A program made the translations under genes and the position numbers. A DNA stretch of 64,000 nucleotides from assembly GCA_028278555.1 (NCBI GenBank), contig JANQEA010000043.1, forward strand, positions 62,001 through 126,000, given 5' to 3'. This DNA comes from Candidatus Bipolaricaulota bacterium (lineage in GTDB: Bacteria > Bipolaricaulota > Bipolaricaulia > UBA7950 > UBA9294). Of this stretch, positions 1 to 64,000 are shown piece after piece (the first letter of the stretch is position 1; each line of letters begins with the position of its first letter). The notes beneath the pieces were generated by a model. The model was not told where the DNA came from. It saw only the letters and a program-made list of their open reading frames with translations, and made no database searches.

Positions 1-1
1 C

Positions 2-466
2 GCGGTCTTCCGGGTGACGCGTGAGGGGAGGGTCCGCGCAGACGGAACCGTCTACGCGCAGGCCTTTCAGAGCGATTCATCGGCCGACGTGGCGGAATGG
101 GTTGAGATCAGTGAAGCGGTCGAACCGGGCGACGTCCTCGAACTCGATCCGACCCGCCCTGGCCAGTATCGAAAGGCACGTGGTCCGTGCTCGCCGTACA
201 TTGCGGGGGTCGTGTCGACCGAACCGGGTGTCATCCTCGGTGCGCTGACTCCCGGCCATCGGGCGTTGCTCGCGCTGGTCGGCATCGTCCCGGTGAAGGC
301 GTGCGACGAGGGCGGCCCGATCGAGCCGGGCGATCTACTTGTCACGGCGTCGCGGGCGGGGTACGTTAGGCGGTACCAATCTGGTGAATGCACGTACATT
401 GTCGGCAAGGCGATGGAGCCTCTGTACGGGGCGGAAGGGTTGATTCTCGTCTTGCTGACGAGATAG
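2..466 (+). CDS. 5'-truncated protein with a surface-appendage type C-terminal domain
   Basis: The reading frame is open from base 2 and the true start lies left of the window. The visible 154 residues begin AVFRVTREGRV and align with the C-terminus of the next gene: both have AVFRV, then DGTVY, then SADVAE, then VEPGDV or VEAGDV, then STxPGVILG. This compact domain resembles the terminal part of phage-tail-like or pilus-like fibre proteins, which is a family-level impression only. The GTG at 14 is internal to this alignment and is unlikely to be the start. The next gene starts 38 bases later on the same strand, so the two are probably a tandem paralogous pair. The function is not known. Confidence 0.6.
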   Translation, partial: AVFRVTREGRVRADGTVYAQAFQSDSSADVAEWVEISEAVEPGDVLELDPTRPGQYRKARGPCSPYIAGVVSTEPGVILGALTPGHRALLALVGIVPVKACDEGGPIEPGDLLVTASRAGYVRRYQSGECTYIVGKAMEPLYGAEGLILVLLTR

Positions 467-503
467 AGATTGCGAGGAAAGTGAACAGCTTAGGAGGTGC
501 AGT

Positions 504-2024
504 ATGCAACGACGGCAGCGAGTGCGAGTGATGTGGATCGCGCTCATCAGCGCGGTCGTTCTGTCGGGGATCGTGATCCCGCTGTGGGTGACGGCCGACA
601 CGGAGGAGATCGGGTTCACGGCGACGCTCTACGCGGACGTGATCCGGTTCGAAGCGAGCGGCGCAGCGAGCCTGAGGGTGACGATCTACGACCTGTCGGA
701 GAACGAGCTGTGGAGTTCTGGCGTCGTCCTTGGCGGGTTCGCCGATTGGGATCGGACGAACGAACAGGGAGAGCGCCTGGCGAACGGATACTACCTCTAC
801 GTCGCCCAGGCGTGGGATGCGAGTGATCGCCTGATCCTGAGCAAGACGGGGAAGGTCGTGCTGCTGCCCGGAGATCGGGTCGAGCTGAAGACGGCGCCGG
901 TGGTGTCGAGCCCGCCTGGATCTGACCCGTGGAGGAATGACGATCCGCTCTACGGCCCCAAGGCCTACGACACGACCGATTGGCATGTCAGCAACCGTCT
1001 GGGTGTGGGGACGGATACGCCGGCGTACCCGTTCCACGTGAAGCGGACGACGCTGGGGACGGCGTTCGCCGTGGAGGACAGCGGCGGGTACACGCTGAGC
1101 TTCTACTCGGACAACAGCGGCACCGGGACGATGTGGATCAAGGGTGGCGGGGCGAACAAGATCAAGCTGACCGGTAGCGGCGACAGCTACATGAACGGCG
1201 GCAACGTCTACATGACGGGCGGGAACTTCGGGATTGGCACCGCTGCGCCGTCGTATCAGCTCCACATCTACCGTGCAACGTTGGGGACAGCGTTCGCGGT
1301 GCAGGACTCGGTCGGGTACGCGTTGAGCTTCTACACGGATGGTGCGGCGTCGGGAACGCTGTGGATCAAGGGAAGTGGCGCGAACACGTTGAAGCTGACC
1401 GGGTCGGGAGTCAGCTACATCACTGGCGGCAATCTTGGCATTGGGACGACGGACGCGACCGACCTGGTGACCATTGAAGGCTCTTCGGGCAACCTGATCG
1501 CCTGCTATCCGGATGGATCTCGTGCTGCCGGCGCGGCGGTCTTCCGCGTCGAGGCCGACGGGGACGTCTACGCCGATGGGACCGTCTACTCAGCGGCGAC
1601 GGCGGTCGGTTCGGCCGATGTTGCGGAGCGGATCAACGTCAGTGAATGGGTCGAAGCCGGCGACGTCGTCGAGATCGATCCGGAGCACGTAGGCTTCTTC
1701 CGAAAGGCGATCGGCCAGTACAGTCGCAGGGTCGCGGGAATCATCTCGACGTCGCCGGGGGTCATTCTCGGAAACGACGTGGATGAAGTGACCGGCAAAT
1801 GGGACGACAACCGGCCGGTCCTGGCCATCGCTGGCAGGGTGCCTGTGAAGGTCTCCACCGAGAACGGCCCGATCGCTGTCGGCGATCTCCTGGTGAGTTC
1901 ATCCGTGCCCGGCGTTGCCATGAGGGGGGAACCCGCGGTCTCGATCGGAGCGGTCGTCGGAAAGGCGATGGAGCCTTTGGACGACGGCGTGGGCGTCATC
2001 ATGGCCCAGGTGACACTCCGCTAG
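504..2024 (+). CDS. membrane-anchored fibre-like protein with FlgD-type Ig domain and internal repeats
   Basis: This 506-residue protein starts at an ATG preceded by AGGAGGT. Residues about 9-31 form one hydrophobic segment (signal anchor or signal peptide). Residues about 35-125 resemble the FlgD-type Ig fold, with a YDLSENELWSSG stretch followed by ANGYYLY. Two tandem repeats of about 80 residues follow (from about 165 and 245), each containing LGTAFAV, SFY, WIKG and LTGSG. They are flanked by GIGT motifs like those of tail-fibre and adhesin stalks. The last 150 residues repeat the C-terminal domain of the upstream truncated gene. An extracellular stalk or fibre is the best guess. No enzymatic motif is visible. 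A strong terminator follows directly. Confidence 0.65.
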   Translation: MQRRQRVRVMWIALISAVVLSGIVIPLWVTADTEEIGFTATLYADVIRFEASGAASLRVTIYDLSENELWSSGVVLGGFADWDRTNEQGERLANGYYLYVAQAWDASDRLILSKTGKVVLLPGDRVELKTAPVVSSPPGSDPWRNDDPLYGPKAYDTTDWHVSNRLGVGTDTPAYPFHVKRTTLGTAFAVEDSGGYTLSFYSDNSGTGTMWIKGGGANKIKLTGSGDSYMNGGNVYMTGGNFGIGTAAPSYQLHIYRATLGTAFAVQDSVGYALSFYTDGAASGTLWIKGSGANTLKLTGSGVSYITGGNLGIGTTDATDLVTIEGSSGNLIACYPDGSRAAGAAVFRVEADGDVYADGTVYSAATAVGSADVAERINVSEWVEAGDVVEIDPEHVGFFRKAIGQYSRRVAGIISTSPGVILGNDVDEVTGKWDDNRPVLAIAGRVPVKVSTENGPIAVGDLLVSSSVPGVAMRGEPAVSIGAVVGKAMEPLDDGVGVIMAQVTLR

Positions 2025-2048
2025 AACGTCGAGCGAAACGAGAATCGC

Positions 2049-2087
2049 TGCAGGGACGCTCCGTCTCGGAGCGTCCCTGCGTTTCTT
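2049..2087 (+). terminator. intrinsic terminator after the fibre-like gene
   Basis: A near-perfect hairpin with arms GCAGGGACGCTCCG and CGGAGCGTCCCTGC around a TCT loop is followed by GTTTCTT. It lies 25 bases after the stop codon and separates the appendage-type genes from the glycan locus. Confidence 0.75.
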
Positions 2088-2096
2088 GTCCGTTCA

Positions 2097-2125
2097 ATGA
2101 CGAGTTTCGTGTTCTGACGTAGAAT
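2097..2125 (+). promoter_or_regulatory. candidate promoter of the glycan locus
   Basis: ATGACG at 2097-2102 and TAGAAT at 2120-2125 are separated by 17 bases. They match the sigma-70 consensus at 4/6 and 5/6 positions. The element lies between the terminator and wbpA. The -10 hexamer overlaps the first possible wbpA start, so transcription would begin near 2132. This favours the ATG at 2136 and an almost leaderless message. Confidence 0.35.
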
Positions 2126-3449
2126 GCCACGTAGCATGGGATGCGAGAATCGGCTGCTTGAGAAGATCCGATCCAGGGAAGCGACCGTCGGTGTCGTCGG
2201 CCTCGGGTACGTGGGGCTACCCTTTGCGGTGGAGAAGGCGAAGGTCGGCTACCGCGTGCTCGGCGTCGAGCAGAACCCGGATCGAGCCGGACAGGTGAAT
2301 CGGGGGGAGAACTACATCTCGGACGTCGATGCCGCTGAGCTGGCCGAACTGGTCGGAGAAGGGCGGATCACCGCCGACACGGGGTTCGATCGCATCCCGG
2401 AAATGGACGTCATCGTCATCTGCGTCCCCACGCCGTTGACGAGGAATCTGACGCCGGATCTGCAGTACGTGGAGAGCGTCGCACGAGAGATTGCGCCCCG
2501 GTTGAGAGCCGGACAGCTCGTCAGCCTCGAATCGACGACCTATCCGGGGACCACCGAGGAAGTCCTCCTCCCGATTCTGAAGTCCTCCGGCCTCGAACCG
2601 GAGTCGGACTTCTTCCTCGCGCACTCGCCCGAGCGGGTCGATCCCGGAAACAAGCGCTACACGACGAAGAACACGACGAAGGTCGTCGGAGGCATAGGCC
2701 CCGCCTCCTTGGAGACCGCGCTCACGTTCTATTCTCAGACGATCGAGCAGGTCGTCCCGCTGTCGAGCAGCAAGGCGGCCGAGCTGGTCAAGGTCTTCGA
2801 GAACACGTTCCGAGCCGTGAACATTGCGCTCGTGAACGAGCTGATGCTCCTTTGTGACTGCATGGATCTGGACGTGTGGGAGGTCCTCGAGGCGGCCTTC
2901 ACCAAGCCGTTCGGCATTATGCCCTTCTGGCCGGGGCCGGGTGTGGGCGGTCACTGCATCCCGCTCGATCCTCACTACCTGGAGTGGAAGGCGAAGGAGC
3001 ACAACTTCAGCACGCATTTCGTCGCTCTCGCCGGGGAGATCAACCGACGGATGCCGGAGTTCGTGCGAGACAAGGCGTGGCGTGTCCTCAACCGGCTCGG
3101 TGTGGCGCCGTCGCGTGCGAAGGTTCTCGTTCTCGGCGCGGCCTACAAGCGGGATCTCGCTGATGCCCGCGAGTCGCCCGCCGTCGCTGTCATCCGGCTG
3201 CTTCGAAAGGCCGGAGCCGACGTGTGCTATCACGATCCGCATGTCCCGGCCATCGCGGACGAGGATCTCGAGATGGAGAGTGTTCCGCTGACGAACGGGC
3301 TGCTGGAGGCGCAAGATCTCGTGATCATCGCGACCGATCACACCGATCTGGACTACGACTGGGTCGTCGCCCACGCCGCCTCCGTTCTGGACACGCGAAA
3401 CGCAACCAAGCGCGTGAGCGAGAACCGTGAGAGGATCACGCTCCTATGA
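2124..3449 (+). CDS. wbpA: UDP-N-acetylglucosamine 6-dehydrogenase, WbpA type
   Basis: The gene encodes a nucleotide-sugar dehydrogenase that oxidises UDP-GlcNAc to UDP-GlcNAcA in two NAD+ steps. The N-terminal Rossmann motif GLGYVGLP lies near residue 26. The catalytic cysteine is in GGHCIPLDP at about residue 278, and the Lys-rich C-terminal UDP-binding domain is present (LGAAYKRDLADARESP). The length of 441 residues is normal for the family. The ATG at 2136 is an alternative start that agrees better with the candidate promoter. The four-gene order dehydrogenase, oxidoreductase, acetyltransferase, aminotransferase matches the WbpABDE pathway and sharpens the substrate call. The stop overlaps the next start by four bases. 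Confidence 0.9.
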   Translation: MPRSMGCENRLLEKIRSREATVGVVGLGYVGLPFAVEKAKVGYRVLGVEQNPDRAGQVNRGENYISDVDAAELAELVGEGRITADTGFDRIPEMDVIVICVPTPLTRNLTPDLQYVESVAREIAPRLRAGQLVSLESTTYPGTTEEVLLPILKSSGLEPESDFFLAHSPERVDPGNKRYTTKNTTKVVGGIGPASLETALTFYSQTIEQVVPLSSSKAAELVKVFENTFRAVNIALVNELMLLCDCMDLDVWEVLEAAFTKPFGIMPFWPGPGVGGHCIPLDPHYLEWKAKEHNFSTHFVALAGEINRRMPEFVRDKAWRVLNRLGVAPSRAKVLVLGAAYKRDLADARESPAVAVIRLLRKAGADVCYHDPHVPAIADEDLEMESVPLTNGLLEAQDLVIIATDHTDLDYDWVVAHAASVLDTRNATKRVSENRERITLL

Positions 3450-4387
3450 GAATCGGTCTGATCGGCGCGGGTGGATGGGGCAAGAACCTGGCGAGAACGC
3501 TTCACGCCCTGGGTGTGCTGGGGGGGGTCGCCGAAGTCAGCTCGGAGATCCGTGACAAGTTGAGCGCCCTCTATCCCGAGACACCCCTCTACTCGGACCA
3601 CCACGCTCTGCTCCGGTCCGACGTTCGTGCGGTGGCGATCGCCACGCCGGCCGCCACCCACTACGAAGTGGCCAAGACGGCTCTCGATGCGGGCATGGAC
3701 CTGTTCGTCGAGAAGCCCCTCGCGATGACCGTGGACGAGGCCACGGAGCTCACGGCGACGGCGGCCGAGGAAGGTCGGATCCTGATGGTCGGGCACCTGC
3801 TCTTGTATCAGCCGGCTGTGCAGTGGATCCGCGAGTGCCTTACCGAGGGTCGCCTTGGGACGTTGAGGAGTCTCCACCACGAGCGGCTCAATCTCGGACG
3901 TGTCCGCTCGGTGGAGAACGCGCTGTGGAGCCTGGGCGTTCACGACGTCGCTGTGACGCTTCACCTTGTCGGGGAGTCGCCGCACCGCACGACCGCTGTG
4001 GGACAGACGGTGCTTCAGCCCGGCGTTGAGGACGACGTGCGCCTTCACCTGGAATTTCCCGGAGGGATCCAGAGTCACATCCATGCGTCGTGGCTCTGGC
4101 CCGAGAAGCGAAGGCGACTCACCGTCGTTGGAGACGAGGGGATGCTGGTCTACGATGAAGCGGATCAGACGGTCGCGCTCCATAGGAAGACGGTCACTAA
4201 GGCGCTCGAATGCCGTGATGACGGAACGGAGGTCGCGTACGAGGGCGCAGGGGAGCCGCTCAAACTCGAGTTGGAGCACTTCGTCGATTGCGTGGAGAAC
4301 CGGACGATCCCACGGACCGACGGCGAAAGCGCGGTGGAGGTTCTCAAGGTTCTCGAGACCGCCACACGAGCAATGGGGGGCGCGTGA
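3446..4387 (+). CDS. wbpB: Gfo/Idh/MocA oxidoreductase, WbpB/WlbA type (UDP-GlcNAcA 3-dehydrogenase)
   Basis: This 313-residue protein has the N-terminal GAGGWGKNL nucleotide-binding loop and the EKPLAMT signature at about residue 91, both typical of the Gfo/Idh/MocA family. In the Wbp pathway this enzyme oxidises carbon 3 of UDP-GlcNAcA to the 3-keto sugar, which the WbpE aminotransferase then uses. The start overlaps the end of wbpA by four bases (ATGA), so translation is coupled. The assignment to WbpB rests on family plus position between wbpA and wbpD. In isolation the sequence would only support a generic oxidoreductase. Confidence 0.85.
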   Translation: MRIGLIGAGGWGKNLARTLHALGVLGGVAEVSSEIRDKLSALYPETPLYSDHHALLRSDVRAVAIATPAATHYEVAKTALDAGMDLFVEKPLAMTVDEATELTATAAEEGRILMVGHLLLYQPAVQWIRECLTEGRLGTLRSLHHERLNLGRVRSVENALWSLGVHDVAVTLHLVGESPHRTTAVGQTVLQPGVEDDVRLHLEFPGGIQSHIHASWLWPEKRRRLTVVGDEGMLVYDEADQTVALHRKTVTKALECRDDGTEVAYEGAGEPLKLELEHFVDCVENRTIPRTDGESAVEVLKVLETATRAMGGA

Positions 4388-4968
4388 GCAAGTACTTCGT
4401 GCACGAGTCGTCGTATGTCGATGACGACGTTCTGATCGGCGATGGGACCAAGGTCTGGCATTTCAGCCACATCATGCGAGGGGCGCGGATCGGGCGGGGC
4501 TGCTCGTTGGGTCAGAACGTCCTCGTCGGTCCGAACGTCACGATCGGGGACAACGCGAAGATCCAAAACAACGTGTCGGTCTATGAAGGGGTCGTGCTCG
4601 AAGACGACGTCTTCTGCGGCCCGAGCTGTGTGTTCACCAATGTCGGCCGGCCGCGCTCGGCCTTCCCGACGGCGGACAGCGAGTATGAGGAGACGCGGGT
4701 CAAGCGAGGGGCGACGATCGGGGCGAACGCAACCATCGTCTGTGGGCACACGGTGGGGGAGCACTCGTTCATCGGCGCCGGCTCGGTGGTGACGAGGGAC
4801 GTCCCGGCCCACGCCGTCGTGTATGGGAACCCAGCGCGAGTTCGTGGGTGGATCTGCCGCTGTGGAGAAGGACTCGACTTCGATGATGACCGTGCGACGT
4901 GCAGCAAGTGCGGACGCCACTACCGGAAGAGCGATGGCGAAGAGCGAGTGATAGAGGAGGACGAATGA
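4384..4968 (+). CDS. wbpD: UDP-2-acetamido-3-amino-2,3-dideoxyglucuronate N-acetyltransferase, WbpD type
   Basis: This 194-residue left-handed beta-helix acetyltransferase starts at a GTG that overlaps the wbpB stop by four bases. Hexapeptide repeats run from about residue 14 to 150 (IGDGTKVWHF, IGRGCSLGQNV, IGANATIVCG), ending in the acyltransferase landmark VVYGNPARVRG. The C-terminus adds a short zinc-ribbon-like tail, with CRCG followed by CSKCG. It would transfer an acetyl group from acetyl-CoA to the 3-amino group made by WbpE. An upstream in-frame ATG at 4288 would place most of the extension inside wbpB, so I reject it. Confidence 0.87.
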   Translation: MSKYFVHESSYVDDDVLIGDGTKVWHFSHIMRGARIGRGCSLGQNVLVGPNVTIGDNAKIQNNVSVYEGVVLEDDVFCGPSCVFTNVGRPRSAFPTADSEYEETRVKRGATIGANATIVCGHTVGEHSFIGAGSVVTRDVPAHAVVYGNPARVRGWICRCGEGLDFDDDRATCSKCGRHYRKSDGEERVIEEDE

Positions 4969-6101
4969 GAGTACCGATGCTTGATTTGATCCGACAGTAC
5001 GAATCGATCCGTGGCGAGATCGATGCCGCGATCCGCGACGTGGTCGAATCGGGACGGTTCATCCTCGGCCCGTTCGTCGAGGCCTTCGAAGAGAAGGCGG
5101 CTGCGTACTGCGGGGTGAAGCACGCCATCGGCGTTGCAAGCGGAACCGATGCTCTCCTCCTTTCCCTCCGGGCACTCGAGATCGGCCCGGGCGACCGTGT
5201 GATCCTCCCGAGTTTCACCTTCTTCGCGACGGCCGGCGTCGTCCACAATCTCGGCGCGACGCCCGTCTTCTGCGATATCGACCCGAAGACCTTCAACCTC
5301 GACTGCGACCACGTCCGGGAACTCCTCCGAGACCCGGAACTCGCCTCATCGGCCCGCGCGATCATTCCCGTCCATCTCTATGGTCAGATGGCGGACATGG
5401 ATGAGGTCCAGCAGATCGCCGAAGAACACGGCCTTGCGATCGTCGAAGACGCGGCGCAGGCGATCGGAGCCGAGTACCGCGGCCGGAGGGCCGGGAGTAT
5501 CGGTGATCTCGGGTGCTTCAGCTTCTATCCGACCAAGAACCTCGGCGCCTACGGGGATGCCGGCATGATCACGACGAATAACGACGATCTAGCCGAGAGA
5601 GCGAAGCTGCTGCGAGTGCACGGCGCGCGGCCGAAGTACTACCATCGGATGGTTGGGATCAACTCGCGCCTTGACGCGATTCAAGCGGCGATTCTCTCGG
5701 TGAAGCTCGGGCATCTCGATGACTGGTCGGCCGCCAGGGCTCGAATCGCCGATCGATACGACGAGTTGCTGTCCGATGTCGAAGAGATCGTCACGCCACT
5801 CCGCGCCTCGGACCGGACGCACATCTTCCACCAATACACGATCCGTGTCTCAGGCGGAATGCGAGACTCGCTCCGTGAGCAATTGGGAAGTCACGAAATT
5901 GGCACGATGATCTACTATCCGCTCCCGCTCCATCTCCAGGAGTGCTTCGCTCACCTCGGGCACCGGAAAGGGGATCTCTCGTGCTCCGAAGCCGCAAGCA
6001 GCGAAGTCGTTTCCCTCCCGATCTTCCCGGAGTTGAAGGAGGACGAGCTCGAGTTCGTCGTGCAAACGGTTCGGGAGCAGAAGGGGTCCGGAGTAGGATG
6101 A
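4965..6101 (+). CDS. wbpE: PLP-dependent 3-keto-sugar aminotransferase, WbpE type
   Basis: This 378-residue protein of the DegT/DnrJ/EryC1/StrS family starts at an ATG overlapping the wbpD stop by four bases and preceded by GAGGAGG. Family landmarks are the substrate-binding GTDALLLSLRAL, the DAAQAIGA aspartate and the PLP-binding lysine in FYPTKNLGAYGDAG. It would transaminate UDP-3-keto-GlcNAcA using glutamate. With wbpA, wbpB and wbpD it completes the synthesis of UDP-2,3-diacetamido-2,3-dideoxyglucuronate. A second, more divergent family member lies at 32576 and probably serves the bacillosamine branch. Confidence 0.88.
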   Translation: MRVPMLDLIRQYESIRGEIDAAIRDVVESGRFILGPFVEAFEEKAAAYCGVKHAIGVASGTDALLLSLRALEIGPGDRVILPSFTFFATAGVVHNLGATPVFCDIDPKTFNLDCDHVRELLRDPELASSARAIIPVHLYGQMADMDEVQQIAEEHGLAIVEDAAQAIGAEYRGRRAGSIGDLGCFSFYPTKNLGAYGDAGMITTNNDDLAERAKLLRVHGARPKYYHRMVGINSRLDAIQAAILSVKLGHLDDWSAARARIADRYDELLSDVEEIVTPLRASDRTHIFHQYTIRVSGGMRDSLREQLGSHEIGTMIYYPLPLHLQECFAHLGHRKGDLSCSEAASSEVVSLPIFPELKEDELEFVVQTVREQKGSGVG

Positions 6102-6113
6102 GTCGGGTCAATC

Positions 6114-7514
6114 ATGCGGCGAATCCGCGCTGGTGGGACTGACGTGGCGAATCGAGTGTTTGACACAGTGGGGCAGGTTTGGGCGGCCGGGTTGTGCATG
6201 GGCTGTGGCGTGTGCGCGGTGGTCTGCCCGACGGAAGCGATCCGGATCGAACTCGATCCTCGGCGAGGGGTGCACTCTCCGGGCGTGGACCTGCATCGCT
6301 GTACCGGATGTGGGCGATGCGTCGATGTCTGCCCAGGGACGGACGTGCAATTCGATGAGCTGGAGGGTGCGTTCCATGATGGCGAGCATCGCGGCCGTCG
6401 CCTCGGGACATTCAACGAATGCTACGTCGGCTATGCGACGGACCGAAGCGTGCGCCATGACGGAGCCTCCGGCGGGCTCGCCACCGCTCTGCTATGCCAG
6501 GTCCTCGAATCGCGTCGAATCGATGGAGCGCTCGTGCTTGGCATGTCCGAAGGCTGCCCTCCCCGCACTCGATCGATTCTGGCCGAGGATGCGAGCACGA
6601 TCCGCAAGGCGAGTGGGTCCAAGTACTGCTCGGCAGCGATCCATGAAGGTCTCGGACAGCTGCTTGAACGCGAAGGGCGCTACGCCGTGGTTGGGCTCCC
6701 GTGTCATCTCCACGCGATACGCAAGCTCGAGATGATGGACGCCGAGGTGAAGGAGAAGATCGCCCTGCACGTGGGGCTGTTCTGCGCCAACAACAACTCG
6801 TACAACGGCACCGAGTACTTCCTGGCCGGCCGTCGAATCAGAGCCGATCGAGTTCGTGCGATTCGCTACAGGGATGGTGGATGGCCTGGGAAGATCTCTG
6901 TCGAGCTGACAAGTGGAGATGTACGGAGCTTCCCGCGCGCGACGACCGAGACGAAGTGGTATCGAAAGGCGCTGTTTACCTCCGCGTTCCACTACGATTT
7001 CGCGGTACGAAGGTGTTTGCTCTGTCCGGACCAGACGGCCGAGTTGGCCGACGTATCGCTCGGCGATCCGTGGCTGGAGGAGTACAAGGCAACCGACAGC
7101 ATCGGGCACTCCGTCGCGATCGCTCGCAATCGGGTCGGGCAGGGTGCTCTGCTTGCAGCACGCGATGCCGGAGCGATTCACCTGGATCCTTTTCCCGTGG
7201 CCAAGGCGCGTAGGGCGCAGAACTACCGGTTCAAGGAGACGGTCGGCTCACGTCTTTGGCTCCGGCGGAAGGTCGGTTTTCCGTTCCCCACGTACGGAAG
7301 CCGTCCGTTGGCCGTTCACTGGAGGGCGATTCTCTCCTCGTTGAGGTATCTCCCATCCTACGTCTCACATCATCGGTGGGCGTGGCCGCTGATCCGGGCT
7401 ATCGCATTGGCCCATTACGTTCAACGCGAGTTCCTCCGATGGCTGAAGGTGCCGATTCGGGCCGTTCTTCGAGGCTTGCGGCTTCGCACCGTGTCGAGTG
7501 AAGGAGCGGAGTAG
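6114..7514 (+). CDS. FrhB/FdhB-like iron-sulfur protein of polysaccharide loci
   Basis: The protein has two ferredoxin-type 4Fe-4S motifs near its N-terminus, CMGCGVCAVVCP and CTGCGRCVDVCP. A long domain follows that resembles the coenzyme F420 hydrogenase/dehydrogenase beta subunit, including a LPCHLHAIRKLE stretch and a further cysteine pair (CLLCPDQ). Homologues are often found beside polysaccharide pyruvyl transferase genes, as here. Their biochemical role in glycan synthesis is unclear; a reductive step on a sugar or on a pyruvyl donor has been considered. The GTG at 6144 is a plausible alternative start, because the first ten residues are poorly supported and no strong ribosome site precedes 6114. 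Confidence 0.75.
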   Translation: MRRIRAGGTDVANRVFDTVGQVWAAGLCMGCGVCAVVCPTEAIRIELDPRRGVHSPGVDLHRCTGCGRCVDVCPGTDVQFDELEGAFHDGEHRGRRLGTFNECYVGYATDRSVRHDGASGGLATALLCQVLESRRIDGALVLGMSEGCPPRTRSILAEDASTIRKASGSKYCSAAIHEGLGQLLEREGRYAVVGLPCHLHAIRKLEMMDAEVKEKIALHVGLFCANNNSYNGTEYFLAGRRIRADRVRAIRYRDGGWPGKISVELTSGDVRSFPRATTETKWYRKALFTSAFHYDFAVRRCLLCPDQTAELADVSLGDPWLEEYKATDSIGHSVAIARNRVGQGALLAARDAGAIHLDPFPVAKARRAQNYRFKETVGSRLWLRRKVGFPFPTYGSRPLAVHWRAILSSLRYLPSYVSHHRWAWPLIRAIALAHYVQREFLRWLKVPIRAVLRGLRLRTVSSEGAE

Positions 7515-7555
7515 GACACTGGCACGTGCTCGATGAAGAGAGGAGGCGACCAGCG

Positions 7556-8767
7556 ATGACGCGAATCCTTCTGATAGGAGCGAGATTGTGTCGCAACCTT
7601 GGGGGGCCATCTCTGCTTCTGGCGACTCGCGAGGTTCTGAACCGAGTGCTGGAAGAAGCTGAGTACACCTACGTGACGCGGGATCGTGAAGATCTCGAGT
7701 TGGCCGAAGCGTTCGGTTTGGAGGTGGTTCAGGGGGTCGTTGGGAAAGACCTCCTCATCGCAGCGGCGCTCTGGAGGTGTTTTCGGATTACGGTGGGGTC
7801 GGCGGCCACGCGGAATCTGCTGCAGGCTTATCGGAACAGCACGTTGGTCATAGACATTTGGGGAATTGGTTTCAGCGATGCTCTTGGTCCGGATACATTC
7901 CGCTCGCGGGTTCTCAGCGGGACCCGACTCCTCATAGGCAAGATCCTCGGGAAGAGAGTCGTCAAGTACACAGCCGATCTCGGACCGTTCGAAGGCCGTT
8001 GGAATCGTCTCTTTTCCCGCTTCTACCTCCAATGCACCGTCGACCTGATCTTCGCACGGAGCGAAGCTACGGCGGAACGCCTACGGCGACTCGGCATACG
8101 AACTCCCGTGCGGGTTCTTCCGGACACCGCTTTTCTCCTCGAAACTCGGAGGACCGGGCTCTCCGATTCCCTGGGGGAGCAGTCTCAAGATCGGCCGATC
8201 GTTGGGTTGTCCGTCAGCCACATGGCTGCTCGCCAATCCGGGGATTGGAATCGGTACATCGAGGTCATGGCGCAGTTCGCGGATGACGTGATTGCGCGGG
8301 TCGGCGCAAGGATCGTCATCATCCCGAATGAACTCTCTGCGGTCGAGGAAGAAGATGACGTGCAAGTCGCGAGGGCGGCCCTGGATCGGATGGAAGCCGA
8401 TGCAGACACAACCCTTGTCGACGCGGCACACTACTCAGCGGAGGAGCTGAAGGGGATCATCGGAGCTTGTGATGTCGTTGTAGCGGCGCGGTACCACACG
8501 ATCGTGGCCAGCCTCTCACAAGGGGTCCCAGTTCTCGCGATTGGGTGGCACGACAAATACGAAGGAGTCATGGGGCTTTTCGGCCTCACGGAGTACGTCA
8601 TTTCTGTGGACAAGCTAGACGGCGAGAACCTGCAAACGGCATTCCAACACTTCTGGGACCAGAGGAAGGACATTGCAGTGAGAATCGCTCAGAACCTCCC
8701 GCAGGTGCAGGACGTAGTGCTGAAAGGCGGGGATCTCGTCAAGGGGCTCTTGCTTCGCGAGACCTGA
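7556..8767 (+). CDS. polysaccharide pyruvyl transferase family protein
   Basis: This 403-residue protein belongs to the CsaB/WcaK-like family, which adds pyruvate ketals to sugars using phosphoenolpyruvate. Supporting segments are the N-terminal GARLCRNLGGPSLLLA and the C-terminal ARYHTIVASLSQGVPVLAIGWHDKYEG. The latter carries the conserved His and the GVP-type nucleotide or PEP site. The ATG at 7556 has a GAGGAGG ribosome site at a good distance; an ATG 30 bases upstream lacks one. It follows the FrhB-like gene by 41 bases, a pairing seen in many polysaccharide loci. A glycosyltransferase-like role cannot be excluded. Confidence 0.78.
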   Translation: MTRILLIGARLCRNLGGPSLLLATREVLNRVLEEAEYTYVTRDREDLELAEAFGLEVVQGVVGKDLLIAAALWRCFRITVGSAATRNLLQAYRNSTLVIDIWGIGFSDALGPDTFRSRVLSGTRLLIGKILGKRVVKYTADLGPFEGRWNRLFSRFYLQCTVDLIFARSEATAERLRRLGIRTPVRVLPDTAFLLETRRTGLSDSLGEQSQDRPIVGLSVSHMAARQSGDWNRYIEVMAQFADDVIARVGARIVIIPNELSAVEEEDDVQVARAALDRMEADADTTLVDAAHYSAEELKGIIGACDVVVAARYHTIVASLSQGVPVLAIGWHDKYEGVMGLFGLTEYVISVDKLDGENLQTAFQHFWDQRKDIAVRIAQNLPQVQDVVLKGGDLVKGLLLRET

Positions 8768-8802
8768 ACAGCGAAGCAAGGGGTGACTTCCGGAAGCGGA
8801 TC

Positions 8803-10137
8803 ATGAGTTCATTCATCCGAGACACGGCCTACACGTTTGCAGCGCGCGTCCTCGCTCTCGGCGTGGGGGTTCTTACTTCCGCCATCGTTGCACGATATCT
8901 CGGGCCCGAGGGGCGCGGCATCTACGCATTGGCTCTCCTCCTTCCTTCGCTGACAGTGAACTTCGTTCAGTTCGGCGTGGGCAGTGCCACCGTCTATCAT
9001 GTGGCGCGCGAAGAGCATCCGCTCAAGCGGATCCTCGGAGGCAACCTGCTTCTCCTACTCGCGGCGAGCGGCATCGGCCTTGTTGCTGGCGCGATCGTTG
9101 TCGTCTTCTTCCGTGACGTCGTCTTCGAGGGAACGCCGGAACGGTTCCTCTATCTCGCTCTCCCACTGATCCCACTCGATCTCCTGTTGGCCTTCTTTCA
9201 GCCGGTACTGCTGGGCCGCCAGCGCTTCCTCGCATTCAACGCCATCGAGTTCTCTCGCACGGGGCTACGTCTGGTGGCCATGGTTGTGCTGCTGGCCTGG
9301 CTTCGTGGTGGACCGGGAATGGCCATCCTGGGGAGCGTAGCTGTTGCCGTGCTTTCGGGTGCTGCACTTCTTACGATGGTTCGGCGTGACGCCGGACAAG
9401 GCGGGTGGATAGCGAGTGGCCCCTACGTGAAGGAAGCGCTCTCGTACGGGGCCAGGGCGTACCCCGGGAATGTGCTGAGCTTCCTCCACCTCCGTGTGGA
9501 TCTGCTGCTCATCAACGGCTACCTAGGCCCAGCTTCCGTTGGCTTGTACGCGATTGCTGTCGCATTGGTCGATCAGCTTGCGCTGATCTCCAGAGCGGCG
9601 GCCACGGCGCTCTTCCCGAGGGTGGCTGCCGGGACGGCGAATGCCAAGTCTGTAAACCTGACCCCGCTGGTGACCCGCACTGTTCTCCTTGTTTCGGGCG
9701 GTGCGGGTGCAGTTCTCTGCCTTGTGGCCGGCTTTCTCGTTCGTCTGCTGTACGGCGTGGCCTACCTTCCGGCGATCGACCCGCTTCGCATACTGATCAT
9801 CGGCACGGTGGCGTTGGCGGGCGCCCGTGTCCTCGCCAACGACATGGCCGGCCGAGGGAGACCGATTCTCAACTCCTACACCACCGGGATCGCTCTTGTT
9901 GTGAACATCGCCTTCAATGTGATCTTCATCCCGCGGTGGGGGCTTCTTGGGGCGGCATGGGCATCCGCTACGACGTATGGTCTCTTGCTCTTCTTACGCG
10001 CCTTCGCATATGTACGCGTGACGGGAGACCCCTGGAGGACGGTCTTCCTCCCGCAGAGAGCCGACTGGCTGTTGTACTGGACGTTTCTGAAGCGGACGCT
10101 CGATACTGCGCTTGGTCGGTCGAAACGATCCGGGTGA
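8803..10137 (+). CDS. polysaccharide flippase, Wzx/MATE-like
   Basis: This 444-residue polytopic membrane protein has about 12-14 predicted hydrophobic segments and the N-terminal polysaccharide-export signature (TSAIVARYLGPEGRGIYALA). It would flip the undecaprenyl-linked oligosaccharide across the inner membrane. The ATG at 8803 begins the conserved N-terminal amphipathic segment. The longer open frame upstream overlaps the pyruvyl transferase gene and is not needed. It is the only clear flippase of this superfamily in the locus, so it is the likely exporter of the repeat unit. Confidence 0.85.
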   Translation: MSSFIRDTAYTFAARVLALGVGVLTSAIVARYLGPEGRGIYALALLLPSLTVNFVQFGVGSATVYHVAREEHPLKRILGGNLLLLLAASGIGLVAGAIVVVFFRDVVFEGTPERFLYLALPLIPLDLLLAFFQPVLLGRQRFLAFNAIEFSRTGLRLVAMVVLLAWLRGGPGMAILGSVAVAVLSGAALLTMVRRDAGQGGWIASGPYVKEALSYGARAYPGNVLSFLHLRVDLLLINGYLGPASVGLYAIAVALVDQLALISRAAATALFPRVAAGTANAKSVNLTPLVTRTVLLVSGGAGAVLCLVAGFLVRLLYGVAYLPAIDPLRILIIGTVALAGARVLANDMAGRGRPILNSYTTGIALVVNIAFNVIFIPRWGLLGAAWASATTYGLLLFLRAFAYVRVTGDPWRTVFLPQRADWLLYWTFLKRTLDTALGRSKRSG

Positions 10138-10319
10138 CGTCGACGCAGTCGGAGGGCTTCGTACCTCTTGAGGGAGGCAGTCGGCGGTTGCTCTGAGACG
10201 TTCGCTTCCGGAGGCAAGGTTGCGGGGAAAGCCACGGAAGATCGGTGGATTTGGCATCCATCCGCGCAGGTGACTACTATCGGTTGGAGACTCGACCATC
10301 TCTCGTGAGAAGGGACAGG

Positions 10320-11270
10320 ATGTATAAGGGGAACACCGTTTCCGTTGTGGTTCCGGCCTACAACGAGGAGAAGCTCGTCGGCAGGGTGCTGGAGACGATG
10401 CCGGAGTATGTCGACCGGATTGTCGTCGTGAACGATGGCAGCACGGATCGGACACTCGAGGTCGTCTCACGGTTCGAGGGGCGCCTGGGCGACCGTCTGG
10501 TCATCCTCTCCCACGAGAGGAACTATGGCGTCGGTGGGGCCATCGCAAGCGGCTACAAGTGGGCGCGAGATCAGGAAATGGCAGTGACGGCCGTGATGGC
10601 GGGCGACGCGCAAATGGAGCCCCGTGAGCTTCCTAGCTTGCTGGACGCCGTCATTGATGAAGGTGTCGACTACGCGAAGGGGAACCGTCTGCTGACTGGC
10701 GAAGCCTGGACGCTCATGCCCAGACGACGCTATCTGGGCAATGCGGCTGCGTCATTCCTGACCAAGATTGCATCCGGGTACTGGCATATCGCGGACTCGC
10801 AGTGCGGCTACACAGCGGTCTCATTGCACGCCCTACAGCTGCTGGACCTAGATCGGATCTACAAGCGGTACGGCATGCCCAACCACCTGCTGGTCATGCT
10901 CAACGTATTCGATCTCCGGGCACGGGACGTCGTTGTGTCGCCGATCTACAACGTTGGCGAGAGATCCGGTTTCGAACCCATCCTGATGATCCCGAAGTTG
11001 GGCTGGCTGCTCTTCAGGTGGTTCTTGTGGAGGCTGAAGGAGAAGTACGTCATCCGCGACTTCCACCCTCTTGTGTTGTTCTATCTCCTTGCCGGGGGGC
11101 TGATCCTTGCCACCGGGGGACTTGCCGTGCGTCTGTTCTACTATTGGGCGATGACGGGGCGCATTTACCCGATGAACGCATTGGCCATGATGTTCACCGG
11201 CATCGCAGGGTTGCAGTCGGCGTTCTTCGCCATGTGGTTCGATATGGAACGCAACAAGGATCTCAAGTAG
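10320..11270 (+). CDS. membrane-associated glycosyltransferase family 2 protein
   Basis: This 316-residue GT2 protein resembles dolichol-phosphate mannose synthases and DPM1-like polyprenyl-phosphate glycosyltransferases. The nucleotide-binding VVPAYNEE, the NDGSTDRT loop and a metal-binding AGDAQMEP segment are visible. Two hydrophobic segments lie at about 255-275 and 290-310. The ATG at 10320 follows AAGGGACAGG. A product such as polyprenyl-phosphate-hexose could be the donor for the GT39 protein at 14480, which is an inference from their co-occurrence. The 182 bases upstream hold no gene or recognisable signal. Confidence 0.82.
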   Translation: MYKGNTVSVVVPAYNEEKLVGRVLETMPEYVDRIVVVNDGSTDRTLEVVSRFEGRLGDRLVILSHERNYGVGGAIASGYKWARDQEMAVTAVMAGDAQMEPRELPSLLDAVIDEGVDYAKGNRLLTGEAWTLMPRRRYLGNAAASFLTKIASGYWHIADSQCGYTAVSLHALQLLDLDRIYKRYGMPNHLLVMLNVFDLRARDVVVSPIYNVGERSGFEPILMIPKLGWLLFRWFLWRLKEKYVIRDFHPLVLFYLLAGGLILATGGLAVRLFYYWAMTGRIYPMNALAMMFTGIAGLQSAFFAMWFDMERNKDLK

Positions 11271-11274
11271 TCGG

Positions 11275-12312
11275 ATGCGTATTCTCATCGATCTGGGGCA
11301 TCCCGCACACATCCACCTCTTTCGTCATGCGATCGAGGAGTGGAAGGAACGAGAGCACGAGGTCATTCTGGTTGTCCGCGACAAAGACATCGTGACGGAC
11401 CTGATGGATGTCATCGGCTGGGAGTATACGATCGGATCCCGTGCTAGGACCGGGAGATTCGGGCTCTTCTTGGAGCTGATTGAACATGATTGGCGCGTGC
11501 TCTCCGTTGCGCGCAAGCATCGTGTCAGCGTGATGCTCGGTACCTCTGTGTCGATTGCTCACGCGTCGAAACTCACGAGTGCCAGATCGGTGGTATTCAA
11601 CGAAGATGATTCGGATGTCGCCCGGGTGTTTGCCAAGCTTGCCTATCCGTTTGCTGACGCGATTGTGACGCCCCGGGGCGTTCGAGTGAGCTACCGCAGG
11701 AAGCACGTTATGCACGATAGCTACCACGAACTTGCGTACCTACATCCCGAACGGTTTGCCCCGGACCCTCACATCCGCGCCGAACTCGGCCTGGATGCAG
11801 ATGAGCCCTTCTTCATTCTGCGGTTTGTTTCCTTCGATGCTGCGCATGACTGGGGCGAGGGGGGGATCGCCACCGAGCTGCGGAAGGAGCTTGTGCAAGC
11901 GCTATCGGCGAGAGGGCGTGTCTTTGTTTCCGCGGAAGGTGAAGCGCCGGATTGGGTCCATCCGTATCTCTTCCCTCTCAGCCATCTCAAGATGCATGAT
12001 GCGCTCCACGGGGCGATGATGTTCGTCGGGGAAAGCCAGACCATGGCTGTCGAAGCCGCTGTGCTGGGGACGCCATCGATACGATGCAATACATTTGTCG
12101 GCCGATGTTCCGTTCTGGAAGAGCTGGAGCATACGTACGGACTCACCTACGGGTTTCGTCCGGAGAACTTCGAAGCGATGATGGGGAAGATCGAGGGGAT
12201 CCTGGATGACGAGGAAACACCGCGAGCGTGGGAATTGCGCCGCCAGACCCTGCTCAGTGAGAAGACGGATCTGACGGCCTGGATGGTCGACTGGGTAGAG
12301 CAGCTTGGGTGA
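11275..12312 (+). CDS. DUF354-family glycosyltransferase-like protein
   Basis: This 345-residue protein begins MRILIDLGHPAHIHLFR, which is characteristic of DUF354 proteins. These have a GT-B-like fold and occur in archaeal and bacterial polysaccharide loci. The C-terminal half contains a donor-site-like region (FVGESQTMAVEAAVLGTPSIR). The start is four bases after the preceding stop. The acceptor and donor are unknown. It could be a glycosyltransferase or a nucleotide-sugar enzyme of the UDP-GlcNAc epimerase fold. Confidence 0.72.
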   Translation: MRILIDLGHPAHIHLFRHAIEEWKEREHEVILVVRDKDIVTDLMDVIGWEYTIGSRARTGRFGLFLELIEHDWRVLSVARKHRVSVMLGTSVSIAHASKLTSARSVVFNEDDSDVARVFAKLAYPFADAIVTPRGVRVSYRRKHVMHDSYHELAYLHPERFAPDPHIRAELGLDADEPFFILRFVSFDAAHDWGEGGIATELRKELVQALSARGRVFVSAEGEAPDWVHPYLFPLSHLKMHDALHGAMMFVGESQTMAVEAAVLGTPSIRCNTFVGRCSVLEELEHTYGLTYGFRPENFEAMMGKIEGILDDEETPRAWELRRQTLLSEKTDLTAWMVDWVEQLG

Positions 12313-12375
12313 TCTGTAAGTCGCTCCGGCAGCAGCGGGCGATGCCTCCGATCACTCAGCGAAGCGAGGAGAGAC

Positions 12376-13509
12376 GTGTCGATATCTCGAGAGACGGCAC
12401 TTGAGATCGCCCATGAGGTCGGCCTCTGGCTTCGCCAGCACGACTACGAGGGACTGGACCCCTACCAACTGGACGAGAAAGCCTTCGGCGCTCGGGGTTT
12501 CCCGTTGATGAGGCCGCTTCGAAGGATGCTCAAACCCCTTCATCCCTTGATCCCGACAGGCGCCTTTCGCAGGCTTGCTCCTGTCACGATCCCCAAAGCC
12601 CTCGGCCTCGTCCTTGGCGCCAACGCATCGCTCCAAGCGGCCGGCGACGAACAGCCATTCGACGAGGAGAATCGACGCCTTGTCGAACGACTGGCGGCGT
12701 GTCGCAGTCACGAGACAGAATCTGCAAGCTGGGGAGTGCCCTACGCTTGGGGAAGCTCTCCTCGCTATCCGCCTGGCTACCCCATGGCGATCGCGTCGGC
12801 GATCATCGGCCTGGAGTTGCTGGCGTGCTTCCGCGCGACCGGGATCGCGGAGGCGTTCGATCTCTGCTCGAGCACCGCGGACTACTTCTTGCGGACGCTT
12901 CACCGTTGGGAGACACAGGACAAGCTATGCTTTCACTACAGCAATCTTGATCGGCACCGCGTGCCGAATGTCACAGCCTTTGTGTTGGCGTTCCTAGCCG
13001 AGTTCGGGCGGGAAACCGAGCGCGATATGTCAGAGGTCATCACGAAGGGCCTCAAGTACCTGTTCTCGATCCAGCGCGCAGACGGCTCGTGGCCGTACAT
13101 CGAAGGCTCAGAAAGGGTCGATGGGCGCCATTCCGGCTTCGTCGTGCAAGCTCTGAAGCAGATTTCGGGAATCCACCCTCGCGAGGAGCTGCTCGATGTC
13201 GTGGAGCGGGGGTGGGCGTACTACCGGCGAACGTTCTTCGACGGGCCGGTGCCGAAATGGGCTCCGGATCGAACCTACCCGGTGGACATCCATGACGTCG
13301 CCCAGGCGATCATCACGGCATCCGTCATGGGAGACATCGCTCTCGCAAGGAGGGTGCTCGAGTTTGTGGTCGCCACGATGTACGACGGGCGCGGGGGGTT
13401 CTACTACAAGCTGTTCTCGAATGGCAGGGCGAACAAGACGATCTTCGTACGATGGAATCAAGCCTGGATGTACAGGGCGCTCGCGGAATTCCTCTTGCGG
13501 TCGGCGTAG
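12376..13509 (+). CDS. alpha/alpha-toroid protein of polysaccharide loci
   Basis: This 377-residue protein starts at a GTG with GAGGAGAG upstream. The sequence is helix-rich with aromatic patches (YFLRTLHRWE, LFSIQRADGSWPYIEGS, HSGFVVQAL) that recall squalene-cyclase-like and six-hairpin toroid folds. Homologues in capsule and O-antigen clusters are often misnamed delta-aminolevulinate dehydratase. A role as glycan-modifying enzyme, lyase or epimerase is possible, but no catalytic residues can be named with confidence. It sits between the DUF354 protein and a membrane flippase-like protein, with a three-base gap to the latter. Confidence 0.6.
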   Translation: MSISRETALEIAHEVGLWLRQHDYEGLDPYQLDEKAFGARGFPLMRPLRRMLKPLHPLIPTGAFRRLAPVTIPKALGLVLGANASLQAAGDEQPFDEENRRLVERLAACRSHETESASWGVPYAWGSSPRYPPGYPMAIASAIIGLELLACFRATGIAEAFDLCSSTADYFLRTLHRWETQDKLCFHYSNLDRHRVPNVTAFVLAFLAEFGRETERDMSEVITKGLKYLFSIQRADGSWPYIEGSERVDGRHSGFVVQALKQISGIHPREELLDVVERGWAYYRRTFFDGPVPKWAPDRTYPVDIHDVAQAIITASVMGDIALARRVLEFVVATMYDGRGGFYYKLFSNGRANKTIFVRWNQAWMYRALAEFLLRSA

Positions 13510-13512
13510 TCC

Positions 13513-14505
13513 ATGTGGGGGAAGCTGAAGCGGCCGCTCGAGTGGTTCGAGAGAGTCTGGGGCCGCAAGTGGTTCAGACGTTCTCTGAGCGTCGGGTTCC
13601 TCTTCCTCGTGGCGTTCTTCCTGGCTCGCTACTTCGTCGATCAGTACGACGCCATCAAGGAGATCCCTCGCGAAGTGAAGGTTCTCCCGGTGCTCGTCTC
13701 GATCGGTCTCTTCTGGGTCTTCATGATGCTTGGAGCTGTCAACTGGTATCTCCTGATGCGCTTCGTCGGCGAGCCGGTGCCCTTCAGCCGAGCGTTAAGG
13801 GTCTGGGCCTTCTCGTACTTGGGGCGCTACATCCCGGGCAAGGTCGGGATCCTCGCGAGTCGCCTGTTCCAGCACGCCGGCGATCGCACCAGGCAGAAGC
13901 GAGTCGCGTCCGCGTTCGCGCTCGAAGTGGTGATCGGGCTTCTTGCCTCACTCATGGTCTTCGTGACGACAGCCGGGGAGCTCGTCGCCGGAAGGGGGGT
14001 TCAGCTCCAACTGCTGATCGCGCTCGGCATCGCCTTCGGTCTGATTGCTTTGCACCCTCGCGTGATGGAGAAGGGGCTGAATCTACTCCTGAAACGGATG
14101 AACCGACCAGCGATCAACCTCCCCTTGCGATCGACTCATGTGGCGGTGCTTCTGATCTTGAGTCTCGTGAAGTGGGCCTTCCTCGGGCTCGCGTTCCTCA
14201 CGCTGGCAAGGTCATTCTGGCCCCTCGGCTTCGAGCACTACCTGCATGTGGTCGGTGCATACTCGTTCGGTTCGATTGCAGGGTTGCTGGTGGTGTTCGC
14301 GCCGTCTGGACTTGGGGTCACCGAAGGCATCGTCGTTCTGGCACTGAAGAATCTCATGCCCGGCGCGATGGCGGTTATCATCGCGGTCGCCGCACGGGTC
14401 TGGAAGGTGGTCAGTGAGCTGGTCTTCGTCGGTTGCGTGTGGCTGCTCTTCCGACGACGCAAGGGTGGGGAAGCCATCGATGCAGAGAGAGAGATTGGCG
14501 AATAG
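13513..14505 (+). CDS. lysylphosphatidylglycerol synthase TM-like (UPF0104) membrane protein
   Basis: This 330-residue integral membrane protein has about eight hydrophobic segments and the family landmark YLGRYIPGKVGILASR. A later conserved glycine-rich loop (SIAGLLVVFAPSGLGVTEG) is also present. The superfamily contains the flippase domain of MprF and many polysaccharide-locus membrane proteins of unsettled function. It may move or modify lipid-linked sugars. A minimal intergenic gap on the left and an overlap with the GT39 gene on the right indicate one operon. Confidence 0.75.
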   Translation: MWGKLKRPLEWFERVWGRKWFRRSLSVGFLFLVAFFLARYFVDQYDAIKEIPREVKVLPVLVSIGLFWVFMMLGAVNWYLLMRFVGEPVPFSRALRVWAFSYLGRYIPGKVGILASRLFQHAGDRTRQKRVASAFALEVVIGLLASLMVFVTTAGELVAGRGVQLQLLIALGIAFGLIALHPRVMEKGLNLLLKRMNRPAINLPLRSTHVAVLLILSLVKWAFLGLAFLTLARSFWPLGFEHYLHVVGAYSFGSIAGLLVVFAPSGLGVTEGIVVLALKNLMPGAMAVIIAVAARVWKVVSELVFVGCVWLLFRRRKGGEAIDAEREIGE

Positions 14506-16819
14506 ATCGAAGGCCGAGTCTCTGTTCGGACGGGCTGTGTCGGCATGCCGGGGTCTTCGTTGCTTCGTCTCGAGGTTCTCCCAGAAACGTAGTAGCGCCT
14601 TCGTGATCTTGTTGTTGATCATGCTGATCGGGCTGGGGCTTCGAGCGCACTTCTACATCGGATTGGTGCGAACGGACAGCTTCTGGACCGTCGCCTCGGC
14701 GCACTACTTGAACCACGACCCGGACTTTTTCGACTACGCGACCTACTACGGGAAATCCCGCCGCATCCTCATCTACGGCACCGCTGTGCTCTTCGCGTTG
14801 TTCGGCGAGAGCGACCTTTCGGCGAGTCTCCTGCCGCTGATCTTCTCCGTCGGAACGATCCCACTCCTCTTCTTTCTCGGCCGAAGGCTGTGGAGTCCCG
14901 GGGCCGGCTTGCTGGCCGCCGGCGTGTACGCGGTCGCTCCTTCCGATGTTGCCATCTCCTCTTGCCTGCTTCCCGATCCGATCATGCCCTTCTTCATTGC
15001 GCTCGCGCTCTTCCTGTTTGTCGCAGGGCACGACGGTGAGAGTGCCCCGCGCAGGATCTCACGCTTGATGTCCGTCGGAGGAGTTGCTGCCTTGGCCTTT
15101 CTCGTTCGCGAGAACGGGCCGGTCGTTCTCGGTATCTTCGGGCTCTACTGGCTTCTCTTCGACCGCGCCCGTTGGCGCCGGTACGTGTGGATCGGTGCGG
15201 GATTCCTGCTTGTGTTGACCCCTCTCCTGCTCTGGCTGTGGGATGATGTCTTGCTGTACTTCGGCTACATGTTCGCCAGTACGAAGCACACGATTCCCAA
15301 GCATCTGCTGGGATCACCCTTCTTCGATCCGAAGTATTTGCGGTTCGTCGTGACGGATGCTCTCCATCGACCAATCTACATCCCTACTGTCGCCGTCCTC
15401 GCTACCGTAGTCGCTTCGTCGGCCAGAAGGCGCTGGCGGATCAGACTGGATCGGGGGATCAAGATCGTCCTCTCGGCGTTCCTCTGGATGTACCTCTACC
15501 TGGATTTCGTGGGTCCGCACCTGTATGGCCACGGACTCGCTCCACGGTATACGTCGGTGCTCTTGCCGATCGCAGCTCTGGCTCTAGGGTGGGGCTTGTG
15601 GAGAGCCACGCGCCTGCTCTCGCGCTGGCTTCGGCCGTGCAAGATCAGAACTCTGCTAGCCTGCGCGATTCTCGCGACGGGTCCGTGCCTCGCGGTCGGC
15701 CTCTCATTCGGACTGCTGGGTGATCAGAGAATTCAGTACTGGAATACGGCCTATTGGTGGAAGGAGCCGGCGAGGTCCCTGAGCCAAACTTCTCTTGGGC
15801 CGGTCTACTTCCTCGGGGAGTCCTCCTGGGACAAGAAGATGTCGTTCTTCCTTCACTACGCCTGGCCCGATGTCCCGTATTTCATCCAAGCGACAAAAGG
15901 AGAGTACGTCTATCCGGGCGTGAAGCCCGAGTATCTCGGAGAGGTCGCGGCGTTGGAGAAGGAGTTCAGAGAATGGCGCTGCCGACACGTCATGGATGAT
16001 CCTGAGCAGCTGGCTTCTCTCAGTCCGAGGATCCACAGGATCGAGGATGCCTACGTTCTGACGAATCCCAATTCACTGGCGGGCCAGGGTCTCGACTTCT
16101 TGATTCCCGATGATTGGCAGATCGTCGAGCGCTTCCAAGAATGTCGGAACTGGCGAAAAAGCGATCGAATCCTCTACTACGCTCCTCCGCGAGAGACTCC
16201 GCCTGACAGCGGTGCCTGGATGGCTGCTGGACGGATTGCCGCCATGCAGGGCGACCTTGCGGGAGCGCTGCAGGCGGTACGAAGCGCGATGAGACTAGAT
16301 CCGGCGAATCGGATCGCCAGGGAGTTCCATGAGTTGGCCCGCCTGTGGCTTCGGTCTCGGCAGGAAGGTGGCGACGAGTTGAATGTGGCGTTGCTTCGCG
16401 CGGGCACGCGGATTGCGCATGTAGAAGGTCTGCCGGCGAGCCCATTCCACAACGTAGCACAGGCTCTCACGCTTCCCCGAGCGAATCGATGGGCGCCGCA
16501 GCACTACTGCCACTTCAGTGGCAATAGTGAACTGCCGATCGTGGTCACGCTCGAGTTCGGGCAGACACGCACGATTCACAGCCTGGAGATCCAGTGGATG
16601 GAGTACCCGAGTTCCGTGGGGAGCGCTTGGGAAGCCTACGGGGATCCGGGCGACGGAGGCTGGCGTTGGCTCGGGATCATCGATGCCCAGGATGGGCGGC
16701 GATCCCGGATCGACTTGCAGGAGGCGGCGGAGCTTGCACGGGTCAAACTCGTTGTGACAGCGATCGGTGAGGCGCAACGTTCTGCCGGACTGCGAATCCG
16801 TCGTATAGTGATCGAGTGA
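14480..16819 (+). CDS. GT39-type membrane glycosyltransferase with TPR and discoidin-like C-terminus
   Basis: This 779-residue protein has roughly the first 400 residues as a polytopic membrane domain of the Dpm-protein mannosyltransferase (PMT/ArnT) type. It contains an early DSFWTVASAHYLNHDPD loop with the acidic residues expected for polyprenyl-phosphate-sugar binding. A soluble part follows with a TPR-like helix pair (residues about 580-615). The end is a jelly-roll domain like F5/8 type C (about 640-779, with NRWAPQHYCHF and ending RSAGLRIRRIVIE). The tail could bind the target glycan or surface. The ATG at 14480 has GGGTGGGG upstream and overlaps the preceding gene by 26 bases. Confidence 0.78.
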   Translation: MQRERLANRSKAESLFGRAVSACRGLRCFVSRFSQKRSSAFVILLLIMLIGLGLRAHFYIGLVRTDSFWTVASAHYLNHDPDFFDYATYYGKSRRILIYGTAVLFALFGESDLSASLLPLIFSVGTIPLLFFLGRRLWSPGAGLLAAGVYAVAPSDVAISSCLLPDPIMPFFIALALFLFVAGHDGESAPRRISRLMSVGGVAALAFLVRENGPVVLGIFGLYWLLFDRARWRRYVWIGAGFLLVLTPLLLWLWDDVLLYFGYMFASTKHTIPKHLLGSPFFDPKYLRFVVTDALHRPIYIPTVAVLATVVASSARRRWRIRLDRGIKIVLSAFLWMYLYLDFVGPHLYGHGLAPRYTSVLLPIAALALGWGLWRATRLLSRWLRPCKIRTLLACAILATGPCLAVGLSFGLLGDQRIQYWNTAYWWKEPARSLSQTSLGPVYFLGESSWDKKMSFFLHYAWPDVPYFIQATKGEYVYPGVKPEYLGEVAALEKEFREWRCRHVMDDPEQLASLSPRIHRIEDAYVLTNPNSLAGQGLDFLIPDDWQIVERFQECRNWRKSDRILYYAPPRETPPDSGAWMAAGRIAAMQGDLAGALQAVRSAMRLDPANRIAREFHELARLWLRSRQEGGDELNVALLRAGTRIAHVEGLPASPFHNVAQALTLPRANRWAPQHYCHFSGNSELPIVVTLEFGQTRTIHSLEIQWMEYPSSVGSAWEAYGDPGDGGWRWLGIIDAQDGRRSRIDLQEAAELARVKLVVTAIGEAQRSAGLRIRRIVIE

Positions 16820-16865
16820 TGCACATGGGCTGGAGCGAGTTCGAAGAGAAGATGGGGAGGTCCTG

Positions 16866-18134
16866 ATGGATTTCGCCCACCACAAATCGGACGAGAGAGA
16901 GGGACAGAACCGCCTCCTTCTCATTTCCGCATTGGATGTTTGGTCCATGGGCAGGGGGAAGGGAGCGCAGTCGCTCTGGAAGACGCTCGAGGGGTACGCG
17001 GAGTCCGGCTGGGAGGTGCATTTCGTGACCGGGAATCGAGGGGATTCGTCCGGTCCGGCGCTTCATCCGAACATTCGCATCTACCGGTTCGATGTCCAGT
17101 GGCTGAAGCGTCTCATGGGGGTGCGCATCATTGCGACGCCGGCGAAGGTTCTCTGGTGGCTGTGGTTTCAGGCCGCCGCGGGCGCGATCTCATTCCGGAT
17201 CCGGCGGAGGGTGAGGATCGATGTTGTCTATGCGTATGAGATCTGCGGGGTGTTGATTGCTCGAATCCTCTCGCGCCTCTGGCGCACACCCGTTGTTTCG
17301 AGGTTCCAGGGCACGATTCTTGCCGAGGCGCTGAAGCGATCCCGGATGCCATTGAGACACTGGGACCACATGCTCGCGATGAAAATCAAGACGGATCTGA
17401 TCATCATGACCAACGATGGCACGCAGGGCGATCGGGTTCTTGAGCGTCTCGGCGCGAACATGGATCGAGTGCGGTTCTGGATGAACGGCGTCGATTGGGA
17501 GGCCTTCACGTCCCTTCCGGAACGGACTCAAGCACGGCGTCGACTCGGAATTGAATCTGGGAAGATGATCCTCATGGTCAGCCGGCTCGTGAGTTGGAAA
17601 CGCGTGGAACGAGCCATCTCCCGCTTCCCCGAGGTCGTCCGAACCTTTCCTGATTGTCTCTTGGTGGTTGTCGGCACGGGCCCGGATCGTGAACGGTTGG
17701 AGCAGCTCTCCGCCAGTTTGAAGATGGGGAGCCACATCCGCTTCGAAGGCGGCGTGCCCCACAGCGATATCTCCGAGTATCTGACTGCTGCCGATCTCTT
17801 TCTCTCGCTCTACGATTGGTCGAACGTTGGGAATCCGCTTCTCGAGGCGATGATGGCCGGGAAATGCATCGTGACCTTGAACAACGGAGACACAGGACGA
17901 TTCATCCGCAATGGGGTGAACGGGGTCCTACTCGAGCCTGAGGATCTGTCCAGCCTGCCACAGATCCTTACTGAGCTCCTCCGCGACGAAGAGCGTCGCG
18001 CCCGTTTGGGTGCCGAGGCCCGCAGGTCAGCCGAGGAGCGCTTCTGGAGCTGGGACGAGCGAATGGATGCAGAAGTAGCAGAGGTAGGTCGGCTCATGGA
18101 ACAGTGCGAGATGGGGCAGGATGTTGCGGGCTAG
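16866..18134 (+). CDS. glycosyltransferase family 4
   Basis: This 422-residue GT-B glycosyltransferase has an N-terminal acceptor domain. The C-terminal donor domain contains MVSRLVSWKRVERAI, VVVGTGPDRERLEQL and a modified EX7E region (NVGNPLLEAMMAGKCIVTLN). GGGAGGTCC precedes the ATG. It belongs to the same strand-wise run as the flanking GT39 and ligase genes and ends 14 bases inside the ligase gene. Donor and acceptor sugars cannot be told from the sequence. Confidence 0.85.
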   Translation: MDFAHHKSDEREGQNRLLLISALDVWSMGRGKGAQSLWKTLEGYAESGWEVHFVTGNRGDSSGPALHPNIRIYRFDVQWLKRLMGVRIIATPAKVLWWLWFQAAAGAISFRIRRRVRIDVVYAYEICGVLIARILSRLWRTPVVSRFQGTILAEALKRSRMPLRHWDHMLAMKIKTDLIIMTNDGTQGDRVLERLGANMDRVRFWMNGVDWEAFTSLPERTQARRRLGIESGKMILMVSRLVSWKRVERAISRFPEVVRTFPDCLLVVVGTGPDRERLEQLSASLKMGSHIRFEGGVPHSDISEYLTAADLFLSLYDWSNVGNPLLEAMMAGKCIVTLNNGDTGRFIRNGVNGVLLEPEDLSSLPQILTELLRDEERRARLGAEARRSAEERFWSWDERMDAEVAEVGRLMEQCEMGQDVAG

Positions 18135-19479
18135 TCGGCAAGGCATGACCTCTCTGGATGGGCCCGTTCGGAAGGACTTGCCGGCGAGTAGACGCTCTTC
18201 GGCATTTCGAGTAGAAAGGGCGGTTTGCTACCTGGCATTCGTTACCGGCTTCTTCGGTGTGGCGCTGTTTCCGTTCGATCTGGGGCCGTTCCAACTCTTT
18301 CCCTATCGACTCTTCCTGATCCTGCTTTGGGGGTTGCTCGGAGCTCGCGCTCTTTCGGAAGGAACGATCTCGTTCGGATGGATGCGTCCCATCAAGCCGT
18401 TTATGGCGTTTCTCGGCTTCTGGGTCGTGTATGCCTTCATCAGTCTGGGGTGGGTAGCCTCCCTAGGAATGGCGATTCGGCATGTGATCTTTCTTCTCAT
18501 GGGTACATCCATGATCGTGCTTGCCGCGAGCCGGTTCCAAGAGGAAAGGGACCATCATCGGCTCTTTTGGATCTGGTTGGGCGTTCTCTCCGTGATGATC
18601 GTTGTGGGGTTCTGGGAGCATCTCACGGGGCACCACCTTCCTTCGTCCGGCTACTTCGAAGAGACTCGGTTGGTCTTCATGTATTTGCCGACGGGTGTGT
18701 TCGGGAACCCGAACAACTACGCTTCGTACTTGGCTTTGAGCATTCCATTTGGTCTCAGTCTCGCCCGATACTCTCGAAAGCTCTTCCTGCGAGTTGGCGG
18801 CATCGCGGCCGTGCTTGCCAGTGGATACCTGATTCTGGCCGCAGGTTCTCGCGGGAATCTTGTGGCAGTCCTTGTTGCGCTGGCGTTTCTCTGGCTGTTT
18901 CTCGTGCGCAGAAGCCGAAAGGTGGCCTGGATTGTTGTCGTGGCTCTGGCAATAGGAACTGCCCTCCTCGTAGTTCCCCGTCTGGTTTCTCCAGTGCTTG
19001 ATTCCGCTGCTGATGAGATTTCATCCCTTCTTCGTGATGTGCCTCTGGAGCAGGCGTCCATCCAGATCCGATGGAACTTGATTCGTAACAGCATGAACTT
19101 CGTCTTCGACACGGCGGGGTTTGGTGTCGGCGCGGGGAATGCGGAGTACTGGATGGCGAACTTCTCTCGCTACGAAACCTTCGGAATCCTCAATCTCCAC
19201 AACTGGTGGCTGGAGCTACTGACCGACTACGGCCTCCTGGTCTTTGGTGCATATGTCGTGTTCTACCTCAGCCTTGTCCGTGCGCTCTGGCGAGAATGGA
19301 AGCGGACAGCGGACAGAAGACAGCGGATGGTTTGCGAGGCGTTGCTCCTGTCGCTGGTGACCTTTTCGATTGCCAGCATGAGCCCGAGTTCCGTCATGGC
19401 GTTCGCCCCGCACTGGCTTCTTATCGCGTTCTCTTTGGCCTTCCTTCGCACCCGCAGAATGGTAGAATCTGTGTCGTGA
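18121..19479 (+). CDS. O-antigen ligase/polymerase-like membrane protein
   Basis: This 452-residue polytopic protein has 10-12 hydrophobic segments and a large periplasmic loop. It also has the Wzy_C/WaaL landmarks VFGNPNNYASYLALSIPFG and an ILAAGSRGN segment, which carries the conserved arginine of the superfamily. It would polymerise the repeat unit or ligate the finished glycan to its acceptor (lipid A core or protein), at the periplasmic face. Which of these it does cannot be decided by sequence. Its start overlaps the previous gene by 14 bases, and its TGA overlaps the next ATG by one base. Confidence 0.78.
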   Translation: MLRASRQGMTSLDGPVRKDLPASRRSSAFRVERAVCYLAFVTGFFGVALFPFDLGPFQLFPYRLFLILLWGLLGARALSEGTISFGWMRPIKPFMAFLGFWVVYAFISLGWVASLGMAIRHVIFLLMGTSMIVLAASRFQEERDHHRLFWIWLGVLSVMIVVGFWEHLTGHHLPSSGYFEETRLVFMYLPTGVFGNPNNYASYLALSIPFGLSLARYSRKLFLRVGGIAAVLASGYLILAAGSRGNLVAVLVALAFLWLFLVRRSRKVAWIVVVALAIGTALLVVPRLVSPVLDSAADEISSLLRDVPLEQASIQIRWNLIRNSMNFVFDTAGFGVGAGNAEYWMANFSRYETFGILNLHNWWLELLTDYGLLVFGAYVVFYLSLVRALWREWKRTADRRQRMVCEALLLSLVTFSIASMSPSSVMAFAPHWLLIAFSLAFLRTRRMVESVS

Positions 19480-20669
19480 TGCACGTCGTGATCATTCCAT
19501 CCGAGAGGTACGGCTGTCCTGACGAGCCCTTGGCGGGAATCTTCCAACGGGACCAAGCGATCGCCCTGCGCCAGGCAGGGCTCAGGGTTGGGGTTGTTGC
19601 ACCAGCGGCGAGATCCTTGCGGCACTTCGGACTCGGGCTACGCAGGGGCCCTCGCAGAATGGAGATGGCCGAAGAAGATGGGATCCCTGTGTATCGCTAT
19701 CAGGGCTGGCGGTGGATCCCGGGGCGCATTCCCTATCTCGGGAACCGGTTCTTCTTGTCGCTGGGCCAGCGTATCTTCGCCCGATATGTGAAGGATCACG
19801 GTCCTCCGGATCTCATCCATGCACACAACGCGCTCTTCGCAGGAGCCCTTGCCAGAGCCATCCGAGAGAGATGGGGCATCCCGTATGTTCTGACAGCACA
19901 TAGCAGTGCGCATCTGACGGGCGCGCTCCGAACTTGGCAGAGAGAACCTGTGCGTGCTGCCTTGGCAGGCGCCTCGGCGAGGCTCGCCGTGAGTCGTGCG
20001 TTGGGGCAGGCGCTTGAACAGGCTTTCCCGGATGTCGCTCCATCATCTGAATGGGAGTGGGTTCCGAACGTTCTCGATCAGCTGTTCGAGAAGAGCGTGA
20101 TTCCAACTGAGGTTCGATCTGCGGGCTCCCGCCCTTTTACCTTCCTGACCATTGGTGCGCTTGCTCCCATCAAGAACCAGACTGCTTTGTTGCGAGCCTA
20201 TGCAAAGAGCTTCCGAGGGGATCCGGATGCTCAGCTCCGCGTGGGCGGGGACGGCCCGCTTCGGGCAACCCTGGAAGCGCTTTCGAGAGAGCTGGGGATT
20301 TCCGAACAGGTGGCATTCCTCGGGCTGCTCTCGCGCGAACAGGTTCTCGCGGAGATGCAGGCATGCGACGCTTTCGTCCTGCCGAGTCATCATGAGACTT
20401 TCGGTGTTGTCCTGATCGAGGCGCTCGCTTGTGGGAAGCCCGTGATTGCCACGGCTTGCGGTGGCCCAAGTGACATTGTGGAGGAACGGAATGGCATCCT
20501 GATTCCCCCTCGTGACGAGCCGGCATTGGCGGCAGCCATGTGCCAAATGATGCAGCAGATAGGTGAGTATGATAGAGTGGGCATTCGAGAAGAGTGCCTG
20601 AATCGCTTCGGGAAGGAAGCCGTGGGGGGGCGTCTGCTGGAGGTCTACCGGCGTGTCCTGGCTTCGTAG
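19479..20669 (+). CDS. glycosyltransferase family 4
   Basis: This 396-residue GT-B enzyme starts at an ATG that shares one base with the stop of the ligase-like gene. It contains an HAHNALFAGALARAI segment in the acceptor half and, in the donor half, TIGALAPIKNQTALL, VGGDGPLRATLE and the intact EX7E-type motif in HETFGVVLIEALACGKPVIAT. No export signal or membrane segment is visible, so it should act at the inner face of the membrane on the lipid-linked intermediate. The sugar specificity is unknown. Confidence 0.86.
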   Translation: MHVVIIPSERYGCPDEPLAGIFQRDQAIALRQAGLRVGVVAPAARSLRHFGLGLRRGPRRMEMAEEDGIPVYRYQGWRWIPGRIPYLGNRFFLSLGQRIFARYVKDHGPPDLIHAHNALFAGALARAIRERWGIPYVLTAHSSAHLTGALRTWQREPVRAALAGASARLAVSRALGQALEQAFPDVAPSSEWEWVPNVLDQLFEKSVIPTEVRSAGSRPFTFLTIGALAPIKNQTALLRAYAKSFRGDPDAQLRVGGDGPLRATLEALSRELGISEQVAFLGLLSREQVLAEMQACDAFVLPSHHETFGVVLIEALACGKPVIATACGGPSDIVEERNGILIPPRDEPALAAAMCQMMQQIGEYDRVGIREECLNRFGKEAVGGRLLEVYRRVLAS

Positions 20670-20678
20670 GAGGGTCGG

Positions 20679-21815
20679 ATGTCGCGTGAGTACCAGATGT
20701 GTTCCCGCTGCGTCATGGACACAACGGCACAGGAGATTGACTTCGACGAACAAGGCGTATGCAATTTCTGCCGTGACTTTGACGCGCACGTTGCTCGTAT
20801 CTTGTCAACAACTGAGGAGGACCTGGCAAGCAGGTTCCGCGAGCTTGTGGCCGAGATCAAGAGCAAAGGGAAGGGGCAGCCGTACGACTCGGTTGTTGGG
20901 CTGAGCGGTGGAACAGACAGCTCGTACCTATGTCATCTCTGCGCCGACGCGGGTCTCCGTCCGCTCGTCGTCACGGTGGACACGGGCTGGGATTCTCCTG
21001 AGTCCGCTGAGAACATCCGAAGGCTATCATCGAAGCTGCCTTTCGAGTTCCGAACGGTGACGGTCGACTGGGAAGAGATGCGAGACCTCCAGGTCGCGTA
21101 CTACAAAGCTGCGGTTCAGAACTGCGAGGTGCCTCAGGATCACGTGTTCCTGGCGATTCTGTACGAGGAAGCTGCTAAGGCGAAGGCCCGCTCGCTGCTG
21201 ACGGGCGGGAATCTCGCTACGGAGTCGATTCTGCCCGCATCTTGGTCATTCAACGCGGCGGACGTGCGCAATCTCAAGGCCATCCACCGACGTTTCGGCA
21301 CCAAGCCGTTGCGCCGTTTCCAGACCCTGCCCTTCTGGAAGCGGTATGCGTACTACCCGTTCATACGCGGGATCAGAGAAGTTCGGCTCCTGAATTTCGT
21401 TCCCTACAACAGAAGCGAGGCAAAGCGTCTCCTCGAGCGTGAGTATGGATGGCAGGACTACGGCCCGAAGCACTACGAATCCATCCTTACTCGCTTTTTC
21501 CAGGCATACGTTCTTCCAACGAGGTTCGGAATCGACAAGCGGCGCGCGCATTTCTCGAGCCTGATCGTGTCCGGGCAGATGGATCGAGACGAGGCACTGC
21601 AGCTGTTGGAGGCTCCGCCCTATCCAAGCGAGGAACTCCTCGAAGAGGATATGGCTCACATCGCGCAGAAACTGGACCTATCTCCTGAGGAGTGGAAGGA
21701 GATTCTCGCCTTGCCGCCGCGAGCGCATACGGAGTTCCCGTCGTCGCAGTGGCTCTTCTCCCTCAAGGACACGCTGGTCAGGCGACTAGGTGTGCGGCGG
21801 CGATGGTGGGGGTAG
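20679..21815 (+). CDS. wbpG: N-acetyl sugar amidotransferase, WbpG type
   Basis: This 378-residue ATP-pyrophosphatase-fold protein has the PP-loop SGGTDSS at residues 76-82 and a four-cysteine metal site near the N-terminus (CSRCVMD, then CNFC). Characterised WbpG relatives convert an N-acetyl group on a uronic acid or nonulosonate into an acetamidino group, using ammonia from a glutaminase. In Pseudomonas the partners are HisH- and HisF-like subunits. None is visible here, so the fused amidotransferase at 25729 is a candidate ammonia source. The gene lies nine bases after a GT4 gene. Confidence 0.83.
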   Translation: MSREYQMCSRCVMDTTAQEIDFDEQGVCNFCRDFDAHVARILSTTEEDLASRFRELVAEIKSKGKGQPYDSVVGLSGGTDSSYLCHLCADAGLRPLVVTVDTGWDSPESAENIRRLSSKLPFEFRTVTVDWEEMRDLQVAYYKAAVQNCEVPQDHVFLAILYEEAAKAKARSLLTGGNLATESILPASWSFNAADVRNLKAIHRRFGTKPLRRFQTLPFWKRYAYYPFIRGIREVRLLNFVPYNRSEAKRLLEREYGWQDYGPKHYESILTRFFQAYVLPTRFGIDKRRAHFSSLIVSGQMDRDEALQLLEAPPYPSEELLEEDMAHIAQKLDLSPEEWKEILALPPRAHTEFPSSQWLFSLKDTLVRRLGVRRRWWG

Positions 21816-22978
21816 ATGCGCCGACCGAAGCCACTCCGGTGAAGCGCGTTGTCCACCTCAGTTCGGTACACGACGCCGCAGACCCACGAATCCTACATCG
21901 AGAAGCCAAGACCCTGGCGGCCGCGGGATACGACGTCGTGGTTGTCGCCAAACACGCGGGTGAGGAGTACGCGGACTCCGTCCGGATTGCTCCGATTCCC
22001 GTGCCGAAGAACCGCCTTTCCCGCATCCTACTGGCGGCTCCGCGCACCGCTCTTCGCGCGCGGGCACTCCGTGGGGATGTGTATCACATCCATGATCCGG
22101 AGCTGCTCCCTTGGGCATGGCTCCTTCAGCGAATGGGGCGGCGGCCTGTTGTCTATGACGTCCATGAGTACTACGCCGAGAGCATTCTGACGAAAGATTG
22201 GATTCCGAGGTTCTTGCGGAGACCGCTCTCGAAGGTGGTGGACTGGCTGGAGAAGGCATTTGCGAGAAGCCTTGCCGCGGTTGTCACAGTGAACGCGGAC
22301 ATGGAGCTTTCGTTCGCGAAGCTGGGAGCCCATGCAGTTGCAGTCAGCAACTATCCTGAACGGACCCTTGCAGAAAGAGTGCCGCCATCAGGCCTCAAGG
22401 AATCATTCGATATTCTCTATCTGGGGGGAGCGAGCCGACTCCGCGGGTACGAACTGATGCTTCGCGTCATGGAACAGGTCAGCGAGGCTGAACCGAATGC
22501 GCGATGCGTTGTGGTGGGACCCATCGACCGGACGGGCATCTCGAACGAGGCAACCGCACTTGAACGTGCGCTGCTTGCAGAGAATGTCCTCTTGCCCATC
22601 GGCCCGGTTCCGTATGAAGCCGTGCCTCGGTTTCTCGCCGCCTCGTTCATTGGATGGGTGCCATGGCGGGACACGCCCAACAACCGTCGCGGAATGCCGC
22701 TCAAACTCTTCGAGTACATGTCGGCGGGCCTCCCTGTCGTGGCCTCGAAGATCGGATTGATTGCGGAGATCGTTGCGGGGGCCGGGTGCGGTCTCTTGAT
22801 CGCTCCGGAGGATGTCTTCGCTCACGCCGAGGCGATTCTCTCCTTGCTTGGCGACAGAGACCGCGCCTACGAACTCGGCCAGGCCGGCCGCTCGGCCGTG
22901 CTTGAGACCTACAACTGGGAGAGCCAGGGGAAACATCTGCTGGCTCTCTATCGGGAGCTCCTCGATGGAAGTCCTTAG
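21803..22978 (+). CDS. glycosyltransferase family 4
   Basis: This 391-residue GT-B protein starts at an ATG overlapping the wbpG stop by 13 bases; the longer frame upstream is shadowed by wbpG. The acceptor half begins VVHLSSVHDAADPRI and includes DVYHIHDPELLPWAW and VYDVHEYYAE, which are common in WbpH/WbuB-like and FucT-like enzymes. The donor half has LYLGGASRLRGYELML and PLKLFEYMSAGLPVVASKIG. It is translationally linked to the WbpI-type epimerase that follows and may transfer the resulting uronic acid, but that is only inferred from position. Confidence 0.85.
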   Translation: MVGVDAPTEATPVKRVVHLSSVHDAADPRILHREAKTLAAAGYDVVVVAKHAGEEYADSVRIAPIPVPKNRLSRILLAAPRTALRARALRGDVYHIHDPELLPWAWLLQRMGRRPVVYDVHEYYAESILTKDWIPRFLRRPLSKVVDWLEKAFARSLAAVVTVNADMELSFAKLGAHAVAVSNYPERTLAERVPPSGLKESFDILYLGGASRLRGYELMLRVMEQVSEAEPNARCVVVGPIDRTGISNEATALERALLAENVLLPIGPVPYEAVPRFLAASFIGWVPWRDTPNNRRGMPLKLFEYMSAGLPVVASKIGLIAEIVAGAGCGLLIAPEDVFAHAEAILSLLGDRDRAYELGQAGRSAVLETYNWESQGKHLLALYRELLDGSP

Positions 22979-24095
22979 CGTAGTCGGAGCACGGCCGCAG
23001 TTCGTGAAGCTGGGGCCGATCTGCCGAGCCATCGCCGTCTCGACAAGAGGTTCGCGGTTGGTTCATCGGATCATTCACACGGGACAGCACTACGACACGG
23101 GGATGTCTGATACCTTCTTCCGGGATCTGGATCTGCCACGGCCCGACATCAATCTCGGGATTGGCTCGGGCGACCACGGTGCCCAGACGGGTCGCATGCT
23201 CGCCGGACTCGAGGGTGTCTTCCTGGCGCACCGACCGGATCTTGTCGTCGTATACGGCGACACCAATTCGACTCTCGCTGCGGGGCTGGCGGCGGCCAAA
23301 CTACACATCTCCGTCGCCCATGTCGAAGCCGGCCTCCGCAGCTTCCGCAAGGAGATGCCCGAGGAGGTGAACCGCGTCCTGGTCGACCATCTCTCGACTC
23401 TCTTGTGTTGTCCGACAACCACCGCGGTACACAATCTCACGAAGGAAGGGATCGAACAGGGCATCTCCTCTGATGCTGCGTCAGTCAATCAGCCTGCTGT
23501 CGTACTGACCGGCGATGTGATGAAAGACGCTGTTCTCCAGAATCTCGAGCGCGCTGCTCAGCGTCCGGAGACATTGGAAAGGCTAGGTATCGACGATACA
23601 GGCTACGCTGTCGCGACGATTCATCGCGCCGAGAATACCGATGACGTTCTGCGGTTGACGGGGATTGTCGAGGCACTCACGCAACTTGGGAGCGAGCTAC
23701 CCGTTGTCGTTCCGCTGCATCCGCGGACGCGGAAAGCGCTGTCCGAAATGGGCATCCGGATGGACGGTCACTCGGTGCGTTGGGTCGAGCCGCTCTCGTA
23801 TCTCGACATGCTGTGGCTTGTCTCCAAGGCGAGACTCGTGCTGACCGATTCGGGTGGTCTTCAGAAAGAAGCCTACATGCTTGGTGTTCCGTGCATCACG
23901 CTTCGGGATGAGACGGAATGGGTCGAGCTGACTGACACCGGTTGGAACCGACTTGCCGGCGCGAATCCGAAGCGCATTCTGGCCTCCGCAAGGGCTCTGC
24001 TTGAGGCGCCCCCATCTCCTGCATCGGAAAGCCTGTACGGAGACGGACATGCTGCGGAGAGAGTCTTGGAAAGCATCCTCGCGGTGGGACGATGA
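22965..24095 (+). CDS. wbpI: non-hydrolysing UDP-sugar 2-epimerase, WbpI type
   Basis: This 376-residue protein has all family landmarks: GARPQFVK, HTGQHYD, VYGDTNSTLAAG, HVEAGLRSFRKEMPEE, TIHRAENT and the uridine-binding DSGGLQKEAYMLGVPC. The segment LRDETEWVEL favours the WbpI subfamily, which epimerises UDP-2,3-diacetamido-glucuronate to the manno isomer, over WecB. The complete wbpABDE set upstream supports this. The start ATG overlaps the GT4 stop and is preceded by GGGAGCTC. It lies about 17 kb from wbpE, so the five-step pathway is split. Confidence 0.84.
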   Translation: MEVLSVVGARPQFVKLGPICRAIAVSTRGSRLVHRIIHTGQHYDTGMSDTFFRDLDLPRPDINLGIGSGDHGAQTGRMLAGLEGVFLAHRPDLVVVYGDTNSTLAAGLAAAKLHISVAHVEAGLRSFRKEMPEEVNRVLVDHLSTLLCCPTTTAVHNLTKEGIEQGISSDAASVNQPAVVLTGDVMKDAVLQNLERAAQRPETLERLGIDDTGYAVATIHRAENTDDVLRLTGIVEALTQLGSELPVVVPLHPRTRKALSEMGIRMDGHSVRWVEPLSYLDMLWLVSKARLVLTDSGGLQKEAYMLGVPCITLRDETEWVELTDTGWNRLAGANPKRILASARALLEAPPSPASESLYGDGHAAERVLESILAVGR

Positions 24096-24168
24096 AGCTA
24101 CCGAAGCAGATGGCGGAGGCACTCCTGCGCGAGCGAATGCCGAGTTGGCGACGGAAGGCGAGGAGGCC

Positions 24169-25707
24169 ATGACAGGCCGAGTTGCAAGGGGAAGTCCGAG
24201 GTACGTGCCCGTTCTCGGAAACGCGAAGACCAGAGGTGTGATAGGCCTCATCTTGGTCGTGGCTTCCGTTGCGGCCGAGGCGCTGATGTTCCGGGACGGA
24301 TCGGTCGCGATTCTCATGCTCATGACCTTCCTTGCGTGGGCGGTTTCGGCATACCTGACGCACAAGTACATCCACAAATACCCGCAGCGTTACGTGACCT
24401 ATCTTGTCGCTTCTCACACGAAGGCGGCGGTCGTCATGGCTGCCTGCCTGGCCGTGTTCGGATGGCTCATCGGCTCTGCTGCGGTCCCCTCGAAGGTCCT
24501 GTGGACTGGCTTCGGCCTCTTCGTCGTTTCCGACGCGCTCGTATCTGTCTTCCGACGCAGGGAAGCTGAAGATCGGCGGGCCCATCCAGGAGATCCTGTT
24601 TCCGAGAGTGGCGAGGACTCCTTGTCGTCCGCGACGGAGCCCCAATCCATCATCGACAGGGCGGCAGTCCTGGAGGAGGTTCGTTCCCGGCTGGCCGGTC
24701 CGATGGCCGATTTCGTCGAGCGGACCCTGCCGGATGCCTCTGGCGAGCGGACCGGCGTGATGATCCTTGATCGCCCTCCTGCCACGGGCCTGCCGGCGGC
24801 GTCGGATCCTTTCGCCCTTGTGGTTGCGCAGACACGTCTGAACGACGTCTACCGTCTGGACGAGTATCTGATCTCCTGTGCTCACTCGGTTGCGATGGGC
24901 GCCTACGTGCTCGTCCGGTATGCGCCCGTCGAGGGTGTTCCGAGGAGGCTTCGAGTCCGTTACGGACGTACGCTGTTCCGGCCGGCACGGGCGCTTCACT
25001 TCCTGTGGTCCCAGGCGATCCCGAAGATTCCTCTCCTCGGAGGGTTGCAGTACCTCGCGACGCGAAAGGGCAATCGGGCCTTGTCCAAAGCCGAGGTCTG
25101 GGGGCGCCTTTCCTACTGCGGAATGCACGTGGTTGGCGAAGCAGACGTGGCTGATGAGCGATACGTGCTCGCTCAACGGATCGGGGAGCCGGTTTCGGGG
25201 AAGAGGCCTTCGTACTACCCGATCATCGCGCTCGAGAAGGTAGGTCTTGATGGCAGGATCGTACGCCTGCACAAGTTGCGCTCGATGTTCCCGTACAGCG
25301 AATTCCTCCAGAAGAGGATCTATGAAGAGCACGGCTTGACCTCGACGGGGAAGTTTGCTGACGACTTTCGGATCACTGCATTCGGAAGGTTCGTCCGAAA
25401 GTACTGGCTCGACGAGCTGCCGCAGATCTTTGACTGGCTGCGTGGGGACGTCAAACTCGTCGGTATGAGGGCGACGAGTCCGCAGTATCTGAGCCTGTAT
25501 CCGGACGAAGTGATCGACCTGTACGTCCAAGTCAAGCCGGGGCTTGTCCCGCCGATCTTCGACGAATCGACGAATGGATTCGCCCGGATCGTTGAGGTGG
25601 AATCCGCCTACTTGAAACGGTATTGTGACGCACCGATCCGAACGGATGCTGCGTACTTCCTACGCACGTGCCGGGACATCTTCCGGAGAGGAGTCCGCGG
25701 GAGGTAG
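24169..25707 (+). CDS. membrane sugar transferase (polyprenyl phosphoglycosyltransferase-like)
   Basis: This protein of about 512 residues has four hydrophobic segments in the first 120 residues, a soluble linker and a C-terminal bacterial sugar-transferase domain. The core FGRFVRKYWLDELPQI carries the Asp-Glu dyad typical of phosphoglycosyltransferases. The motif that is normally VGPRP is VGMRA here. It may start a second lipid-linked glycan or be a diverged relative of the enzyme at 29148. The start is uncertain: AGGAGG lies only two bases before the ATG at 24169. An upstream frame extends into wbpI, and a TTG 27 bases upstream is possible. Confidence 0.72.
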   Translation: MTGRVARGSPRYVPVLGNAKTRGVIGLILVVASVAAEALMFRDGSVAILMLMTFLAWAVSAYLTHKYIHKYPQRYVTYLVASHTKAAVVMAACLAVFGWLIGSAAVPSKVLWTGFGLFVVSDALVSVFRRREAEDRRAHPGDPVSESGEDSLSSATEPQSIIDRAAVLEEVRSRLAGPMADFVERTLPDASGERTGVMILDRPPATGLPAASDPFALVVAQTRLNDVYRLDEYLISCAHSVAMGAYVLVRYAPVEGVPRRLRVRYGRTLFRPARALHFLWSQAIPKIPLLGGLQYLATRKGNRALSKAEVWGRLSYCGMHVVGEADVADERYVLAQRIGEPVSGKRPSYYPIIALEKVGLDGRIVRLHKLRSMFPYSEFLQKRIYEEHGLTSTGKFADDFRITAFGRFVRKYWLDELPQIFDWLRGDVKLVGMRATSPQYLSLYPDEVIDLYVQVKPGLVPPIFDESTNGFARIVEVESAYLKRYCDAPIRTDAAYFLRTCRDIFRRGVRGR

Positions 25708-25728
25708 CGGGCAACAAGGAGAAACGCG

Positions 25729-27804
25729 ATGTGTGGGATCTTCGGCGTGGTCTTGGGCAGTGACTCCGCCTACGGGCAAGCGTTTGCGAGGAAGTCGCTG
25801 ACGCAGCTTGCGCTGATGGCGGAGGCGCGGGGACAAGACTCATCCGGGCTGGCCTTCAGGGACCCGGCGAAGAAGCGGATCGAGATCTTCAAAGGCGACA
25901 TCTCGATCGAGGAACTGCTCGGCGACAAGCGCGTACGGCAGAAGATCGAGTCCCTGTCCGGGGCATATCATGCCAACACGGACCAGCCCTTCGTGGTGAT
26001 GGGGCACTCGAGGCTGGTGACGAACGGATCGCAGACGCGCAACGAGAACAATCAGCCGGTCGTCAAGAACGGTATCGTAGCCATTCACAACGGCATCATC
26101 ACGAACGACGGCGCGCTCTGGGAACGGCATCCTGAGCTGCAGCGCCAATATGACATCGATACCGAGGTCATGCTGGCGCTGATCCGAAAACACATCGAGG
26201 ACGGCTGGGGCGTTGCCACCGCAATCAACAAGACCGTTACGGAGGTGTTCGGTACCGTCGCTACCGCGCTTCTGTTCGAGGATCATCCGGCATTGGCCCT
26301 AACGAGCAACAACGGATCTCTCTACATCTTGACGAACGAAACGGATCTGCTTGTGTTCGCGTCGGAGGACCACTTCCTGCAAGTCTTCGCTACCAGGATG
26401 AGCCTCGACGAGGCGAACGGCTTCCGGCTTCGGCAAGTGAGCCCCGGCACGGGGTACGTGCTCGATATGGAGTCGTTTGACTTGAGGGAATTCGGGTATT
26501 CAGATGAGCCGCTGAGAGCAGCCGGCGACGTCATGGGAGGAGACTCCCATGATATCGAGGTCGAGTCCGTCGCGCGGCCACACGCTCAGGGTGAGTTGAT
26601 CATGGATCCTTGGGAGATCGCGTGGAAGCCGGAAGCCGCGAAAGAGGAAGCCCTGCTGGAGTACAACGTGGAGGATATCCGGACCCTCCGAAGGTGCAGC
26701 CGGTGCATTCTGCCCGAGACGTTCCCCTTCATCGAGTTCGATGAGCATGGGGTGTGCAACTACTGCCGCAACTACAAGATCCGCAACAACCCAAAGCCGA
26801 TCGACGAGCTGTTCGAGCTTGTCGCGCCCTATCGACGTTCGGACGGTCAACCCGATTGCCTGGTCCCGTACAGCGGCGGGCGAGACAGCACGTTCACCCT
26901 ACACGTCGTCAAGCGAGTGTTGGGTCTGAATCCGATCGCGTTCACCTACGACTGGGGAATGGTGAACGACCTTGCGCGCCGGAACACGGCGCGGGTCTGT
27001 GGGAAGCTGGGCGTGGAGCACATCTTCCGGGCGGCCGACCTTTGGTGGAAGCGCGAGAACGTGCGCAAGAACATCTTGGCCTGGCTGCGGAAACCCCATC
27101 TCGGCATGGTCCCTCTGTTCATGGCCGGCGACAAGTACTTCTACTACTACACGCATCAGATCAAGAGGCAGACGGGAATCCGGTTGAACATCTGGGGGGT
27201 CAATCCTCTGGAGAACACCGAGTTTAAGGTCGGGTTTCTCGGTGTTCCTCCCGACCACGACAAGAAGTGGATCTACTCCCTCTCGGCGCAAAGGCAGGCG
27301 AGGCTGTTCGCGAACATGGGGCGGATCGTCGCATCGAACCCGCGTTATCTGAATCGGAGCCTGTGGAATAGCGCGGGAGGCTTCCTGTGGAGATCCGTGC
27401 TGCCGAAGCGAGACTACGCGCACCTGTTCGACTATTACTGCTGGAACGAGAGCGAGGTCGAGGAGGTCCTCGAGGAATACGAGTGGGAACGGGCTGTGGA
27501 TACGCGCTTCTCGTGGCGAATCGGCGATGCGACGGCCCCGTTCTACAACTACATCTACTGCACCGTCGCCGGGTTCTCCGAGCACGATACGTTCCGGAGC
27601 AATCAGATCCGCGAAGGGATGTTGACTCGGGAGGAGGCGTTGAGGCTCGTGGAGGAAGAGAACCAGCCTCGCTATCCGTCCCTCAAGTGGTACACGAGTA
27701 TCGTGGGGCTCGACTACCGGACGACGATCGCGACGATCAATCGGATACCCAAGCTGTATGGGAATGGCGGACAGGCGAGACGGCGAGTCGAGGAGGGCGA
27801 GTGA
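25729..27804 (+). CDS. fused class II glutaminase and WbpG-type sugar amidotransferase
   Basis: This 691-residue two-domain enzyme starts MCGIFGVV, so after Met removal Cys2 would be the N-terminal nucleophile of an Ntn (GlmS/PurF-type) glutaminase. HSRLVTNGSQ and VAIHNGIITNDG complete that domain (to about residue 275). From residue 323 a WbpG-like half follows, with metal cysteines CSRC (323-326) and CNYC (343-346), then the PP-loop SGGRDS at 382-387. Glutamine hydrolysis and amidation of an N-acetyl sugar would occur in one polypeptide, replacing separate HisH/HisF-type partners. A ribosome site AAGGAG precedes the ATG. Confidence 0.82.
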   Translation: MCGIFGVVLGSDSAYGQAFARKSLTQLALMAEARGQDSSGLAFRDPAKKRIEIFKGDISIEELLGDKRVRQKIESLSGAYHANTDQPFVVMGHSRLVTNGSQTRNENNQPVVKNGIVAIHNGIITNDGALWERHPELQRQYDIDTEVMLALIRKHIEDGWGVATAINKTVTEVFGTVATALLFEDHPALALTSNNGSLYILTNETDLLVFASEDHFLQVFATRMSLDEANGFRLRQVSPGTGYVLDMESFDLREFGYSDEPLRAAGDVMGGDSHDIEVESVARPHAQGELIMDPWEIAWKPEAAKEEALLEYNVEDIRTLRRCSRCILPETFPFIEFDEHGVCNYCRNYKIRNNPKPIDELFELVAPYRRSDGQPDCLVPYSGGRDSTFTLHVVKRVLGLNPIAFTYDWGMVNDLARRNTARVCGKLGVEHIFRAADLWWKRENVRKNILAWLRKPHLGMVPLFMAGDKYFYYYTHQIKRQTGIRLNIWGVNPLENTEFKVGFLGVPPDHDKKWIYSLSAQRQARLFANMGRIVASNPRYLNRSLWNSAGGFLWRSVLPKRDYAHLFDYYCWNESEVEEVLEEYEWERAVDTRFSWRIGDATAPFYNYIYCTVAGFSEHDTFRSNQIREGMLTREEALRLVEEENQPRYPSLKWYTSIVGLDYRTTIATINRIPKLYGNGGQARRRVEEGE

Positions 27805-27846
27805 CGTGTTTCGTGAGCCTGCCAGCACCGAGACTAGAGGGAATCC

Positions 27847-29058
27847 GTGAGCAAGACCGTCTGGTGCATCTCGAAATACGCCGTCCCCTTGAAGTACGGG
27901 TACGGGCATCGTCTCTTCAGCCTCGCGCGCGAATTCAACCGGCTGGGCCATCACGCCATGGTGATCACCTCGAATTCGAGCCACCTGTCGAAGCGGCCGA
28001 CCCTCGAATCAACCTATTCCCAAGAGACGATCGATGGTGTCGAGACGATGTGGATCAGGACGCTCCAGTACAGCGGGTCCGGGTCGGTACGGCGTGTGAT
28101 GAGTTGGTTGGATTTCGAGTTCAAGTTGTGGCGGATGCCGAAGCGGTCGCTTCCTCGGCCGGACGTCGTGATCGTCTCGTCCTTGTCCCTGTTGACGATT
28201 CTGAATGGATACCGTCTCAAGAGGAGATTCAACTGCCGGCTCATCTTCGAGATCCGAGACATCTGGCCGCTGACCCTGATTGAGGAGGGCGGATTCAGTC
28301 GAAGGAACCCGCTGGTCGCCTTTCTCGCTTGGGTGGAGAGATTCGGCTATCGGAAGGCCGACGCGATTGTCGGGACGATGCCGAATCTCGCCGAGCACGT
28401 CCGGGGCGTGATCGGGAGCTCGGAGAACTGCCATTGCATGCCGCTTGGATACGATCCGGCGCTGTATCGGGCCCCGGACCCGCTGCCGGAGGACTACGAG
28501 GAGCGATACATCCCGAAGAGGAAGTTCATCGTCGGATACGCCGGAAGCATCGGGGTGACGAACGCATTGGAGACGTTGATCGAGTGCGCGGAAGAGATGG
28601 CGGGAAGAGATGATGTCCACTTCCTCCTCGTTGGGGATGGGGGGCTACTCGACGGCTTCAAGGCGCGGACGGCTGGGCTGACGAACATCACGTTTGCGCC
28701 ACCGGTAGGGAAATCGCAGGTTCCGATGATCCTTCGGCATTGCGACGTTCTCTACTTCGGCGCCAAGCCGTCCATCGTCTGGCGCTACGGGCAATCGCTG
28801 AACAAGTTGATCGACTACATGATGGCCGGGAAGCCGATCATCGCTTCGTACAGTGGGTATCCGTCGATGATCGACGAAGCCGAATGCGGCCTCTTCGTTC
28901 CGGCCAACGACGTTGCCGCGCTCCGCGAGGCGATCCTGGCCTACTCACAGCGCTCCGAAGAGGAGTTGGAGGAGATCGGCCAGAGGGGGAAGGACTGGAT
29001 CCTGGCGCATCGTTCGTACGAGAGAATCGCGCAGGAGTACAGCAAGCTGCTAGACTGA
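27847..29058 (+). CDS. glycosyltransferase family 4, WbuB-like
   Basis: This 403-residue GT-B enzyme starts at a GTG with GAGGGAATCC before it. The N-terminal region VWCISKYAVPLKYGYGHR and the RLIFEIRDIWPLTLIEEGG segment are typical of WbuB/WbpH-like enzymes that add N-acetylfucosamine or related sugars. The C-terminal donor site contains VGYAGSIGVTNALETL and LIDYMMAGKPIIASYSG. It precedes the PglC-type initiating enzyme by 89 bases, so it may act on an early lipid-linked sugar. Specificity is not determinable here. Confidence 0.85.
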   Translation: MSKTVWCISKYAVPLKYGYGHRLFSLAREFNRLGHHAMVITSNSSHLSKRPTLESTYSQETIDGVETMWIRTLQYSGSGSVRRVMSWLDFEFKLWRMPKRSLPRPDVVIVSSLSLLTILNGYRLKRRFNCRLIFEIRDIWPLTLIEEGGFSRRNPLVAFLAWVERFGYRKADAIVGTMPNLAEHVRGVIGSSENCHCMPLGYDPALYRAPDPLPEDYEERYIPKRKFIVGYAGSIGVTNALETLIECAEEMAGRDDVHFLLVGDGGLLDGFKARTAGLTNITFAPPVGKSQVPMILRHCDVLYFGAKPSIVWRYGQSLNKLIDYMMAGKPIIASYSGYPSMIDEAECGLFVPANDVAALREAILAYSQRSEEELEEIGQRGKDWILAHRSYERIAQEYSKLLD

Positions 29059-29147
29059 CGGGCGGTCGCTTCCACGCCTCCGTGGCGCGTAGGGTGACTA
29101 GGGGGAATGGGGGGGCGTCTCGCGATGCCGGAGGGGAGCCCATCGGG

Positions 29148-29789
29148 ATGACGGTACAACGGTTCGGAAAGCGAGTGCTCGATCTGGCGATCGCTGCCGT
29201 GGGTCTGCTGCTCCTCGCGATCCCGTTCGGGGTCATCGCGGGTGCGATCAAGCTGGAGGATCGTGGCCGTGTCTTCTTCCGACAGGAGCGGATCGGGAAG
29301 GATGGACAGCCGTTTCGAGTCTGGAAGTTCCGCAGCATGGAGGAGGGGGCTCAGGAGAGAGGGCTTGGCGTGACGATGAGCAAGGACGACTCACGCATCA
29401 CCAAGACGGGGCGACGTCTGAGGGATTGGGGGCTCGACGAGCTACCGCAGCTGCTCAACGTGCTGTTCGGACAGATGAGCCTCGTCGGACCACGCCCCAC
29501 GCTTGCGTATCAAGTGGCGGAGTACGACGACTTCCAACGGCGCCGGCTTGAAGTGGCGCCTGGGATTACGAGTCTCGCCGTGATCTCGGGCCGGAACGCC
29601 CTTCCGTGGAAACGCCGGATCGAGTTCGATGTCGAGTACATCGACCGCTGGTCGCTCTGGCTCGATGCGAAGATCCTCCTCAAGACCTTGTGGGTGGTCC
29701 TTGTGAAGCGTCAGGGACTCTACGGCGAAGATGGGATCAACGACACGTTCATCCCGCTTGACGAGGACTCCAAGACGGGAGATGCGTGA
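29148..29789 (+). CDS. PglC-type initiating phosphoglycosyltransferase
   Basis: This 213-residue small monotopic phosphoglycosyltransferase has one re-entrant hydrophobic helix (residues about 11-34) followed by FFRQERIGKDG, VWKFRSM, the catalytic Asp-Glu in GLDELPQLLNVL and MSLVGPRP. The size and motifs match PglC, which moves a phospho-sugar (often N,N'-diacetylbacillosamine phosphate) from UDP to undecaprenyl phosphate. The ATG at 29148 has GGAGGGGAG upstream. The stop overlaps the PglD-type gene. The neighbouring acetyltransferase, aminotransferase and dehydratase make a bacillosamine-type donor the likely substrate. Confidence 0.86.
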   Translation: MTVQRFGKRVLDLAIAAVGLLLLAIPFGVIAGAIKLEDRGRVFFRQERIGKDGQPFRVWKFRSMEEGAQERGLGVTMSKDDSRITKTGRRLRDWGLDELPQLLNVLFGQMSLVGPRPTLAYQVAEYDDFQRRRLEVAPGITSLAVISGRNALPWKRRIEFDVEYIDRWSLWLDAKILLKTLWVVLVKRQGLYGEDGINDTFIPLDEDSKTGDA

Positions 29790-31585
29790 TGCGCACCGGC
29801 GGTAGAGGACTGTTGATTGTCGGAGCGGGAGGCCACGGCGAAGTTGTCCTCGATGTCGCCAAATGCTCGGGCCGATTTGCCGATTACCTCTTTCTCGATG
29901 AGAACCCGGCTGAACGTGGAACACACGTTCAGGGGGTTGAAGTGGCCGGAAGCCACGAGCTGCTTTCGCGACTCGACAAGGCCGACTGGGATGTCATAGT
30001 CGCGGTTGGAGATAACGAGGTACGTCGGAGACTTGCTGCTCAGATCGACGAGTTGGGATGGGGTTTCGCTTCGGTAACCCATCCGAGCGCGACGGTGGCC
30101 GAGGCTGTGGAGGTTTCGCCGGGCGTCGTCGTCTGCGCCGGTGCTGTGGTCAATCCGGGGGCACACCTGGGAGCGCATGCCATCGTCAACTCCCGGGCGG
30201 TCGTCGAGCATGATTGTTCGGTCGGTGCCTACGCGCACATCGCACCAGGCTCGTGCCTTGGCGGCGGCGTGCAAGTCGGGAGCGGTGCGTTGATCGGGAT
30301 CCGCGCCGCCGTCCTCCCGGGGACGAGAATCGGCGACTTCGCCGTGGTCGGAGCCGGGGCGAGCGTGATCAAAGACGTGTCGGAGCGGGCCGTTGTCGTG
30401 GGCGTTCCCGCTCGGGAGATCCGCCGAGAGACGATCGGTGTTGAGCGCGTCGTTCCGTCGTCGGCCCACCCTCGTAGGAGAGGCGGGACTGTCGCCGTCA
30501 CCGGTGTCGGCGGTGGTGTCGGCCTGCCGATTGTCCGCGCTCTGCGCGCCTCACACCTGTCACCGGAAATCGTTGGATTCGATGCGCGTTCCGATTCGGT
30601 CGGATTCCTCTGGTGTGATCACGGGCGCGTCGTCCCGTATGCGGAGGATCCTTCGTACGTTGAAACTGTCCTCTCCACGTGTCAGGAGCTCGGCGTCGAG
30701 GTGCTCATTCCAGGGTCGGATCCCGAGCTCCTTCCCCTCGCCGAGGCGAAGCCGGTCTTCAAGGAAGCCGGGATCGAGACGATTGTGAGCGCGCCGGATG
30801 CGATCCGTGTGGCGCGTGACAAGCACAAGACATGGCGATTCTGCGAGGAGAACGGACTGCCCTTCGCACGAACGGCCCTCGGATCGGACGCGCGCCGGTT
30901 GGCAGGCGAGGTCGGCTTCCCGCTGATCATCAAGCCGATCGGCGGTTCTGCCACGCGCGACGTCAGCATCGCGCAAGCGCCGAGCGATCTGCAATCGCTG
31001 GCCGGGCGGGATGACTTCATCGTGCAGGAGTATCTGCTCCCGACGGAGTGGCTGACTCGGGATGGAACGAAGCACCCGGGGGAGTCACACCTCTTCGCGA
31101 ATGGCTCGATCCGACAGGAGGACGAGATCTCGATCCAGCTTCTCTTCGACCCGTCCGGGGAGGAGTTGGGGGCCTTTGCGAGCCGAAACCGGCTGACCAA
31201 CGGCGTACCGGTCTTGATCGAACCACTCCAAGACGAGGGCGTGATCGGCAAAGGCCGGGAACTTGCGCGGAGTCTCCTGCCGCTTGGGCTGATCGGACCC
31301 TGCAACATCCAGGGGCGGATCACCGAGGAGGGCCTGAGGTTCTTCGAGATCAACCTCCGCTTCACGGGGATCACCGCGATGCGAACCGAGATGGGGTTTC
31401 GGGAAGTCGATGCCGTTCTCGACCGGATCTGGAAGAGTGCACCGCTTGCCAGCGCCAGAGCACAGTTGGCCTCTGTCCGGCACAGCGCCTGCATGCGATA
31501 CGTCACCGAAGCGTTCATGCCTCCTTCAGATCTTCGCCGGCTCCGCGAGACGGGAGAGTGGATGTCGGAGGACCACGGAACGTGA
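29789..31585 (+). CDS. fused PglD-type sugar acetyltransferase and ATP-grasp ligase
   Basis: This 598-residue fusion has residues 1-210 as a PglD/NeuD-type acyltransferase, with N-terminal IVGAGGHGEVVLD, a beta-helix and SRAVVEHDCSVGAYAHIAPG with the catalytic His. From about residue 235 a carbamoyl-phosphate-synthase-like ATP-grasp module follows, with a Rossmann-like lobe (VTGVGGGVGLPIVRAL), VARDKHKTWRFCEENG, LIIKPIGGSATRDV and a metal-binding FFEINLRFTG. It could acylate a 4-amino sugar in two ways. Neisseria PglB2 is a known case of an ATP-grasp domain that adds glycerate to such a sugar. The ATG at 29789 overlaps the upstream TGA by one base. Confidence 0.8.
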   Translation: MRTGGRGLLIVGAGGHGEVVLDVAKCSGRFADYLFLDENPAERGTHVQGVEVAGSHELLSRLDKADWDVIVAVGDNEVRRRLAAQIDELGWGFASVTHPSATVAEAVEVSPGVVVCAGAVVNPGAHLGAHAIVNSRAVVEHDCSVGAYAHIAPGSCLGGGVQVGSGALIGIRAAVLPGTRIGDFAVVGAGASVIKDVSERAVVVGVPAREIRRETIGVERVVPSSAHPRRRGGTVAVTGVGGGVGLPIVRALRASHLSPEIVGFDARSDSVGFLWCDHGRVVPYAEDPSYVETVLSTCQELGVEVLIPGSDPELLPLAEAKPVFKEAGIETIVSAPDAIRVARDKHKTWRFCEENGLPFARTALGSDARRLAGEVGFPLIIKPIGGSATRDVSIAQAPSDLQSLAGRDDFIVQEYLLPTEWLTRDGTKHPGESHLFANGSIRQEDEISIQLLFDPSGEELGAFASRNRLTNGVPVLIEPLQDEGVIGKGRELARSLLPLGLIGPCNIQGRITEEGLRFFEINLRFTGITAMRTEMGFREVDAVLDRIWKSAPLASARAQLASVRHSACMRYVTEAFMPPSDLRRLRETGEWMSEDHGT

Positions 31586-32550
31586 TCGCTTTCGTTACGG
31601 GCGCCACGGGGTATCTTGGAGCGGAGATCGTCGCGGAGCTGCTGCGGATCGAACGGACCCGAGTCCTTGCGGTCGGACGGAACGAGAGCAGGCTCCAGCA
31701 GTTGTCCGAGCGCTTCCGCGAGCACGCCGGCCGCTTGGACGTAGAGACGGCTGATCTCCTCTCGCTTCCTGAGATCCCGACCTCGACGGACGTTGTCATT
31801 CATGCGGCGGCGATTCGCATGCCCGAGTCTCCTGGTGAAATCGTCCGGATGAGACGGGTCAACGTGGAGGGGACGCGCCGCCTCCTGCAGCTGACCGCGG
31901 CGTGCGGACGGCTCCGGTTCGTCTATGCCTCGACGCAGTCCGTCTACGGATGGACGGGCGCCCCATGGAACGAAGACTCTCCGTGTTGCCCGCAGACCGA
32001 ATACGCGGCGACCAAGGTCGAGGGCGAGCGACTCACGGCTGGCTTCTCCGATCGGCTGGGGGTCTCGATCGTCCGGCTTGCCAGGCTCTATGGGATCACA
32101 CCCTTCACGCGCTGGTCGGAGCTGCCGGGACTCTTCGCCCGTCGGGTCGTCGCCGGCGAGCCGTTGAAGATCCGCGGCTCGGGGGAGAGCCGGTTGGATT
32201 TCTTGCACGTCACCGATGCCGCTCGGCTGTTCGTTCGGCTGGCGGTGTTGGAGCAGCCGAAATCGAGCGCCGTCTTCAATGCGGGAAGTGGTGGAAGCGT
32301 TAGCGTCAACCGGCTGGCGGAGACGTTCCGCAACTTGGCGGCCAGCCGGGGGCTGCCTGCCGTTCGTTTCGCACGTCATCCCGAGGTCGTCCATGAGGGG
32401 CCACAGCATCTCGAGATGGAGATCGCGAAGGTGAAGGAGGAAGTGGGCTGGATTCCCCAGGTCTCACTCGAACAAGGGCTCTCCGGCTACCTGGATGCCC
32501 TGGAACCGCGGATGGACGCACGTCCGGAAACGTCCCGGTCGATCGAGTAG
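31582..32550 (+). CDS. NAD-dependent epimerase/dehydratase (extended SDR)
   Basis: This 322-residue sugar-nucleotide SDR starts at a GTG that overlaps the fused acetyltransferase stop by four bases. GATGYLGAE is the nucleotide-binding loop, and YAATKVEGERL is the catalytic Tyr-x-x-x-Lys. YASTQSVYGW supplies the preceding serine/threonine position. RLDFLHVTDAARLF is typical of NDP-sugar epimerases and reductases. It may make another sugar of the repeat unit or reduce a 4-keto sugar. A UDP-glucose 4-epimerase activity is possible but not shown. Confidence 0.78.
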   Translation: MIAFVTGATGYLGAEIVAELLRIERTRVLAVGRNESRLQQLSERFREHAGRLDVETADLLSLPEIPTSTDVVIHAAAIRMPESPGEIVRMRRVNVEGTRRLLQLTAACGRLRFVYASTQSVYGWTGAPWNEDSPCCPQTEYAATKVEGERLTAGFSDRLGVSIVRLARLYGITPFTRWSELPGLFARRVVAGEPLKIRGSGESRLDFLHVTDAARLFVRLAVLEQPKSSAVFNAGSGGSVSVNRLAETFRNLAASRGLPAVRFARHPEVVHEGPQHLEMEIAKVKEEVGWIPQVSLEQGLSGYLDALEPRMDARPETSRSIE

Positions 32551-32575
32551 GATAGTGTCGGATTGGGGGGGCGAT

Positions 32576-33697
32576 ATGAGAATCCCGCTGGCGAGCCCGG
32601 ACATCGGCGACAGCGAAATCGAAGCCGTGCGAGAGGTCTTGGACGATGGGCGCCTCGCATTGGGCCCCAAGCTTCGTGAGTTCGAACGGGCGTTGGCGAC
32701 CTACGTCGGCGCGGACTGCGCGGTTGCGGTTAACAGCGGGACGAGCGCGCTTCATCTCGTACTGGAGGGGTTTGGGATCGGCGAGGGGGACGAGGTCATC
32801 ACGACGCCGTTCTCGTTTGTCGCCTCGGCGAACTGCGTCCATTTCGTGCGAGCCCGGCTCGTCTTCGCTGACATCGATCCGGGCACGCTGTGCATCGACC
32901 CAGCGGCGGTCGAGTCGGCCATCTCGCTGAAGACGAAGGCGATCCTCGGTGTCGATGTGTTCGGGCACCCGGCGGATTGGCCCGCCCTCGAGGAGATTGC
33001 GGCACGATATGAACTGTTGCTGATCGAGGATTCGGCGGAGTCCTTGGGGTCTGTTCAATCCGGCAGGCGGTGCGGATCGTTCGGCCACGCTGCCGTGTTC
33101 GGCTTCTATCCGAACAAGCAGATCACGACCGGTGAGGGTGGGATGGTGGTCACCGGCGACCGTGAGCTCGAGCGGATCTGCCGGAGCATGGCCAACCAGG
33201 GACGCGGCGACGGCGACGATTGGCTGGAGCACGTCCGTCTCGGCTACAACTACCGCATGGATGAGCTCTCGGCGGCGCTCGGAGTGGCTCAGATGGGACG
33301 GATCGGGGAGATCCTCGAAGCACGAGGAAGCGTCGCGAGCCTCTATGACGAGGCGCTGAGCGGAATCGAGGGGATCTTGACTCCACGGGCCGTTGGCGAC
33401 GTGGGCGTCTCCTGGTTCGTCTATGTCATCCGGCTCGATGATGCGTTCGAGCGAGCCGATCGAGACCGTGTCATTCGAGGGCTGACCGAGCGCGGCATCG
33501 GCTGCCGGAACTACTTCGCTCCCATCCATCTGCAGCCGTTCTACCGCGACAGGTTCGGGACGAGAGAAGGGGAGTACCCGGTTGCCGAAGCCGCCGGGGC
33601 GCGAACGATCGCCTTGCCGTTCCACAATCGACTGAGCGAGAACGAGATCGACTACGTGGCTTCGGCGCTGAGGGAAGAGCTGGGGCGGATTCGATGA
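32576..33697 (+). CDS. PLP-dependent sugar aminotransferase, PglE-like
   Basis: This 373-residue DegT/DnrJ/EryC1/StrS aminotransferase starts at an ATG after a G-rich stretch. NSGTSALHLVLEGFG, IEDSAESLGS and the PLP lysine in FGFYPNKQITTGEGGM are present. By position, directly before the FlaA1/PglF-type dehydratase and overlapping it by four bases, it probably transaminates UDP-4-keto-6-deoxy-GlcNAc as PglE does. The order aminotransferase then dehydratase and the proximity of PglC/PglD-type genes favour this over a second WbpE activity. Confidence 0.82.
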   Translation: MRIPLASPDIGDSEIEAVREVLDDGRLALGPKLREFERALATYVGADCAVAVNSGTSALHLVLEGFGIGEGDEVITTPFSFVASANCVHFVRARLVFADIDPGTLCIDPAAVESAISLKTKAILGVDVFGHPADWPALEEIAARYELLLIEDSAESLGSVQSGRRCGSFGHAAVFGFYPNKQITTGEGGMVVTGDRELERICRSMANQGRGDGDDWLEHVRLGYNYRMDELSAALGVAQMGRIGEILEARGSVASLYDEALSGIEGILTPRAVGDVGVSWFVYVIRLDDAFERADRDRVIRGLTERGIGCRNYFAPIHLQPFYRDRFGTREGEYPVAEAAGARTIALPFHNRLSENEIDYVASALREELGRIR

Positions 33698-35589
33698 GCC
33701 GTCGCGCATCGAACTGGCGAGAGACGCTCCGGCTCGGCCGAACCGGGTTCCTCATTGCGGACATCCTGATCGTCTCCCTTTCGATTACCCTTGCATACTG
33801 GCTCCGGTTCGACGGGCGGATTCCCGAGCCGCACTTCACGACGATGCTGTTCAGCATCCCGTTGGCCGTCTGTGCGAAGGTCCCGGTGCTGATGCTCCTC
33901 CGGATGTATCGATTCAGTTGGCGTCACGTCGGGATACGGGAGGTGCTCGGCGCGATCATCGCCTGCAACATCGGATCGGCGGCCCTCGCTGCGGCCTTCC
34001 TGTTGATGCGAGAGGTCGTCGTCTACGCCTCCGTGCCGAGGTCCGTGTTGGCGATCGACTACGCCCTTTGCTTGATCGGGATCAGCGGGGTTCGGCTGTC
34101 AAACCGGCTGTGGGCGCTTATCTGGGAGAGGCCTCGCACGCGCGGTCGCGCAAAGGGCAAGCGTGCACTGATCGTCGGCGCCGGTGACGCCGGAACGAGC
34201 TTGGTGAGAAGCCTCGTCGAAGAGGGAGCATCGCAGTATCTGCCGGTCGGTTTCCTCGATGACGACCGGGGCAAGTGGGGATTGATCATTCACGGCGTGC
34301 GGGTCGTCGGAGGCCGAAGGCAGCTGAGGACGGCGGCCGAAACCCACCGCGCTGAGGCAGTGCTGATCGCGGTCCCCTCGACGGAGGGGCCGTTCGTCGG
34401 TGATACCGTTTCGCGGGCGCGTGAAGCCGGGATCTCGGACGTAAGGATTCTTCCTCCGCTCAGCCAGCTGTACAGCTCGGAAGTTCACGTCAAGGAGCTG
34501 CGTGAGGTGACGCCGGAGGATCTCCTCTACCGGCAGCGGGTGTCGATCGACACGAAAGCGATCGAGCAGTTGGTCCGGGATCGGTCGGTGCTCGTCACGG
34601 GGGCGGCCGGTTCGATCGGCTCGGAACTCTGTCGGCAAGCCCTTCGATTCCGCGTGGGACATCTGGTCTGTCTCGACAACGACGAGACGGGATTGTTCTA
34701 CCTTGAGAAAGACCTCGAGGAACGGTTCCACGGCCGGTCGATCTCGTATTGCATCGGAGACATCCGGGATCGGCGGCGCATCGTCGAAGTGCTGCGTGCG
34801 GAGAAACCAAGCATTCTGTTCCACGCGGCCGCCTACAAACACGTGCATGTGATGGAGCGAGATCCGGCGGAGGCGGTCAAGACGAATGTCTTCGGGACCG
34901 AGTGCGTGGTCGACGAGGCCTGTAAGCATGGCGCGGAAGCCGTTGTCATGATCTCGACGGACAAGGCGGTCGATCCGTGTTCGGTCATGGGTGTTACGAA
35001 ACGCGTCGCGGAGTTGATCACCCACTCCTACAACGGGAGAACGGTGACTCGCTGCATGGCCGTCCGGTTCGGGAACGTGCTTGGCAGCCGCGGAAGCGTG
35101 TTGCCGATCTTCGAGGAACAGATCCGCCGAGGCGGACCGGTGACGATCACCGATCCGGAGATGTCCAGGTACTTCATGGTCACATCCGAAGCGGTCCTCT
35201 TGGTCCTTGAAGCGGCGGCGATGGGGCAGGGAGGGGAAGTCTTCGTCCTCGACATGGGCGAGCCGGTCTCGATCCTGGAATTGGCGAAGGATCTGATCCG
35301 CTCGCACGGCCTTGAGCCGGATCAAGACATCCCGATCGTCTTCACCGGCGCTCGCCCGGGCGAACGTCTGTGTGAGGAGCTGCTCACGGCTGAAGAGGGG
35401 ACCGATTCGACGACCCACGAGAAGATCTTCATCGCCCGGCTCGGCTCCCAATGGGCGACGGAGGAACTCGCGGAGCAGCTCGAACGGCTCCGCGGGCCGG
35501 CAGAGGGTGGACAGCGGGATCGCATCGTGGAGACCCTCTGCGCATTGGTTCCGTCCTACACACCCTGCGAGACGGCGGATGCCCCGTAG
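33694..35589 (+). CDS. FlaA1/WbpM/PglF-type UDP-GlcNAc 4,6-dehydratase
   Basis: This 631-residue membrane enzyme has four N-terminal hydrophobic segments (to about residue 140) and a first Rossmann module (LIVGAGDAGTSL). The catalytic module has LVTGAAGSIGSELCRQ, MISTDKAVDP and SVMGVTKR. The usual catalytic tyrosine of YxxxK is methionine (M432, K436), as in WbpM-type inverting or retaining 4,6-dehydratases. It would produce UDP-4-keto-6-deoxy-GlcNAc. With the PglE-, PglD- and PglC-type genes it completes a bacillosamine-type route. It overlaps its neighbours at both ends. Confidence 0.9.
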   Translation: MSRRASNWRETLRLGRTGFLIADILIVSLSITLAYWLRFDGRIPEPHFTTMLFSIPLAVCAKVPVLMLLRMYRFSWRHVGIREVLGAIIACNIGSAALAAAFLLMREVVVYASVPRSVLAIDYALCLIGISGVRLSNRLWALIWERPRTRGRAKGKRALIVGAGDAGTSLVRSLVEEGASQYLPVGFLDDDRGKWGLIIHGVRVVGGRRQLRTAAETHRAEAVLIAVPSTEGPFVGDTVSRAREAGISDVRILPPLSQLYSSEVHVKELREVTPEDLLYRQRVSIDTKAIEQLVRDRSVLVTGAAGSIGSELCRQALRFRVGHLVCLDNDETGLFYLEKDLEERFHGRSISYCIGDIRDRRRIVEVLRAEKPSILFHAAAYKHVHVMERDPAEAVKTNVFGTECVVDEACKHGAEAVVMISTDKAVDPCSVMGVTKRVAELITHSYNGRTVTRCMAVRFGNVLGSRGSVLPIFEEQIRRGGPVTITDPEMSRYFMVTSEAVLLVLEAAAMGQGGEVFVLDMGEPVSILELAKDLIRSHGLEPDQDIPIVFTGARPGERLCEELLTAEEGTDSTTHEKIFIARLGSQWATEELAEQLERLRGPAEGGQRDRIVETLCALVPSYTPCETADAP

Positions 35590-36205
35590 CGAAGGCCGAA
35601 TCCAAACTCCACCGATCGTTCGAGGAGAGGTCCACCTCTGGCGTCTGACGACGCGCTCGTCTCGAACGGCCTCGCGGCGGATTCTCTCCGCCTACGCGGG
35701 CGTAGAATCGATCGATTCGAGCGACCACGGAGATCTCTCGTTCAGCCTGTCCCACTCCGGACCGGTCACGCTGCTGGCTGTCGGGATGAAGCAGGCCATG
35801 GGGGTCGACGTTGAACACGTCCGGAATGGCGTGCGCATCGCGGATCTCGCGAGACGGTTCTTCTCCGCATCGGAAGTCGCCGCCTTGCTCGCCACCGCTC
35901 CGGAGGAGCGGATCGCGGCGTTCTTCCGAACGTGGGTCCGGAAGGAGGCGTATTTGAAGGCGCTCCGATGCGGGCTCGGGGTTCCGGCCGGGCTCTCACG
36001 GTTCAGTGTGACGGTTGCCGCCGATCGGCCGCCCGCGATCTTGGAGACGCGGCTGGAGGACGGCGGAGCGTCGGCGCTTGCGCTCTACGACTTGGACGCC
36101 CCCCCCGGCTGTGCGGGGGCCCTCGCCGTGGAGGGAACGGATCACAAGATTCGCTCCTTCGACGAAGGAGATCTGACATCGGAGGCTCAACGAGGAACAG
36201 GCTGA
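35579..36205 (+). CDS. 4'-phosphopantetheinyl transferase, Sfp-like
   Basis: This protein of about 208 residues has the two signature regions of the superfamily: GVDVEHVR near residue 78 (Mg-binding Asp and Glu) and FFRTWVRKEAYLKALRCGLG near residue 118. It would activate a carrier protein with coenzyme A. No carrier protein, fatty-acid or polyketide gene is in the window, so the partner is elsewhere. The ATG at 35579 overlaps the dehydratase gene by 11 bases; longer in-frame starts run deep into that gene. Only ten bases separate its stop from the convergent GGDEF gene. Confidence 0.75.
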   Translation: MPRSEGRIQTPPIVRGEVHLWRLTTRSSRTASRRILSAYAGVESIDSSDHGDLSFSLSHSGPVTLLAVGMKQAMGVDVEHVRNGVRIADLARRFFSASEVAALLATAPEERIAAFFRTWVRKEAYLKALRCGLGVPAGLSRFSVTVAADRPPAILETRLEDGGASALALYDLDAPPGCAGALAVEGTDHKIRSFDEGDLTSEAQRGTG

Positions 36206-36215
36206 GCCGGAGCGG

Positions 36216-37136
36216 TCAGACGCTGGGCCCGCCGGGGGAGAGGCCCCGCTTCTCCTCGTACATGGCGAGGTCGGCGCGATGAAGAACGCGTTCGATCGAC
36301 TCGCCACTCGCCGGGTCCCAATGGGCCGTTCCGATGGAAAGGGACACCGGGAATTCGGAGAGGAAGCTCAGCTGCCCGGTTCGGAGCATTTCCGCCTGGA
36401 TCCGTGTCTTGACGATGTCCGTTTCGCCGTCCGTCTCGACGAGTAGGACGAGGAACTCGTCACCGCCGTATCGAATGACGACATCGGAATCGCGGACCGA
36501 CTCCTCGAGTGCGGCTGCGACCGTTTGGAGGACCCGATCTCCCGTGTTGTGGCCGAAGCGGTCGTTGACCTCCTTGAACCGATTGACGTCGATCATCAAC
36601 ACGCCGATCGGGTGTCGATAGCGACGTGCACGGCTGATCTCGCCGTCGAGGATCTCTGCGAGCGCGTGGCGGTTGAAGACGCCGGTGAGCGGGTCGTGCC
36701 GGGCCATGTGCGAAAGCCGCCGTTCGTACTCCTTGTGCTCGGTGATGTCCTGCAGACTCCCTTCGTAGGATCGGATCGCTCCATCTTCGTCGCAGACGGC
36801 CCGGCAGGTGTCGCGCACCCAGATCGTCGTCCCGTCCCGGCGCAACAGCTCGGTTTCGAATTCCTGGACAACACCTTCCTCGGCGAGAAGTGAACGCTCC
36901 TTCTCGCGATCGGCGGGGTGAGCGTAGAGCTGCGATGCCATGATCCCGAGGAGGGACTCTCGGTCGGAGAATCCGAGCATCTCGACGAGGGCCGGATTCG
37001 CGTCGACGATCGTCCCGTCTGGCGTCGTGATGTAGAGCCCGATCGGGACGCCTTCGAACAGCGAGCGATACGAGATCTCGCGGGCATCGGAGACACGTTC
37101 CTCTTCTGGAGTTCCGTGGTTTCGCGAGGCTGGCAT
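36216..37136 (-). CDS. PAS-GGDEF diguanylate cyclase
   Basis: This 306-residue protein has an N-terminal PAS domain (residues about 20-140, SYRSLFEGVPIGLYITTPDG to GSLQDITEHKEYE) and a GGDEF domain (about 150-300). The active-site YGGDEF is intact and is preceded by RDSD five residues upstream, which matches the RxxD inhibitory site. It should make cyclic di-GMP in response to a ligand sensed by PAS. No membrane segment is visible. It converges on the glycan locus and may regulate surface behaviour, an inference only. A GTG start at 37096 is an alternative. Confidence 0.85.
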   Translation of the reverse strand: MPASRNHGTPEEERVSDAREISYRSLFEGVPIGLYITTPDGTIVDANPALVEMLGFSDRESLLGIMASQLYAHPADREKERSLLAEEGVVQEFETELLRRDGTTIWVRDTCRAVCDEDGAIRSYEGSLQDITEHKEYERRLSHMARHDPLTGVFNRHALAEILDGEISRARRYRHPIGVLMIDVNRFKEVNDRFGHNTGDRVLQTVAAALEESVRDSDVVIRYGGDEFLVLLVETDGETDIVKTRIQAEMLRTGQLSFLSEFPVSLSIGTAHWDPASGESIERVLHRADLAMYEEKRGLSPGGPSV

Positions 37137-37204
37137 GGGAGCAAGCAGCGTACATCGTTTGTCATCGGGGGGGCAAATACTGAAGCATCGATCGACCTTG
37201 CAGT

Positions 37205-37230
37205 CATGATCATATTGTTATAGCATCATG
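37205..37230. promoter_or_regulatory. candidate ArsR-type operator
   Basis: A perfect 6-base inverted repeat, CATGAT at 37205-37210 and ATCATG at 37225-37230, surrounds an AT-rich 14-base core. The element lies in the 139-base divergent gap between the GGDEF gene and the ArsR-type regulator. Its size and AT-rich centre fit an ArsR-family binding site, which suggests autoregulation. Confidence 0.35.
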
Positions 37231-37275
37231 TTGCGAATCGGCCGAAGCCGCACTTGCGAAACCCGGGAGGATCGA

Positions 37276-38403
37276 TTGACAGAGAAGACCAAGACCGCCG
37301 ATCGGCCCAGCCTCATCGTTTCGTTCGACGATTCGTTTGCCCACGTCATCACCGCGACGCTGGCGATCGTTGCGACCGCGCCGGTGTTCGAAGGGCTCGA
37401 TCAGTGGGTTTACGTCACGTTTGCCGCCCTCCCCGACGATCTACGGAGGGACATCCAGGCGATCTTCGATCCGATCGGCGTGCCACTGATCCTTCGCCAG
37501 CTGGCCGAAGAGGGTTCGGAGATTCATGACTTCACGTCGTTCGTCGGGTGGCTGAGCGTTCTCGACAACGCGGCCGTCCGCGACACGTTGTCGTTCATCT
37601 TCCGCGGCCTGGCGAGGAAGGGCGCTTCGAAGGGACTGGAGGTGCTCAGCGTTCCGGAGGTCGACGATGAGGCTGCGGTGCGCGACTTCCTGAGGAAGAC
37701 CGAATGCGGGTGGACGGACCTTGCGGAGAAAGACGCAGACTACTTCGACGAATTGGTCGCACTGATATCGAATCCGGAGAAGCTGAAGGTGCGCCTCGTG
37801 TCCACCGTGACACGTTTCTGGGAGAAGGTCTACCAGAAGGAGTACGAAGGGACTCGAGGGCTCATCAGCCGGAGCGTCGCCTACCATCGACAGATCCGGT
37901 ATCCCGAGGTATTCAGCGAGATCTACCTTGCGGTGACGGGGAAGGCGTTGTCGGCAACTGCGGAGAGGGCCTACGCCGCCGCCGGCCTCGAGCGGTTGAC
38001 GTTCATCCCGAGCTGCTACACCGGACCGTACGTCCGATTCGCTCCGCTCGACGAGGAGGGCCAATCGTTGCTCCTCGTCTTCAACGCCCGGACGCAATCG
38101 GGGGATCCGGCTCACCCGCTCGCGTCCGTGCAATCGATCTTCCCGCCGTTGAAGGCGCTCGCCGACGAGACTCGCCTCGAGATTCTCGGCATGCTCGCCG
38201 ACGGCGAGCTGTACGCACAGCAGATCGTCGACCGACTCGAGATCAGCCAACCCGCGGTCTCACGACATCTGCGGTTGATGGTCGCCGGCGGGATCCTGAC
38301 GCAACGAAAGGAAGCAGGTATGAAGTTCTACGGAATACGGACGGAGACGTTGACGAACCTCGCGAAGCGGATCGCAGCGTTTACTGCATGGGGGAGCGAG
38401 TAG
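37276..38403 (+). CDS. ArsR-family winged-helix regulator with large N-terminal domain (DUF5937-like)
   Basis: The C-terminal 85 residues form a typical ArsR winged helix (PLKALADETRLEILGML, then QQIVDRLEISQPAVSRHLRLM). The N-terminal part of about 290 residues lacks metal-binding cysteine clusters and resembles the DUF5937 sensor-like region found upstream of ArsR domains. The TTG at 37276 has a perfect GGGAGG five bases before it. An ATG 48 bases upstream has none and would overlap the candidate operator. It heads the co-directional metabolic cluster and is its likely regulator, probably of the flavodoxin and TPR genes that follow. Confidence 0.78.
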   Translation: MTEKTKTADRPSLIVSFDDSFAHVITATLAIVATAPVFEGLDQWVYVTFAALPDDLRRDIQAIFDPIGVPLILRQLAEEGSEIHDFTSFVGWLSVLDNAAVRDTLSFIFRGLARKGASKGLEVLSVPEVDDEAAVRDFLRKTECGWTDLAEKDADYFDELVALISNPEKLKVRLVSTVTRFWEKVYQKEYEGTRGLISRSVAYHRQIRYPEVFSEIYLAVTGKALSATAERAYAAAGLERLTFIPSCYTGPYVRFAPLDEEGQSLLLVFNARTQSGDPAHPLASVQSIFPPLKALADETRLEILGMLADGELYAQQIVDRLEISQPAVSRHLRLMVAGGILTQRKEAGMKFYGIRTETLTNLAKRIAAFTAWGSE

Positions 38404-38492
38404 AACCGACTCGATTGCGCCATCAATCGGCCGGAGATCGCTCCCCCCACCTCCTCCCTCGCGAATAGACGGACACAAGGTCGGAGGCCTTT

Positions 38493-38627
38493 ATGAATCG
38501 TACGGAGCGGATTGTACTCGGAGATGCCCGGGATTCGCGATACATCGAGCCGATCGGGCACCTCATCCTCTCCTTTCCTCCCCGACGCTGCGCGACGTGC
38601 CCTGTCCGAAGCGTTGCTCCTTCCTGA
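38493..38627 (+). pseudogene. 44-codon frame resembling a DNA methyltransferase N-terminus
   Basis: A short frame with a good ribosome site (CGGAGG, six bases before the ATG) encodes 44 residues. Its first half, with ERIVLGDARDSRYIE and HLILSFPP, looks like the start of an N4/N6 DNA methyltransferase. Those begin with a GDARDL-type motif followed by the catalytic TSPPY. The rest is cysteine- and arginine-rich and ends early. It may be a decayed remnant or a chance match. It lies in the 254-base gap between the regulator and the flavodoxin gene, where I see nothing else. Confidence 0.25.
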
Positions 38628-38657
38628 GAGAGTGAACAGTCCAAGGAGGTCCAACGG

Positions 38658-39143
38658 ATGCACGTACTGGTGATGTACCACTCACGAACGGGGAACACCG
38701 AGAGCCTTGCGCGGCAGGTTGCCGAGGGGGTCCAGACCGTTGCAGGCGTCGAATGCGTGCTCAAGCCGGTCTCGGAGATCGAGCTCGGCGATCTCTTCGA
38801 AGCAAGCGGGATCATCGCCGGATCGCCTTCGTACTACGGGACGATGGCGTCGGAGATGAAGGAGATCTTCGATCGCATCCACAACGACCGTCCGCGGATG
38901 GTCGACAAGGTGGGTGCGGCGTTCGCGACATCCGGACACCCAACCGGAGGCCGGGAGACGACGATGCTCTCGATCCTCGAAGCGATGCTCGTCTGCGGCA
39001 TGCTCGTTTGCAGCGATCCATCGGAGGCTGGCGGCCACTTCGGCGTCGGCTCCGTCGGCATGCCGGGCGAGCGAGAGGCGAAATGGGCGGCGATGCTCGG
39101 CGCTCGCGTTGCCGGCTTCGTCGCGCGCCTCGGTGAAGCGTAG
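38658..39143 (+). CDS. flavodoxin/WrbA-like FMN protein
   Basis: This 161-residue flavodoxin-fold protein has the phosphate-binding loop YHSRTGNTESLA at the N-terminus. It also has AGSPSYYGTMASEMKEIFDR, where WrbA- and flavodoxin-type proteins contact the flavin. AAGGAGGTCC precedes the ATG. It could be an electron carrier or an NAD(P)H-quinone reductase. The nearby aldehyde ferredoxin oxidoreductase needs a low-potential electron acceptor, so a carrier role is plausible but unproven. Confidence 0.82.
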   Translation: MHVLVMYHSRTGNTESLARQVAEGVQTVAGVECVLKPVSEIELGDLFEASGIIAGSPSYYGTMASEMKEIFDRIHNDRPRMVDKVGAAFATSGHPTGGRETTMLSILEAMLVCGMLVCSDPSEAGGHFGVGSVGMPGEREAKWAAMLGARVAGFVARLGEA

Positions 39144-39180
39144 GGATTGGTCTAGCAAGGAGCATGAAAGGAGAGCGGTG

Positions 39181-40128
39181 ATGTCGGGAGATACGGATGG
39201 ACGGTTGGCGACGGAACTGGTGACCGCGATTCGCGAAGCCGCGATCCAGCTCGAACACGACGGCCGGCCGGAACCGGCGATCCGCCTCTTGAAGGACGTC
39301 CTCAGGTTGGGAGATGCGCGGCTGCCGACTGTCGACACGACCCGCCTCCGGGCGGCGCTCGCGGGGATGCTCTGGAAGCGGGGACGGATGGAGAAGGCGA
39401 GGGTCCTCGCTACGGATGCTGTCAAGCTCGCCGAGGAGGTGGGCAACCCCGAGGCGCTGTCGGAGGCGCTTTTCGCGCTCGGCGAAGTGACGTACATCGA
39501 GGCGGCGTACATGGGCCGAGGGACGATCGACGAAGCGTTGGAGCTACATCTGCGTGCACTCGACCTCCGCTGCGAGATGGGTGACCGACGCGGCGAGTCG
39601 TTGTCGCTTGCGCGGATCGGGGTGATCCACGAACGGCGCGACGAGCATGACCGGGCGCAGGCCCGCTATGAGCAGGCGCTCCGGATTGCCGAGGAGATCG
39701 ACTTCCCGGGCGGGACATTCCGCCCGCTCGTCCACATCGCTGTGGCCAAGGACCGCGGCGGCGATCTGCCCGGCGCTCTTGTCGAACACCGGAAGAGCCT
39801 GGCTGCTGCGCGTCGAGCCCGGGCAGCGTATGCCCTCACGTTCGCGCTCAGCAACGTGGCGGTGACCGCCCACCGACTGGATGGGAAGCTCGACTCGGCG
39901 CTCGAGCTGCTGGACGAAGCGGAAGGACTGGCCCGCGAAATCGACGCCAAGCTCAGCCTCTGCCGGGTCCCGCTGATGCGAGGCGACGTGTATGGAGCGG
40001 CCGGCTTGGAGGAGGAGGCGCGTCGGGCGTATGAGGCGTCGATCCGGGCTGCCGAGGCGGCTGGCTTCCTTCCGCTCGTCGAGTACGTGAACGAGCGGCT
40101 CGCCCGCCTGGGCGAGACGGACGACTGA
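39181..40128 (+). CDS. TPR-repeat protein
   Basis: This 315-residue all-helical protein is built of about six to seven tetratricopeptide-like repeats (for example EALSEALFALGEVTYIEAA, then SLSLARIGVIHERRDEHDRA). It has no signal peptide or membrane segment. AAAGGAGAG precedes the ATG. The next gene is a clear paralogue: both begin with a QLEHDGR segment and share RIGVIHER and the SLxLARIG pattern. Such stand-alone TPR proteins act as scaffolds or peptide sensors; the partner here is unknown. Confidence 0.75.
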   Translation: MSGDTDGRLATELVTAIREAAIQLEHDGRPEPAIRLLKDVLRLGDARLPTVDTTRLRAALAGMLWKRGRMEKARVLATDAVKLAEEVGNPEALSEALFALGEVTYIEAAYMGRGTIDEALELHLRALDLRCEMGDRRGESLSLARIGVIHERRDEHDRAQARYEQALRIAEEIDFPGGTFRPLVHIAVAKDRGGDLPGALVEHRKSLAAARRARAAYALTFALSNVAVTAHRLDGKLDSALELLDEAEGLAREIDAKLSLCRVPLMRGDVYGAAGLEEEARRAYEASIRAAEAAGFLPLVEYVNERLARLGETDD

Positions 40129-40170
40129 GCGACGATGCGATTGGGAAGCTCGCACGAACAGGAGGGAACG

Positions 40171-41103
40171 ATGATGCGAGGGGACGGGCTGGCGGTATTG
40201 ATCCGCCGTACCGCAGAGCAGCTCGAACACGACGGCCGAAGCGGACTGGCGAGGGATCTGGCGAACGCCCTGTTCGAGGATGAGAGATTGGAGGGCCCGC
40301 CCGCCGAGCGAGCCCATGCTCACAGCCTGCTCGCGAACATCGAGCTTCGGCAGGGAGCGTTCGGTTCCGCCGCGGAACATGCGACCGAGGCGGTCGCCCT
40401 GGCGGAGCGATCCGGCGATTCCGAGGCGCTCTCCGCCGCGCTCTATGCCCAGGGCGAGGTCGAGTACCTCGAAGGCGCCTGGCGAGAGACGAAACCGCTC
40501 GACGAAGCGCTCCGTCTGCACGAGCGCTGCCTCGAGATCCGCCGGGAGGCCGGCGATGTTGCCGGCGTATCGATTTCGCTGTCGCGGATCGGCGTCATTC
40601 ACGAGCGCTTGGGGGATCAGGAGCGCGCCGTCGCATGCTACGAGGAGTCCTTGGAGGCCGCCGAGGCGGCAGACTTTGTCGAGGGGACGAGCCGCAACCT
40701 CGTCCACCTGGGGGGCGCGGAGGATCTGGCAGGCAACCTCGAGGCTGCGCTCGACTACTACGAGCGGAGCGTCCTCGCGAGCCGACCGAGTCACGACGTG
40801 CGTTCCCTGGCGTTCGACCTTTGCAACGTTGCCTCTGCCCTCGCCCGGTTGGGGGGCGATCTGGCCAAGGCGTCGGAGTGCCTGGTCGAGGCGCGATCCC
40901 TCGCCGAGGGGATGGACTGGAAGCTCGGGTTGATCCGTGTGATGCAGATCGAGGCCTACGTCTCGAAGGCCGGGGGCGACGCGTCCGCCGCTCGGACCAC
41001 ATTGCAGGCGGCGGCGGACCTCTCTCGCCGCTACGGGTTCGCTGCCTTCGAGCGAAGGCTTTCGGAGCAGATCGAGGAACTCGAAGAGGGGGCGTCTTCC
41101 TGA
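40171..41103 (+). CDS. TPR-repeat protein, paralogue of the preceding gene
   Basis: This 310-residue TPR-like helical repeat protein has the same start (RRTAEQLEHDGRSG) and repeat order as its neighbour, so the pair arose by tandem duplication. The ATG at 40171 has AGGAGGGAAC directly upstream and is preferred to an ATG 36 bases earlier. The strings LYAQGEVEYLEGAWRETK and ISLSRIGVIHERLGDQE line up with the first paralogue. The role is unknown. Both lie between a flavodoxin and a multidrug-type exporter. Confidence 0.75.
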   Translation: MMRGDGLAVLIRRTAEQLEHDGRSGLARDLANALFEDERLEGPPAERAHAHSLLANIELRQGAFGSAAEHATEAVALAERSGDSEALSAALYAQGEVEYLEGAWRETKPLDEALRLHERCLEIRREAGDVAGVSISLSRIGVIHERLGDQERAVACYEESLEAAEAADFVEGTSRNLVHLGGAEDLAGNLEAALDYYERSVLASRPSHDVRSLAFDLCNVASALARLGGDLAKASECLVEARSLAEGMDWKLGLIRVMQIEAYVSKAGGDASAARTTLQAAADLSRRYGFAAFERRLSEQIEELEEGASS

Positions 41104-41137
41104 GGCGAAGGCGGACGGACAATCGATGGAGGAACAG

Positions 41138-42451
41138 ATGCGGCCCCGCGGTATGAGTTCGTTCCTTGTCATCTGGTCTGGGCAGTTCCTCTCCCAGGTC
41201 GGAACGCTGATGACGTCGCTTGCCCTGATCTTCTGGGCTTACGACCTGACCGGGCGAGCAACGGAGCTGGCCCTGATGGCCTTCTTCGTCCTCGGCCCCC
41301 GGGTTTTGTTCGGCCCGCTCGCCGGCGCGATGATCGACCGCTGGAAGCGGAAGACGGTCCTGTTGGTCTGCGACACAGTCGCCGGTCTGATCTCGGGGCT
41401 CGTTCTGATCCTGCTGATCTCGGGCAACCTGCAGATCTGGCACCTGTACGTGCTGACGTTCCTCACCGGCCTGTTCTCCGCTTTCCAGGAGCCTGCCTTC
41501 CTCGCCTCGGCGACGATGATGGTTCTGCCGCGGCAGTACGGCCGGACCGGAGGATTGACGTCGCTCTTGACCCACGCCTCTGCGATCCTCGCGCCGGCGA
41601 TTGCGGGGGTCCTTCTGCCGCTGATCGGCCTCCGGGGAATCCTCCTCGTCGACATCGGAACCTTCGGCTTTGCGGCGTTCACCTTGATGCTGGTTCGGAT
41701 CCCAGAGCCGAAGCCGTCCGACACATCGTCTTCTCGGTCGGTCCGACAGCTGTTTTCCGACGTCGGGGAGGGGTTCCGCTACCTCGTCGAGCAGAGGAGT
41801 CTCCTTCTCGTGTTGTTGCTTTTCGCGTCGACGAACTTCTTCGGGAGCGCGTACAGCACGCTGTACCGGGCGATGGTGCTCGCGAGGACCGGCGGAAGCG
41901 AGGCGGCCGTTGTGACGGTGCAGCTCCTGATCGGAATCGGCGGGACAGTCGGGGCGATGTTCGTCTCCTTCTTCGGCAGCCCGAAGCGGAAGGTGTACGC
42001 GATCCTGATTGGCTACGCGGTCGGGGCGTTTTTCCGCGCGCTCTTCGGCGTCGACTTCGGGCTCCCGACGATCGCGGCGATCGGATTGATCACGACCGCT
42101 TGCATGGCCTACGCGGGGGCGTGCAGCAATGCACTGTGGCAGGCGAAGGTTCCGCCGCCGATGCAGGGTCGCGTTCTTGCGACACGACTCGCGCTCGCCG
42201 GCGCGATTTCGCTGGTGACGAGACTCATTGCCGGCCCGCTGGCCGATCACGTGTTCGAGCCGGCCATGGTCCCGGGGAGGAGCCTGGCCGACGCGTTCGG
42301 TTGGCTGGCGGGAACCGGTCCGGGCGCCGGAATGGGGGTGTACATCACGCTCAGCTGCACGGCGGGGATGCTGGTCCTGCTGTGGGGCCTCACCCGGCGG
42401 TCGATCCGCGAGATCGACACGCTCGTGCCGGACCACGTGACAATCTTCTGA
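41138..42451 (+). CDS. major facilitator superfamily transporter
   Basis: This 437-residue membrane protein has about 12 hydrophobic segments. The MFS cytoplasmic-loop motif is seen as GPLAGAMIDRWKRKTVLL. The overall layout resembles the MFS_3 group (EntS-like exporters), with FLTGLFSAFQEPAFLA in segment four. GGAGGAAC precedes the ATG at 41138, which is preferred to one 12 bases upstream. Export of a small molecule handled by the neighbouring reductases is possible. Confidence 0.85.
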   Translation: MRPRGMSSFLVIWSGQFLSQVGTLMTSLALIFWAYDLTGRATELALMAFFVLGPRVLFGPLAGAMIDRWKRKTVLLVCDTVAGLISGLVLILLISGNLQIWHLYVLTFLTGLFSAFQEPAFLASATMMVLPRQYGRTGGLTSLLTHASAILAPAIAGVLLPLIGLRGILLVDIGTFGFAAFTLMLVRIPEPKPSDTSSSRSVRQLFSDVGEGFRYLVEQRSLLLVLLLFASTNFFGSAYSTLYRAMVLARTGGSEAAVVTVQLLIGIGGTVGAMFVSFFGSPKRKVYAILIGYAVGAFFRALFGVDFGLPTIAAIGLITTACMAYAGACSNALWQAKVPPPMQGRVLATRLALAGAISLVTRLIAGPLADHVFEPAMVPGRSLADAFGWLAGTGPGAGMGVYITLSCTAGMLVLLWGLTRRSIREIDTLVPDHVTIF

Positions 42452-42461
42452 GAGGAGTGGA

Positions 42462-43478
42462 ATGGAAGCCAGACGACTCGGACGAAGCGGCATCGAGGTC
42501 TCCGCGCTCGGCATGGGCTGCTGGGCGATCGGTGGTCCGTGGAGCATCCTGCGCGAGGATGGACCGAGCCCCGCAGGGTGGGGACAGGTCGACGATGCGG
42601 AATCGATCCGCACCGTCCGCGCAGCGCTCGACGCGGGGATCACGTTCTTCGATACCGCAGCGAACTACGGTTGCGGACACAGCGAGCGGATCCTCGGAAA
42701 GGCGCTCGGCGATCGGCGGAAGAACGTTGTGATCGCGACGAAGTTCGGTCACATCATCGATGAGGAAGCGAAGATCATGCGAGGCGATGACGACGCGATC
42801 GTCGCCAATCTGCGCACCGACTGTGAAAGCTCTCTCCGGCGGCTGGATACCGATTACATCGACCTCTACCAGCTGCACGCCGGGAGCCTCGATCCAATGA
42901 AGGCCGTGCCGGTTCGCGAGGCGCTCGAGGACCTTGTGACCGAGGGGAAGATTCGTGCCTACGGCTGGAGCACGGATCATGTCGATCGAGCGGAGGTCTT
43001 CGCCGCCGGCGAGCGGTGCGCGTCGATCCAGTTCTCGCTGAACGCCTTCAACGACAACGCTGACATGGTCGCGTTGTGTGAGAAGAGCGATCTCGCGTGC
43101 GTCAACAAGAAGCCGCTTGCGAGCGGCTTCCTGACAGGGAAGTTCACCGCCCGCACGACGTTTGCGGAAGACGACTTCCGATCCGCGATCGACTTCGCCC
43201 GCCCGCAGTTCGACGGCATGCTGAAGCTCGCTGAAGGGCTTCGCGAGATCTTGGCTAGCGGCGGTCGGACGATGGCACAGGGTGCGCTGGCGTGGATTTG
43301 GGCGCGTTCCGACCGAACGATACCGATTCCGGGGGCGCGGACCGAGGCGCAGGTGCGCGAGAACGCCGACGCGTTGCGATACGGCCCGCTGTCGCTGCAG
43401 GAGCTGGATGAGGCGAACGGAATCGTCGCAGCAATCCGCTCGGAGCTTGAGACGGCCGAACAGGCGGCGGAGCGATGA
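42462..43478 (+). CDS. aldo/keto reductase
   Basis: This 338-residue (beta/alpha)8 oxidoreductase begins with MEARRLGRSGIEVSALGMG. The catalytic tetrad is recognisable: Asp and Tyr in FFDTAANYGCGHSE, Lys in IATKFGH, and His in YQLHAGS. The C-terminus carries an NADPH-binding segment (IPIPGARTEAQVRENADAL). It would reduce an aldehyde or ketone with NADPH in the cytoplasm. GAGAGGAG precedes the ATG. The next gene is a paralogue, translationally coupled by a four-base overlap. Confidence 0.88.
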   Translation: MEARRLGRSGIEVSALGMGCWAIGGPWSILREDGPSPAGWGQVDDAESIRTVRAALDAGITFFDTAANYGCGHSERILGKALGDRRKNVVIATKFGHIIDEEAKIMRGDDDAIVANLRTDCESSLRRLDTDYIDLYQLHAGSLDPMKAVPVREALEDLVTEGKIRAYGWSTDHVDRAEVFAAGERCASIQFSLNAFNDNADMVALCEKSDLACVNKKPLASGFLTGKFTARTTFAEDDFRSAIDFARPQFDGMLKLAEGLREILASGGRTMAQGALAWIWARSDRTIPIPGARTEAQVRENADALRYGPLSLQELDEANGIVAAIRSELETAEQAAER

Positions 43479-44485
43479 AGAACAGAATCCTCGGACGTTG
43501 CGGAATCGAAGTCAGCCCGATGGGACTCGGTGGGCTCGCGATCGGCGGGATGTTCTGGCGGACCGACTACGACTCCGTGCCGTGGCAGAACGATCGGACG
43601 AAGCCGTTCCCGGGAGGATGGGGGCCCGTTGACGACGCGGAGTCGATCCGCGCAATCCACGCCGGCCTCGACCACGGCATCAGCCTGATCGACACGTCGA
43701 GCTCGTACGGTTGCGGCCACAGCGAGCGGGTCATCGGCAAGGCGATCGCCGGAAAGCGAGATCGTGTCGTGATCGTCACGAAGTTCGGCAACGCGATCGA
43801 CGAGGAGAAGAAGATCTACCTCGGTCACGACGTCGAGCCGGATTCGATCCGCGCGTCTTGCGAGGGGAGTCTCCGAAGGCTGAGGACGGACGTCATCGAC
43901 GTCTACCTGCTCCATTGGAGCGGGTACGACGGCGATCCAGAGCCGATCGTCGAGGTGCTCGAGGCGCTCGTCGAGGTAGGCAAGATCCGAGCCTACGGCT
44001 GGAGCAATCATCAAGTCGAGTTAATGGACGGGTTCACCCGCTATCCGCGTTTCTCGGCCGTCGAGTTCCCGCACAGCCTGGTTCAGCGCGGCGCCGAGAT
44101 GCTCGCGCTGTGCGAGGCCGAGGATCTCGGGGCGCTGATCCGCAGTCCGCTGGGGATGGGATTGCTGACCGGGAAGTTCTCCGCCGAGACGGCGTTCCCC
44201 GAGGATGACATCCGGCACGGTTGGAATCTCAAGGAAGGACGGATGGCAGAGGTTCGACAGGCGGTCGAACAGCTGCGCGACGTGCTGACCGCCGACGGGC
44301 GGACGCTCGCCCAGGCGGCGCTTGGTTGGATCTGGGCGCAGTCGGATCGGGCGGTCCCGATTCCCGGATTCAAGACGGTTGCCCAGGTGACGGAGAACGC
44401 CAAAGCGATGGAGTTCGGGCCGTTGAGTGACGAAACCGTTGTGCAGATCGAGCAAATTCTGAACGCAAAGGAGAGCGATGACTGA
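43475..44485 (+). CDS. aldo/keto reductase, tandem paralogue
   Basis: This 336-residue aldo/keto reductase overlaps the preceding gene by four bases. The tetrad residues are in LIDTSSSYGCGHSER (Asp, Tyr), TKFGNAID (Lys) and YLLHWSGYD (His). The NADPH segment IPGFKTVAQVTENAKAM is present. The shared YGCGHSER and the IDEE acidic turn set these two apart from typical family members and indicate duplication with retained substrate class. The stop overlaps the SRPBCC-PDZ-DinB gene. Confidence 0.88.
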   Translation: MKNRILGRCGIEVSPMGLGGLAIGGMFWRTDYDSVPWQNDRTKPFPGGWGPVDDAESIRAIHAGLDHGISLIDTSSSYGCGHSERVIGKAIAGKRDRVVIVTKFGNAIDEEKKIYLGHDVEPDSIRASCEGSLRRLRTDVIDVYLLHWSGYDGDPEPIVEVLEALVEVGKIRAYGWSNHQVELMDGFTRYPRFSAVEFPHSLVQRGAEMLALCEAEDLGALIRSPLGMGLLTGKFSAETAFPEDDIRHGWNLKEGRMAEVRQAVEQLRDVLTADGRTLAQAALGWIWAQSDRAVPIPGFKTVAQVTENAKAMEFGPLSDETVVQIEQILNAKESDD

Positions 44486-45686
44486 TCGAAACACCCTTCG
44501 CATCGAGCAGCACGTCGACGCGACGCCGTCCGACGTCTATCGAGCGTTCACCGGGCGGCTGGCGTTGCGGATGTGGCTGTGCACCGACGCGCAGATCGAT
44601 CCAAGGCCCGAGGGACGGCTGTTCCTCTGGTGGGCGGATGGGTACTACGCCGGGGGAGAGCTCGTGGAGCTGGAGCCGGACGCTCGCATCGTCTGGCGCT
44701 GGAACGGGCGCGGCGAGCCGGGCGCGACAGGGGTGTGCATCGCACTCTCCGCGGCGGACGGGGGGACCGACATCACAGTCGAGCAGACCGGCACGCCTCC
44801 CGAAGCGGCCGACGGCCTGCGCGATCGTTGGGTGGAGGGGCTGGAGAACCTCGCGTCGGTCTGGAGCGGGTCGGGTGTCGACCTTAGACAGGCGCGGCGG
44901 CCGCTTCTCGGCATCTACCTCGGCAACTTCGTCGAGGGCGCGGACGCGAGCCTGCCAGAAGGGACCCGCGGAATGAAGATTGCAGGGACCGTCGACGGCT
45001 CCGGTGCGGAGTCGTGCGGCCTGGTCCGAGGCGACATCGTGACCGAGTTGAACGGCGTGCCCTTAAGGACGGGCGGAGACTTCGCCACGGCAAGGCGCGG
45101 GAAGCGCGCCGGGGATCCCGTGCCGATGACCTACTACCGAGATGGCGAGCGCACGGACACATCCCTGGCGTTCTCCTCGCCGCCCGATCCGCCGGCTGTC
45201 CCGGCCGACCCGACAGGTCTGGCCCAGGTGATCGAGGACCAGTACGCCGGATTCGCGGCCGAGATGGGCGAGATCCTCGCGGACGTCTCTGAGGAGGAGG
45301 CGAAGGCTTCCCCGGCCGTGGGCGCCTGGTCCGTGCGAGAGGTCCTCGCGCATCTCGTACTGTTCGAGCGGTGCTTCCACCAGTGGATCGCGATGTTCGT
45401 CGAAGGAGAGGAGCTGGCGGCGTTCTCTGCCGCCGTTCCGGCCCGCGTCGAGGCGCTGTTCGCTCGCTGTCCTTCGCTGACCGACCTGCTGGAGGAGCTG
45501 AAGAGCTCTCGAGCCGAAACGGTGGCGATGCTCCGCAGTCTCTCCGAACCGTTCGTCGGGCGTCCGGAATACGTCCGGATGGGTCAGATCATGATCGGTG
45601 AAGAAGTCCATACGAGGTTCCATCACGATCAGCTGCGGCGAACGATGGTTGCGGTGCGCGAGAGCGGTGAGCGCGGAGGAACGTGA
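44478..45686 (+). CDS. three-domain SRPBCC-PDZ-DinB fusion protein
   Basis: This 402-residue cytoplasmic-looking protein joins three folds. Residues about 1-135 resemble the AHSA1/SRPBCC ligand-binding fold (IEQHVDATPSDVYRAFT, YAGGELVELEPDARIVWRW). Residues about 145-235 resemble PDZ (GMKIAGTVDGSGAESCGL, GDIVTELNGVPL). Residues about 245-395 resemble a DinB four-helix bundle (WSVREVLAHLVLFERCFHQW, HTRFHHDQL). DinB-type histidines could bind a metal and act on thiols. No such fusion is familiar to me, so the function is unknown. The 110 bases to the next gene hold nothing certain. Confidence 0.78.
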   Translation: MTDRNTLRIEQHVDATPSDVYRAFTGRLALRMWLCTDAQIDPRPEGRLFLWWADGYYAGGELVELEPDARIVWRWNGRGEPGATGVCIALSAADGGTDITVEQTGTPPEAADGLRDRWVEGLENLASVWSGSGVDLRQARRPLLGIYLGNFVEGADASLPEGTRGMKIAGTVDGSGAESCGLVRGDIVTELNGVPLRTGGDFATARRGKRAGDPVPMTYYRDGERTDTSLAFSSPPDPPAVPADPTGLAQVIEDQYAGFAAEMGEILADVSEEEAKASPAVGAWSVREVLAHLVLFERCFHQWIAMFVEGEELAAFSAAVPARVEALFARCPSLTDLLEELKSSRAETVAMLRSLSEPFVGRPEYVRMGQIMIGEEVHTRFHHDQLRRTMVAVRESGERGGT

Positions 45687-45796
45687 GGCGGCGCCGGCGT
45701 CCGTCGAAGATGACACGGCCGTTGTTGATGAGGAAGATGCGTTGTGCGGTGCCGTCCGTGCATTCGAGACGGCCCGAGACACGGAGGTGAAGCAGG

Positions 45797-47674
45797 ATGG
45801 CTGAAGGGTACTGCGGAAAGATTCTGTACGTCGATCTGACGGAACGGACGACGAAGGTCGAAGAGCCGACCGAGGATCACTATCGGATGTACCTCGGCGG
45901 ATGGGGATTCATCGCCGACGAGCTGCTGAGGCGCACGCCGGCCGGAATCGACCCGTTCGCTCCGGAGAATCCGCTCGTTTTCGCGACCGGTGTGGCTTCC
46001 GGAACGTCGATCCCGGGGAGCGGTCGCCATGCGGTCGGCGCGAAGTCGCCGCTGACCGGCGGATTCGGCGAGGCCGACGTCGGCGGATATTGGGCCGCCG
46101 AACTGAAGCGGGCCGGCTTCGACGCGGTCGTCATCACCGGCGCGTCCGACGTGCCGGTCTATCTGTGGATCAAGGATGGAGAGGTCGAGATCCGGGACGC
46201 TGAACAGCTCTGGGGAAAGGAGACGGCCGAGGTTCAGGCGGCGATCCGAGCGGAGCATGACGACGACAAGGTTCGTGTTATCCAGTGTGGGATCGCCGGA
46301 GAGAACCTCGTCCGGTTCGCGTGCGTGATCAGCGATGTCAACCGGGCGGCCGGCCGGACCGGCCTCGGTGCGGTGATGGGATCGAAGAAGCTGCGAGCTC
46401 TTGCGGTTCGCGGAACGGGAACAGTCGAGGTCGCCGACGCCGCTGGCGCGAAGAAGATCGTCGACTATGTCGTCGGATTGCGCGAGCGGTTTGCGAACTT
46501 CCACGAGCACGGGACCGGCGGCGGGATCGTCGGGATGGACGAGGTCGGCCGCCTGCCGACGAAGAACTTCCAAGACGGGAAGTTCGAGGGGGCGGCGAAG
46601 ATCGCCGGAACGACGATGACCGAGACGTACCTCGTCGATCGCGAGACGTGCCACGCCTGCCCGATCGCCTGCAAGCGGGTGGCGAAGGTCGATGGGGAGT
46701 ACACCGTCGATCCGATCTACGGCGGCCCGGAATACGAAAGCCTGGCGTCGCTCGGCTCGATCTGCTGCGTCGACAACCTGGCGGCGGTCATCTACGCCAA
46801 CCAGCTGTGCAACGCGTACGGGCTCGACACGATCTCGACCGGCGTCACGATCGGCTGGGCGATGGAGTGCTTCGAACGCGGTCTTCTCCCGGCGGACGAG
46901 ACCGGCGGGCTCGAGCCTCGATTTGGGGACCACAAGGTGATGACGCAACTCGTCGAGCAGATCGCGCGGCGTGAAGGGCTCGGGGAGCTCCTCGCCGAGG
47001 GATCGCTCCGCGCGGCCCGGAAGATCGGGAACGACACGGAGCGGTTCGCCGTCCACGCGAAGGGGCAGGAGTTCCCGATGCACGATCCGCGGTGGCAGTT
47101 CGGCCTCGGGATCGGGTACGCGACATCGCCGACCGGCGCCGATCACATGCACAACTTCCACGATTCCGGCGTCGCTTCGGAAGCCGGCGCTGCGCGGGTG
47201 AAGCCGTACGGCTTCTACATCGAGCCGATGGAGCGGACGACGCTCCCGGCGACGAAGTCGGCGCTCGCAGCGACGAGCATCCGCGTTCAGGTGATGCGAA
47301 ACTGCGTCGGCGTCTGCATGTTCCTCCCGTATCAGCTCTCCCATTTCCGAGAGATCGTCAGTGCCGTCACCGGTTGGGACGTTACCGATCTGGAGCTGTC
47401 TCGTGTCGGAGAGCGGGCGCTGGCGATGGCGAGGTTGTACAACGCGCGCGAGGGATTAACGCCGTCCGACGACGTGCAGAATCCACGATTCGCCGAGCCA
47501 CTGATGCTCGCAGGGGAGGAAGGCCCAGCGATCACCGAACGCCAGATGCAAGAGGCGGTCGACCTCTACTACGAGATCCAGGGTTGGGACAAGGCGACCG
47601 GTGCGCCGACACGTGCGAAGCTGGTCGAACTCGGTCTGGAGTGGGCAGAGAGTGCGCTGGAGGGAAGCAGATGA
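45797..47674 (+). CDS. aldehyde ferredoxin oxidoreductase, tungstopterin type
   Basis: This 625-residue enzyme oxidises an aldehyde to a carboxylate and passes electrons to a low-potential carrier. The 4Fe-4S ligands are visible as CHACPIAC (Cys285, 288 and 292) plus a distant cysteine in RNCVGVC (Cys503). This spacing is that of the AOR family. The N-terminus YCGKILYVDLT and the pterin-binding SDVNRAAGRTGLGAVMGSKK fit. GGAGGTG precedes the ATG. Neighbouring reductases and a flavodoxin suggest a shared aldehyde pathway, but the substrate is unknown. No MoaD-like or ferredoxin gene is adjacent. Confidence 0.9.
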   Translation: MAEGYCGKILYVDLTERTTKVEEPTEDHYRMYLGGWGFIADELLRRTPAGIDPFAPENPLVFATGVASGTSIPGSGRHAVGAKSPLTGGFGEADVGGYWAAELKRAGFDAVVITGASDVPVYLWIKDGEVEIRDAEQLWGKETAEVQAAIRAEHDDDKVRVIQCGIAGENLVRFACVISDVNRAAGRTGLGAVMGSKKLRALAVRGTGTVEVADAAGAKKIVDYVVGLRERFANFHEHGTGGGIVGMDEVGRLPTKNFQDGKFEGAAKIAGTTMTETYLVDRETCHACPIACKRVAKVDGEYTVDPIYGGPEYESLASLGSICCVDNLAAVIYANQLCNAYGLDTISTGVTIGWAMECFERGLLPADETGGLEPRFGDHKVMTQLVEQIARREGLGELLAEGSLRAARKIGNDTERFAVHAKGQEFPMHDPRWQFGLGIGYATSPTGADHMHNFHDSGVASEAGAARVKPYGFYIEPMERTTLPATKSALAATSIRVQVMRNCVGVCMFLPYQLSHFREIVSAVTGWDVTDLELSRVGERALAMARLYNAREGLTPSDDVQNPRFAEPLMLAGEEGPAITERQMQEAVDLYYEIQGWDKATGAPTRAKLVELGLEWAESALEGSR

Positions 47675-48645
47675 CGAACCGTCGGGTCGTCGCAGAGAAC
47701 GAGCACTTCCGCGTGGAGCGGCTCGCCGATGGAATCTACGCCGCGATCGCTGCGCGGAAGGGCGGCGCGATGAGCAACGCCGGGATCGTCGATCTCGGCG
47801 ACGAGACGCTTGTCTTCGATGCGTTCGTCACCCGAGCCGCGGCGCGTGCATTGCGAGCCGCGGCCGAGGAGCTAACCGGTCGCCCCCCCCGATTCCTCAT
47901 CAACAGCCACGCGCATGGGGACCACGTCTGGGGGAACTCGGTCTTTCGCCCCGAGGCTACGATCGTCGCTTCGTCGGCGACGATCGCCGCGATGAAGGCC
48001 GAAGGAAGCGGCGACGTCGATCCCGATGAGCTGAAGGCGTTCATCGAAGAGAGTGAGACAGCGCTGGTCGGTGGACCGGATGAGCTGACGCGGGCGAACA
48101 TCGAGGGAAATCTCTACCCGAGGAAGTGGGTGTATGAGGAACTGCCGGTCGAGGTGGCGCTGCCTACGGTCGCGCTCGATTCGAGGCTCGAGTTCCGAGG
48201 CGAAGCGCGAACTGTCCGCCTCGTCTCCTATGGTCGAGCCCACACGGCGGGGGACCTCGCTCTGATCTGCTCGGACGATCGGGTTGCGTTTCTCGGGGAC
48301 CTTGGCTTCTTCGAGGATCAGCCGCCCTACATCGCGCCGGACGGGGATGCCGAGGCTTGGGCCTCAGCTCTGAGCAGCTTGGAGGATCTCCGGGTGGATG
48401 TCTATGTCCCGGGACATGGGGACATTGGTGGTGCCGACCAGCTTGCCGCGAAGCGCGGCTTCTTTGAAACGGCCGTCAATGCGGCGCGAGAGGTGGTGCG
48501 CGACGGTGGGGCGATCGAGGAGCTCACCGAGAAGATGCACGAGACGGAATACGCGCGGTGGGAAGGGGCGATGCTGTTCGCCACCAGCCTCCAGTCGGTC
48601 CTGATGCAGCTCGGGTGTGCGGAGTCGTCGCCGGCCGAAGGATGA
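47671..48645 (+). CDS. metallo-beta-lactamase-fold hydrolase
   Basis: This 324-residue protein has the metal-binding motif HAHGDH (His80, His82, Asp84 and His85), a later GRAHTAGDLALI and VPGHGDIGG. Together these supply the ligands of a dinuclear metal site. The GDLGFFEDQPPY stretch fits QuiP/SdsA-like and hydroxyacylglutathione-hydrolase-like relatives. It overlaps the aldehyde oxidoreductase gene by four bases and is probably co-expressed. A thioester or lactone hydrolase role is reasonable, but the substrate is unknown. Confidence 0.83.
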   Translation: MTNRRVVAENEHFRVERLADGIYAAIAARKGGAMSNAGIVDLGDETLVFDAFVTRAAARALRAAAEELTGRPPRFLINSHAHGDHVWGNSVFRPEATIVASSATIAAMKAEGSGDVDPDELKAFIEESETALVGGPDELTRANIEGNLYPRKWVYEELPVEVALPTVALDSRLEFRGEARTVRLVSYGRAHTAGDLALICSDDRVAFLGDLGFFEDQPPYIAPDGDAEAWASALSSLEDLRVDVYVPGHGDIGGADQLAAKRGFFETAVNAAREVVRDGGAIEELTEKMHETEYARWEGAMLFATSLQSVLMQLGCAESSPAEG

Positions 48646-48676
48646 TGCAGAACAGGCAAACGGGAGCAACGAAACC

Positions 48677-49177
48677 ATGAGGACTTACCCGGACGTGCCG
48701 CTGCCCGGGGTGCCGGCCGACCGATTGCGTTGGCTGACCGGCCGATGGATCGGTGTCGAGGACAACGTGCGGATCGAGGAAATCTGGTCTCCGCCGGAGG
48801 CTGGGAGCCTGATGGGGTCCTTCCGCTGGTTCGACGGCGGCGAGCCCCGTTTTTTCGAGTTCTTGCTGGTGAAGCCGGGGCCGTCCGGCCTCGAACTCCA
48901 CATCAAGCACTTCGGCCCGGATCTCGTGGGATGGGAGGAGAAGGACGCGTCGACGGCGTTCGATCTTGTGCAGGTCGGCGAGCGGGAGGCCGTCTTCTAT
49001 CCACGGGCCGAGGGAAGCTCCGGCTGGGCGATCTACCGGATCGCGGCCGACGACTGGCTCGAATTCGAGACCGTGAGCGAGGAAGACGATTCGGGCTCGG
49101 ATCTCCTCCTCCGGTTCGCCCCGGCACCGCTGGAGCAGGGTGAGGTTGTCGAGTCTCGAAGGGCGGACCGCGGATGA
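48677..49177 (+). CDS. DUF6265-like small protein
   Basis: This 166-residue protein with a predicted beta-barrel pattern contains WLTGRWIGVEDNVRIEEIW and SLMGSFRWFDGG near the N-terminus. These resemble DUF6265 proteins, whose lipocalin-like fold is of unknown function. GGGAGCAACG precedes the ATG. It overlaps the hydrolase gene downstream by four bases. It may bind a hydrophobic ligand, which is inference from the fold class. Confidence 0.68.
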   Translation: MRTYPDVPLPGVPADRLRWLTGRWIGVEDNVRIEEIWSPPEAGSLMGSFRWFDGGEPRFFEFLLVKPGPSGLELHIKHFGPDLVGWEEKDASTAFDLVQVGEREAVFYPRAEGSSGWAIYRIAADDWLEFETVSEEDDSGSDLLLRFAPAPLEQGEVVESRRADRG

Positions 49178-49992
49178 CCGAGAAGCTGTTCGACTACGAT
49201 CGCAACCGATCGCTCGACGTCCGGCCCGTCGGAACGCGCGAGCGGGATGGGCGGATCGAATCCGAGTTGACGTACGCGACGCCGTTCGATCGTCGACGGG
49301 CCGCGTCGGTCGTCCGACCGATCGGCGACGGTCCGTTCCCGGTGATCCTCTATGTCCACTGGTACGAGCCGGTGGCCGCGACGTCGAACCGAACGCAGTT
49401 CCTCGACGAAGCGAGAACGATGGCCGACCGGGGGGCGATGTCGCTCCTGATCGAAACCGTCTGGTCGGATCGTGATTGGTTCATCAAACGAACCCAGGAG
49501 GGCGATCGGAGGACATCAGTCGAGCAGGTGATCGAGCTTCGGTGCGCGATGGATCTCCTGCTCCGTCAGCCGGGTGCCGATCCGGAGCGCTTCGCCTACG
49601 TCGGGCACGACTTCGGGGCGATGTACGGGGTCGTGATGGGAAGCGTCGACCCACGGCCGACGAGTTACGTACTGATGGCCGGGACGCCGAGGTTCCCCGA
49701 CTGGTTCCTCTACTACCCGGCTCTCGAGGGTGCGGGGCGGGAGGCATTCATCGAGGAGATGTCGGACCTCGATCCGATCGGGCGGATCGGACGGCTCGCC
49801 CCGTCCCCGCTCCTCTTCCAGTTCGCGAAGGACGACTTCCATGTGCCGATCGAACGCGCCGAGGCCTTCCACAGCGCTGCCGGCGATCCGAAGGAGCTTC
49901 GCTGGTACGACGCGGGCCACGGCCTCAATGACGACGCGACGACCGATCGGATCGAGTGGCTGACCGACCGGCTCGGATTGGAGTCTGGGTAG
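49174..49992 (+). CDS. alpha/beta hydrolase with an Asp at the nucleophile position
   Basis: This 272-residue alpha/beta hydrolase resembles the dienelactone hydrolase group in layout. The nucleophile elbow reads GHDFGAMYG, with Asp146 in place of the usual Ser or Cys. A general base His249 lies in DAGHGLND, and an acidic residue near 220 sits in KDDFHVP. Asp nucleophiles occur in haloalkane dehalogenases and epoxide hydrolases, so those chemistries are possible. The start overlaps the upstream gene by four bases. Confidence 0.75.
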   Translation: MTEKLFDYDRNRSLDVRPVGTRERDGRIESELTYATPFDRRRAASVVRPIGDGPFPVILYVHWYEPVAATSNRTQFLDEARTMADRGAMSLLIETVWSDRDWFIKRTQEGDRRTSVEQVIELRCAMDLLLRQPGADPERFAYVGHDFGAMYGVVMGSVDPRPTSYVLMAGTPRFPDWFLYYPALEGAGREAFIEEMSDLDPIGRIGRLAPSPLLFQFAKDDFHVPIERAEAFHSAAGDPKELRWYDAGHGLNDDATTDRIEWLTDRLGLESG

Positions 49993-50032
49993 GCGGCGGT
50001 GACGGATCGGATGGCCGCGCGAAGGGAGGCCG

Positions 50033-50932
50033 ATGGTCGTCTGGGATCAGCTCGTCGAGGTGTTCGCGATCTCCGGACGGCTGGTCGTCCGGCTGTTCCC
50101 CTACGTCGTTGTCGGCATCCTGGTCGGGGAGGGCCTCAAGCACGCGCGGTGGAGCGTCTGGATCGGCCGAGCGTGCGACCAGCACCCGCTGGTCGCGACA
50201 GTCTGGGCGGCGCTTCTCGGGATGCTCTCTCCGTTGTGCACCTACGGAACGGTGCCGATCGTGCTCCGGCTCGCTCGCTCCGGCACGCCTCTCTCCCCGC
50301 TGATCACGTTCCTGTCGGCTTCATCTCTGATGAACCCGCAGTTGTTCATTCTCACGTGGCGCGGAATCGGCCCCGAGATGGCGTTCGCCCGTGCGGCTGC
50401 CGTCTTCGTCTTCGGCGTGTCCCTCGGATTCGTCCTCTGGCGGTTGCCGGCACGATGGATCGTCAATCGTCGGGCGTTCGAGCTGCTAGACAGCGAGGCG
50501 CCAGATTCCCACCGGGCACCGCTACGGTTTGTGTGGCGGGCCTTCCTCCGAGCGGCCTGGCGGAGCTTCAGGTTCGTTTCGTTCTACATGGTCCTAGGAA
50601 TTCTGCTTGGCTCGGCGATCGAGGTGTTCGTTCCGGGCGAGTGGATCCTCCGGACGTTCGATCCGGGCGAATGGTTCGCCCTCCCGCTGGCCGCCATTCT
50701 GAGCGTTCCGCTCTACGCGTGCGGTGGCGGAACGATTCCGCTGATCCGTTCGCTCCTCCTCGGCGGGATGGGGAAGGGATCTGCGTTGGCCTTCTTCCTC
50801 GTCGGTCCGGCGACCCGACTCACCCCGCTGATGGCGCTCGCGACGGTCCTCCGCGGGCCGTTCGTCGTCGTCTACGTGTCGGCGCTGATCCTGTTCTCGC
50901 TGCTGGCCGGCCTGGCCTATCAAGGCCTGTGA
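50033..50932 (+). CDS. DUF318/ArsP-like permease
   Basis: This 299-residue membrane protein has about eight hydrophobic segments arranged as two similar halves. Each half carries a conserved cysteine-containing loop (SPLCTYGTVPIVL and PLYACGGGTIPLI). This matches the predicted permease family that includes ArsP, which exports trivalent organoarsenicals, and related metal efflux proteins. GGGAGGC precedes the ATG. The substrate here is not known. The ArsR-type regulator at 37276 lies 13 kb away, so a direct link is unproven. Confidence 0.8.
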   Translation: MVVWDQLVEVFAISGRLVVRLFPYVVVGILVGEGLKHARWSVWIGRACDQHPLVATVWAALLGMLSPLCTYGTVPIVLRLARSGTPLSPLITFLSASSLMNPQLFILTWRGIGPEMAFARAAAVFVFGVSLGFVLWRLPARWIVNRRAFELLDSEAPDSHRAPLRFVWRAFLRAAWRSFRFVSFYMVLGILLGSAIEVFVPGEWILRTFDPGEWFALPLAAILSVPLYACGGGTIPLIRSLLLGGMGKGSALAFFLVGPATRLTPLMALATVLRGPFVVVYVSALILFSLLAGLAYQGL

Positions 50933-51010
50933 GCGAATGAAGGATCGAGAAGCGAAGGACGAGCGTTCGCGCCGCTTCGGGCGAATGCACGAGATGTGAG
51001 AGGAGACGAG

Positions 51011-52459
51011 ATGAAGGAAACCGGCCGCTGGAAGATGCGATTCACGATCGTGGTCTGCCTGCTGATGGCCGCGGCGGTGGTGTATCGGATGAGAATCGTC
51101 GCGCCGCCGCAGCTCCTCGCCGCGCCCACTGTGTCAGAAGCGATCGAGCCGGACGCCGTCGTCGGTGTTGTCAGGTCCGAACGGGAGACGGCTGTGGAGA
51201 TCGAGCTGGATGAGATCCGTGCGCTCGTCCGCGAGGCGGTCGAGCGGGCGGGGGGGCTTGCCGGGTTGATCGACAACGGCGATACGGTCGTCCTGAAGCC
51301 GAACCTGATCACCGACTACGACATGACGTATCAATCCCGAGACCTGCCGCAGGACGTGAACGGGATGACGACCGATTGGCGCGTCACTCAGGCGGTCGTC
51401 GAGCTGGTCCGCGAGCTGAATCCGAACGGACAGGTCGTTGTTCTCGAGGGCGTGGCGAACGGAACGACGAGCGGCAACATGGAGACGCTCGGCTATGTCC
51501 CGGATCAGATCTCCGGTGTCGACGACTTCGTTCACCTCGAAGACCGGAGCGGCGGCTGGCGGGAGTGGGATTCGCCGCTCCTGGTGGCGGTGACGCTCCC
51601 GGATGGTGTCGGGCTCTATCCGGACCGGCTGAAGGTGAACCGCGCGCCCGAGTTCTACTTGAATCGCCTCTACTACGAGGCCGACGTCGTGATCAGCCTG
51701 CCGGTTCTGAAGAATCACTCGCTCTCGGGGATCACCGGGGCGGTGAAGAACGTCGGGATTGGGGCGACGCCGACAAACATCTACGGGCCGAATCCGAACG
51801 ACAATCACCGGTTCATCGATGACACGATCGACCATCGACCGGTGCACCTCCATCAGTGGATCCACGATTACTACGTCTGTCGTCCGGTCGATTTCGCGAT
51901 CATGGACGGTCTGCAAGGCTCGCTGAACGGGCCGGTCGGTCAGGGGAGCACGAATCTTGCCGCCGCCCAGCAGAACATGCGGCTGATCTTGGCGAGTCGA
52001 GACGCTGTGGCGCTCGATACGATCGCGTCACTGATCATGCAGTACGACCCTGCAAGGATTCCTCATCTGGTGACGCTCCACAACGACGGATTCGGATGCG
52101 TCGATCCGAGCCGCGTTCGCGTGGAAGGGATCGAGCCGAGTGAGGTCCGAAAGCGGTTCAGCAGTCGCTTCGGCGGGACCGCCTTCTACAGGGACCTGTC
52201 AGCCCCCGGCGTGACGATCGAATCCTGCGCGATCGAAGGGGGCGTGCTCCTTCTCTCGCTGACAGCGGACGAGGACATCGCAAAGGTGGAGATCTCCATC
52301 GACGGCGTTCGGCTCGATCGGATGGTCGTTGGCGGCTTCGATGACATCCGACTCCCCCTCGGTGCGAGGGGGGCGGGCAATCATGCCGTCACGATCCACG
52401 TCTATGACAAGTACCTGAATCTCGCGGTGAAACAGATCGAGGTCGAGGCGGCGTCCTGA
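51011..52459 (+). CDS. DUF362 protein with signal anchor
   Basis: This 482-residue protein starts at an ATG with AGGAGACG upstream. A hydrophobic stretch at residues about 10-30 is a signal anchor or signal peptide, so the body is probably outside the cytoplasm. The DUF362 signature is clear (NGDTVVLKPNLITDYDM, DVVISLPVLKNHSLSG, VDFAIMDGLQGS, ASRDAVALDTIAS). No CxxCxxC ferredoxin motif is present, unlike many family members. The last 90 residues look like a small beta-sandwich. DUF362 has no agreed biochemical function. Confidence 0.82.
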   Translation: MKETGRWKMRFTIVVCLLMAAAVVYRMRIVAPPQLLAAPTVSEAIEPDAVVGVVRSERETAVEIELDEIRALVREAVERAGGLAGLIDNGDTVVLKPNLITDYDMTYQSRDLPQDVNGMTTDWRVTQAVVELVRELNPNGQVVVLEGVANGTTSGNMETLGYVPDQISGVDDFVHLEDRSGGWREWDSPLLVAVTLPDGVGLYPDRLKVNRAPEFYLNRLYYEADVVISLPVLKNHSLSGITGAVKNVGIGATPTNIYGPNPNDNHRFIDDTIDHRPVHLHQWIHDYYVCRPVDFAIMDGLQGSLNGPVGQGSTNLAAAQQNMRLILASRDAVALDTIASLIMQYDPARIPHLVTLHNDGFGCVDPSRVRVEGIEPSEVRKRFSSRFGGTAFYRDLSAPGVTIESCAIEGGVLLLSLTADEDIAKVEISIDGVRLDRMVVGGFDDIRLPLGARGAGNHAVTIHVYDKYLNLAVKQIEVEAAS

Positions 52460-52567
52460 GTGCCGACGTGGTAGCTGCAGCGGCGTTCGAACAGTGTCGT
52501 TACTGCGCGGTGCAAAGCCACGTGAGAGGAAGGTCGCAACGTGCCGAGTTCGAAGGAGGATCGATCG

Positions 52568-53551
52568 ATGCGTGAAGGACTCCGTGAAACGTGGGCCAGT
52601 CTGCGGAAGGCCGAGTCGATGCTCGTCCATGCGGGCATCCGGCTCCGCCCGAAGGATGCTCCGAGCCTCCGCGAGGGATTGGAGTCGATTGAGTCATCGC
52701 TCCGACCGCTCTTCTCTCGCGCCGCTTACGGCTTCGACCCCCGGCGGATCCGGGCGACTGACTACGCGGCTCGCTATCCGTTTTCGAGTGTGAGCACGAT
52801 CGAGAAGCAACTCGAGTTGCTCGTCGACGCCGGCGTGCTCACCGGCCCCGATGGAGATGCGTATGCCCTGACCGATGAGGCGGAGGCGGGTCTCCGGTTG
52901 CACACCGATCGGGTCGGCGAAGCAATCGACCGGCTCGACCTCGGGGAGATCGACGAAACGCAGGTCCAGAGGCTCCTCGCCTACGATCATCGGATCCTTG
53001 GCGGGATCTGTGACAGTGTCGAGCGGGCGCCGAGCCCGATCTTCGAGCACCGGCTGAAGGGCGTGCATCCCGACTACGATCCACCGAAGCGCTGGCATCA
53101 CTGGCAGCTCGCCTGGACGATGGTCGCCGCCCACGAGGACGCCGAGGAACAGATCCGGCGGGAGCGAGGAATTCCGCCGCTCGTCTGGTTCGCGCGGCAC
53201 GAACTCTGGTTCTCGTCCAGACTGCCGCATCGAAGCCGAATGCGGGCGTGCGGGGGCTTGAGAGCAGTGGCCGAGCGGTACGCACCGCTCGAACACCCTG
53301 AGGCAGAGTGCCGTGCGGCGATCGAGACGATGCGCGCTCAGGGCTGGCTCGACGGCGACGGCGACGGCGACGAGGCTCGACTGTCCGGTGCGGAACTGAC
53401 TCGGGCCGATCGGGACGAGTCCGAGATCGAGGCGATCTTCTTGTCGCGCTGGCCGGACCTCACGGATCCGGAGCTTCACGAGCTAAGGGGGATCGCCGAT
53501 GCGATCAACCGGAGATGTGAGGAGCTCATGCGGCATGCCGACGATCGATAG
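52568..53551 (+). CDS. winged-helix protein of unknown function
   Basis: This 327-residue cytoplasmic protein has a winged-helix-like segment at about 65-105 (YPFSSVSTIEKQLELLVDAG, then LTDEAEAGL) and possibly a second near residue 240-280. The middle holds a histidine- and tryptophan-rich stretch (KRWHHWQLAWTMVAAHEDAEE) reminiscent of DinB-like bundles. AAGGAGGA precedes the ATG at 52568, preferred to a GTG 27 bases earlier. It may sense a ligand and regulate transcription, which is inference. The family is not recognised. Confidence 0.6.
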   Translation: MREGLRETWASLRKAESMLVHAGIRLRPKDAPSLREGLESIESSLRPLFSRAAYGFDPRRIRATDYAARYPFSSVSTIEKQLELLVDAGVLTGPDGDAYALTDEAEAGLRLHTDRVGEAIDRLDLGEIDETQVQRLLAYDHRILGGICDSVERAPSPIFEHRLKGVHPDYDPPKRWHHWQLAWTMVAAHEDAEEQIRRERGIPPLVWFARHELWFSSRLPHRSRMRACGGLRAVAERYAPLEHPEAECRAAIETMRAQGWLDGDGDGDEARLSGAELTRADRDESEIEAIFLSRWPDLTDPELHELRGIADAINRRCEELMRHADDR

Positions 53552-53605
53552 GGGCGCGATGCCGGCCTCGATTCGCGAAGCGGCCGGGAACGGAGGGGAG
53601 TTTCG

Positions 53606-54784
53606 ATGCGACGAGCGATGTGCGTGATCGCCGTATTGACGGTGGGACTACTCCCAGCGACAGGATGGGCGAATGGCGAAGCAGGTGTGCTGGCCCTGGT
53701 CCACGGTCTATTGATCGACGGAACCGGTGCGGAGCCGGTCGAGGACGGCGTGGTGATCATTCGGGATCGCAGGATCGTTGCGGTCGGATCGGCCTCGGAG
53801 ATCGAGATCCCCGAAGACGCCGAGGTGCTCGACGTCGGAGGCGGTGCAATCCTCCCTGGGTTCATCAACGCGCACGTTCACGATGGGTACAGCGAGTCGA
53901 ACCTCCGAGCTTGGGCGCGCGGCGGGGTGACGACGGTCCGGGATCTCGGAACGCAGTTCCGCTGGACGAGTTCCAGCGTGTCCGTCTTCGCCGACAGAGA
54001 CCGGCTGAATGCCGATGTACGGAATGCTCGGCTTGTCGCGGCGGGTCCGCTCGTCACGACGGTCGGGGGCTACGGCGGCTACGCGGTGACCTCGCCGGAG
54101 GATGCGCGCGACAAGGTGAACGGGCTGATCGATGGCGGAGCGAACATCATCAAGGTCGCGATCGAGGACAACCTCCAAGGACGCCGCTGGCCGATGCTGA
54201 CGCTTGGCGAGATCCGCGCGATCGTCGAGACGGCGCACACGCGAGACATCCGGGTGGCGGCCCACGTCTCCCGATCGGTCCACGTGGAGATGGCGCTCGA
54301 TGCGAGCGTCGACGATGTGAATCACATGGCGGTCGACTCCGTCTCGGGCGGTCTGATCGCCCGGATGGTCGATCGTGGCATGGCGTGGGTGCCGACACTC
54401 GAACTGTGGGAGGGGGTCAGCCGCCGCTACGGTCTTTCGTGGGATCGAATCGCGGCGGGGAACCTCCTCCGCTTCGTCGAGGCCGGCGGAATCGTCGCGC
54501 TCGGGACCGACTACGCTGGCTACACGACGCCGTTCGATCTCGGGATGCCGATCACGGAGATTCGGCTGATGAGCGACGCGGGGATGACCCCGATGCAGCT
54601 CATCGAAGCGGCGACGCGAAACGCCGCGATCGTCTGCGGACTCGGCGACGACGTCGGCACCCTCGAACCGGGCAAGATTGCCGACGTGATCGTCGTCGAC
54701 GGGAATCCGCTCGACGATCTGCAGGCCCTCGGATCGGTCCTCGTCGTCGTCCGCGACGGCGTCGTCATCCGTGACGATCGGTGA
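53606..54784 (+). CDS. secreted amidohydrolase
   Basis: This 392-residue protein has an N-terminal signal peptide (cleavage near ATGWANG at about 22-24) and an amidohydrolase-superfamily body. Landmarks are GGGAILPGFINAHVHDG (metal His-x-His), a candidate metal lysine in GANIIKVA, a later histidine in VAAHVSRSVH, and ALGTDYAGY with the metal-binding Asp. The N- and C-terminal strands form the usual small beta-sandwich. Imidazolonepropionase-like and prolidase-like enzymes are close in layout. Substrate not known. GGAGGGGAG precedes the ATG. Confidence 0.83.
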   Translation: MRRAMCVIAVLTVGLLPATGWANGEAGVLALVHGLLIDGTGAEPVEDGVVIIRDRRIVAVGSASEIEIPEDAEVLDVGGGAILPGFINAHVHDGYSESNLRAWARGGVTTVRDLGTQFRWTSSSVSVFADRDRLNADVRNARLVAAGPLVTTVGGYGGYAVTSPEDARDKVNGLIDGGANIIKVAIEDNLQGRRWPMLTLGEIRAIVETAHTRDIRVAAHVSRSVHVEMALDASVDDVNHMAVDSVSGGLIARMVDRGMAWVPTLELWEGVSRRYGLSWDRIAAGNLLRFVEAGGIVALGTDYAGYTTPFDLGMPITEIRLMSDAGMTPMQLIEAATRNAAIVCGLGDDVGTLEPGKIADVIVVDGNPLDDLQALGSVLVVVRDGVVIRDDR

Positions 54785-55059
54785 GTGTCGGCCGACCGTC
54801 CGTTGCATCGAGCCGGACTCAGGGATGCCGATTCACAGATAGATCACGATTCGTTCGAATGCCTCAGCGGTCTCTGGAGTGACGTGATCCGCTTCGCCAC
54901 GTCGCTTCGGGAGTGAACCCGTTGGGTCAACTGTGAACGCATCACAGCTGGCTCGCATTGTGCCCACACGAGACACAACGAAGCTCCACGCCGGCACCAT
55001 GCACGCGGCGTAGTCTCACTTCATCCTGCAACACCTCCGCCCGCAGGATTACGCCTCAA
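54785..55059. other. intergenic stretch without recognisable gene
   Basis: These 275 bases follow the amidohydrolase stop. I see no convincing reading frame, RNA gene or promoter in them. They end at the hairpin element at 55060. Confidence 0.6.
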
Positions 55060-55091
55060 AGACGCTCGGCTTCTCCGGGAGCCGAGCGTCT
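55060..55091. repeat. dispersed hairpin element, copy 1
   Basis: Arms AGACGCTCGGCT and AGCCGAGCGTCT pair perfectly over 12 bases around an eight-base loop. The core from GCTCGGCTTC to GCCGAGCGTC recurs with one mismatch in the loop at 60406. It lies between the amidohydrolase gene and the livG promoter and lacks a clear T tract, so it is either a weak terminator or a small dispersed repeat. Confidence 0.6.
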
Positions 55092-55128
55092 GACTTTCAC
55101 AGGAACGAGTTGCGTGCGCCTGTGTCTG

Positions 55129-55158
55129 TTGACAATCCCAACTCGGAACTAGTAGGAT
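55129..55158 (+). promoter_or_regulatory. promoter of the livGFHM transcript
   Basis: A perfect -35 TTGACA at 55129-55134 is followed after 18 bases by TAGGAT at 55153-55158 (4/6 match to the -10 consensus). Transcription would begin near 55165, about 170 bases before livG. Confidence 0.6.
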
Positions 55159-55178
55159 GTGCTCGAAAGAGGTGCGTC

Positions 55179-55244
55179 ATGACGCGAACCGGATGGACGA
55201 ACCAGCCGAACGCCGCTGACGCACTATTCATTGCCATGACGTAG
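55179..55244 (+). CDS. 21-residue leader peptide before livG
   Basis: An ATG with GAAAGAGG six bases upstream opens a 21-codon frame ending in TAG. The last residues are ADALFIAMT and include CTA (Leu) and ATT (Ile) codons. CTA looks uncommon in the neighbouring genes, which mostly use CTC and CTG. The frame lies between a promoter and an intrinsic terminator, the arrangement expected of a transcription-attenuation leader. Bases 55173-55179 (TGCGTCA), which include the first base of the start codon, can pair with 55217-55223 (TGACGCA) inside the frame. Confidence 0.45.
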   Translation: MTRTGWTNQPNAADALFIAMT

Positions 55245-55283
55245 ACCGACTGGGTTCTTCCTTTGAAGCGATCGGTCGGTGAA

Positions 55284-55315
55284 CCGAGAGCCTGAAGAGG
55301 CTTTCGGTTTTTCTT
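55284..55315 (+). terminator. intrinsic terminator in the livG leader
   Basis: Arms CCGAGAGCCT (55284-55293) and AGGCTTTCGG (55298-55307) pair over 10 bases with one G-U pair and a GAAG loop. TTTTTCTTT follows. The hairpin lies upstream of livG and downstream of its promoter, so it would stop transcription unless relieved. TCGGT at 55272-55276 can pair with ACCGA at 55283-55287 and so compete with its 5' arm. Confidence 0.7.
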
Positions 55316-55334
55316 TGGGCGGAAGGATGGACGG

Positions 55335-56108
55335 ATGCTCGTTGTCGACAGGCTGAGCAAGCGGTTCGGAGGGCTGAAGGCTGTGCAATCGTGCAGTCTG
55401 ACGGTCGAGGTGGGGACGATCACCGGCCTGATCGGTCCGAACGGAGCCGGAAAGACGACGCTGTTCAATCTCCTGACCGGCTTCCTCAAGCCCGACTCGG
55501 GTCGCGTTTCGCTCGACGATCGGGACGTCACCGGCCTACCGCCGCACCGAGTCTTTCGAACGGGAATCTGCCGGACGTTCCAGATCCCGAAGGAACTGAA
55601 GGGGATGACGGTCGTCGAGAATCTGATGCTCGTTCCGCCGAAGCAGCTCGGTGAGACGATCTGGAATCCGTTCGTCCGCCCCCGGCGTGTCCGCCGTCAG
55701 GAGATGGAGATCCGCGACAAGGCCCTCGGGGTCTTGGAGTTCCTTGAACTGGCCGAGGTTGCCGAACAGCAGGCGAGCCAGCTCTCAGGCGGTCAAAAGA
55801 AGCTCCTCGAACTCGGGCGAACGCTGATGACCAACCCGCGGATCGTTCTCCTGGATGAGCCGGGCGCCGGGGTCAATCGGACGCTCCTCAAGCGCCTGGC
55901 GGAATCGATCCGGACGCTGCAGAAGGACCTCGGACTGACGTTCCTGTTGATCGAGCACGACATGGACTTCGTCATGCGCCTCTGTGCACCGATCATCGTA
56001 ATGAGCGAAGGGAGCGTCCTGATGGTGGGCGATCCCGACGTCGTCCAGCGGGACCCGCGCGTTCTCGATGCCTACCTCGGAGGGCAGTATGTCGCGACTG
56101 ACGATTGA
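55335..56108 (+). CDS. livG: branched-chain amino-acid ABC transporter ATP-binding protein LivG
   Basis: This 257-residue ATPase has a Walker A GPNGAGKTTL, the ABC signature LSGGQKKLLELGR, Walker B IVLLDEPGAG and the H-loop IEHDMD. The N-terminus LVVDRLSKRFGGLKAV and the long loop with RTFQIPKELKGMTVVENL are typical of LivG. It would energise import with LivF. GGAAGG lies eight bases before the ATG. The gene follows the leader peptide and terminator and overlaps livF by 20 bases. Confidence 0.92.
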   Translation: MLVVDRLSKRFGGLKAVQSCSLTVEVGTITGLIGPNGAGKTTLFNLLTGFLKPDSGRVSLDDRDVTGLPPHRVFRTGICRTFQIPKELKGMTVVENLMLVPPKQLGETIWNPFVRPRRVRRQEMEIRDKALGVLEFLELAEVAEQQASQLSGGQKKLLELGRTLMTNPRIVLLDEPGAGVNRTLLKRLAESIRTLQKDLGLTFLLIEHDMDFVMRLCAPIIVMSEGSVLMVGDPDVVQRDPRVLDAYLGGQYVATDD

Positions 56109-56793
56109 GCGTGTGGTCAGCGGATACGCCGACATGGAGGTCCTCCACGGGATCGATCTCTGCGTTCCTGAGGGCGAGATCGTCACGATCATCGGCCCGA
56201 ATGGCGCCGGGAAGTCGACCCTGATGAAGACGATCTTCGGACTCCTGAAGCCGACGGCCGGTCGGATCCTCTTCGACGAGGAGGACATCACCGGGCTGTC
56301 GCCCGATCGGGTGGTCCGCCGTGGGCTGGCGTACGTCCCCCAAGTGGAGAACGTCTTCCCCTCGCTGACGATCCAGGAGAACCTGGAGATGGGCGCGTTC
56401 ATCCTGAAGGGGCACCTCCGGGATCGCCTGCAGCACATCTACGAGCTCTTCCCGGTCCTCGGCGATCGCCAGAAGGCGCGGGCCGGCAAGATGAGCGGCG
56501 GTGAGCGCCAGATGGTCGCGATGGGCCGCGCCCTGATGCTCGATCCGAGGTTGCTCATGCTCGACGAGCCGTCGGCCGCGCTGGCGCCCAATCTGACCGC
56601 GACGATCTTCGAGCGGATTGCCGCGATCAACGAGGCCGGGGTCACGATCCTGATTGTCGAACAGAACGCGAAGGAGTCGCTGAAGCTTTCCGATCGGGGC
56701 TGCGTCTTCGCCGGTGGCCTGAAGTGCTTCGAGGATTCGGGGCCGGCCCTGCTGGCCAACGAAGAGATCGGACGTCTCTACTTGGGAGGCTAG
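56089..56793 (+). CDS. livF: branched-chain amino-acid ABC transporter ATP-binding protein LivF
   Basis: This 234-residue ATPase has Walker A GPNGAGKSTLMKTIFG, the signature MSGGERQMVAMGRAL, Walker B LLMLDEPSAALAP and the switch region VEQNAKESL. LivF is recognised by RGLAYVPQVENVFPSLTI and by its short length compared with LivG. It starts inside the end of livG with GGAGGGC as ribosome site. It pairs with LivG as the nucleotide-binding heterodimer at the inner membrane. Confidence 0.92.
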   Translation: MSRLTIERVVSGYADMEVLHGIDLCVPEGEIVTIIGPNGAGKSTLMKTIFGLLKPTAGRILFDEEDITGLSPDRVVRRGLAYVPQVENVFPSLTIQENLEMGAFILKGHLRDRLQHIYELFPVLGDRQKARAGKMSGGERQMVAMGRALMLDPRLLMLDEPSAALAPNLTATIFERIAAINEAGVTILIVEQNAKESLKLSDRGCVFAGGLKCFEDSGPALLANEEIGRLYLGG

Positions 56794-56798
56794 GAACC

Positions 56799-57722
56799 AT
56801 GGACGCGCTGTCGAGGATCCCACAGCTGCTCGTCTACGGAATCGTGTCGGGGAGCATTCTGTCCTTGGGCGGCATCGGTGTCTCGCTGACGTACAGCATC
56901 CTCGGGTTCTCGAACTTCGCACACGGGGACACGATGGCCCTCGGCGCCTATCTGGCCCTCGCCCTCCTCCCGGTCATGGCGCAGCTGGGGCTTCCGAGCG
57001 GCTCGCTGGGGCCGCTCTCATTCGGATGGGACTTCGTGGCCTCACTTCTTCTGGCGGCTGTCGGCACGAGTCTGGCGGTCATCCTCCTCGATCGTCTCCT
57101 CTTCGCGCGCCTTCGGGACACCCACCGGATTACGTTGATGATTGCGACGGTCGGGGTCGCGCTGGCCCTTCGGAACCTGCTCCAATTCGTCTGGGGGCCG
57201 CAGCCGCACTACTACACGACCACCATTCAACGTGCGATTCTGATCCCGCAACTCGGCATCCGAATCAAGCCGGATCAGATCTTCATCGTGGCGGCGGCTG
57301 TCCTGCTCGCTCTACTCCTTCATCTGTTCCTCCGCTACACCAAGATGGGAAAGGCGATGCGCGCCACGTCGGACAACACGGCGTTGGCGCGGGTGACGGG
57401 GATCAACACCGAGCGGGTCATCCTCTGGACGTGGGTGATCGGCGCCTCGCTCGCCGCCGTCGCCGGGGTCCTGGTCGGTTTGGAGAACAAGTTCATCACC
57501 CCCGAGCTCGGGTGGCAGATGCTCCTCTCGATCTTCGCCGCGGTCATCCTCGGCGGGATCGGGAACCCCTACGGAGCGATCGTCGGCGGCCTCGTCGTCG
57601 GGATCTCGGAGGAGGTCTCGACGGCGTTCATTTCGACGGGCTACAAGCCGGCCGTTGCGTTCGCGATCCTGATCCTGATGCTCCTCATTCGGCCGACCGG
57701 CCTGCTCGGAAGGAGGCGGTGA
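56799..57722 (+). CDS. livH: branched-chain amino-acid ABC transporter permease LivH
   Basis: This 307-residue permease has about eight transmembrane segments, with the LivH-type start ILSLGGIGVSLTYSILGFSN and the ATPase-contact loop YTKMGKAMRATSDNTALARV. The region LGGIGNPYGAIVGGL is also typical. It starts five bases after livF. Its TGA shares one base with the livM start. It forms the membrane channel with LivM. Confidence 0.92.
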   Translation: MDALSRIPQLLVYGIVSGSILSLGGIGVSLTYSILGFSNFAHGDTMALGAYLALALLPVMAQLGLPSGSLGPLSFGWDFVASLLLAAVGTSLAVILLDRLLFARLRDTHRITLMIATVGVALALRNLLQFVWGPQPHYYTTTIQRAILIPQLGIRIKPDQIFIVAAAVLLALLLHLFLRYTKMGKAMRATSDNTALARVTGINTERVILWTWVIGASLAAVAGVLVGLENKFITPELGWQMLLSIFAAVILGGIGNPYGAIVGGLVVGISEEVSTAFISTGYKPAVAFAILILMLLIRPTGLLGRRR

Positions 57723-58780
57723 TGGAGCTGTTCATCGGCATCGTCAACTACCTCGTCTTTTTCGCCATCACGGCGGGCACGTACGGCGTCCTTTCGCTCG
57801 GCCTGAACGTTCAGTGGGGCTTCACCGGCCTGTTCAACATCGGCGTGGCCGGGTTCTACGCCGTGGGGGCCTATACGGCCGCGTTGGTCTCCGGGCCGCC
57901 GCCCGACGTTTGGGATGGGCGTGTGGTCGGAGGCTTCGAGCTCTCGTTCGTCGTCGGACTGCTTGCCGCCGCCCTCGTCGCCGGTGCCGTTGGATTCCTG
58001 ATCGGACTGCCGACGCTTCGCCTCAGGGCGGATTACCTCGCCATCGCAACGATCGGCATCGCCGAGACGATCCGTCTGGTCTTGAAAAACGAAGCCTGGC
58101 TGACCAACGGCGTCTGGGGGCTGCAGCAGATTCCCTCCCCGCTGCACGAGCCGATCCATCAAGGGGCGGTCGGGTTCGTCAGAGCTCGTCCAGATCTTGC
58201 GCCGTGGCTGCAGGATCTCATCTCCAAGGCGTACAACTGGTTCTACCTGGCGCTCGTCGTCTTCGTGCTCGTCATCCTCTATCTCGCCATGCGACGCCTG
58301 GCCCGGTCTCCATGGGGACGTGTCCTCCGGGCGATCCGAGAAGACGAGGACGTTGCAGCGATGTCCGGCAAGAATGTCTTCGCGTACAAGCTCCAGGCGC
58401 TCGTCCTCGGCGCGATGATCATGGGGATCGGCGGCGCGCTGTACGCGCACTACGCGCGGTTCATCTCGCCGAACAGCTTCGAACCGCTTTATGGGACGTT
58501 CATCGTCTGGGTGATGCTGATCCTCGGCGGAACGGGGAACAACAAGGGAGCGATCCTCGGCGCATTCACCGTCTGGGGAATCTGGGCGGCGACAGACTTC
58601 ATCACCGGCTATCTCCCGTTCACCGCGCCCCAGGCGGCCGCACTTCGGATTATCGTCATCGGCGTTCTCCTCGAGGTGATCGTCCTGGCCCGGCCGCAAG
58701 GCCTTCTGCCCGAGGTCAGACGGCGGCGGCACCTCCGCCGACCGAAGAAGACGGGGGAAGCGGATTCGCCTCCCCCGTGA
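57722..58780 (+). CDS. livM: branched-chain amino-acid ABC transporter permease LivM
   Basis: This 352-residue permease has about ten hydrophobic segments. LSLGLNVQWGFTGLFNIGVAG, LRLRADYLAIATIGIAE and the ATPase-contact loop SPWGRVLRAIREDEDVA are LivM landmarks. The final residues are basic then proline-rich. The last coding bases, 58751-58778, form a hairpin (arms ACGGGGGA and TCCCCCGT) 31 bases from the convergent binding-protein gene. It ends the livGFHM unit. Confidence 0.92.
   Translation: MELFIGIVNYLVFFAITAGTYGVLSLGLNVQWGFTGLFNIGVAGFYAVGAYTAALVSGPPPDVWDGRVVGGFELSFVVGLLAAALVAGAVGFLIGLPTLRLRADYLAIATIGIAETIRLVLKNEAWLTNGVWGLQQIPSPLHEPIHQGAVGFVRARPDLAPWLQDLISKAYNWFYLALVVFVLVILYLAMRRLARSPWGRVLRAIREDEDVAAMSGKNVFAYKLQALVLGAMIMGIGGALYAHYARFISPNSFEPLYGTFIVWVMLILGGTGNNKGAILGAFTVWGIWAATDFITGYLPFTAPQAAALRIIVIGVLLEVIVLARPQGLLPEVRRRRHLRRPKKTGEADSPPP
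58751..58778. terminator. hairpin at the convergent end of livM and the binding-protein gene
   Basis: Arms ACGGGGGA and TCCCCCGT, extended by GCG/CGC around a GATT loop, lie at the end of livM. On the minus strand the hairpin is followed by CTTCTT, so it may serve as terminator for the binding-protein transcript. A T tract is weak in both directions. Confidence 0.4.
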
Positions 58781-58811
58781 GTTATCCATGCTCCGGAGCC
58801 TGCCTCCTGCG

Positions 58812-60032
58812 CTAGCCCGGAGCCTCCATCACGGTCACGACTTCGCAGCCTTCGACCTTCCAGACTTCGATCGCGCCTTCGACGTCGCCCGTCTCCTTGA
58901 AGTCGACCAACCCGGCTGCGCCCTGGTAGTTGATCTCTTTTCCGGCCTGGAGTAGCGCGACAGCCTTCTCCCACTCGTTGTAGTAGACGACCTCGCCGGG
59001 CGGGTTTGCCACGGCTCGAAGGTTGTCGCGAATCGTCACGCCGGACGTGTCTCCGCCTCGGACCATCGCCAAGGCGATCAGCATCACGGCATCGTAGGCC
59101 TTGTCGTAGTAGGGGATCGTGCTCGGTCCGTACCCACCGGCATCGTAGTCGGCCTCGAACTGCTCGGCCTTGAACCCGGCGGCGGCGACCGTCCCGAACG
59201 CACCCTCGAGTGGCCCCGGCTGATCAGCCGAGGCGCATGCCGGTCCCGGTGCGACGCCTTCGCCCTTCATTCCGTCGGCCATCAGGAACTGGCCCGTGTA
59301 TCCGGCTTCCACTGCCTCGACGATCTGCTTGTTCCCGTCGACCGGATAGCAGACGAGAACGACCGCCTGCGGGTCGCCGCTCAGGAGCCGGTCGACCTCC
59401 CCACGGTAGGACGGCTTGTTCTCCTCGTAGGGGACGCTCTCGGAGACCGTCCCGCCCAACGACTCGAAGGTCGCCTGGAGAGTATCGGCCAGCCCCTTTC
59501 CGTAGTCGTTGTTGACGTAGATCACCGCGATGTTGCTGTAGTTCAGCAGCTTCGTCAGTCGTCCCAGGACGACACCCTGAACCTCATCGGAGACGACCGT
59601 CCGGAAGACGAAGTCGTTGTCGTCCAACGCAGGGATCGAGGGGGCCGTCGAGGCCGGCGAGATGAGCACGACCTCCGCCGGGATGGTCACGCTCGACACC
59701 GCCAGGGTCACGCCGCTCGAGAGGGCGCCGACGATCGCCGAGACTCTGTCGATCTCGACGAGCTTGCTCGCTGCGTCACGGCCGACGTCGGGCGACGTCG
59801 CGGTGTCTCGCAGTAGGAGCTCAAGCTGCCGGCCGAGGACGCCGCCGGCTGCATTGATCGTGTCGACGGCCATCTGCGCTCCATCGGCGATCGACGGACC
59901 GTACGGACCAAGAGCCCCGGTCAGCGACATCAGCGCGCCGATCTTGATCGGATCTTCCTCCGCCACCGCGATGCCGACGAGCATCGCAGCGACCACTCCC
60001 AGAACCAAACTCAGTTTCAGTCTCAAACGCAT
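58812..60032 (-). CDS. livK: branched-chain amino-acid ABC transporter substrate-binding protein
   Basis: This 406-residue periplasmic binding protein has a signal peptide (residues 1-24, LKLSLVLGVVAAMLVGIAVA) and the type I fold. KIGALMSLTGALGPYG begins the mature part, followed by AVDTINAAGGVLGRQLELLL, GALSSGVTLAVSSV and VIYVNNDYGKGLAD. The ATG at 60032 (minus strand) follows GGAGGTT; longer in-frame starts lie within the leader. The ligand is probably a branched-chain amino acid, which the Leu/Ile-rich leader peptide supports, but related proteins bind amides or aromatics. It converges on livM. Confidence 0.88.
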   Translation of the reverse strand: MRLRLKLSLVLGVVAAMLVGIAVAEEDPIKIGALMSLTGALGPYGPSIADGAQMAVDTINAAGGVLGRQLELLLRDTATSPDVGRDAASKLVEIDRVSAIVGALSSGVTLAVSSVTIPAEVVLISPASTAPSIPALDDNDFVFRTVVSDEVQGVVLGRLTKLLNYSNIAVIYVNNDYGKGLADTLQATFESLGGTVSESVPYEENKPSYRGEVDRLLSGDPQAVVLVCYPVDGNKQIVEAVEAGYTGQFLMADGMKGEGVAPGPACASADQPGPLEGAFGTVAAAGFKAEQFEADYDAGGYGPSTIPYYDKAYDAVMLIALAMVRGGDTSGVTIRDNLRAVANPPGEVVYYNEWEKAVALLQAGKEINYQGAAGLVDFKETGDVEGAIEVWKVEGCEVVTVMEAPG

Positions 60033-60117
60033 GTCAACCTCCAGATGTTCGATGTCCTTGCTGCTGTCTGCCCGTTTCGTCTCCTTGGCGATCACCTCCT
60101 TCCCTTCGTGGCGAGGC

Positions 60118-60150
60118 AAAAGAAAAGACCGCAGGCGGTTGCCTGCAGTC
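60118..60150 (-). terminator. attenuator terminator of the livK leader
   Basis: On the minus strand GACTGCAGGC and GCCTGCGGTC pair over 10 bases (one G-U) around AACC, and TTTTCTTTT follows. It lies about 85 bases upstream of the livK start, inside the transcribed leader. Confidence 0.75.
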
Positions 60151-60208
60151 AGCGAAGCTCTGCACACGCGCGTCGTCCCTACGGAGGGCCTAGCCGAGTA
60201 TGCAGAGC
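60141..60208 (-). promoter_or_regulatory. attenuator stems 1-2 and 2-3 of the livK leader
   Basis: On the minus strand GCTCTGCATAC (60198-60208, inside the leader-peptide codons) pairs with GTGTGCAGAGC (60157-60167) over 11 bases with one G-U. The latter can instead pair with the terminator's 5' arm: TGCAGAGC with GCT and CTGCA, separated by a two-base bulge. These mutually exclusive stems are the 1:2, 2:3 and 3:4 pattern of amino-acid operon attenuation. Confidence 0.6.
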
Positions 60209-60279
60209 CTATCAATCATTAGCATATGGAGGTCGGCGCACAGCACGGTCTCGTCGGTGCGGTCACTCCATATACACAT
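60190..60279 (-). CDS. 29-residue Leu/Ile-ending leader peptide before livK
   Basis: The frame begins with ATG four or five bases from the expected transcription start, so it may be translated from a nearly leaderless message. It ends HMLMIDRLCILG and then TAG. The last ten codons include CTA, ATT, CTC, ATA and CTC for Leu and Ile, plus AGG. CTA, ATA and AGG look uncommon in the neighbouring high-GC genes. The final codons are part of attenuator stem 1. This is what a regulatory leader for a branched-chain amino-acid transporter should look like. Confidence 0.6.
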   Translation of the reverse strand: MCIWSDRTDETVLCADLHMLMIDRLCILG

Positions 60280-60288
60280 GATTGGGCC

Positions 60289-60317
60289 AGCATAGGACGG
60301 GCAACAGGCAATGTCAA
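60289..60317 (-). promoter_or_regulatory. promoter of the livK transcript
   Basis: On the minus strand a perfect -35 TTGACA (60312-60317) and a -10 TATGCT (60289-60294) are separated by 17 bases. Transcription would start near 60282. Confidence 0.7.
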
Positions 60318-60365
60318 GAGGTAGCAGATTCTGCCAGGGGAGGCATGAGGCCGATGGGCGTGCGT

Positions 60366-60386
60366 GCTCGCGAAGCTTTCGCGAGC
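60366..60386. repeat. short perfect hairpin
   Basis: GCTCGCGAA and TTCGCGAGC pair over nine bases around GCT. It sits 20 bases before the second copy of the dispersed hairpin, between the divergent livK and surface-protein promoters. Its role is unknown; there is no T tract. Confidence 0.5.
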
Positions 60387-60405
60387 AGGTTCTCGCCTAG
60401 GAGAT

Positions 60406-60429
60406 GCTCGGCTTCACCGGGAGCCGAGC
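60406..60429. repeat. dispersed hairpin element, copy 2
   Basis: GCTCGGCT and AGCCGAGC pair over eight bases. The element and its loop match the copy at 55060 with a single difference (TTCACCGGG against TTCTCCGGG). The two copies frame the Liv region. Confidence 0.6.
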
Positions 60430-60502
60430 GTCCGTCTGTGGAAGGAAGCGGCGAACCGGTTGAGTACGAGGCGGCATTGCCGGTGGACGACTACTCTTGG
60501 GA

Positions 60503-60532
60503 TTGACTGGTTCCGAGTGGAACCAGTATGCT
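60503..60532 (+). promoter_or_regulatory. promoter of the repeat protein with operator in the spacer
   Basis: TTGACT (60503-60508) and TATGCT (60527-60532) are separated by 18 bases. A perfect inverted repeat, ACTGGTTCC and GGAACCAGT with a GAGT centre, occupies 60506-60527, exactly filling the spacer and touching both hexamers. A repressor, or a MerR-type activator that reshapes the spacer, could bind it. Confidence 0.65.
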
Positions 60533-60599
60533 ACCTGCATCTAGTGTGATAGGTCAGCGCAAGTCACTTGAATCGAAGCGGAAGCGAGAGATAGGGAAG

Positions 60600-63500
60600 A
60601 TGGCGTACGAAGCGGCCCGAAGCATGCAAGGCTGGGTGCGTCTGTGTTGCCTTCTCAGCTCGGCGATTCTCCTGGTTCTCCTCCTGGCCGGCCACGCTGT
60701 CGGGCAAACCGGGACCTTGCATGTCCATGTGGAAGAGGTTGGCGGGGCCGGGTTCGCCGCGGACATCAACGTCTACACCGTAGAGGGCGGAGTGCGTGAC
60801 TATCTCACGGATTTCTCGACATCGTCTACTACCGGAGATGGCTCCAAGCAGCTCCTCCCAGGGACGTATGACGTGAGGATCGAGACGTGGCCTCAGGACA
60901 AGTGGTTCGAGGGAGTCGTGGTAGTAGCGGGGAGTGAGACGTCAATCAGCCAATCGTACGGACGAATCGTGGCACACGTCGATGAAGTTGGCGGAGCGGG
61001 GTTCGCCGCGGATATCAACGTGTACGAGGCTGACGGAGAGGTTCGCGATTACGTCGATGACTTCTGGACGTCGTCATCAACCGGCGACGGCTGGATGATC
61101 GTGCTTCCCGGGGTGTACGACGTGAGGATCCAGACGGAGCAAGCGAAGTGGTTCGAAGGACTGATCGTGGCTGCGGGCAGCGAGACGTCGATCAGCCAAT
61201 CGTACGGCCGGCTCGAGGCGCTCGTCGATGAAGCTGCCGGAGCGGGATTCGCCGCGGACATCAACGTGTACGAGACTGACGGAGAGGTTCGCGATTACGT
61301 CGATGACTTCTGGACGTCGTCATCAACCGGCGATGGCTGGATGATCTTACTGCCTGGGGTGTACGACGTGAGGATCCAGACAGAGCAAGCGAAGTGGTTC
61401 GAGGGACTGGTAGTGGCTGCGGGCAGCGAGACGTCGATCAGCCAATCGTACGGCCGGCTCAAGGCGCACGTCAATGAAGCTGGCGGAGCGGGGTTCGCCG
61501 CGGACATCAACGTGTACGAGACTGACGGAGAGGTTCGCGATTACGTCGATGACTTTCGGACGTTGTCGTCGACCGGTGATGGCTCGATGATCCTGCTGCC
61601 CGGAACGTATGACGTACAGGTTGAGACAGAGCAAGAAATCTGGTTCGCGAGCGTGGCAGTGACTGCTGGTATCGAAACCGAGATCAGTCAAGCATACGGG
61701 CGTATCACCGTACACACGGAGGAGATCGCCGGGGCTCCAGTGCAGAGAAATTGCCACGTATACGCTCCCCCCGGGGAGAATCGCCAGCGTGTAGCCGATT
61801 TCAGCGTCTCACGCAACACAGGGGAGGGATCGGTGATCCTACTTCCCGGCACGTATGATCTTCTCATTGGTGGTCCTGGGTCGAAGTGGTTCGAAGGTGT
61901 GACGATAGCGGTTGGCGAGGAGACTTCCATCAACCAAGGGTACGGACGCCTAGCTGTGCACGCTGAAGATCCAAGCGGAACTCCAGCTGAAGCCCATGTG
62001 GAGGTCTGGGAGTCTGTCGGTGAGGCAGCGTATCACATATGGCACTTCTATACATCGCCTATGACGGGTGATGGGGAGATAGTATTGCTCCCTAGAAGCT
62101 ATGATATTAAGGTTATCACTGCAACTCACGAAACTTGGTACCAGAGCGTTCAGATTGATGCGGGAGCGTTCACGTGGATACCGGGCGACTCGGTGACCAA
62201 GATCAGGATTCCCGAGTTCCTAGGCGAACAGCCCGAGGCGCTGGAGCTGATGGAGGGCGGTGAGCGAGTATTGACGTACGTCCTCGATGATGGCTATGGG
62301 AATCCACTTCCTGACACCTCGGTCGAACTGAACGCGACGTGCGTGCTCACGAACGACGAAGGCATCTTCTCGATCACCGTCGATGAGGCTGCTCTCGCGC
62401 AGTACGGCAGTCCGACCGGACAACCAAACACATATCTTTTCGAGCCTGTCACGGAAGTCAGTGGATATGCCCTGGCGGATCCGCCGGTCGTGACCATCAA
62501 GGTGGTCCCACGAGAGTGGCAGACGAAGTGGTCCGGCGGAGTTCGGCTCTCGGCCAGCGTGGCGGGGCTGAAGGGAATCGAGGGCGGCGGTTGCGAAATC
62601 ACCCTCCATCATGACGACACGCTCACCATCGGCATCCGGTTTGAGGAAGGCGCAGGAATCGCGGCGAGCCTGGGAGCCAGCGTATCGCTTACGAGCAAAC
62701 TCAAGCGGGGTGCTTCCCTCAGTTCGCATGTGCTCTTGACGCACGCCCAGGAGAACGTGTACCGCTGCGATGACCTCATGGATTCCAATCAGATGCTTAC
62801 GTTCTCAGGGTTGATGCTCTGGTCGGTCCTGGAGCTGGGGAGCCGAACCAGCGGTTCCCAAGCTCCTTCTGATCCTGCGCTGGGTTTTGTTGCCGATGCG
62901 CTGCTGAATGTTGTCCTCCCGTGGGGGACCCATAGGACGGAGTACACGGCCGTTGGCGGGATCGAGGCCAAGGTCGAGGCGGCTGCAGATGTCCAGGGGA
63001 TGGCGACCCAGACATTCTCTCTCCTTGGAGTTCCCAAGGACGTTCTCCCCTGGCAGTTCCTCGACACCGGTAGCGGAGCAGCGGCCGAATTGACGGCAGT
63101 GATCGAGCTTGGCCAAACGGAGTATCCCAAGCTTGGCGAGACGGCGTACTTCCTTACCTGCGGAAGCGAGCTCGATGGATACGTCGACCTTCCGCTAGAT
63201 ATCTTGTTCCCGCTGGATGCCCTCCTGGGTGGCCATGCCATCATAGTTGTCGACAGTGGAGGCGTGCTGGAGCTAGCCTACGAAATCTCGTCGAGAGACG
63301 GGGATGATGTTGTGGTAGATCGCTTCACGGTTCGTCGGGGGCAGGATCTGAATGTCAACGGGATCGACGATCTCGCCGAGGTTGTGTCGCATCACGCAGT
63401 GATGTTCACTTCTGAGGCCGTAGCTCTTCTTCTGGGCGCCGGATCAGCCTTGGCGAAGATCACCTTTCCGGGAGGCATCGTGGCACTCTTGCAAGAGCTC

Positions 63501-64000
63501 GAACGGGTTGCGTTGCAGGTAGGAGTCCCACTCGAGTACGAGACGGTCTGCTATCGCGACCTGGGCGACATCACACTGGATCCGAGCGTGATTGTCGGGC
63601 TCCTCGTCGAGAATGGGCTAGGTGCGAAGCTGACGCTAGAGAAGGAGACCGTGTGGCTCAAGGAGAGGGGAGTCTGGTTCGATAGTGTGAAGTACCCAAT
63701 GGAGACGTATGGCTTCGACCCGGGATTGCTGGGAGATGCGCGCACGCTGTACCAGATGTGGCTTGATGCATCGGAGCCGCTTCGAGATGCGATCTGGTCG
63801 GGCATCGAGACGGGAGTCGAATACGTAGTGGAAGACATCGCCCCTCAGATTCCCTGGGAGATCTGCGCTGCAGCGGCATTCACTGGGGGTGGCGTCGCCG
63901 GTGGAGCGTGTGTGGCCTCTGGAGCAGGGGCGGCGATTGCGGGCGATGTCGTCGAGATCCTTGGCTGGGCCTCAGAGAGAGTACAGAGCAGCCAAGGGGA
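60600..64000 (+). CDS. large secreted protein with six tandem 82-residue repeats (3' end outside window)
   Basis: The frame is open from an ATG at 60600 to the end of the window (1133 codons) and is 3'-truncated. A signal peptide covers residues about 12-36 (CCLLSSAILLVLLLAGHAVG). Six tandem domains of 82-83 residues follow. Units 1-4 carry GGAGFAADINVY, STGDG, LLPG-YDVRI, WFEG and ETSISQSYGR, and units 5-6 are diverged. The pattern resembles prealbumin-like or carboxypeptidase-regulatory beta-sandwiches. The remaining 600 residues contain beta-rich and helical parts, ending in a glycine/alanine-rich hydrophobic segment. An exported adhesin, toxin-like or surface protein is possible. GAAGCGAGAG precedes the ATG weakly. 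Confidence 0.8.
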   Translation, partial: MAYEAARSMQGWVRLCCLLSSAILLVLLLAGHAVGQTGTLHVHVEEVGGAGFAADINVYTVEGGVRDYLTDFSTSSTTGDGSKQLLPGTYDVRIETWPQDKWFEGVVVVAGSETSISQSYGRIVAHVDEVGGAGFAADINVYEADGEVRDYVDDFWTSSSTGDGWMIVLPGVYDVRIQTEQAKWFEGLIVAAGSETSISQSYGRLEALVDEAAGAGFAADINVYETDGEVRDYVDDFWTSSSTGDGWMILLPGVYDVRIQTEQAKWFEGLVVAAGSETSISQSYGRLKAHVNEAGGAGFAADINVYETDGEVRDYVDDFRTLSSTGDGSMILLPGTYDVQVETEQEIWFASVAVTAGIETEISQAYGRITVHTEEIAGAPVQRNCHVYAPPGENRQRVADFSVSRNTGEGSVILLPGTYDLLIGGPGSKWFEGVTIAVGEETSINQGYGRLAVHAEDPSGTPAEAHVEVWESVGEAAYHIWHFYTSPMTGDGEIVLLPRSYDIKVITATHETWYQSVQIDAGAFTWIPGDSVTKIRIPEFLGEQPEALELMEGGERVLTYVLDDGYGNPLPDTSVELNATCVLTNDEGIFSITVDEAALAQYGSPTGQPNTYLFEPVTEVSGYALADPPVVTIKVVPREWQTKWSGGVRLSASVAGLKGIEGGGCEITLHHDDTLTIGIRFEEGAGIAASLGASVSLTSKLKRGASLSSHVLLTHAQENVYRCDDLMDSNQMLTFSGLMLWSVLELGSRTSGSQAPSDPALGFVADALLNVVLPWGTHRTEYTAVGGIEAKVEAAADVQGMATQTFSLLGVPKDVLPWQFLDTGSGAAAELTAVIELGQTEYPKLGETAYFLTCGSELDGYVDLPLDILFPLDALLGGHAIIVVDSGGVLELAYEISSRDGDDVVVDRFTVRRGQDLNVNGIDDLAEVVSHHAVMFTSEAVALLLGAGSALAKITFPGGIVALLQELERVALQVGVPLEYETVCYRDLGDITLDPSVIVGLLVENGLGAKLTLEKETVWLKERGVWFDSVKYPMETYGFDPGLLGDARTLYQMWLDASEPLRDAIWSGIETGVEYVVEDIAPQIPWEICAAAAFTGGGVAGGACVASGAGAAIAGDVVEILGWASERVQSSQG
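60726..62204 (+). repeat. six tandem coding repeats of about 246 bases
   Basis: Units begin at 60726, 60975, 61221, 61467, 61713 and 61959. The first is 249 bases and the others 246. Units 2 and 3 are almost identical over most of their length, so duplication or gene conversion is recent. Units 5 and 6 keep only the domain skeleton, and unit 6 is richer in A and T. Confidence 0.85.

Follow-up and report, generated by a model that had tools for sequence, protein, structure and literature searches.

A class II glutaminase fused to a NASAT-type synthetase: a predicted one-chain amidotransferase for N-acetyl sugars

A gene at positions 25729-27804 (+) of the window, the whole stretch of 64,000 nucleotides of Candidatus Bipolaricaulota DNA that was analysed, encodes a protein of 691 amino acids in which a class II glutaminase is joined to a NASAT-type PP-loop synthetase, as delimited from the open reading frame, Pfam and NCBIfam profiles and an AlphaFold2 model. 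The protein is probably a self-contained glutamine-dependent N-acetyl-sugar amidotransferase with an acetamidino product. In its known forms, the sugar-amidine step is carried out by three separate proteins. For the fusion, the two-domain architecture, the intact residues, both folds with their confident relative placement, the operon context and the lack of dependence on HisH and HisF are established. Amidino sugars have been found on O-antigens, flagellins and exopolysaccharides, and the mechanism of the NASAT step is little understood (PMC10607449). Demonstrating the reaction, and tracking ammonia between the two sites, would be simplest with a stable one-chain enzyme that generates the ammonia itself. 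Further, the HisH/HisF pair and the class II glutaminase fusion would represent parallel solutions, in different lineages, for the supply of ammonia to a PP-loop synthetase.

Domain architecture and active sites of the fusion protein

The open reading frame has zero internal stops and is preceded by a ribosome-binding-like site, AAGGAG (25716-25721 (+)), read from the sequence 7 nt 5′ of the ATG. The protein begins with MCGIFG, placing a cysteine directly after the initiator methionine as an Ntn glutaminase requires. The Ntn (Cys2) glutaminase domain occupies residues ~1-260 (25729-26508 (+)) and is defined by GATase_6/7 matches, a structural match to 1xff and invariant catalytic residues. It is followed by an inter-domain segment, residues 261-318 (26509-26682 (+)), corresponding to the gap between the two structural matches, and by the NASAT-type synthetase domain, residues ~319-682 (26683-27774 (+)), recognised by a structural match to 8wex and by the profile TIGR03573. 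Pfam returned GATase_6/GATase_7 only, in the N-terminal half, and the NCBIfam model for WbuX, TIGR03573, matched residues 322-494 with 126.1 bits (E 2e-36), under its curated cut-off of 203.2 bits. On the glutaminase half, the NCBIfam scores were 63.8 bits for GlmS, 48.9 for PurF and 32.1 for AsnB. The GlmS models cover only residues 1-228 of the fusion (profile positions 1-210 of 601) and the SIS isomerase domains are absent; the match to AsnB (TIGR01536, cut-off 267.1 bits) extends over profile positions 1-175 of 517 only and is confined to the glutaminase, the Asn_synthase domain being absent. In an alignment of 66 relatives, the WbuX model and the GlmS-type subfamily model were both matched by all 66.

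These matches place the protein between several known systems. With GlmS (glutamine-fructose-6-phosphate transaminase) it shares the N-terminal glutaminase and the same catalytic residues, but its acceptor domain is a PP-loop ATPase instead of SIS isomerase domains. The order of an N-terminal class II glutaminase and then a PP-loop synthetase is that of AsnB and other glutaminase/PP-loop synthetases, whereas the synthetase of the fusion is NASAT-like and its glutaminase is, by profile score, nearer to GlmS.

The AlphaFold2 model, computed with the 66-sequence alignment, had a pLDDT of 93.4 and a pTM of 0.92, and the position of each half relative to the other is predicted with confidence; within the inter-domain segment, pLDDT falls to 68 and 81 in two blocks of 10 residues. 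Residues 2-260 could be superimposed on the GlmS glutaminase 1xff_A (Z 25.0, rmsd 2.7, 224 residues aligned, 23% identity) and residues 319-682 on 8wex_A, the LpNASAT of Legionella pneumophila (Z 23.8, rmsd 4.4, 315 residues aligned, 21% identity; PMC10607449). LpNASAT is alike over the whole C-terminal domain, but it has no glutaminase domain and its PP-loop reads SGGKDS where the fusion has SGGRDS. A Foldseek comparison of the model with solved chains found none that covered both halves well (TM to query at most 0.35), and a profile search of the sequences of solved structures matched each half separately, with no full-length relative. The absence of a solved chain holding both halves is no proof that the predicted domain arrangement is new.

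All 82 relatives compared retain the full-length two-domain architecture. Cys2 of the glutaminase is conserved in 81/81 homologs with sequence at that position, and R95, T98, H120, N121, G122 and D144 are invariant among the 82 wherever sequence is present. The correspondence of residues was taken from an alignment to the GlmS of the same genome, and R95, T98, N121, G122 and D144 are the counterparts of R73, T76, N98, G99 and D123 of GlmS (E. coli numbering). In the synthetase half, the tetracysteine metal site (C323-x2-C326 ... C343-x2-C346; 26695-26766 (+)) and the ATP pyrophosphatase motif, the PP-loop SGGRDS at residues 382-387 (26872-26889 (+)), are identical in 82/82 homologs, and the same half displays invariant blocks of its own (YDWG, RRN, GDK, WR.GD and SNQ.R). 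The intact metal site and PP-loop reported in the first-pass annotation were thus confirmed; loss of activity residues from the glutaminase half, which it had named as a finding that would speak against its reading, was checked by alignment, and all the residues are intact. This conservation bears on the possibility that the glutaminase half is vestigial or regulatory and that the synthetase runs on free ammonium. Stand-alone NASAT-like proteins with no visible partner do exist (L119, L149/L159), but catalytic residues invariant in 82 sequences from many phyla are unexpected for a vestigial domain, which makes this explanation very improbable.

If the fusion is a self-contained amidotransferase, removal of Met1 would expose Cys2 as the Ntn nucleophile and the glutaminase domain would hydrolyse glutamine. 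The ammonia would then travel inside the protein to the NASAT domain at the C terminus, where the PP-loop would convert ATP to AMP and PPi and so activate a nucleotide-linked amino sugar at its N-acetyl group. Attack by the ammonia would give the acetamidino sugar that enters the surface polysaccharide of the locus, both the amidine and the identity of the sugar being predictions.

Ammonia supply with and without HisH and HisF

The canonical WbpG/WbuX proteins (TIGR03573) have in common with the fusion the NASAT fold, the tetracysteine site, a PP-loop of the form SGGxDS and a polysaccharide-locus context. The difference lies in the ammonia source, which is the fused class II glutaminase in one case and HisH together with HisF (HisF2/AglZ/WbuZ) in the other. 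HisF4, HisH2 and an LPS biosynthesis protein adjoin one another in a Legionella O-antigen locus (PMC3694923), and a Sphingomonas cluster holds WbuX, HisF2 and HisH (PMC11340318). When the surroundings within 10 kb were compared, HisH and HisF2 were both found in 15/16 stand-alone WbuX loci and in 4/56 fusion loci (p=5e-11), the stand-alone controls being mostly from Gamma- and Alphaproteobacteria, that is, not matched in taxonomy to the fusion loci. Analysis of 50 whole genomes carrying the fusion pointed in the same direction: HisF2 over cut-off was present in 12/15 genomes in which a stand-alone WbuX accompanies the fusion and in 0/35 in which none does (Fisher 3.7e-9). Among the three genomes with WbuX and the fusion in which HisF2 did not exceed the cut-off, one (G101) has a HisF homolog adjoining WbuX and another (G112) has an AglZ/HisF2 just below the cut-off, so that 14/15 of the genomes with both proteins carry a modification-type or WbuX-adjacent HisF homolog. 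Among 274 evenly sampled genomes of Gammaproteobacteria, a HisF homolog lay at most 5 kb from 25/29 stand-alone WbuX genes, and four had no HisF nearby.

Since HisH and HisF2 occur with the stand-alone WbpG and not with the fusions, and HisF2 is missing from all 35 fusion genomes without a stand-alone WbpG, ammonia is most likely supplied by the fused glutaminase in place of HisH/HisF. The same replacement, in a single chain of class II glutaminase and NASAT synthetase, had been proposed from the window alone, and it is supported by the intact residues and by the lack of a HisF/HisA homolog in the genome. A natural HisF-WbuX fusion of 685 amino acids, found directly 3′ of a HisH-like gene in a gammaproteobacterial locus (L156:1392-3449), supports a physical partnership between HisF and WbuX in the canonical system. 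In this protein, two of the canonical partners are contained in one chain.

The window also holds a stand-alone canonical WbpG/WbuX (20679-21815 (+); TIGR03573, 256 bits, over cut-off). It had been noted as lacking a visible partner, and the search of the genome for hisH or hisF genes dedicated to the locus but located elsewhere left it so: profiles TIGR03572, TIGR01855 and TIGR00735 detected no HisF/HisA (WbuZ) homolog in the genome of the window beyond weak matches, with a fragmentary hisF match of 25.7 bits, and the sole HisH-like match reached 27.6 bits. Because HisF over cut-off is absent from 31/33 genomes of the family to which the window belongs, its absence looks like a trait of the lineage and not just a gap in the assembly. 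The pattern suggests that histidine synthesis is missing from this lineage.

An orphan of this kind raised the possibility, already put forward in the first-pass annotation, that the fusion supplies ammonia both to its own synthetase and to the WbpG at 20679, through leakage or a direct complex. A canonical WbuX has been retained in a genome without HisF and with a weak HisH-like match, HisF over cut-off is found in only 2/33 genomes of the family, and the two genes are ~4 kb apart on the same strand, all of which would fit such sharing. However, because a HisF homolog is retained in 14 of the 15 other genomes where the fusion coexists with a stand-alone WbuX, the fusion does not normally spare HisF, and sharing is disfavoured as a general rule. 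Further, the four WbuX genes of Gammaproteobacteria without a near HisF indicate that an orphan can occur without any fusion, and class II glutaminase domains are usually coupled to their own synthetase. Shared supply is consequently held to be unlikely, and the fusion most likely acts independently of the WbpG at 20679, modifying a different sugar or position.

Other departures from the canonical form were seen among the stand-alone proteins. One WbuX (L134:862-2640) is extended at its N terminus by a segment similar to the first half of a glycosyltransferase, in a genome from which HisF2 is absent. In L136, L137, L138 and L140, WbuX scores over the cut-off and most of the tetracysteine motif has been lost (e.g. 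CVRTIMDT...GVSSHA).

The locus and the candidate sugar substrate

The same-strand neighbours of the fusion gene, 21 bp upstream and 42 bp downstream, indicate that it lies in an operon. The upstream neighbour (23953-25707 (+)) is an atypical sugar transferase-like gene with a partial PF02397 (Bac_transf) match and an N-terminal extension; close relatives have this gene immediately 5′ of the fusion, and in several Bacteroidota loci it immediately follows the fusion. Proteins of this type were also seen in L037, L040 and L051. The downstream neighbour (27847-29058 (+)) encodes a GT4 glycosyltransferase, and a member of that family is found directly 3′ of the fusion in 20 loci. The surrounding genes comprise a UDP-GlcNAc 2-epimerase type gene (WecB/WbpI-like; 22812-24095 (+); TIGR00236 over cut-off), a PglC-like initiating sugar transferase (28740-29789 (+); PF02397), a NeuD/PglD-type acetyltransferase of 599 amino acids fused to an ATP-grasp domain (29786-31585 (+); TIGR03570 over cut-off and ATP-grasp matches), a DegT/PglE-type sugar aminotransferase (32495-33697 (+); PseC/LegC-like NCBIfam matches) and a WbpM-type UDP-GlcNAc 4,6-dehydratase (33694-35589 (+); PseB/FnlA NCBIfam matches and an EPS_sugtrans N-terminal part). 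The window also contains a WbpA-like nucleotide-sugar 6-dehydrogenase (2124-3449 (+); TIGR03026 over cut-off), a WbpB-like UDP-GlcNAc 3-dehydrogenase (3446-4387 (+); NF040723, 182.5 bits), a WbpD-like acetyltransferase (4288-4968 (+); tblastn marker and sequence inspection) and a WbpE-like aminotransferase (4899-6101 (+); PseC-like NCBIfam matches), the true starts of the last two being probably internal. The WbpA/B/D/E-like and WecB/WbpI-type genes and the WbpM/PglE/PglD/PglC set make a diacetamido-uronic acid as well as a diacetamido-trideoxy sugar candidates for the sugar substrate.

Across the family, fusion genes lie in polysaccharide operons, and the PglC/D/E genes were present in 23/56 fusion loci versus 1/16 stand-alone loci. 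WbpA and WbpB occurred together in only 3/83 fusion loci, and the WbpA/B/D/E-type set belongs to a small minority. With the WbpA/B/D/E/I-like genes of the window, UDP-ManNAc3NAcA is plausible as the substrate of its fusion, though not general to the fusion family. The PglC/D/E and WbpA/WbpB counts favour, as the target, an N-acetyl group on an amino sugar rather than the carboxylate of a uronic acid, the preference being weak because genes for initiating sugars are common in such loci. Uronic-acid dehydrogenases were found in only 13/83 fusion loci, and true AsnB-type genes stood alongside the fusion in 13/56.

The last two counts are relevant to the proposal that the fusion forms a carboxamide on a uronic acid, with chemistry like that of AsnB or WbpS, and not an N-acetyl amidine. 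In its favour, AsnB is built on the same general plan, with a class II glutaminase preceding a PP-loop synthetase; the synthetase half has diverged, scoring 126 bits where the WbuX cut-off is 203; and a nucleotide-sugar 6-dehydrogenase lies within the window. On the other side, the synthetase half matches NASAT, with its tetracysteine site and 315 aligned residues, the AsnB match comes through the glutaminase only, few fusion loci have a uronic-acid dehydrogenase and the true AsnB-type enzymes coexist with the fusion. Carboxamide formation is accordingly a rather improbable alternative to the acetamidino sugar. Because the synthetase halves fall below the WbuX cut-off in 50/50 fusion genomes, their chemistry could nevertheless have diverged.

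Elsewhere in the window (45797-48645), a match to aldehyde ferredoxin oxidoreductase covers the first 226 residues of an open reading frame only and a long overlapping open reading frame then follows, a possible frameshift or fusion.

Distribution and relatives of the fusion family

Far from being confined to this locus, the fusion represents a widespread family without a name of its own. A scan of GTDB retrieved at least 80 loci, 40-62% identical to the query and aligned along almost all of it, and three plasmids, from Solidesulfovibrio and two Agrobacterium strains, carry full-length fusions at ~43% identity. Among the listed GTDB matches, the fusion occurs in Thermodesulfobacteriota, Alpha-, Beta- and Gammaproteobacteria, Bacteroidota, Ignavibacteria, Chloroflexota, Planctomycetota, Verrucomicrobiota, Acidobacteriota, Actinomycetota, Bacillota, Campylobacterota, Nitrospinota and Patescibacteria, and in one archaeal MAG, occurrences in lineages known only from MAGs having to be treated with caution. 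The merging of two adjacent genes by an assembly or sequencing error has a negligible probability, given that at least 80 independent full-length homologs are found elsewhere, some of them in isolates such as Geomonas paludis (L038), in addition to the three complete plasmids; a mis-joined assembly or a chance open reading frame is ruled out on the same grounds. A search for the same fusion in polysaccharide loci without hisH/hisF had been suggested; of the 56 fusion loci compared, only four hold HisH and HisF2.

Within Bipolaricaulota, 99 other genomes were searched and yielded no fusion, but only glutaminase-domain and stand-alone NASAT-like matches, and the two closest relatives among the listed GTDB matches are deltaproteobacterial. 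For these reasons, the fusion of the window was likely acquired from outside the phylum. No fusion was found in the viral contigs searched, and 97 matching phage records included none covering at least 80% of the query, the listed matches being glutaminase domains.

In a tree of the synthetase domain with 30 fusions and 21 stand-alone proteins, the fusions fell on one side of a branch with an SH-aLRT of 99, the nearest stand-alone rows being on long branches and hence uncertain in placement. The fusions were again on one side in a tree with 82 of them, in which some of the stand-alone rows are AsnB open reading frames. Both trees fit a single joining event behind the family. The description of the synthetase half as WbpG-type holds for its fold and motifs but not for close membership of that family, since it forms a separate clade under the WbuX cut-off, with SGGRDS and the motifs YDWG, GDK, WR.GD and SNQ.R. 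On balance, the evidence leans towards a distinct and widespread family in which a GlmS-type glutaminase and a NASAT were joined once, HisH/HisF was dispensed with, and the resulting enzyme, with a nucleotide sugar of its own as substrate, was passed horizontally among bacterial phyla. The open-access literature, to which the search was directed, yielded no description of a glutaminase-fused sugar amidotransferase. The public names of the plasmid-encoded proteins are inconsistent, and annotation can be corrected for fusions now called 7-cyano-7-deazaguanine synthase, glucosamine 6-phosphate synthetase or hypothetical protein.

NASAT-like sequences were also met in a different setting. One locus (L157:2247-5228 (-)) encodes an NRPS-like module in which the adenylation domain is followed by a NASAT-like cysteine/PP-loop domain, and NASAT-like matches on Roseovarius and Streptomyces plasmids (H91, H92) likewise lie within NRPS-like genes.

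What the first reader, a model, noticed from the sequence alone, without database searches (positions are those of the whole stretch)
60033..60317. Complete transcription-attenuation leader for a branched-chain amino-acid binding protein
The minus-strand leader has a strong promoter, a 29-codon peptide ending in Leu/Ile codons and an intrinsic terminator. It also has two alternative stems: 1:2 is 11 base pairs and overlaps the Leu/Ile codons, and 2:3 overlaps the terminator's 5' arm. A ribosome stalled at Leu or Ile codons would mask stem 1, favour 2:3 and allow read-through. Classical attenuation is known for ilv and leu biosynthetic operons. Its use for a transporter binding-protein gene in this kind of lineage is, as far as I know, not described. 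The peptide would be translated from a nearly leaderless message, which is an extra oddity.
Basis: partly seen in the sequence, partly recalled or inferred. Interest (0 to 1): 0.8.

Follow-up and report, generated by a model that had tools for sequence, protein, structure and literature searches.

The report
Modular amino-acid-sensing leaders in Bipolaricaulota
The stretch in front of an amino-acid uptake gene is one member of a previously undescribed (as far as I could find) lineage-wide family of leader RNAs, each carrying a tiny peptide whose final codons match the amino acid handled by the gene behind it, so the cell probably stops or continues transcription according to amino-acid supply, but by a last step that is not the textbook one.

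Summary
The minus-strand livK leader has a sigma-70 promoter, a 29-codon ORF that is almost leaderless, and an intrinsic terminator. It is not a one-off. All 18 further livK loci examined (Bipolaricaulota, 58-84% aa identity) carry the same layout. The same module also precedes trpX, aroH, hom, lysC, threonine dehydrogenase, glnA and a second livK type. Codons just upstream of hairpin P2 match gene function: Thr for hom/lysC, aromatic for trpX/aroH, Met triplets for livK2, mixed hydrophobic for livK1 (permutation p <= 0.0013). All six aroH genes found by protein search alone carry an aromatic leader. A covariance model finds the module in 29 of 33 family genomes, one sister-family genome, and otherwise only weak hits. 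Three hairpins (P1, P2, terminator) are supported by covariation. Ribosome-mediated attenuation is therefore well supported. The classical 2:3 switch is not, and the read-through step is unresolved. A second leader, in front of livGFHM, lies in the same window (+ strand, 55129-55309).

The parts
60289..60317 (-). sigma-70-type promoter TTGACA-N17-TATGCT
   Evidence: the same box and spacing to the ATG in 46 leaders (35-40 nt, 36 of 46 at 38-39)
60190..60279 (-). nearly leaderless leader ORF, 29 codons, MCIWSDRTDETVLCADLHMLMIDRLCILG*
   Evidence: a leader ORF at the same place in all orthologues
60216..60281 (-). hairpin P1 (GUAUAUGGAG/CUCCAUAUGC, 10 bp, with an outer UCAU/AUGA helix that includes the start codon)
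   Evidence: P1 covariation in a 10-member subgroup (8 pairs changed on both sides) and class-wide
60214..60231 (-). control codons CTC CAT ATG CTA ATG ATT (LHMLMI), placed by structure immediately upstream of P2
   Evidence: codon identity tracks gene function across the class
60155..60210 (-). hairpin P2 (13 bp), whose 5' half holds the last leader codons and the stop codon
   Evidence: covariation 5 pairs/10 cells changed on both sides, 0 of 500 shuffles reach the covariation score
60118..60150 (-). intrinsic terminator GACUGCAGGC-AACC-GCCUGCGGUC-UUUUCUUUU with the class-typical U.G wobble
60090..60101 (-). AAGGAGGTGATC, SD-like element after the terminator, about 60 nt upstream of livK; conserved in substrate-binding-protein members only
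   Evidence: 18/19 livK1, 5/5 livK2, 6/9 trpX; not in aroH, lysC or the unknown gene; in hom and tdh only as the gene's own SD
58815..60032 (-). livK: LIV-type ABC substrate-binding protein
   Evidence: Pfam Peripla_BP_6 3.5e-47; PDB BCAA-binding proteins
55129..55309 (+). second leader of the same general layout in front of the convergent livGFHM operon: TTGACA 55129, SD-like AAAGAGGTG, ORF 55179-55244 MTRTGWTNQPNAADALFIAMT*, terminator AACCGAGAGCC..GGCTTTCGGTT 55282-55309
   Evidence: z -5.3; comparable leaders in L206 and, by eye, L205

Best explanation
This is one member of a modular family of ribosome-sensing transcription attenuators shared by one order of Candidatus Bipolaricaulota. A strong promoter starts an RNA whose first few bases are already the AUG of a 23-36 codon leader peptide. 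A ribosome follows RNA polymerase. Hairpin P1 covers the start region, the control codons sit between P1 and hairpin P2, the stop codon usually lies in P2's 5' half, and an intrinsic terminator follows P2 after about 4 nt. When the cognate aminoacyl-tRNA (here hydrophobic: Leu/Ile/Met) is plentiful, the ribosome runs through, is released, P2 closes and the terminator stops transcription before livK. When it is scarce, the ribosome waits on the control codons, covering P1's 3' arm and reaching the base of P2, P2 stays open, and more polymerases read through into livK. Shown by comparison: the parts, their conservation, the three helices, the codon-to-gene match. Inferred: that the ribosome is the sensor, and the sign (starvation turns on). 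Least certain (about 0.4): that an open P2 is what weakens the terminator, since no conserved competing antiterminator helix could be found.
For: All 18 other livK loci examined have promoter, leader ORF, two hairpins and the same terminator; 46 distinct leaders collected. Gene-first checks: aroH 6 of 6 carry an aromatic leader; 6 of 25 hom hits carry a Thr leader. Codon-function match with control codons located by structure alone: Thr fraction 0.44 in hom/lysC vs 0.09 elsewhere, Met 0.50 vs 0.04, aromatic 0.75 vs 0.25, LIV 0.33 vs 0.05 (each p = 5e-5, the floor of the permutation). Genes identified by Pfam/NCBIfam/PDB. Geometry is constant: last control codon to P2 median 4 nt, P2 to terminator median 4 nt. 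P1, P2 and the terminator are the only helices whose two arms belong together across leaders; covariation. CM R1 hits 29 of 33 family-f1 genomes and 1 of 2 f2 genomes; elsewhere only weak hits in 4 of 65. More distant livK relatives lack an upstream terminator in 10 of 11 loci.
Against: No conserved antiterminator: complementarity to the terminator 5' arm is at chance and masked folding shows only a small effect of a stalled ribosome. P2 would also be opened by a ribosome at the stop codon, so the model needs occupancy time rather than position alone. One member sits before threonine 3-dehydrogenase, a catabolic enzyme, where starvation induction makes little sense. Most hom hits (19 of 25) have no detected leader. 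No RNA or expression data exist for this lineage in my tools.
Confidence: 0.78

Rival explanations
1. A classical trp/his-type attenuator with an antiterminator that my tests miss, for example a switch over only a few bases at the P2/terminator boundary as proposed for C. glutamicum ilvBNC.
For: The closest experimentally studied leaderless case uses a 3-nt overlap (PMC11857589), too short for a duplex test. P2 and the terminator are only about 4 nt apart. Single leaders such as L135 and L005 have strong private pairings between the P2 5' region and the terminator 5' arm (-15 to -16 kcal/mol).
Against: Class-wide complementarity is at chance while six E. coli leaders are clearly below it. The terminator 5' arm pairs less, not more, with the control region than with shuffled control regions (0.31 vs 0.47). 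The window's 2:3 does not covary.
Confidence: 0.3
2. A trans-acting factor (RNA-binding protein or RNA) recognises the conserved terminator stem and decides read-through, with the leader peptide setting access.
For: The stem sequence GACURCRGG/CYYGYGGUC is far more conserved than a terminator needs; the U.G wobble is kept in 50 of 51 leaders, and the sequence occurs almost only at leaders.
Against: Partly ascertainment, since the stem was used as bait (the homology-found livK set still shows it in 18 of 19). Divergent members L242, L245 and L253 have GACC..GGTC instead. Leaders are paralogues, so shared ancestry explains some of it. A test against the partial 16S locus gave nothing convincing.
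Confidence: 0.2
3. Same architecture but opposite or gene-specific sign: abundance allows read-through in some members, for uptake and catabolism.
For: A Thr-codon leader precedes threonine 3-dehydrogenase. In one genome a member precedes a glutamine-synthetase-like gene near livK.
Against: Most members precede biosynthetic or scavenging genes, for which starvation induction is the usual logic.
Confidence: 0.1
4. A ligand-binding riboswitch, T-box or independent small RNA; the ORF is incidental.
For: Strong conserved hairpins and a terminator.
Against: No Rfam match, even at permissive threshold. Codon identity follows gene function, which only translation can explain.
Confidence: 0.03

Closest known systems
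Corynebacterium glutamicum ilvBNC leader (ilvB-II motif; PMC11857589, PMC10272879)
   Same: Leaderless leader ORF with BCAA codons; an early hairpin that blocks initiation, a second hairpin, and an intrinsic terminator.
   Different: There hairpin 2 overlaps the terminator by three bases and the motif is tied to ilvB. Here P2 and the terminator do not overlap, and the same module serves at least eight gene types and four or more amino-acid signals.
E. coli trp/his/thr/leu/ilv/phe attenuators
   Same: Leader peptide with control codons matching gene function, a hairpin holding the stop codon, an intrinsic terminator.
   Different: E. coli leaders show a complementarity signal for a competing antiterminator (z -0.85 to -7.0); this class does not. 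E. coli leaders have Shine-Dalgarno-led ORFs (from general knowledge).
ABC-leaders predicted by premature-terminator analysis (PMC2965389)
   Same: Premature terminators in front of ABC-transporter genes.
   Different: Those shown there have other sensing elements and can form an antiterminator; none is this module.
T-box leaders of amino-acid transporters (PMC2494555)
   Same: Amino-acid-specific transcription control of transporters, with specificity readable from a codon.
   Different: Here a translated ORF with codon runs is present; no T-box match in Rfam.

Membership tests
Ribosome-mediated transcription attenuator (leader-peptide type) | Short translatable ORF with codons for the amino acid of the regulated gene | tested here: met
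   conserved ORF; codons follow gene function
Ribosome-mediated transcription attenuator (leader-peptide type) | Intrinsic terminator between leader ORF and gene | tested here: met
Ribosome-mediated transcription attenuator (leader-peptide type) | Control codons placed so that a stalled ribosome alters a hairpin | tested here: met
   median 4 nt from the last control codon to P2; P1's 3' arm directly upstream
Ribosome-mediated transcription attenuator (leader-peptide type) | Read-through rises when the cognate amino acid is limiting | not testable with these tools
   needs expression data
Classical trp/his-type attenuator | Mutually exclusive antiterminator (2:3) pairing with the terminator 5' arm | tested here: not met
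   E. coli positive control passes
C. glutamicum ilvBNC-type leaderless attenuator | Start codon at or within a few nt of the transcript start | tested here: met
   ATG 35-40 nt after the start of TTGAC in 46 leaders; start site inferred from the promoter, not mapped
C. glutamicum ilvBNC-type leaderless attenuator | Antiterminator overlapping the terminator by a few bases | tested here: inconclusive
   P2 ends a median 4 nt before the terminator; a few-base switch cannot be excluded
Known Rfam element (riboswitch, T-box, leader families) | Match to a curated covariance model | tested here: not met

The most novel reading that the evidence does not exclude
A distinct kind of leader-peptide attenuator, modular across amino acids, that works without a competing antiterminator helix: ribosome position or dwell time controls the state of two insulating hairpins, and a sequence-conserved terminator stem is read by the polymerase or by another factor.
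Probability: 0.35. Interest if true: 0.82.

Novelty: new variant of a known kind. Interest (0 to 1): 0.66.

Why it matters
Leader-peptide attenuation is known mainly from Proteobacteria, Actinobacteria and some Firmicutes. Finding it as a reusable module in an uncultured phylum, in front of uptake and biosynthetic genes, shows that the principle is wider than recorded. The control codons also annotate substrates: they predict a methionine-linked LIV-type binding protein (livK2), a hydrophobic-range livK1, and a threonine-linked protein of unknown function. The missing antiterminator makes a specific, testable question about how a stalled ribosome can change intrinsic termination.

Tried and rejected
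Pairing of any other leader segment with either terminator arm: none. Extension of P2 into the terminator through the control region: less than shuffled. Pairing of terminator arms with the partial 16S rRNA locus: best site not convincing; the searched stretch included flanks. Terminator as a DNA operator: rejected because the loop length varies. Riboswitch/T-box: no Rfam match. Plasmid search: no match. One terminator hit outside the order (L144) is a chance match without promoter or leader. CM R1 modelled base pairs only in the terminator, because P2 is too diverse to align, so weak hits outside the order (f6, f9) were not interpreted. Predicted structures were not needed.

Full report
What was checked. 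The window lies in a Candidatus Bipolaricaulota metagenome-assembled genome (G000, 2.9 Mb). On the minus strand the livK gene (58815-60032) is preceded by TTGACA-N17-TATGCT, an ATG 38 nt after the start of the -35 box, a 29-codon ORF, and a 10-bp terminator with a U tract. The leader folds into three separate hairpins: P1 at the start, P2 with 13 bp, and the terminator. A 64-kb scan with strict criteria returns only this site.

Conservation. I took the upstream DNA of 18 further livK loci with 58-84% protein identity from the same GTDB family. Every one has the same promoter box, an ATG just after the expected start site, a 23-36 codon ORF, P1, P2 and a terminator of the form GACURC..GYGGUC (one terminator has AGUC in place of GGUC). 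Eleven livK relatives outside this family (36-47% identity) were scanned; ten have no intrinsic terminator within 320 nt upstream and one has a weak one. Subgroup alignments support the helices: in ten livK1/livK2 leaders, 16 of 42 pairs have a compensatory change, and none of 500 shuffles reaches the number of paired or doubly changed cells. In the window's own subgroup P2 has 10 doubly changed cells.

Other genes carry the same module. A blastn hit to the terminator alone led to other loci. A pattern search with the terminator stem in 40 and then 100 genomes gave hits almost only at such leaders, with no hits for the reversed pattern. The genes behind them were identified by family searches: tryptophan-type substrate-binding protein TrpX, chorismate mutase AroH, homoserine dehydrogenase, aspartate kinase, a second livK type, and L-threonine 3-dehydrogenase; plus an unknown 161-aa protein without family matches and a gene that reads as a glutamine synthetase (my reading of the translation). 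Peptide ends read, for example, TTTT (hom), TTT (tdh, unknown gene), FYWFWY (trpX of the window's own genome, L143), FYWYYYF (aroH) and GMMM (livK2).

Statistical test of the codon match. To avoid circularity I located P2 by folding only and took the six codons upstream of it. Thr codons make up 0.44 of that window before hom/lysC and 0.09 elsewhere; Met 0.50 vs 0.04 for livK2; aromatic 0.75 vs 0.25 for trpX/aroH; Leu/Ile/Val 0.33 vs 0.05 for livK1; each reaches the floor of 20,000 label permutations. In one search the glnA leader (second L040 leader) was counted with livK1, and livK2 was recognised partly from its MMM peptides, so the Met figure is descriptive; sequence divergence also separates livK2 (its members are about 59% identical to the query). 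Gene-first searches avoid the bait problem: all six aroH genes of the family carry an aromatic leader, including some with altered terminators, and six of 25 hom hits carry a Thr leader.

Distribution. A covariance model of the P2-terminator stretch matches 29 of 33 genomes of family f1 and one of two of sister family f2. Among the other 65 genomes four have weak matches that I did not interpret. The window's genome has two matches, livK and trpX.

Mechanism. P1's 3' arm ends at the control codons, P2 starts a median 4 nt after them, the stop codon is usually in P2's 5' half, and the terminator starts a median 4 nt after P2. This geometry is what a ribosome sensor needs. What is missing is an antiterminator. 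For 46 leaders the best duplex between the 73 nt upstream and the terminator 5' arm is no better than for shuffled sequence (mean z -0.05); the same test on E. coli thr, leu, his, ilv, trp and phe leaders gives -0.85 to -6.96, mean -2.7 (Mann-Whitney p = 0.0003). A swap test over nine leader segments recovers exactly P1, P2 and the terminator and nothing else. Folding of transcripts cut before the terminator 3' arm, with a ribosome mask, shows only small shifts, and the control region pairs with the terminator arm less than shuffled control regions do. I therefore commit to ribosome-mediated attenuation with P2 as the switching hairpin, and mark the link from open P2 to read-through as inferred. 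A switch over a few bases, as argued for C. glutamicum ilvBNC (PMC11857589), remains possible.

Known context. Leader-peptide attenuation is reported for Proteobacteria, Actinobacteria (PMC1262725) and some Firmicutes (PMC2965389). Attenuation of ABC transporters has been predicted (PMC2965389) and nearly leaderless leader ORFs are known in Corynebacterium (PMC11857589). A search for Bipolaricaulota with attenuation found no relevant paper; the library holds open-licence papers only, so this is not proof of absence.

Limits. Transcription start sites are inferred. Many leaders were found with the terminator as bait, so its conservation is overstated for those; the homology-found livK set still shows the U.G wobble in 18 of 19. 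Divergent members (L242, L245, L253) lack it. Leaders are related to one another, so covariation counts are not independent events. Most or all of these genomes are MAGs.

Noticed in passing
window 55129-55309 (+): A second attenuator-like leader in front of the convergent livG-livF-livH-livM operon, with an SD-like ORF ending LFIAMT and a different terminator stem (CCGARAGCC..GGCTTTCGG). L206 has a comparable leader (peptide ending LFVITL) and L205 one by eye; L201 shares the terminator but no leader ORF was recovered.
   Followed up: partly
L156 (G028:C123), leader upstream of position 1548 (-): A Thr-codon leader (TTT) precedes L-threonine 3-dehydrogenase, a catabolic enzyme; simple starvation induction would be paradoxical.
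   Followed up: partly
L004, L006, L249 (and leaders with SLTTTM/LITTTK/LFTTL in L242, L245, L253): A 161-167-aa protein without Pfam, NCBIfam or PDB match sits behind Thr-codon leaders (L004, L006, L249); the genes behind L242, L245 and L253 were not identified. A candidate threonine-linked gene of unknown function.
   Followed up: partly
window 60090-60101 and the same place in livK1/livK2/trpX loci: A strong SD-like AAGGAGGTG lies after the terminator and about 60-100 nt before the binding-protein gene, not as that gene's own SD; in livK2 it precedes a mini-ORF starting MM. It is absent before aroH, lysC and the unknown gene.
   Followed up: partly
L143 (G000:C84:189322): The window's own genome has a second member of the class, before a trpX-type binding protein, with peptide end FYWFWY.
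   Followed up: yes
L040:4998-5160 and L154: In G014 a member precedes a glutamine-synthetase-like gene near livK, and a decayed copy without promoter precedes an aminotransferase-like gene, suggesting that leaders move by duplication.
   Followed up: partly
window 60528-63998 (+): Large ORF with several near-identical repeats (..GGAGFAADINVYE.DGEVRDYVDDF..), divergent from livK.
   Followed up: no
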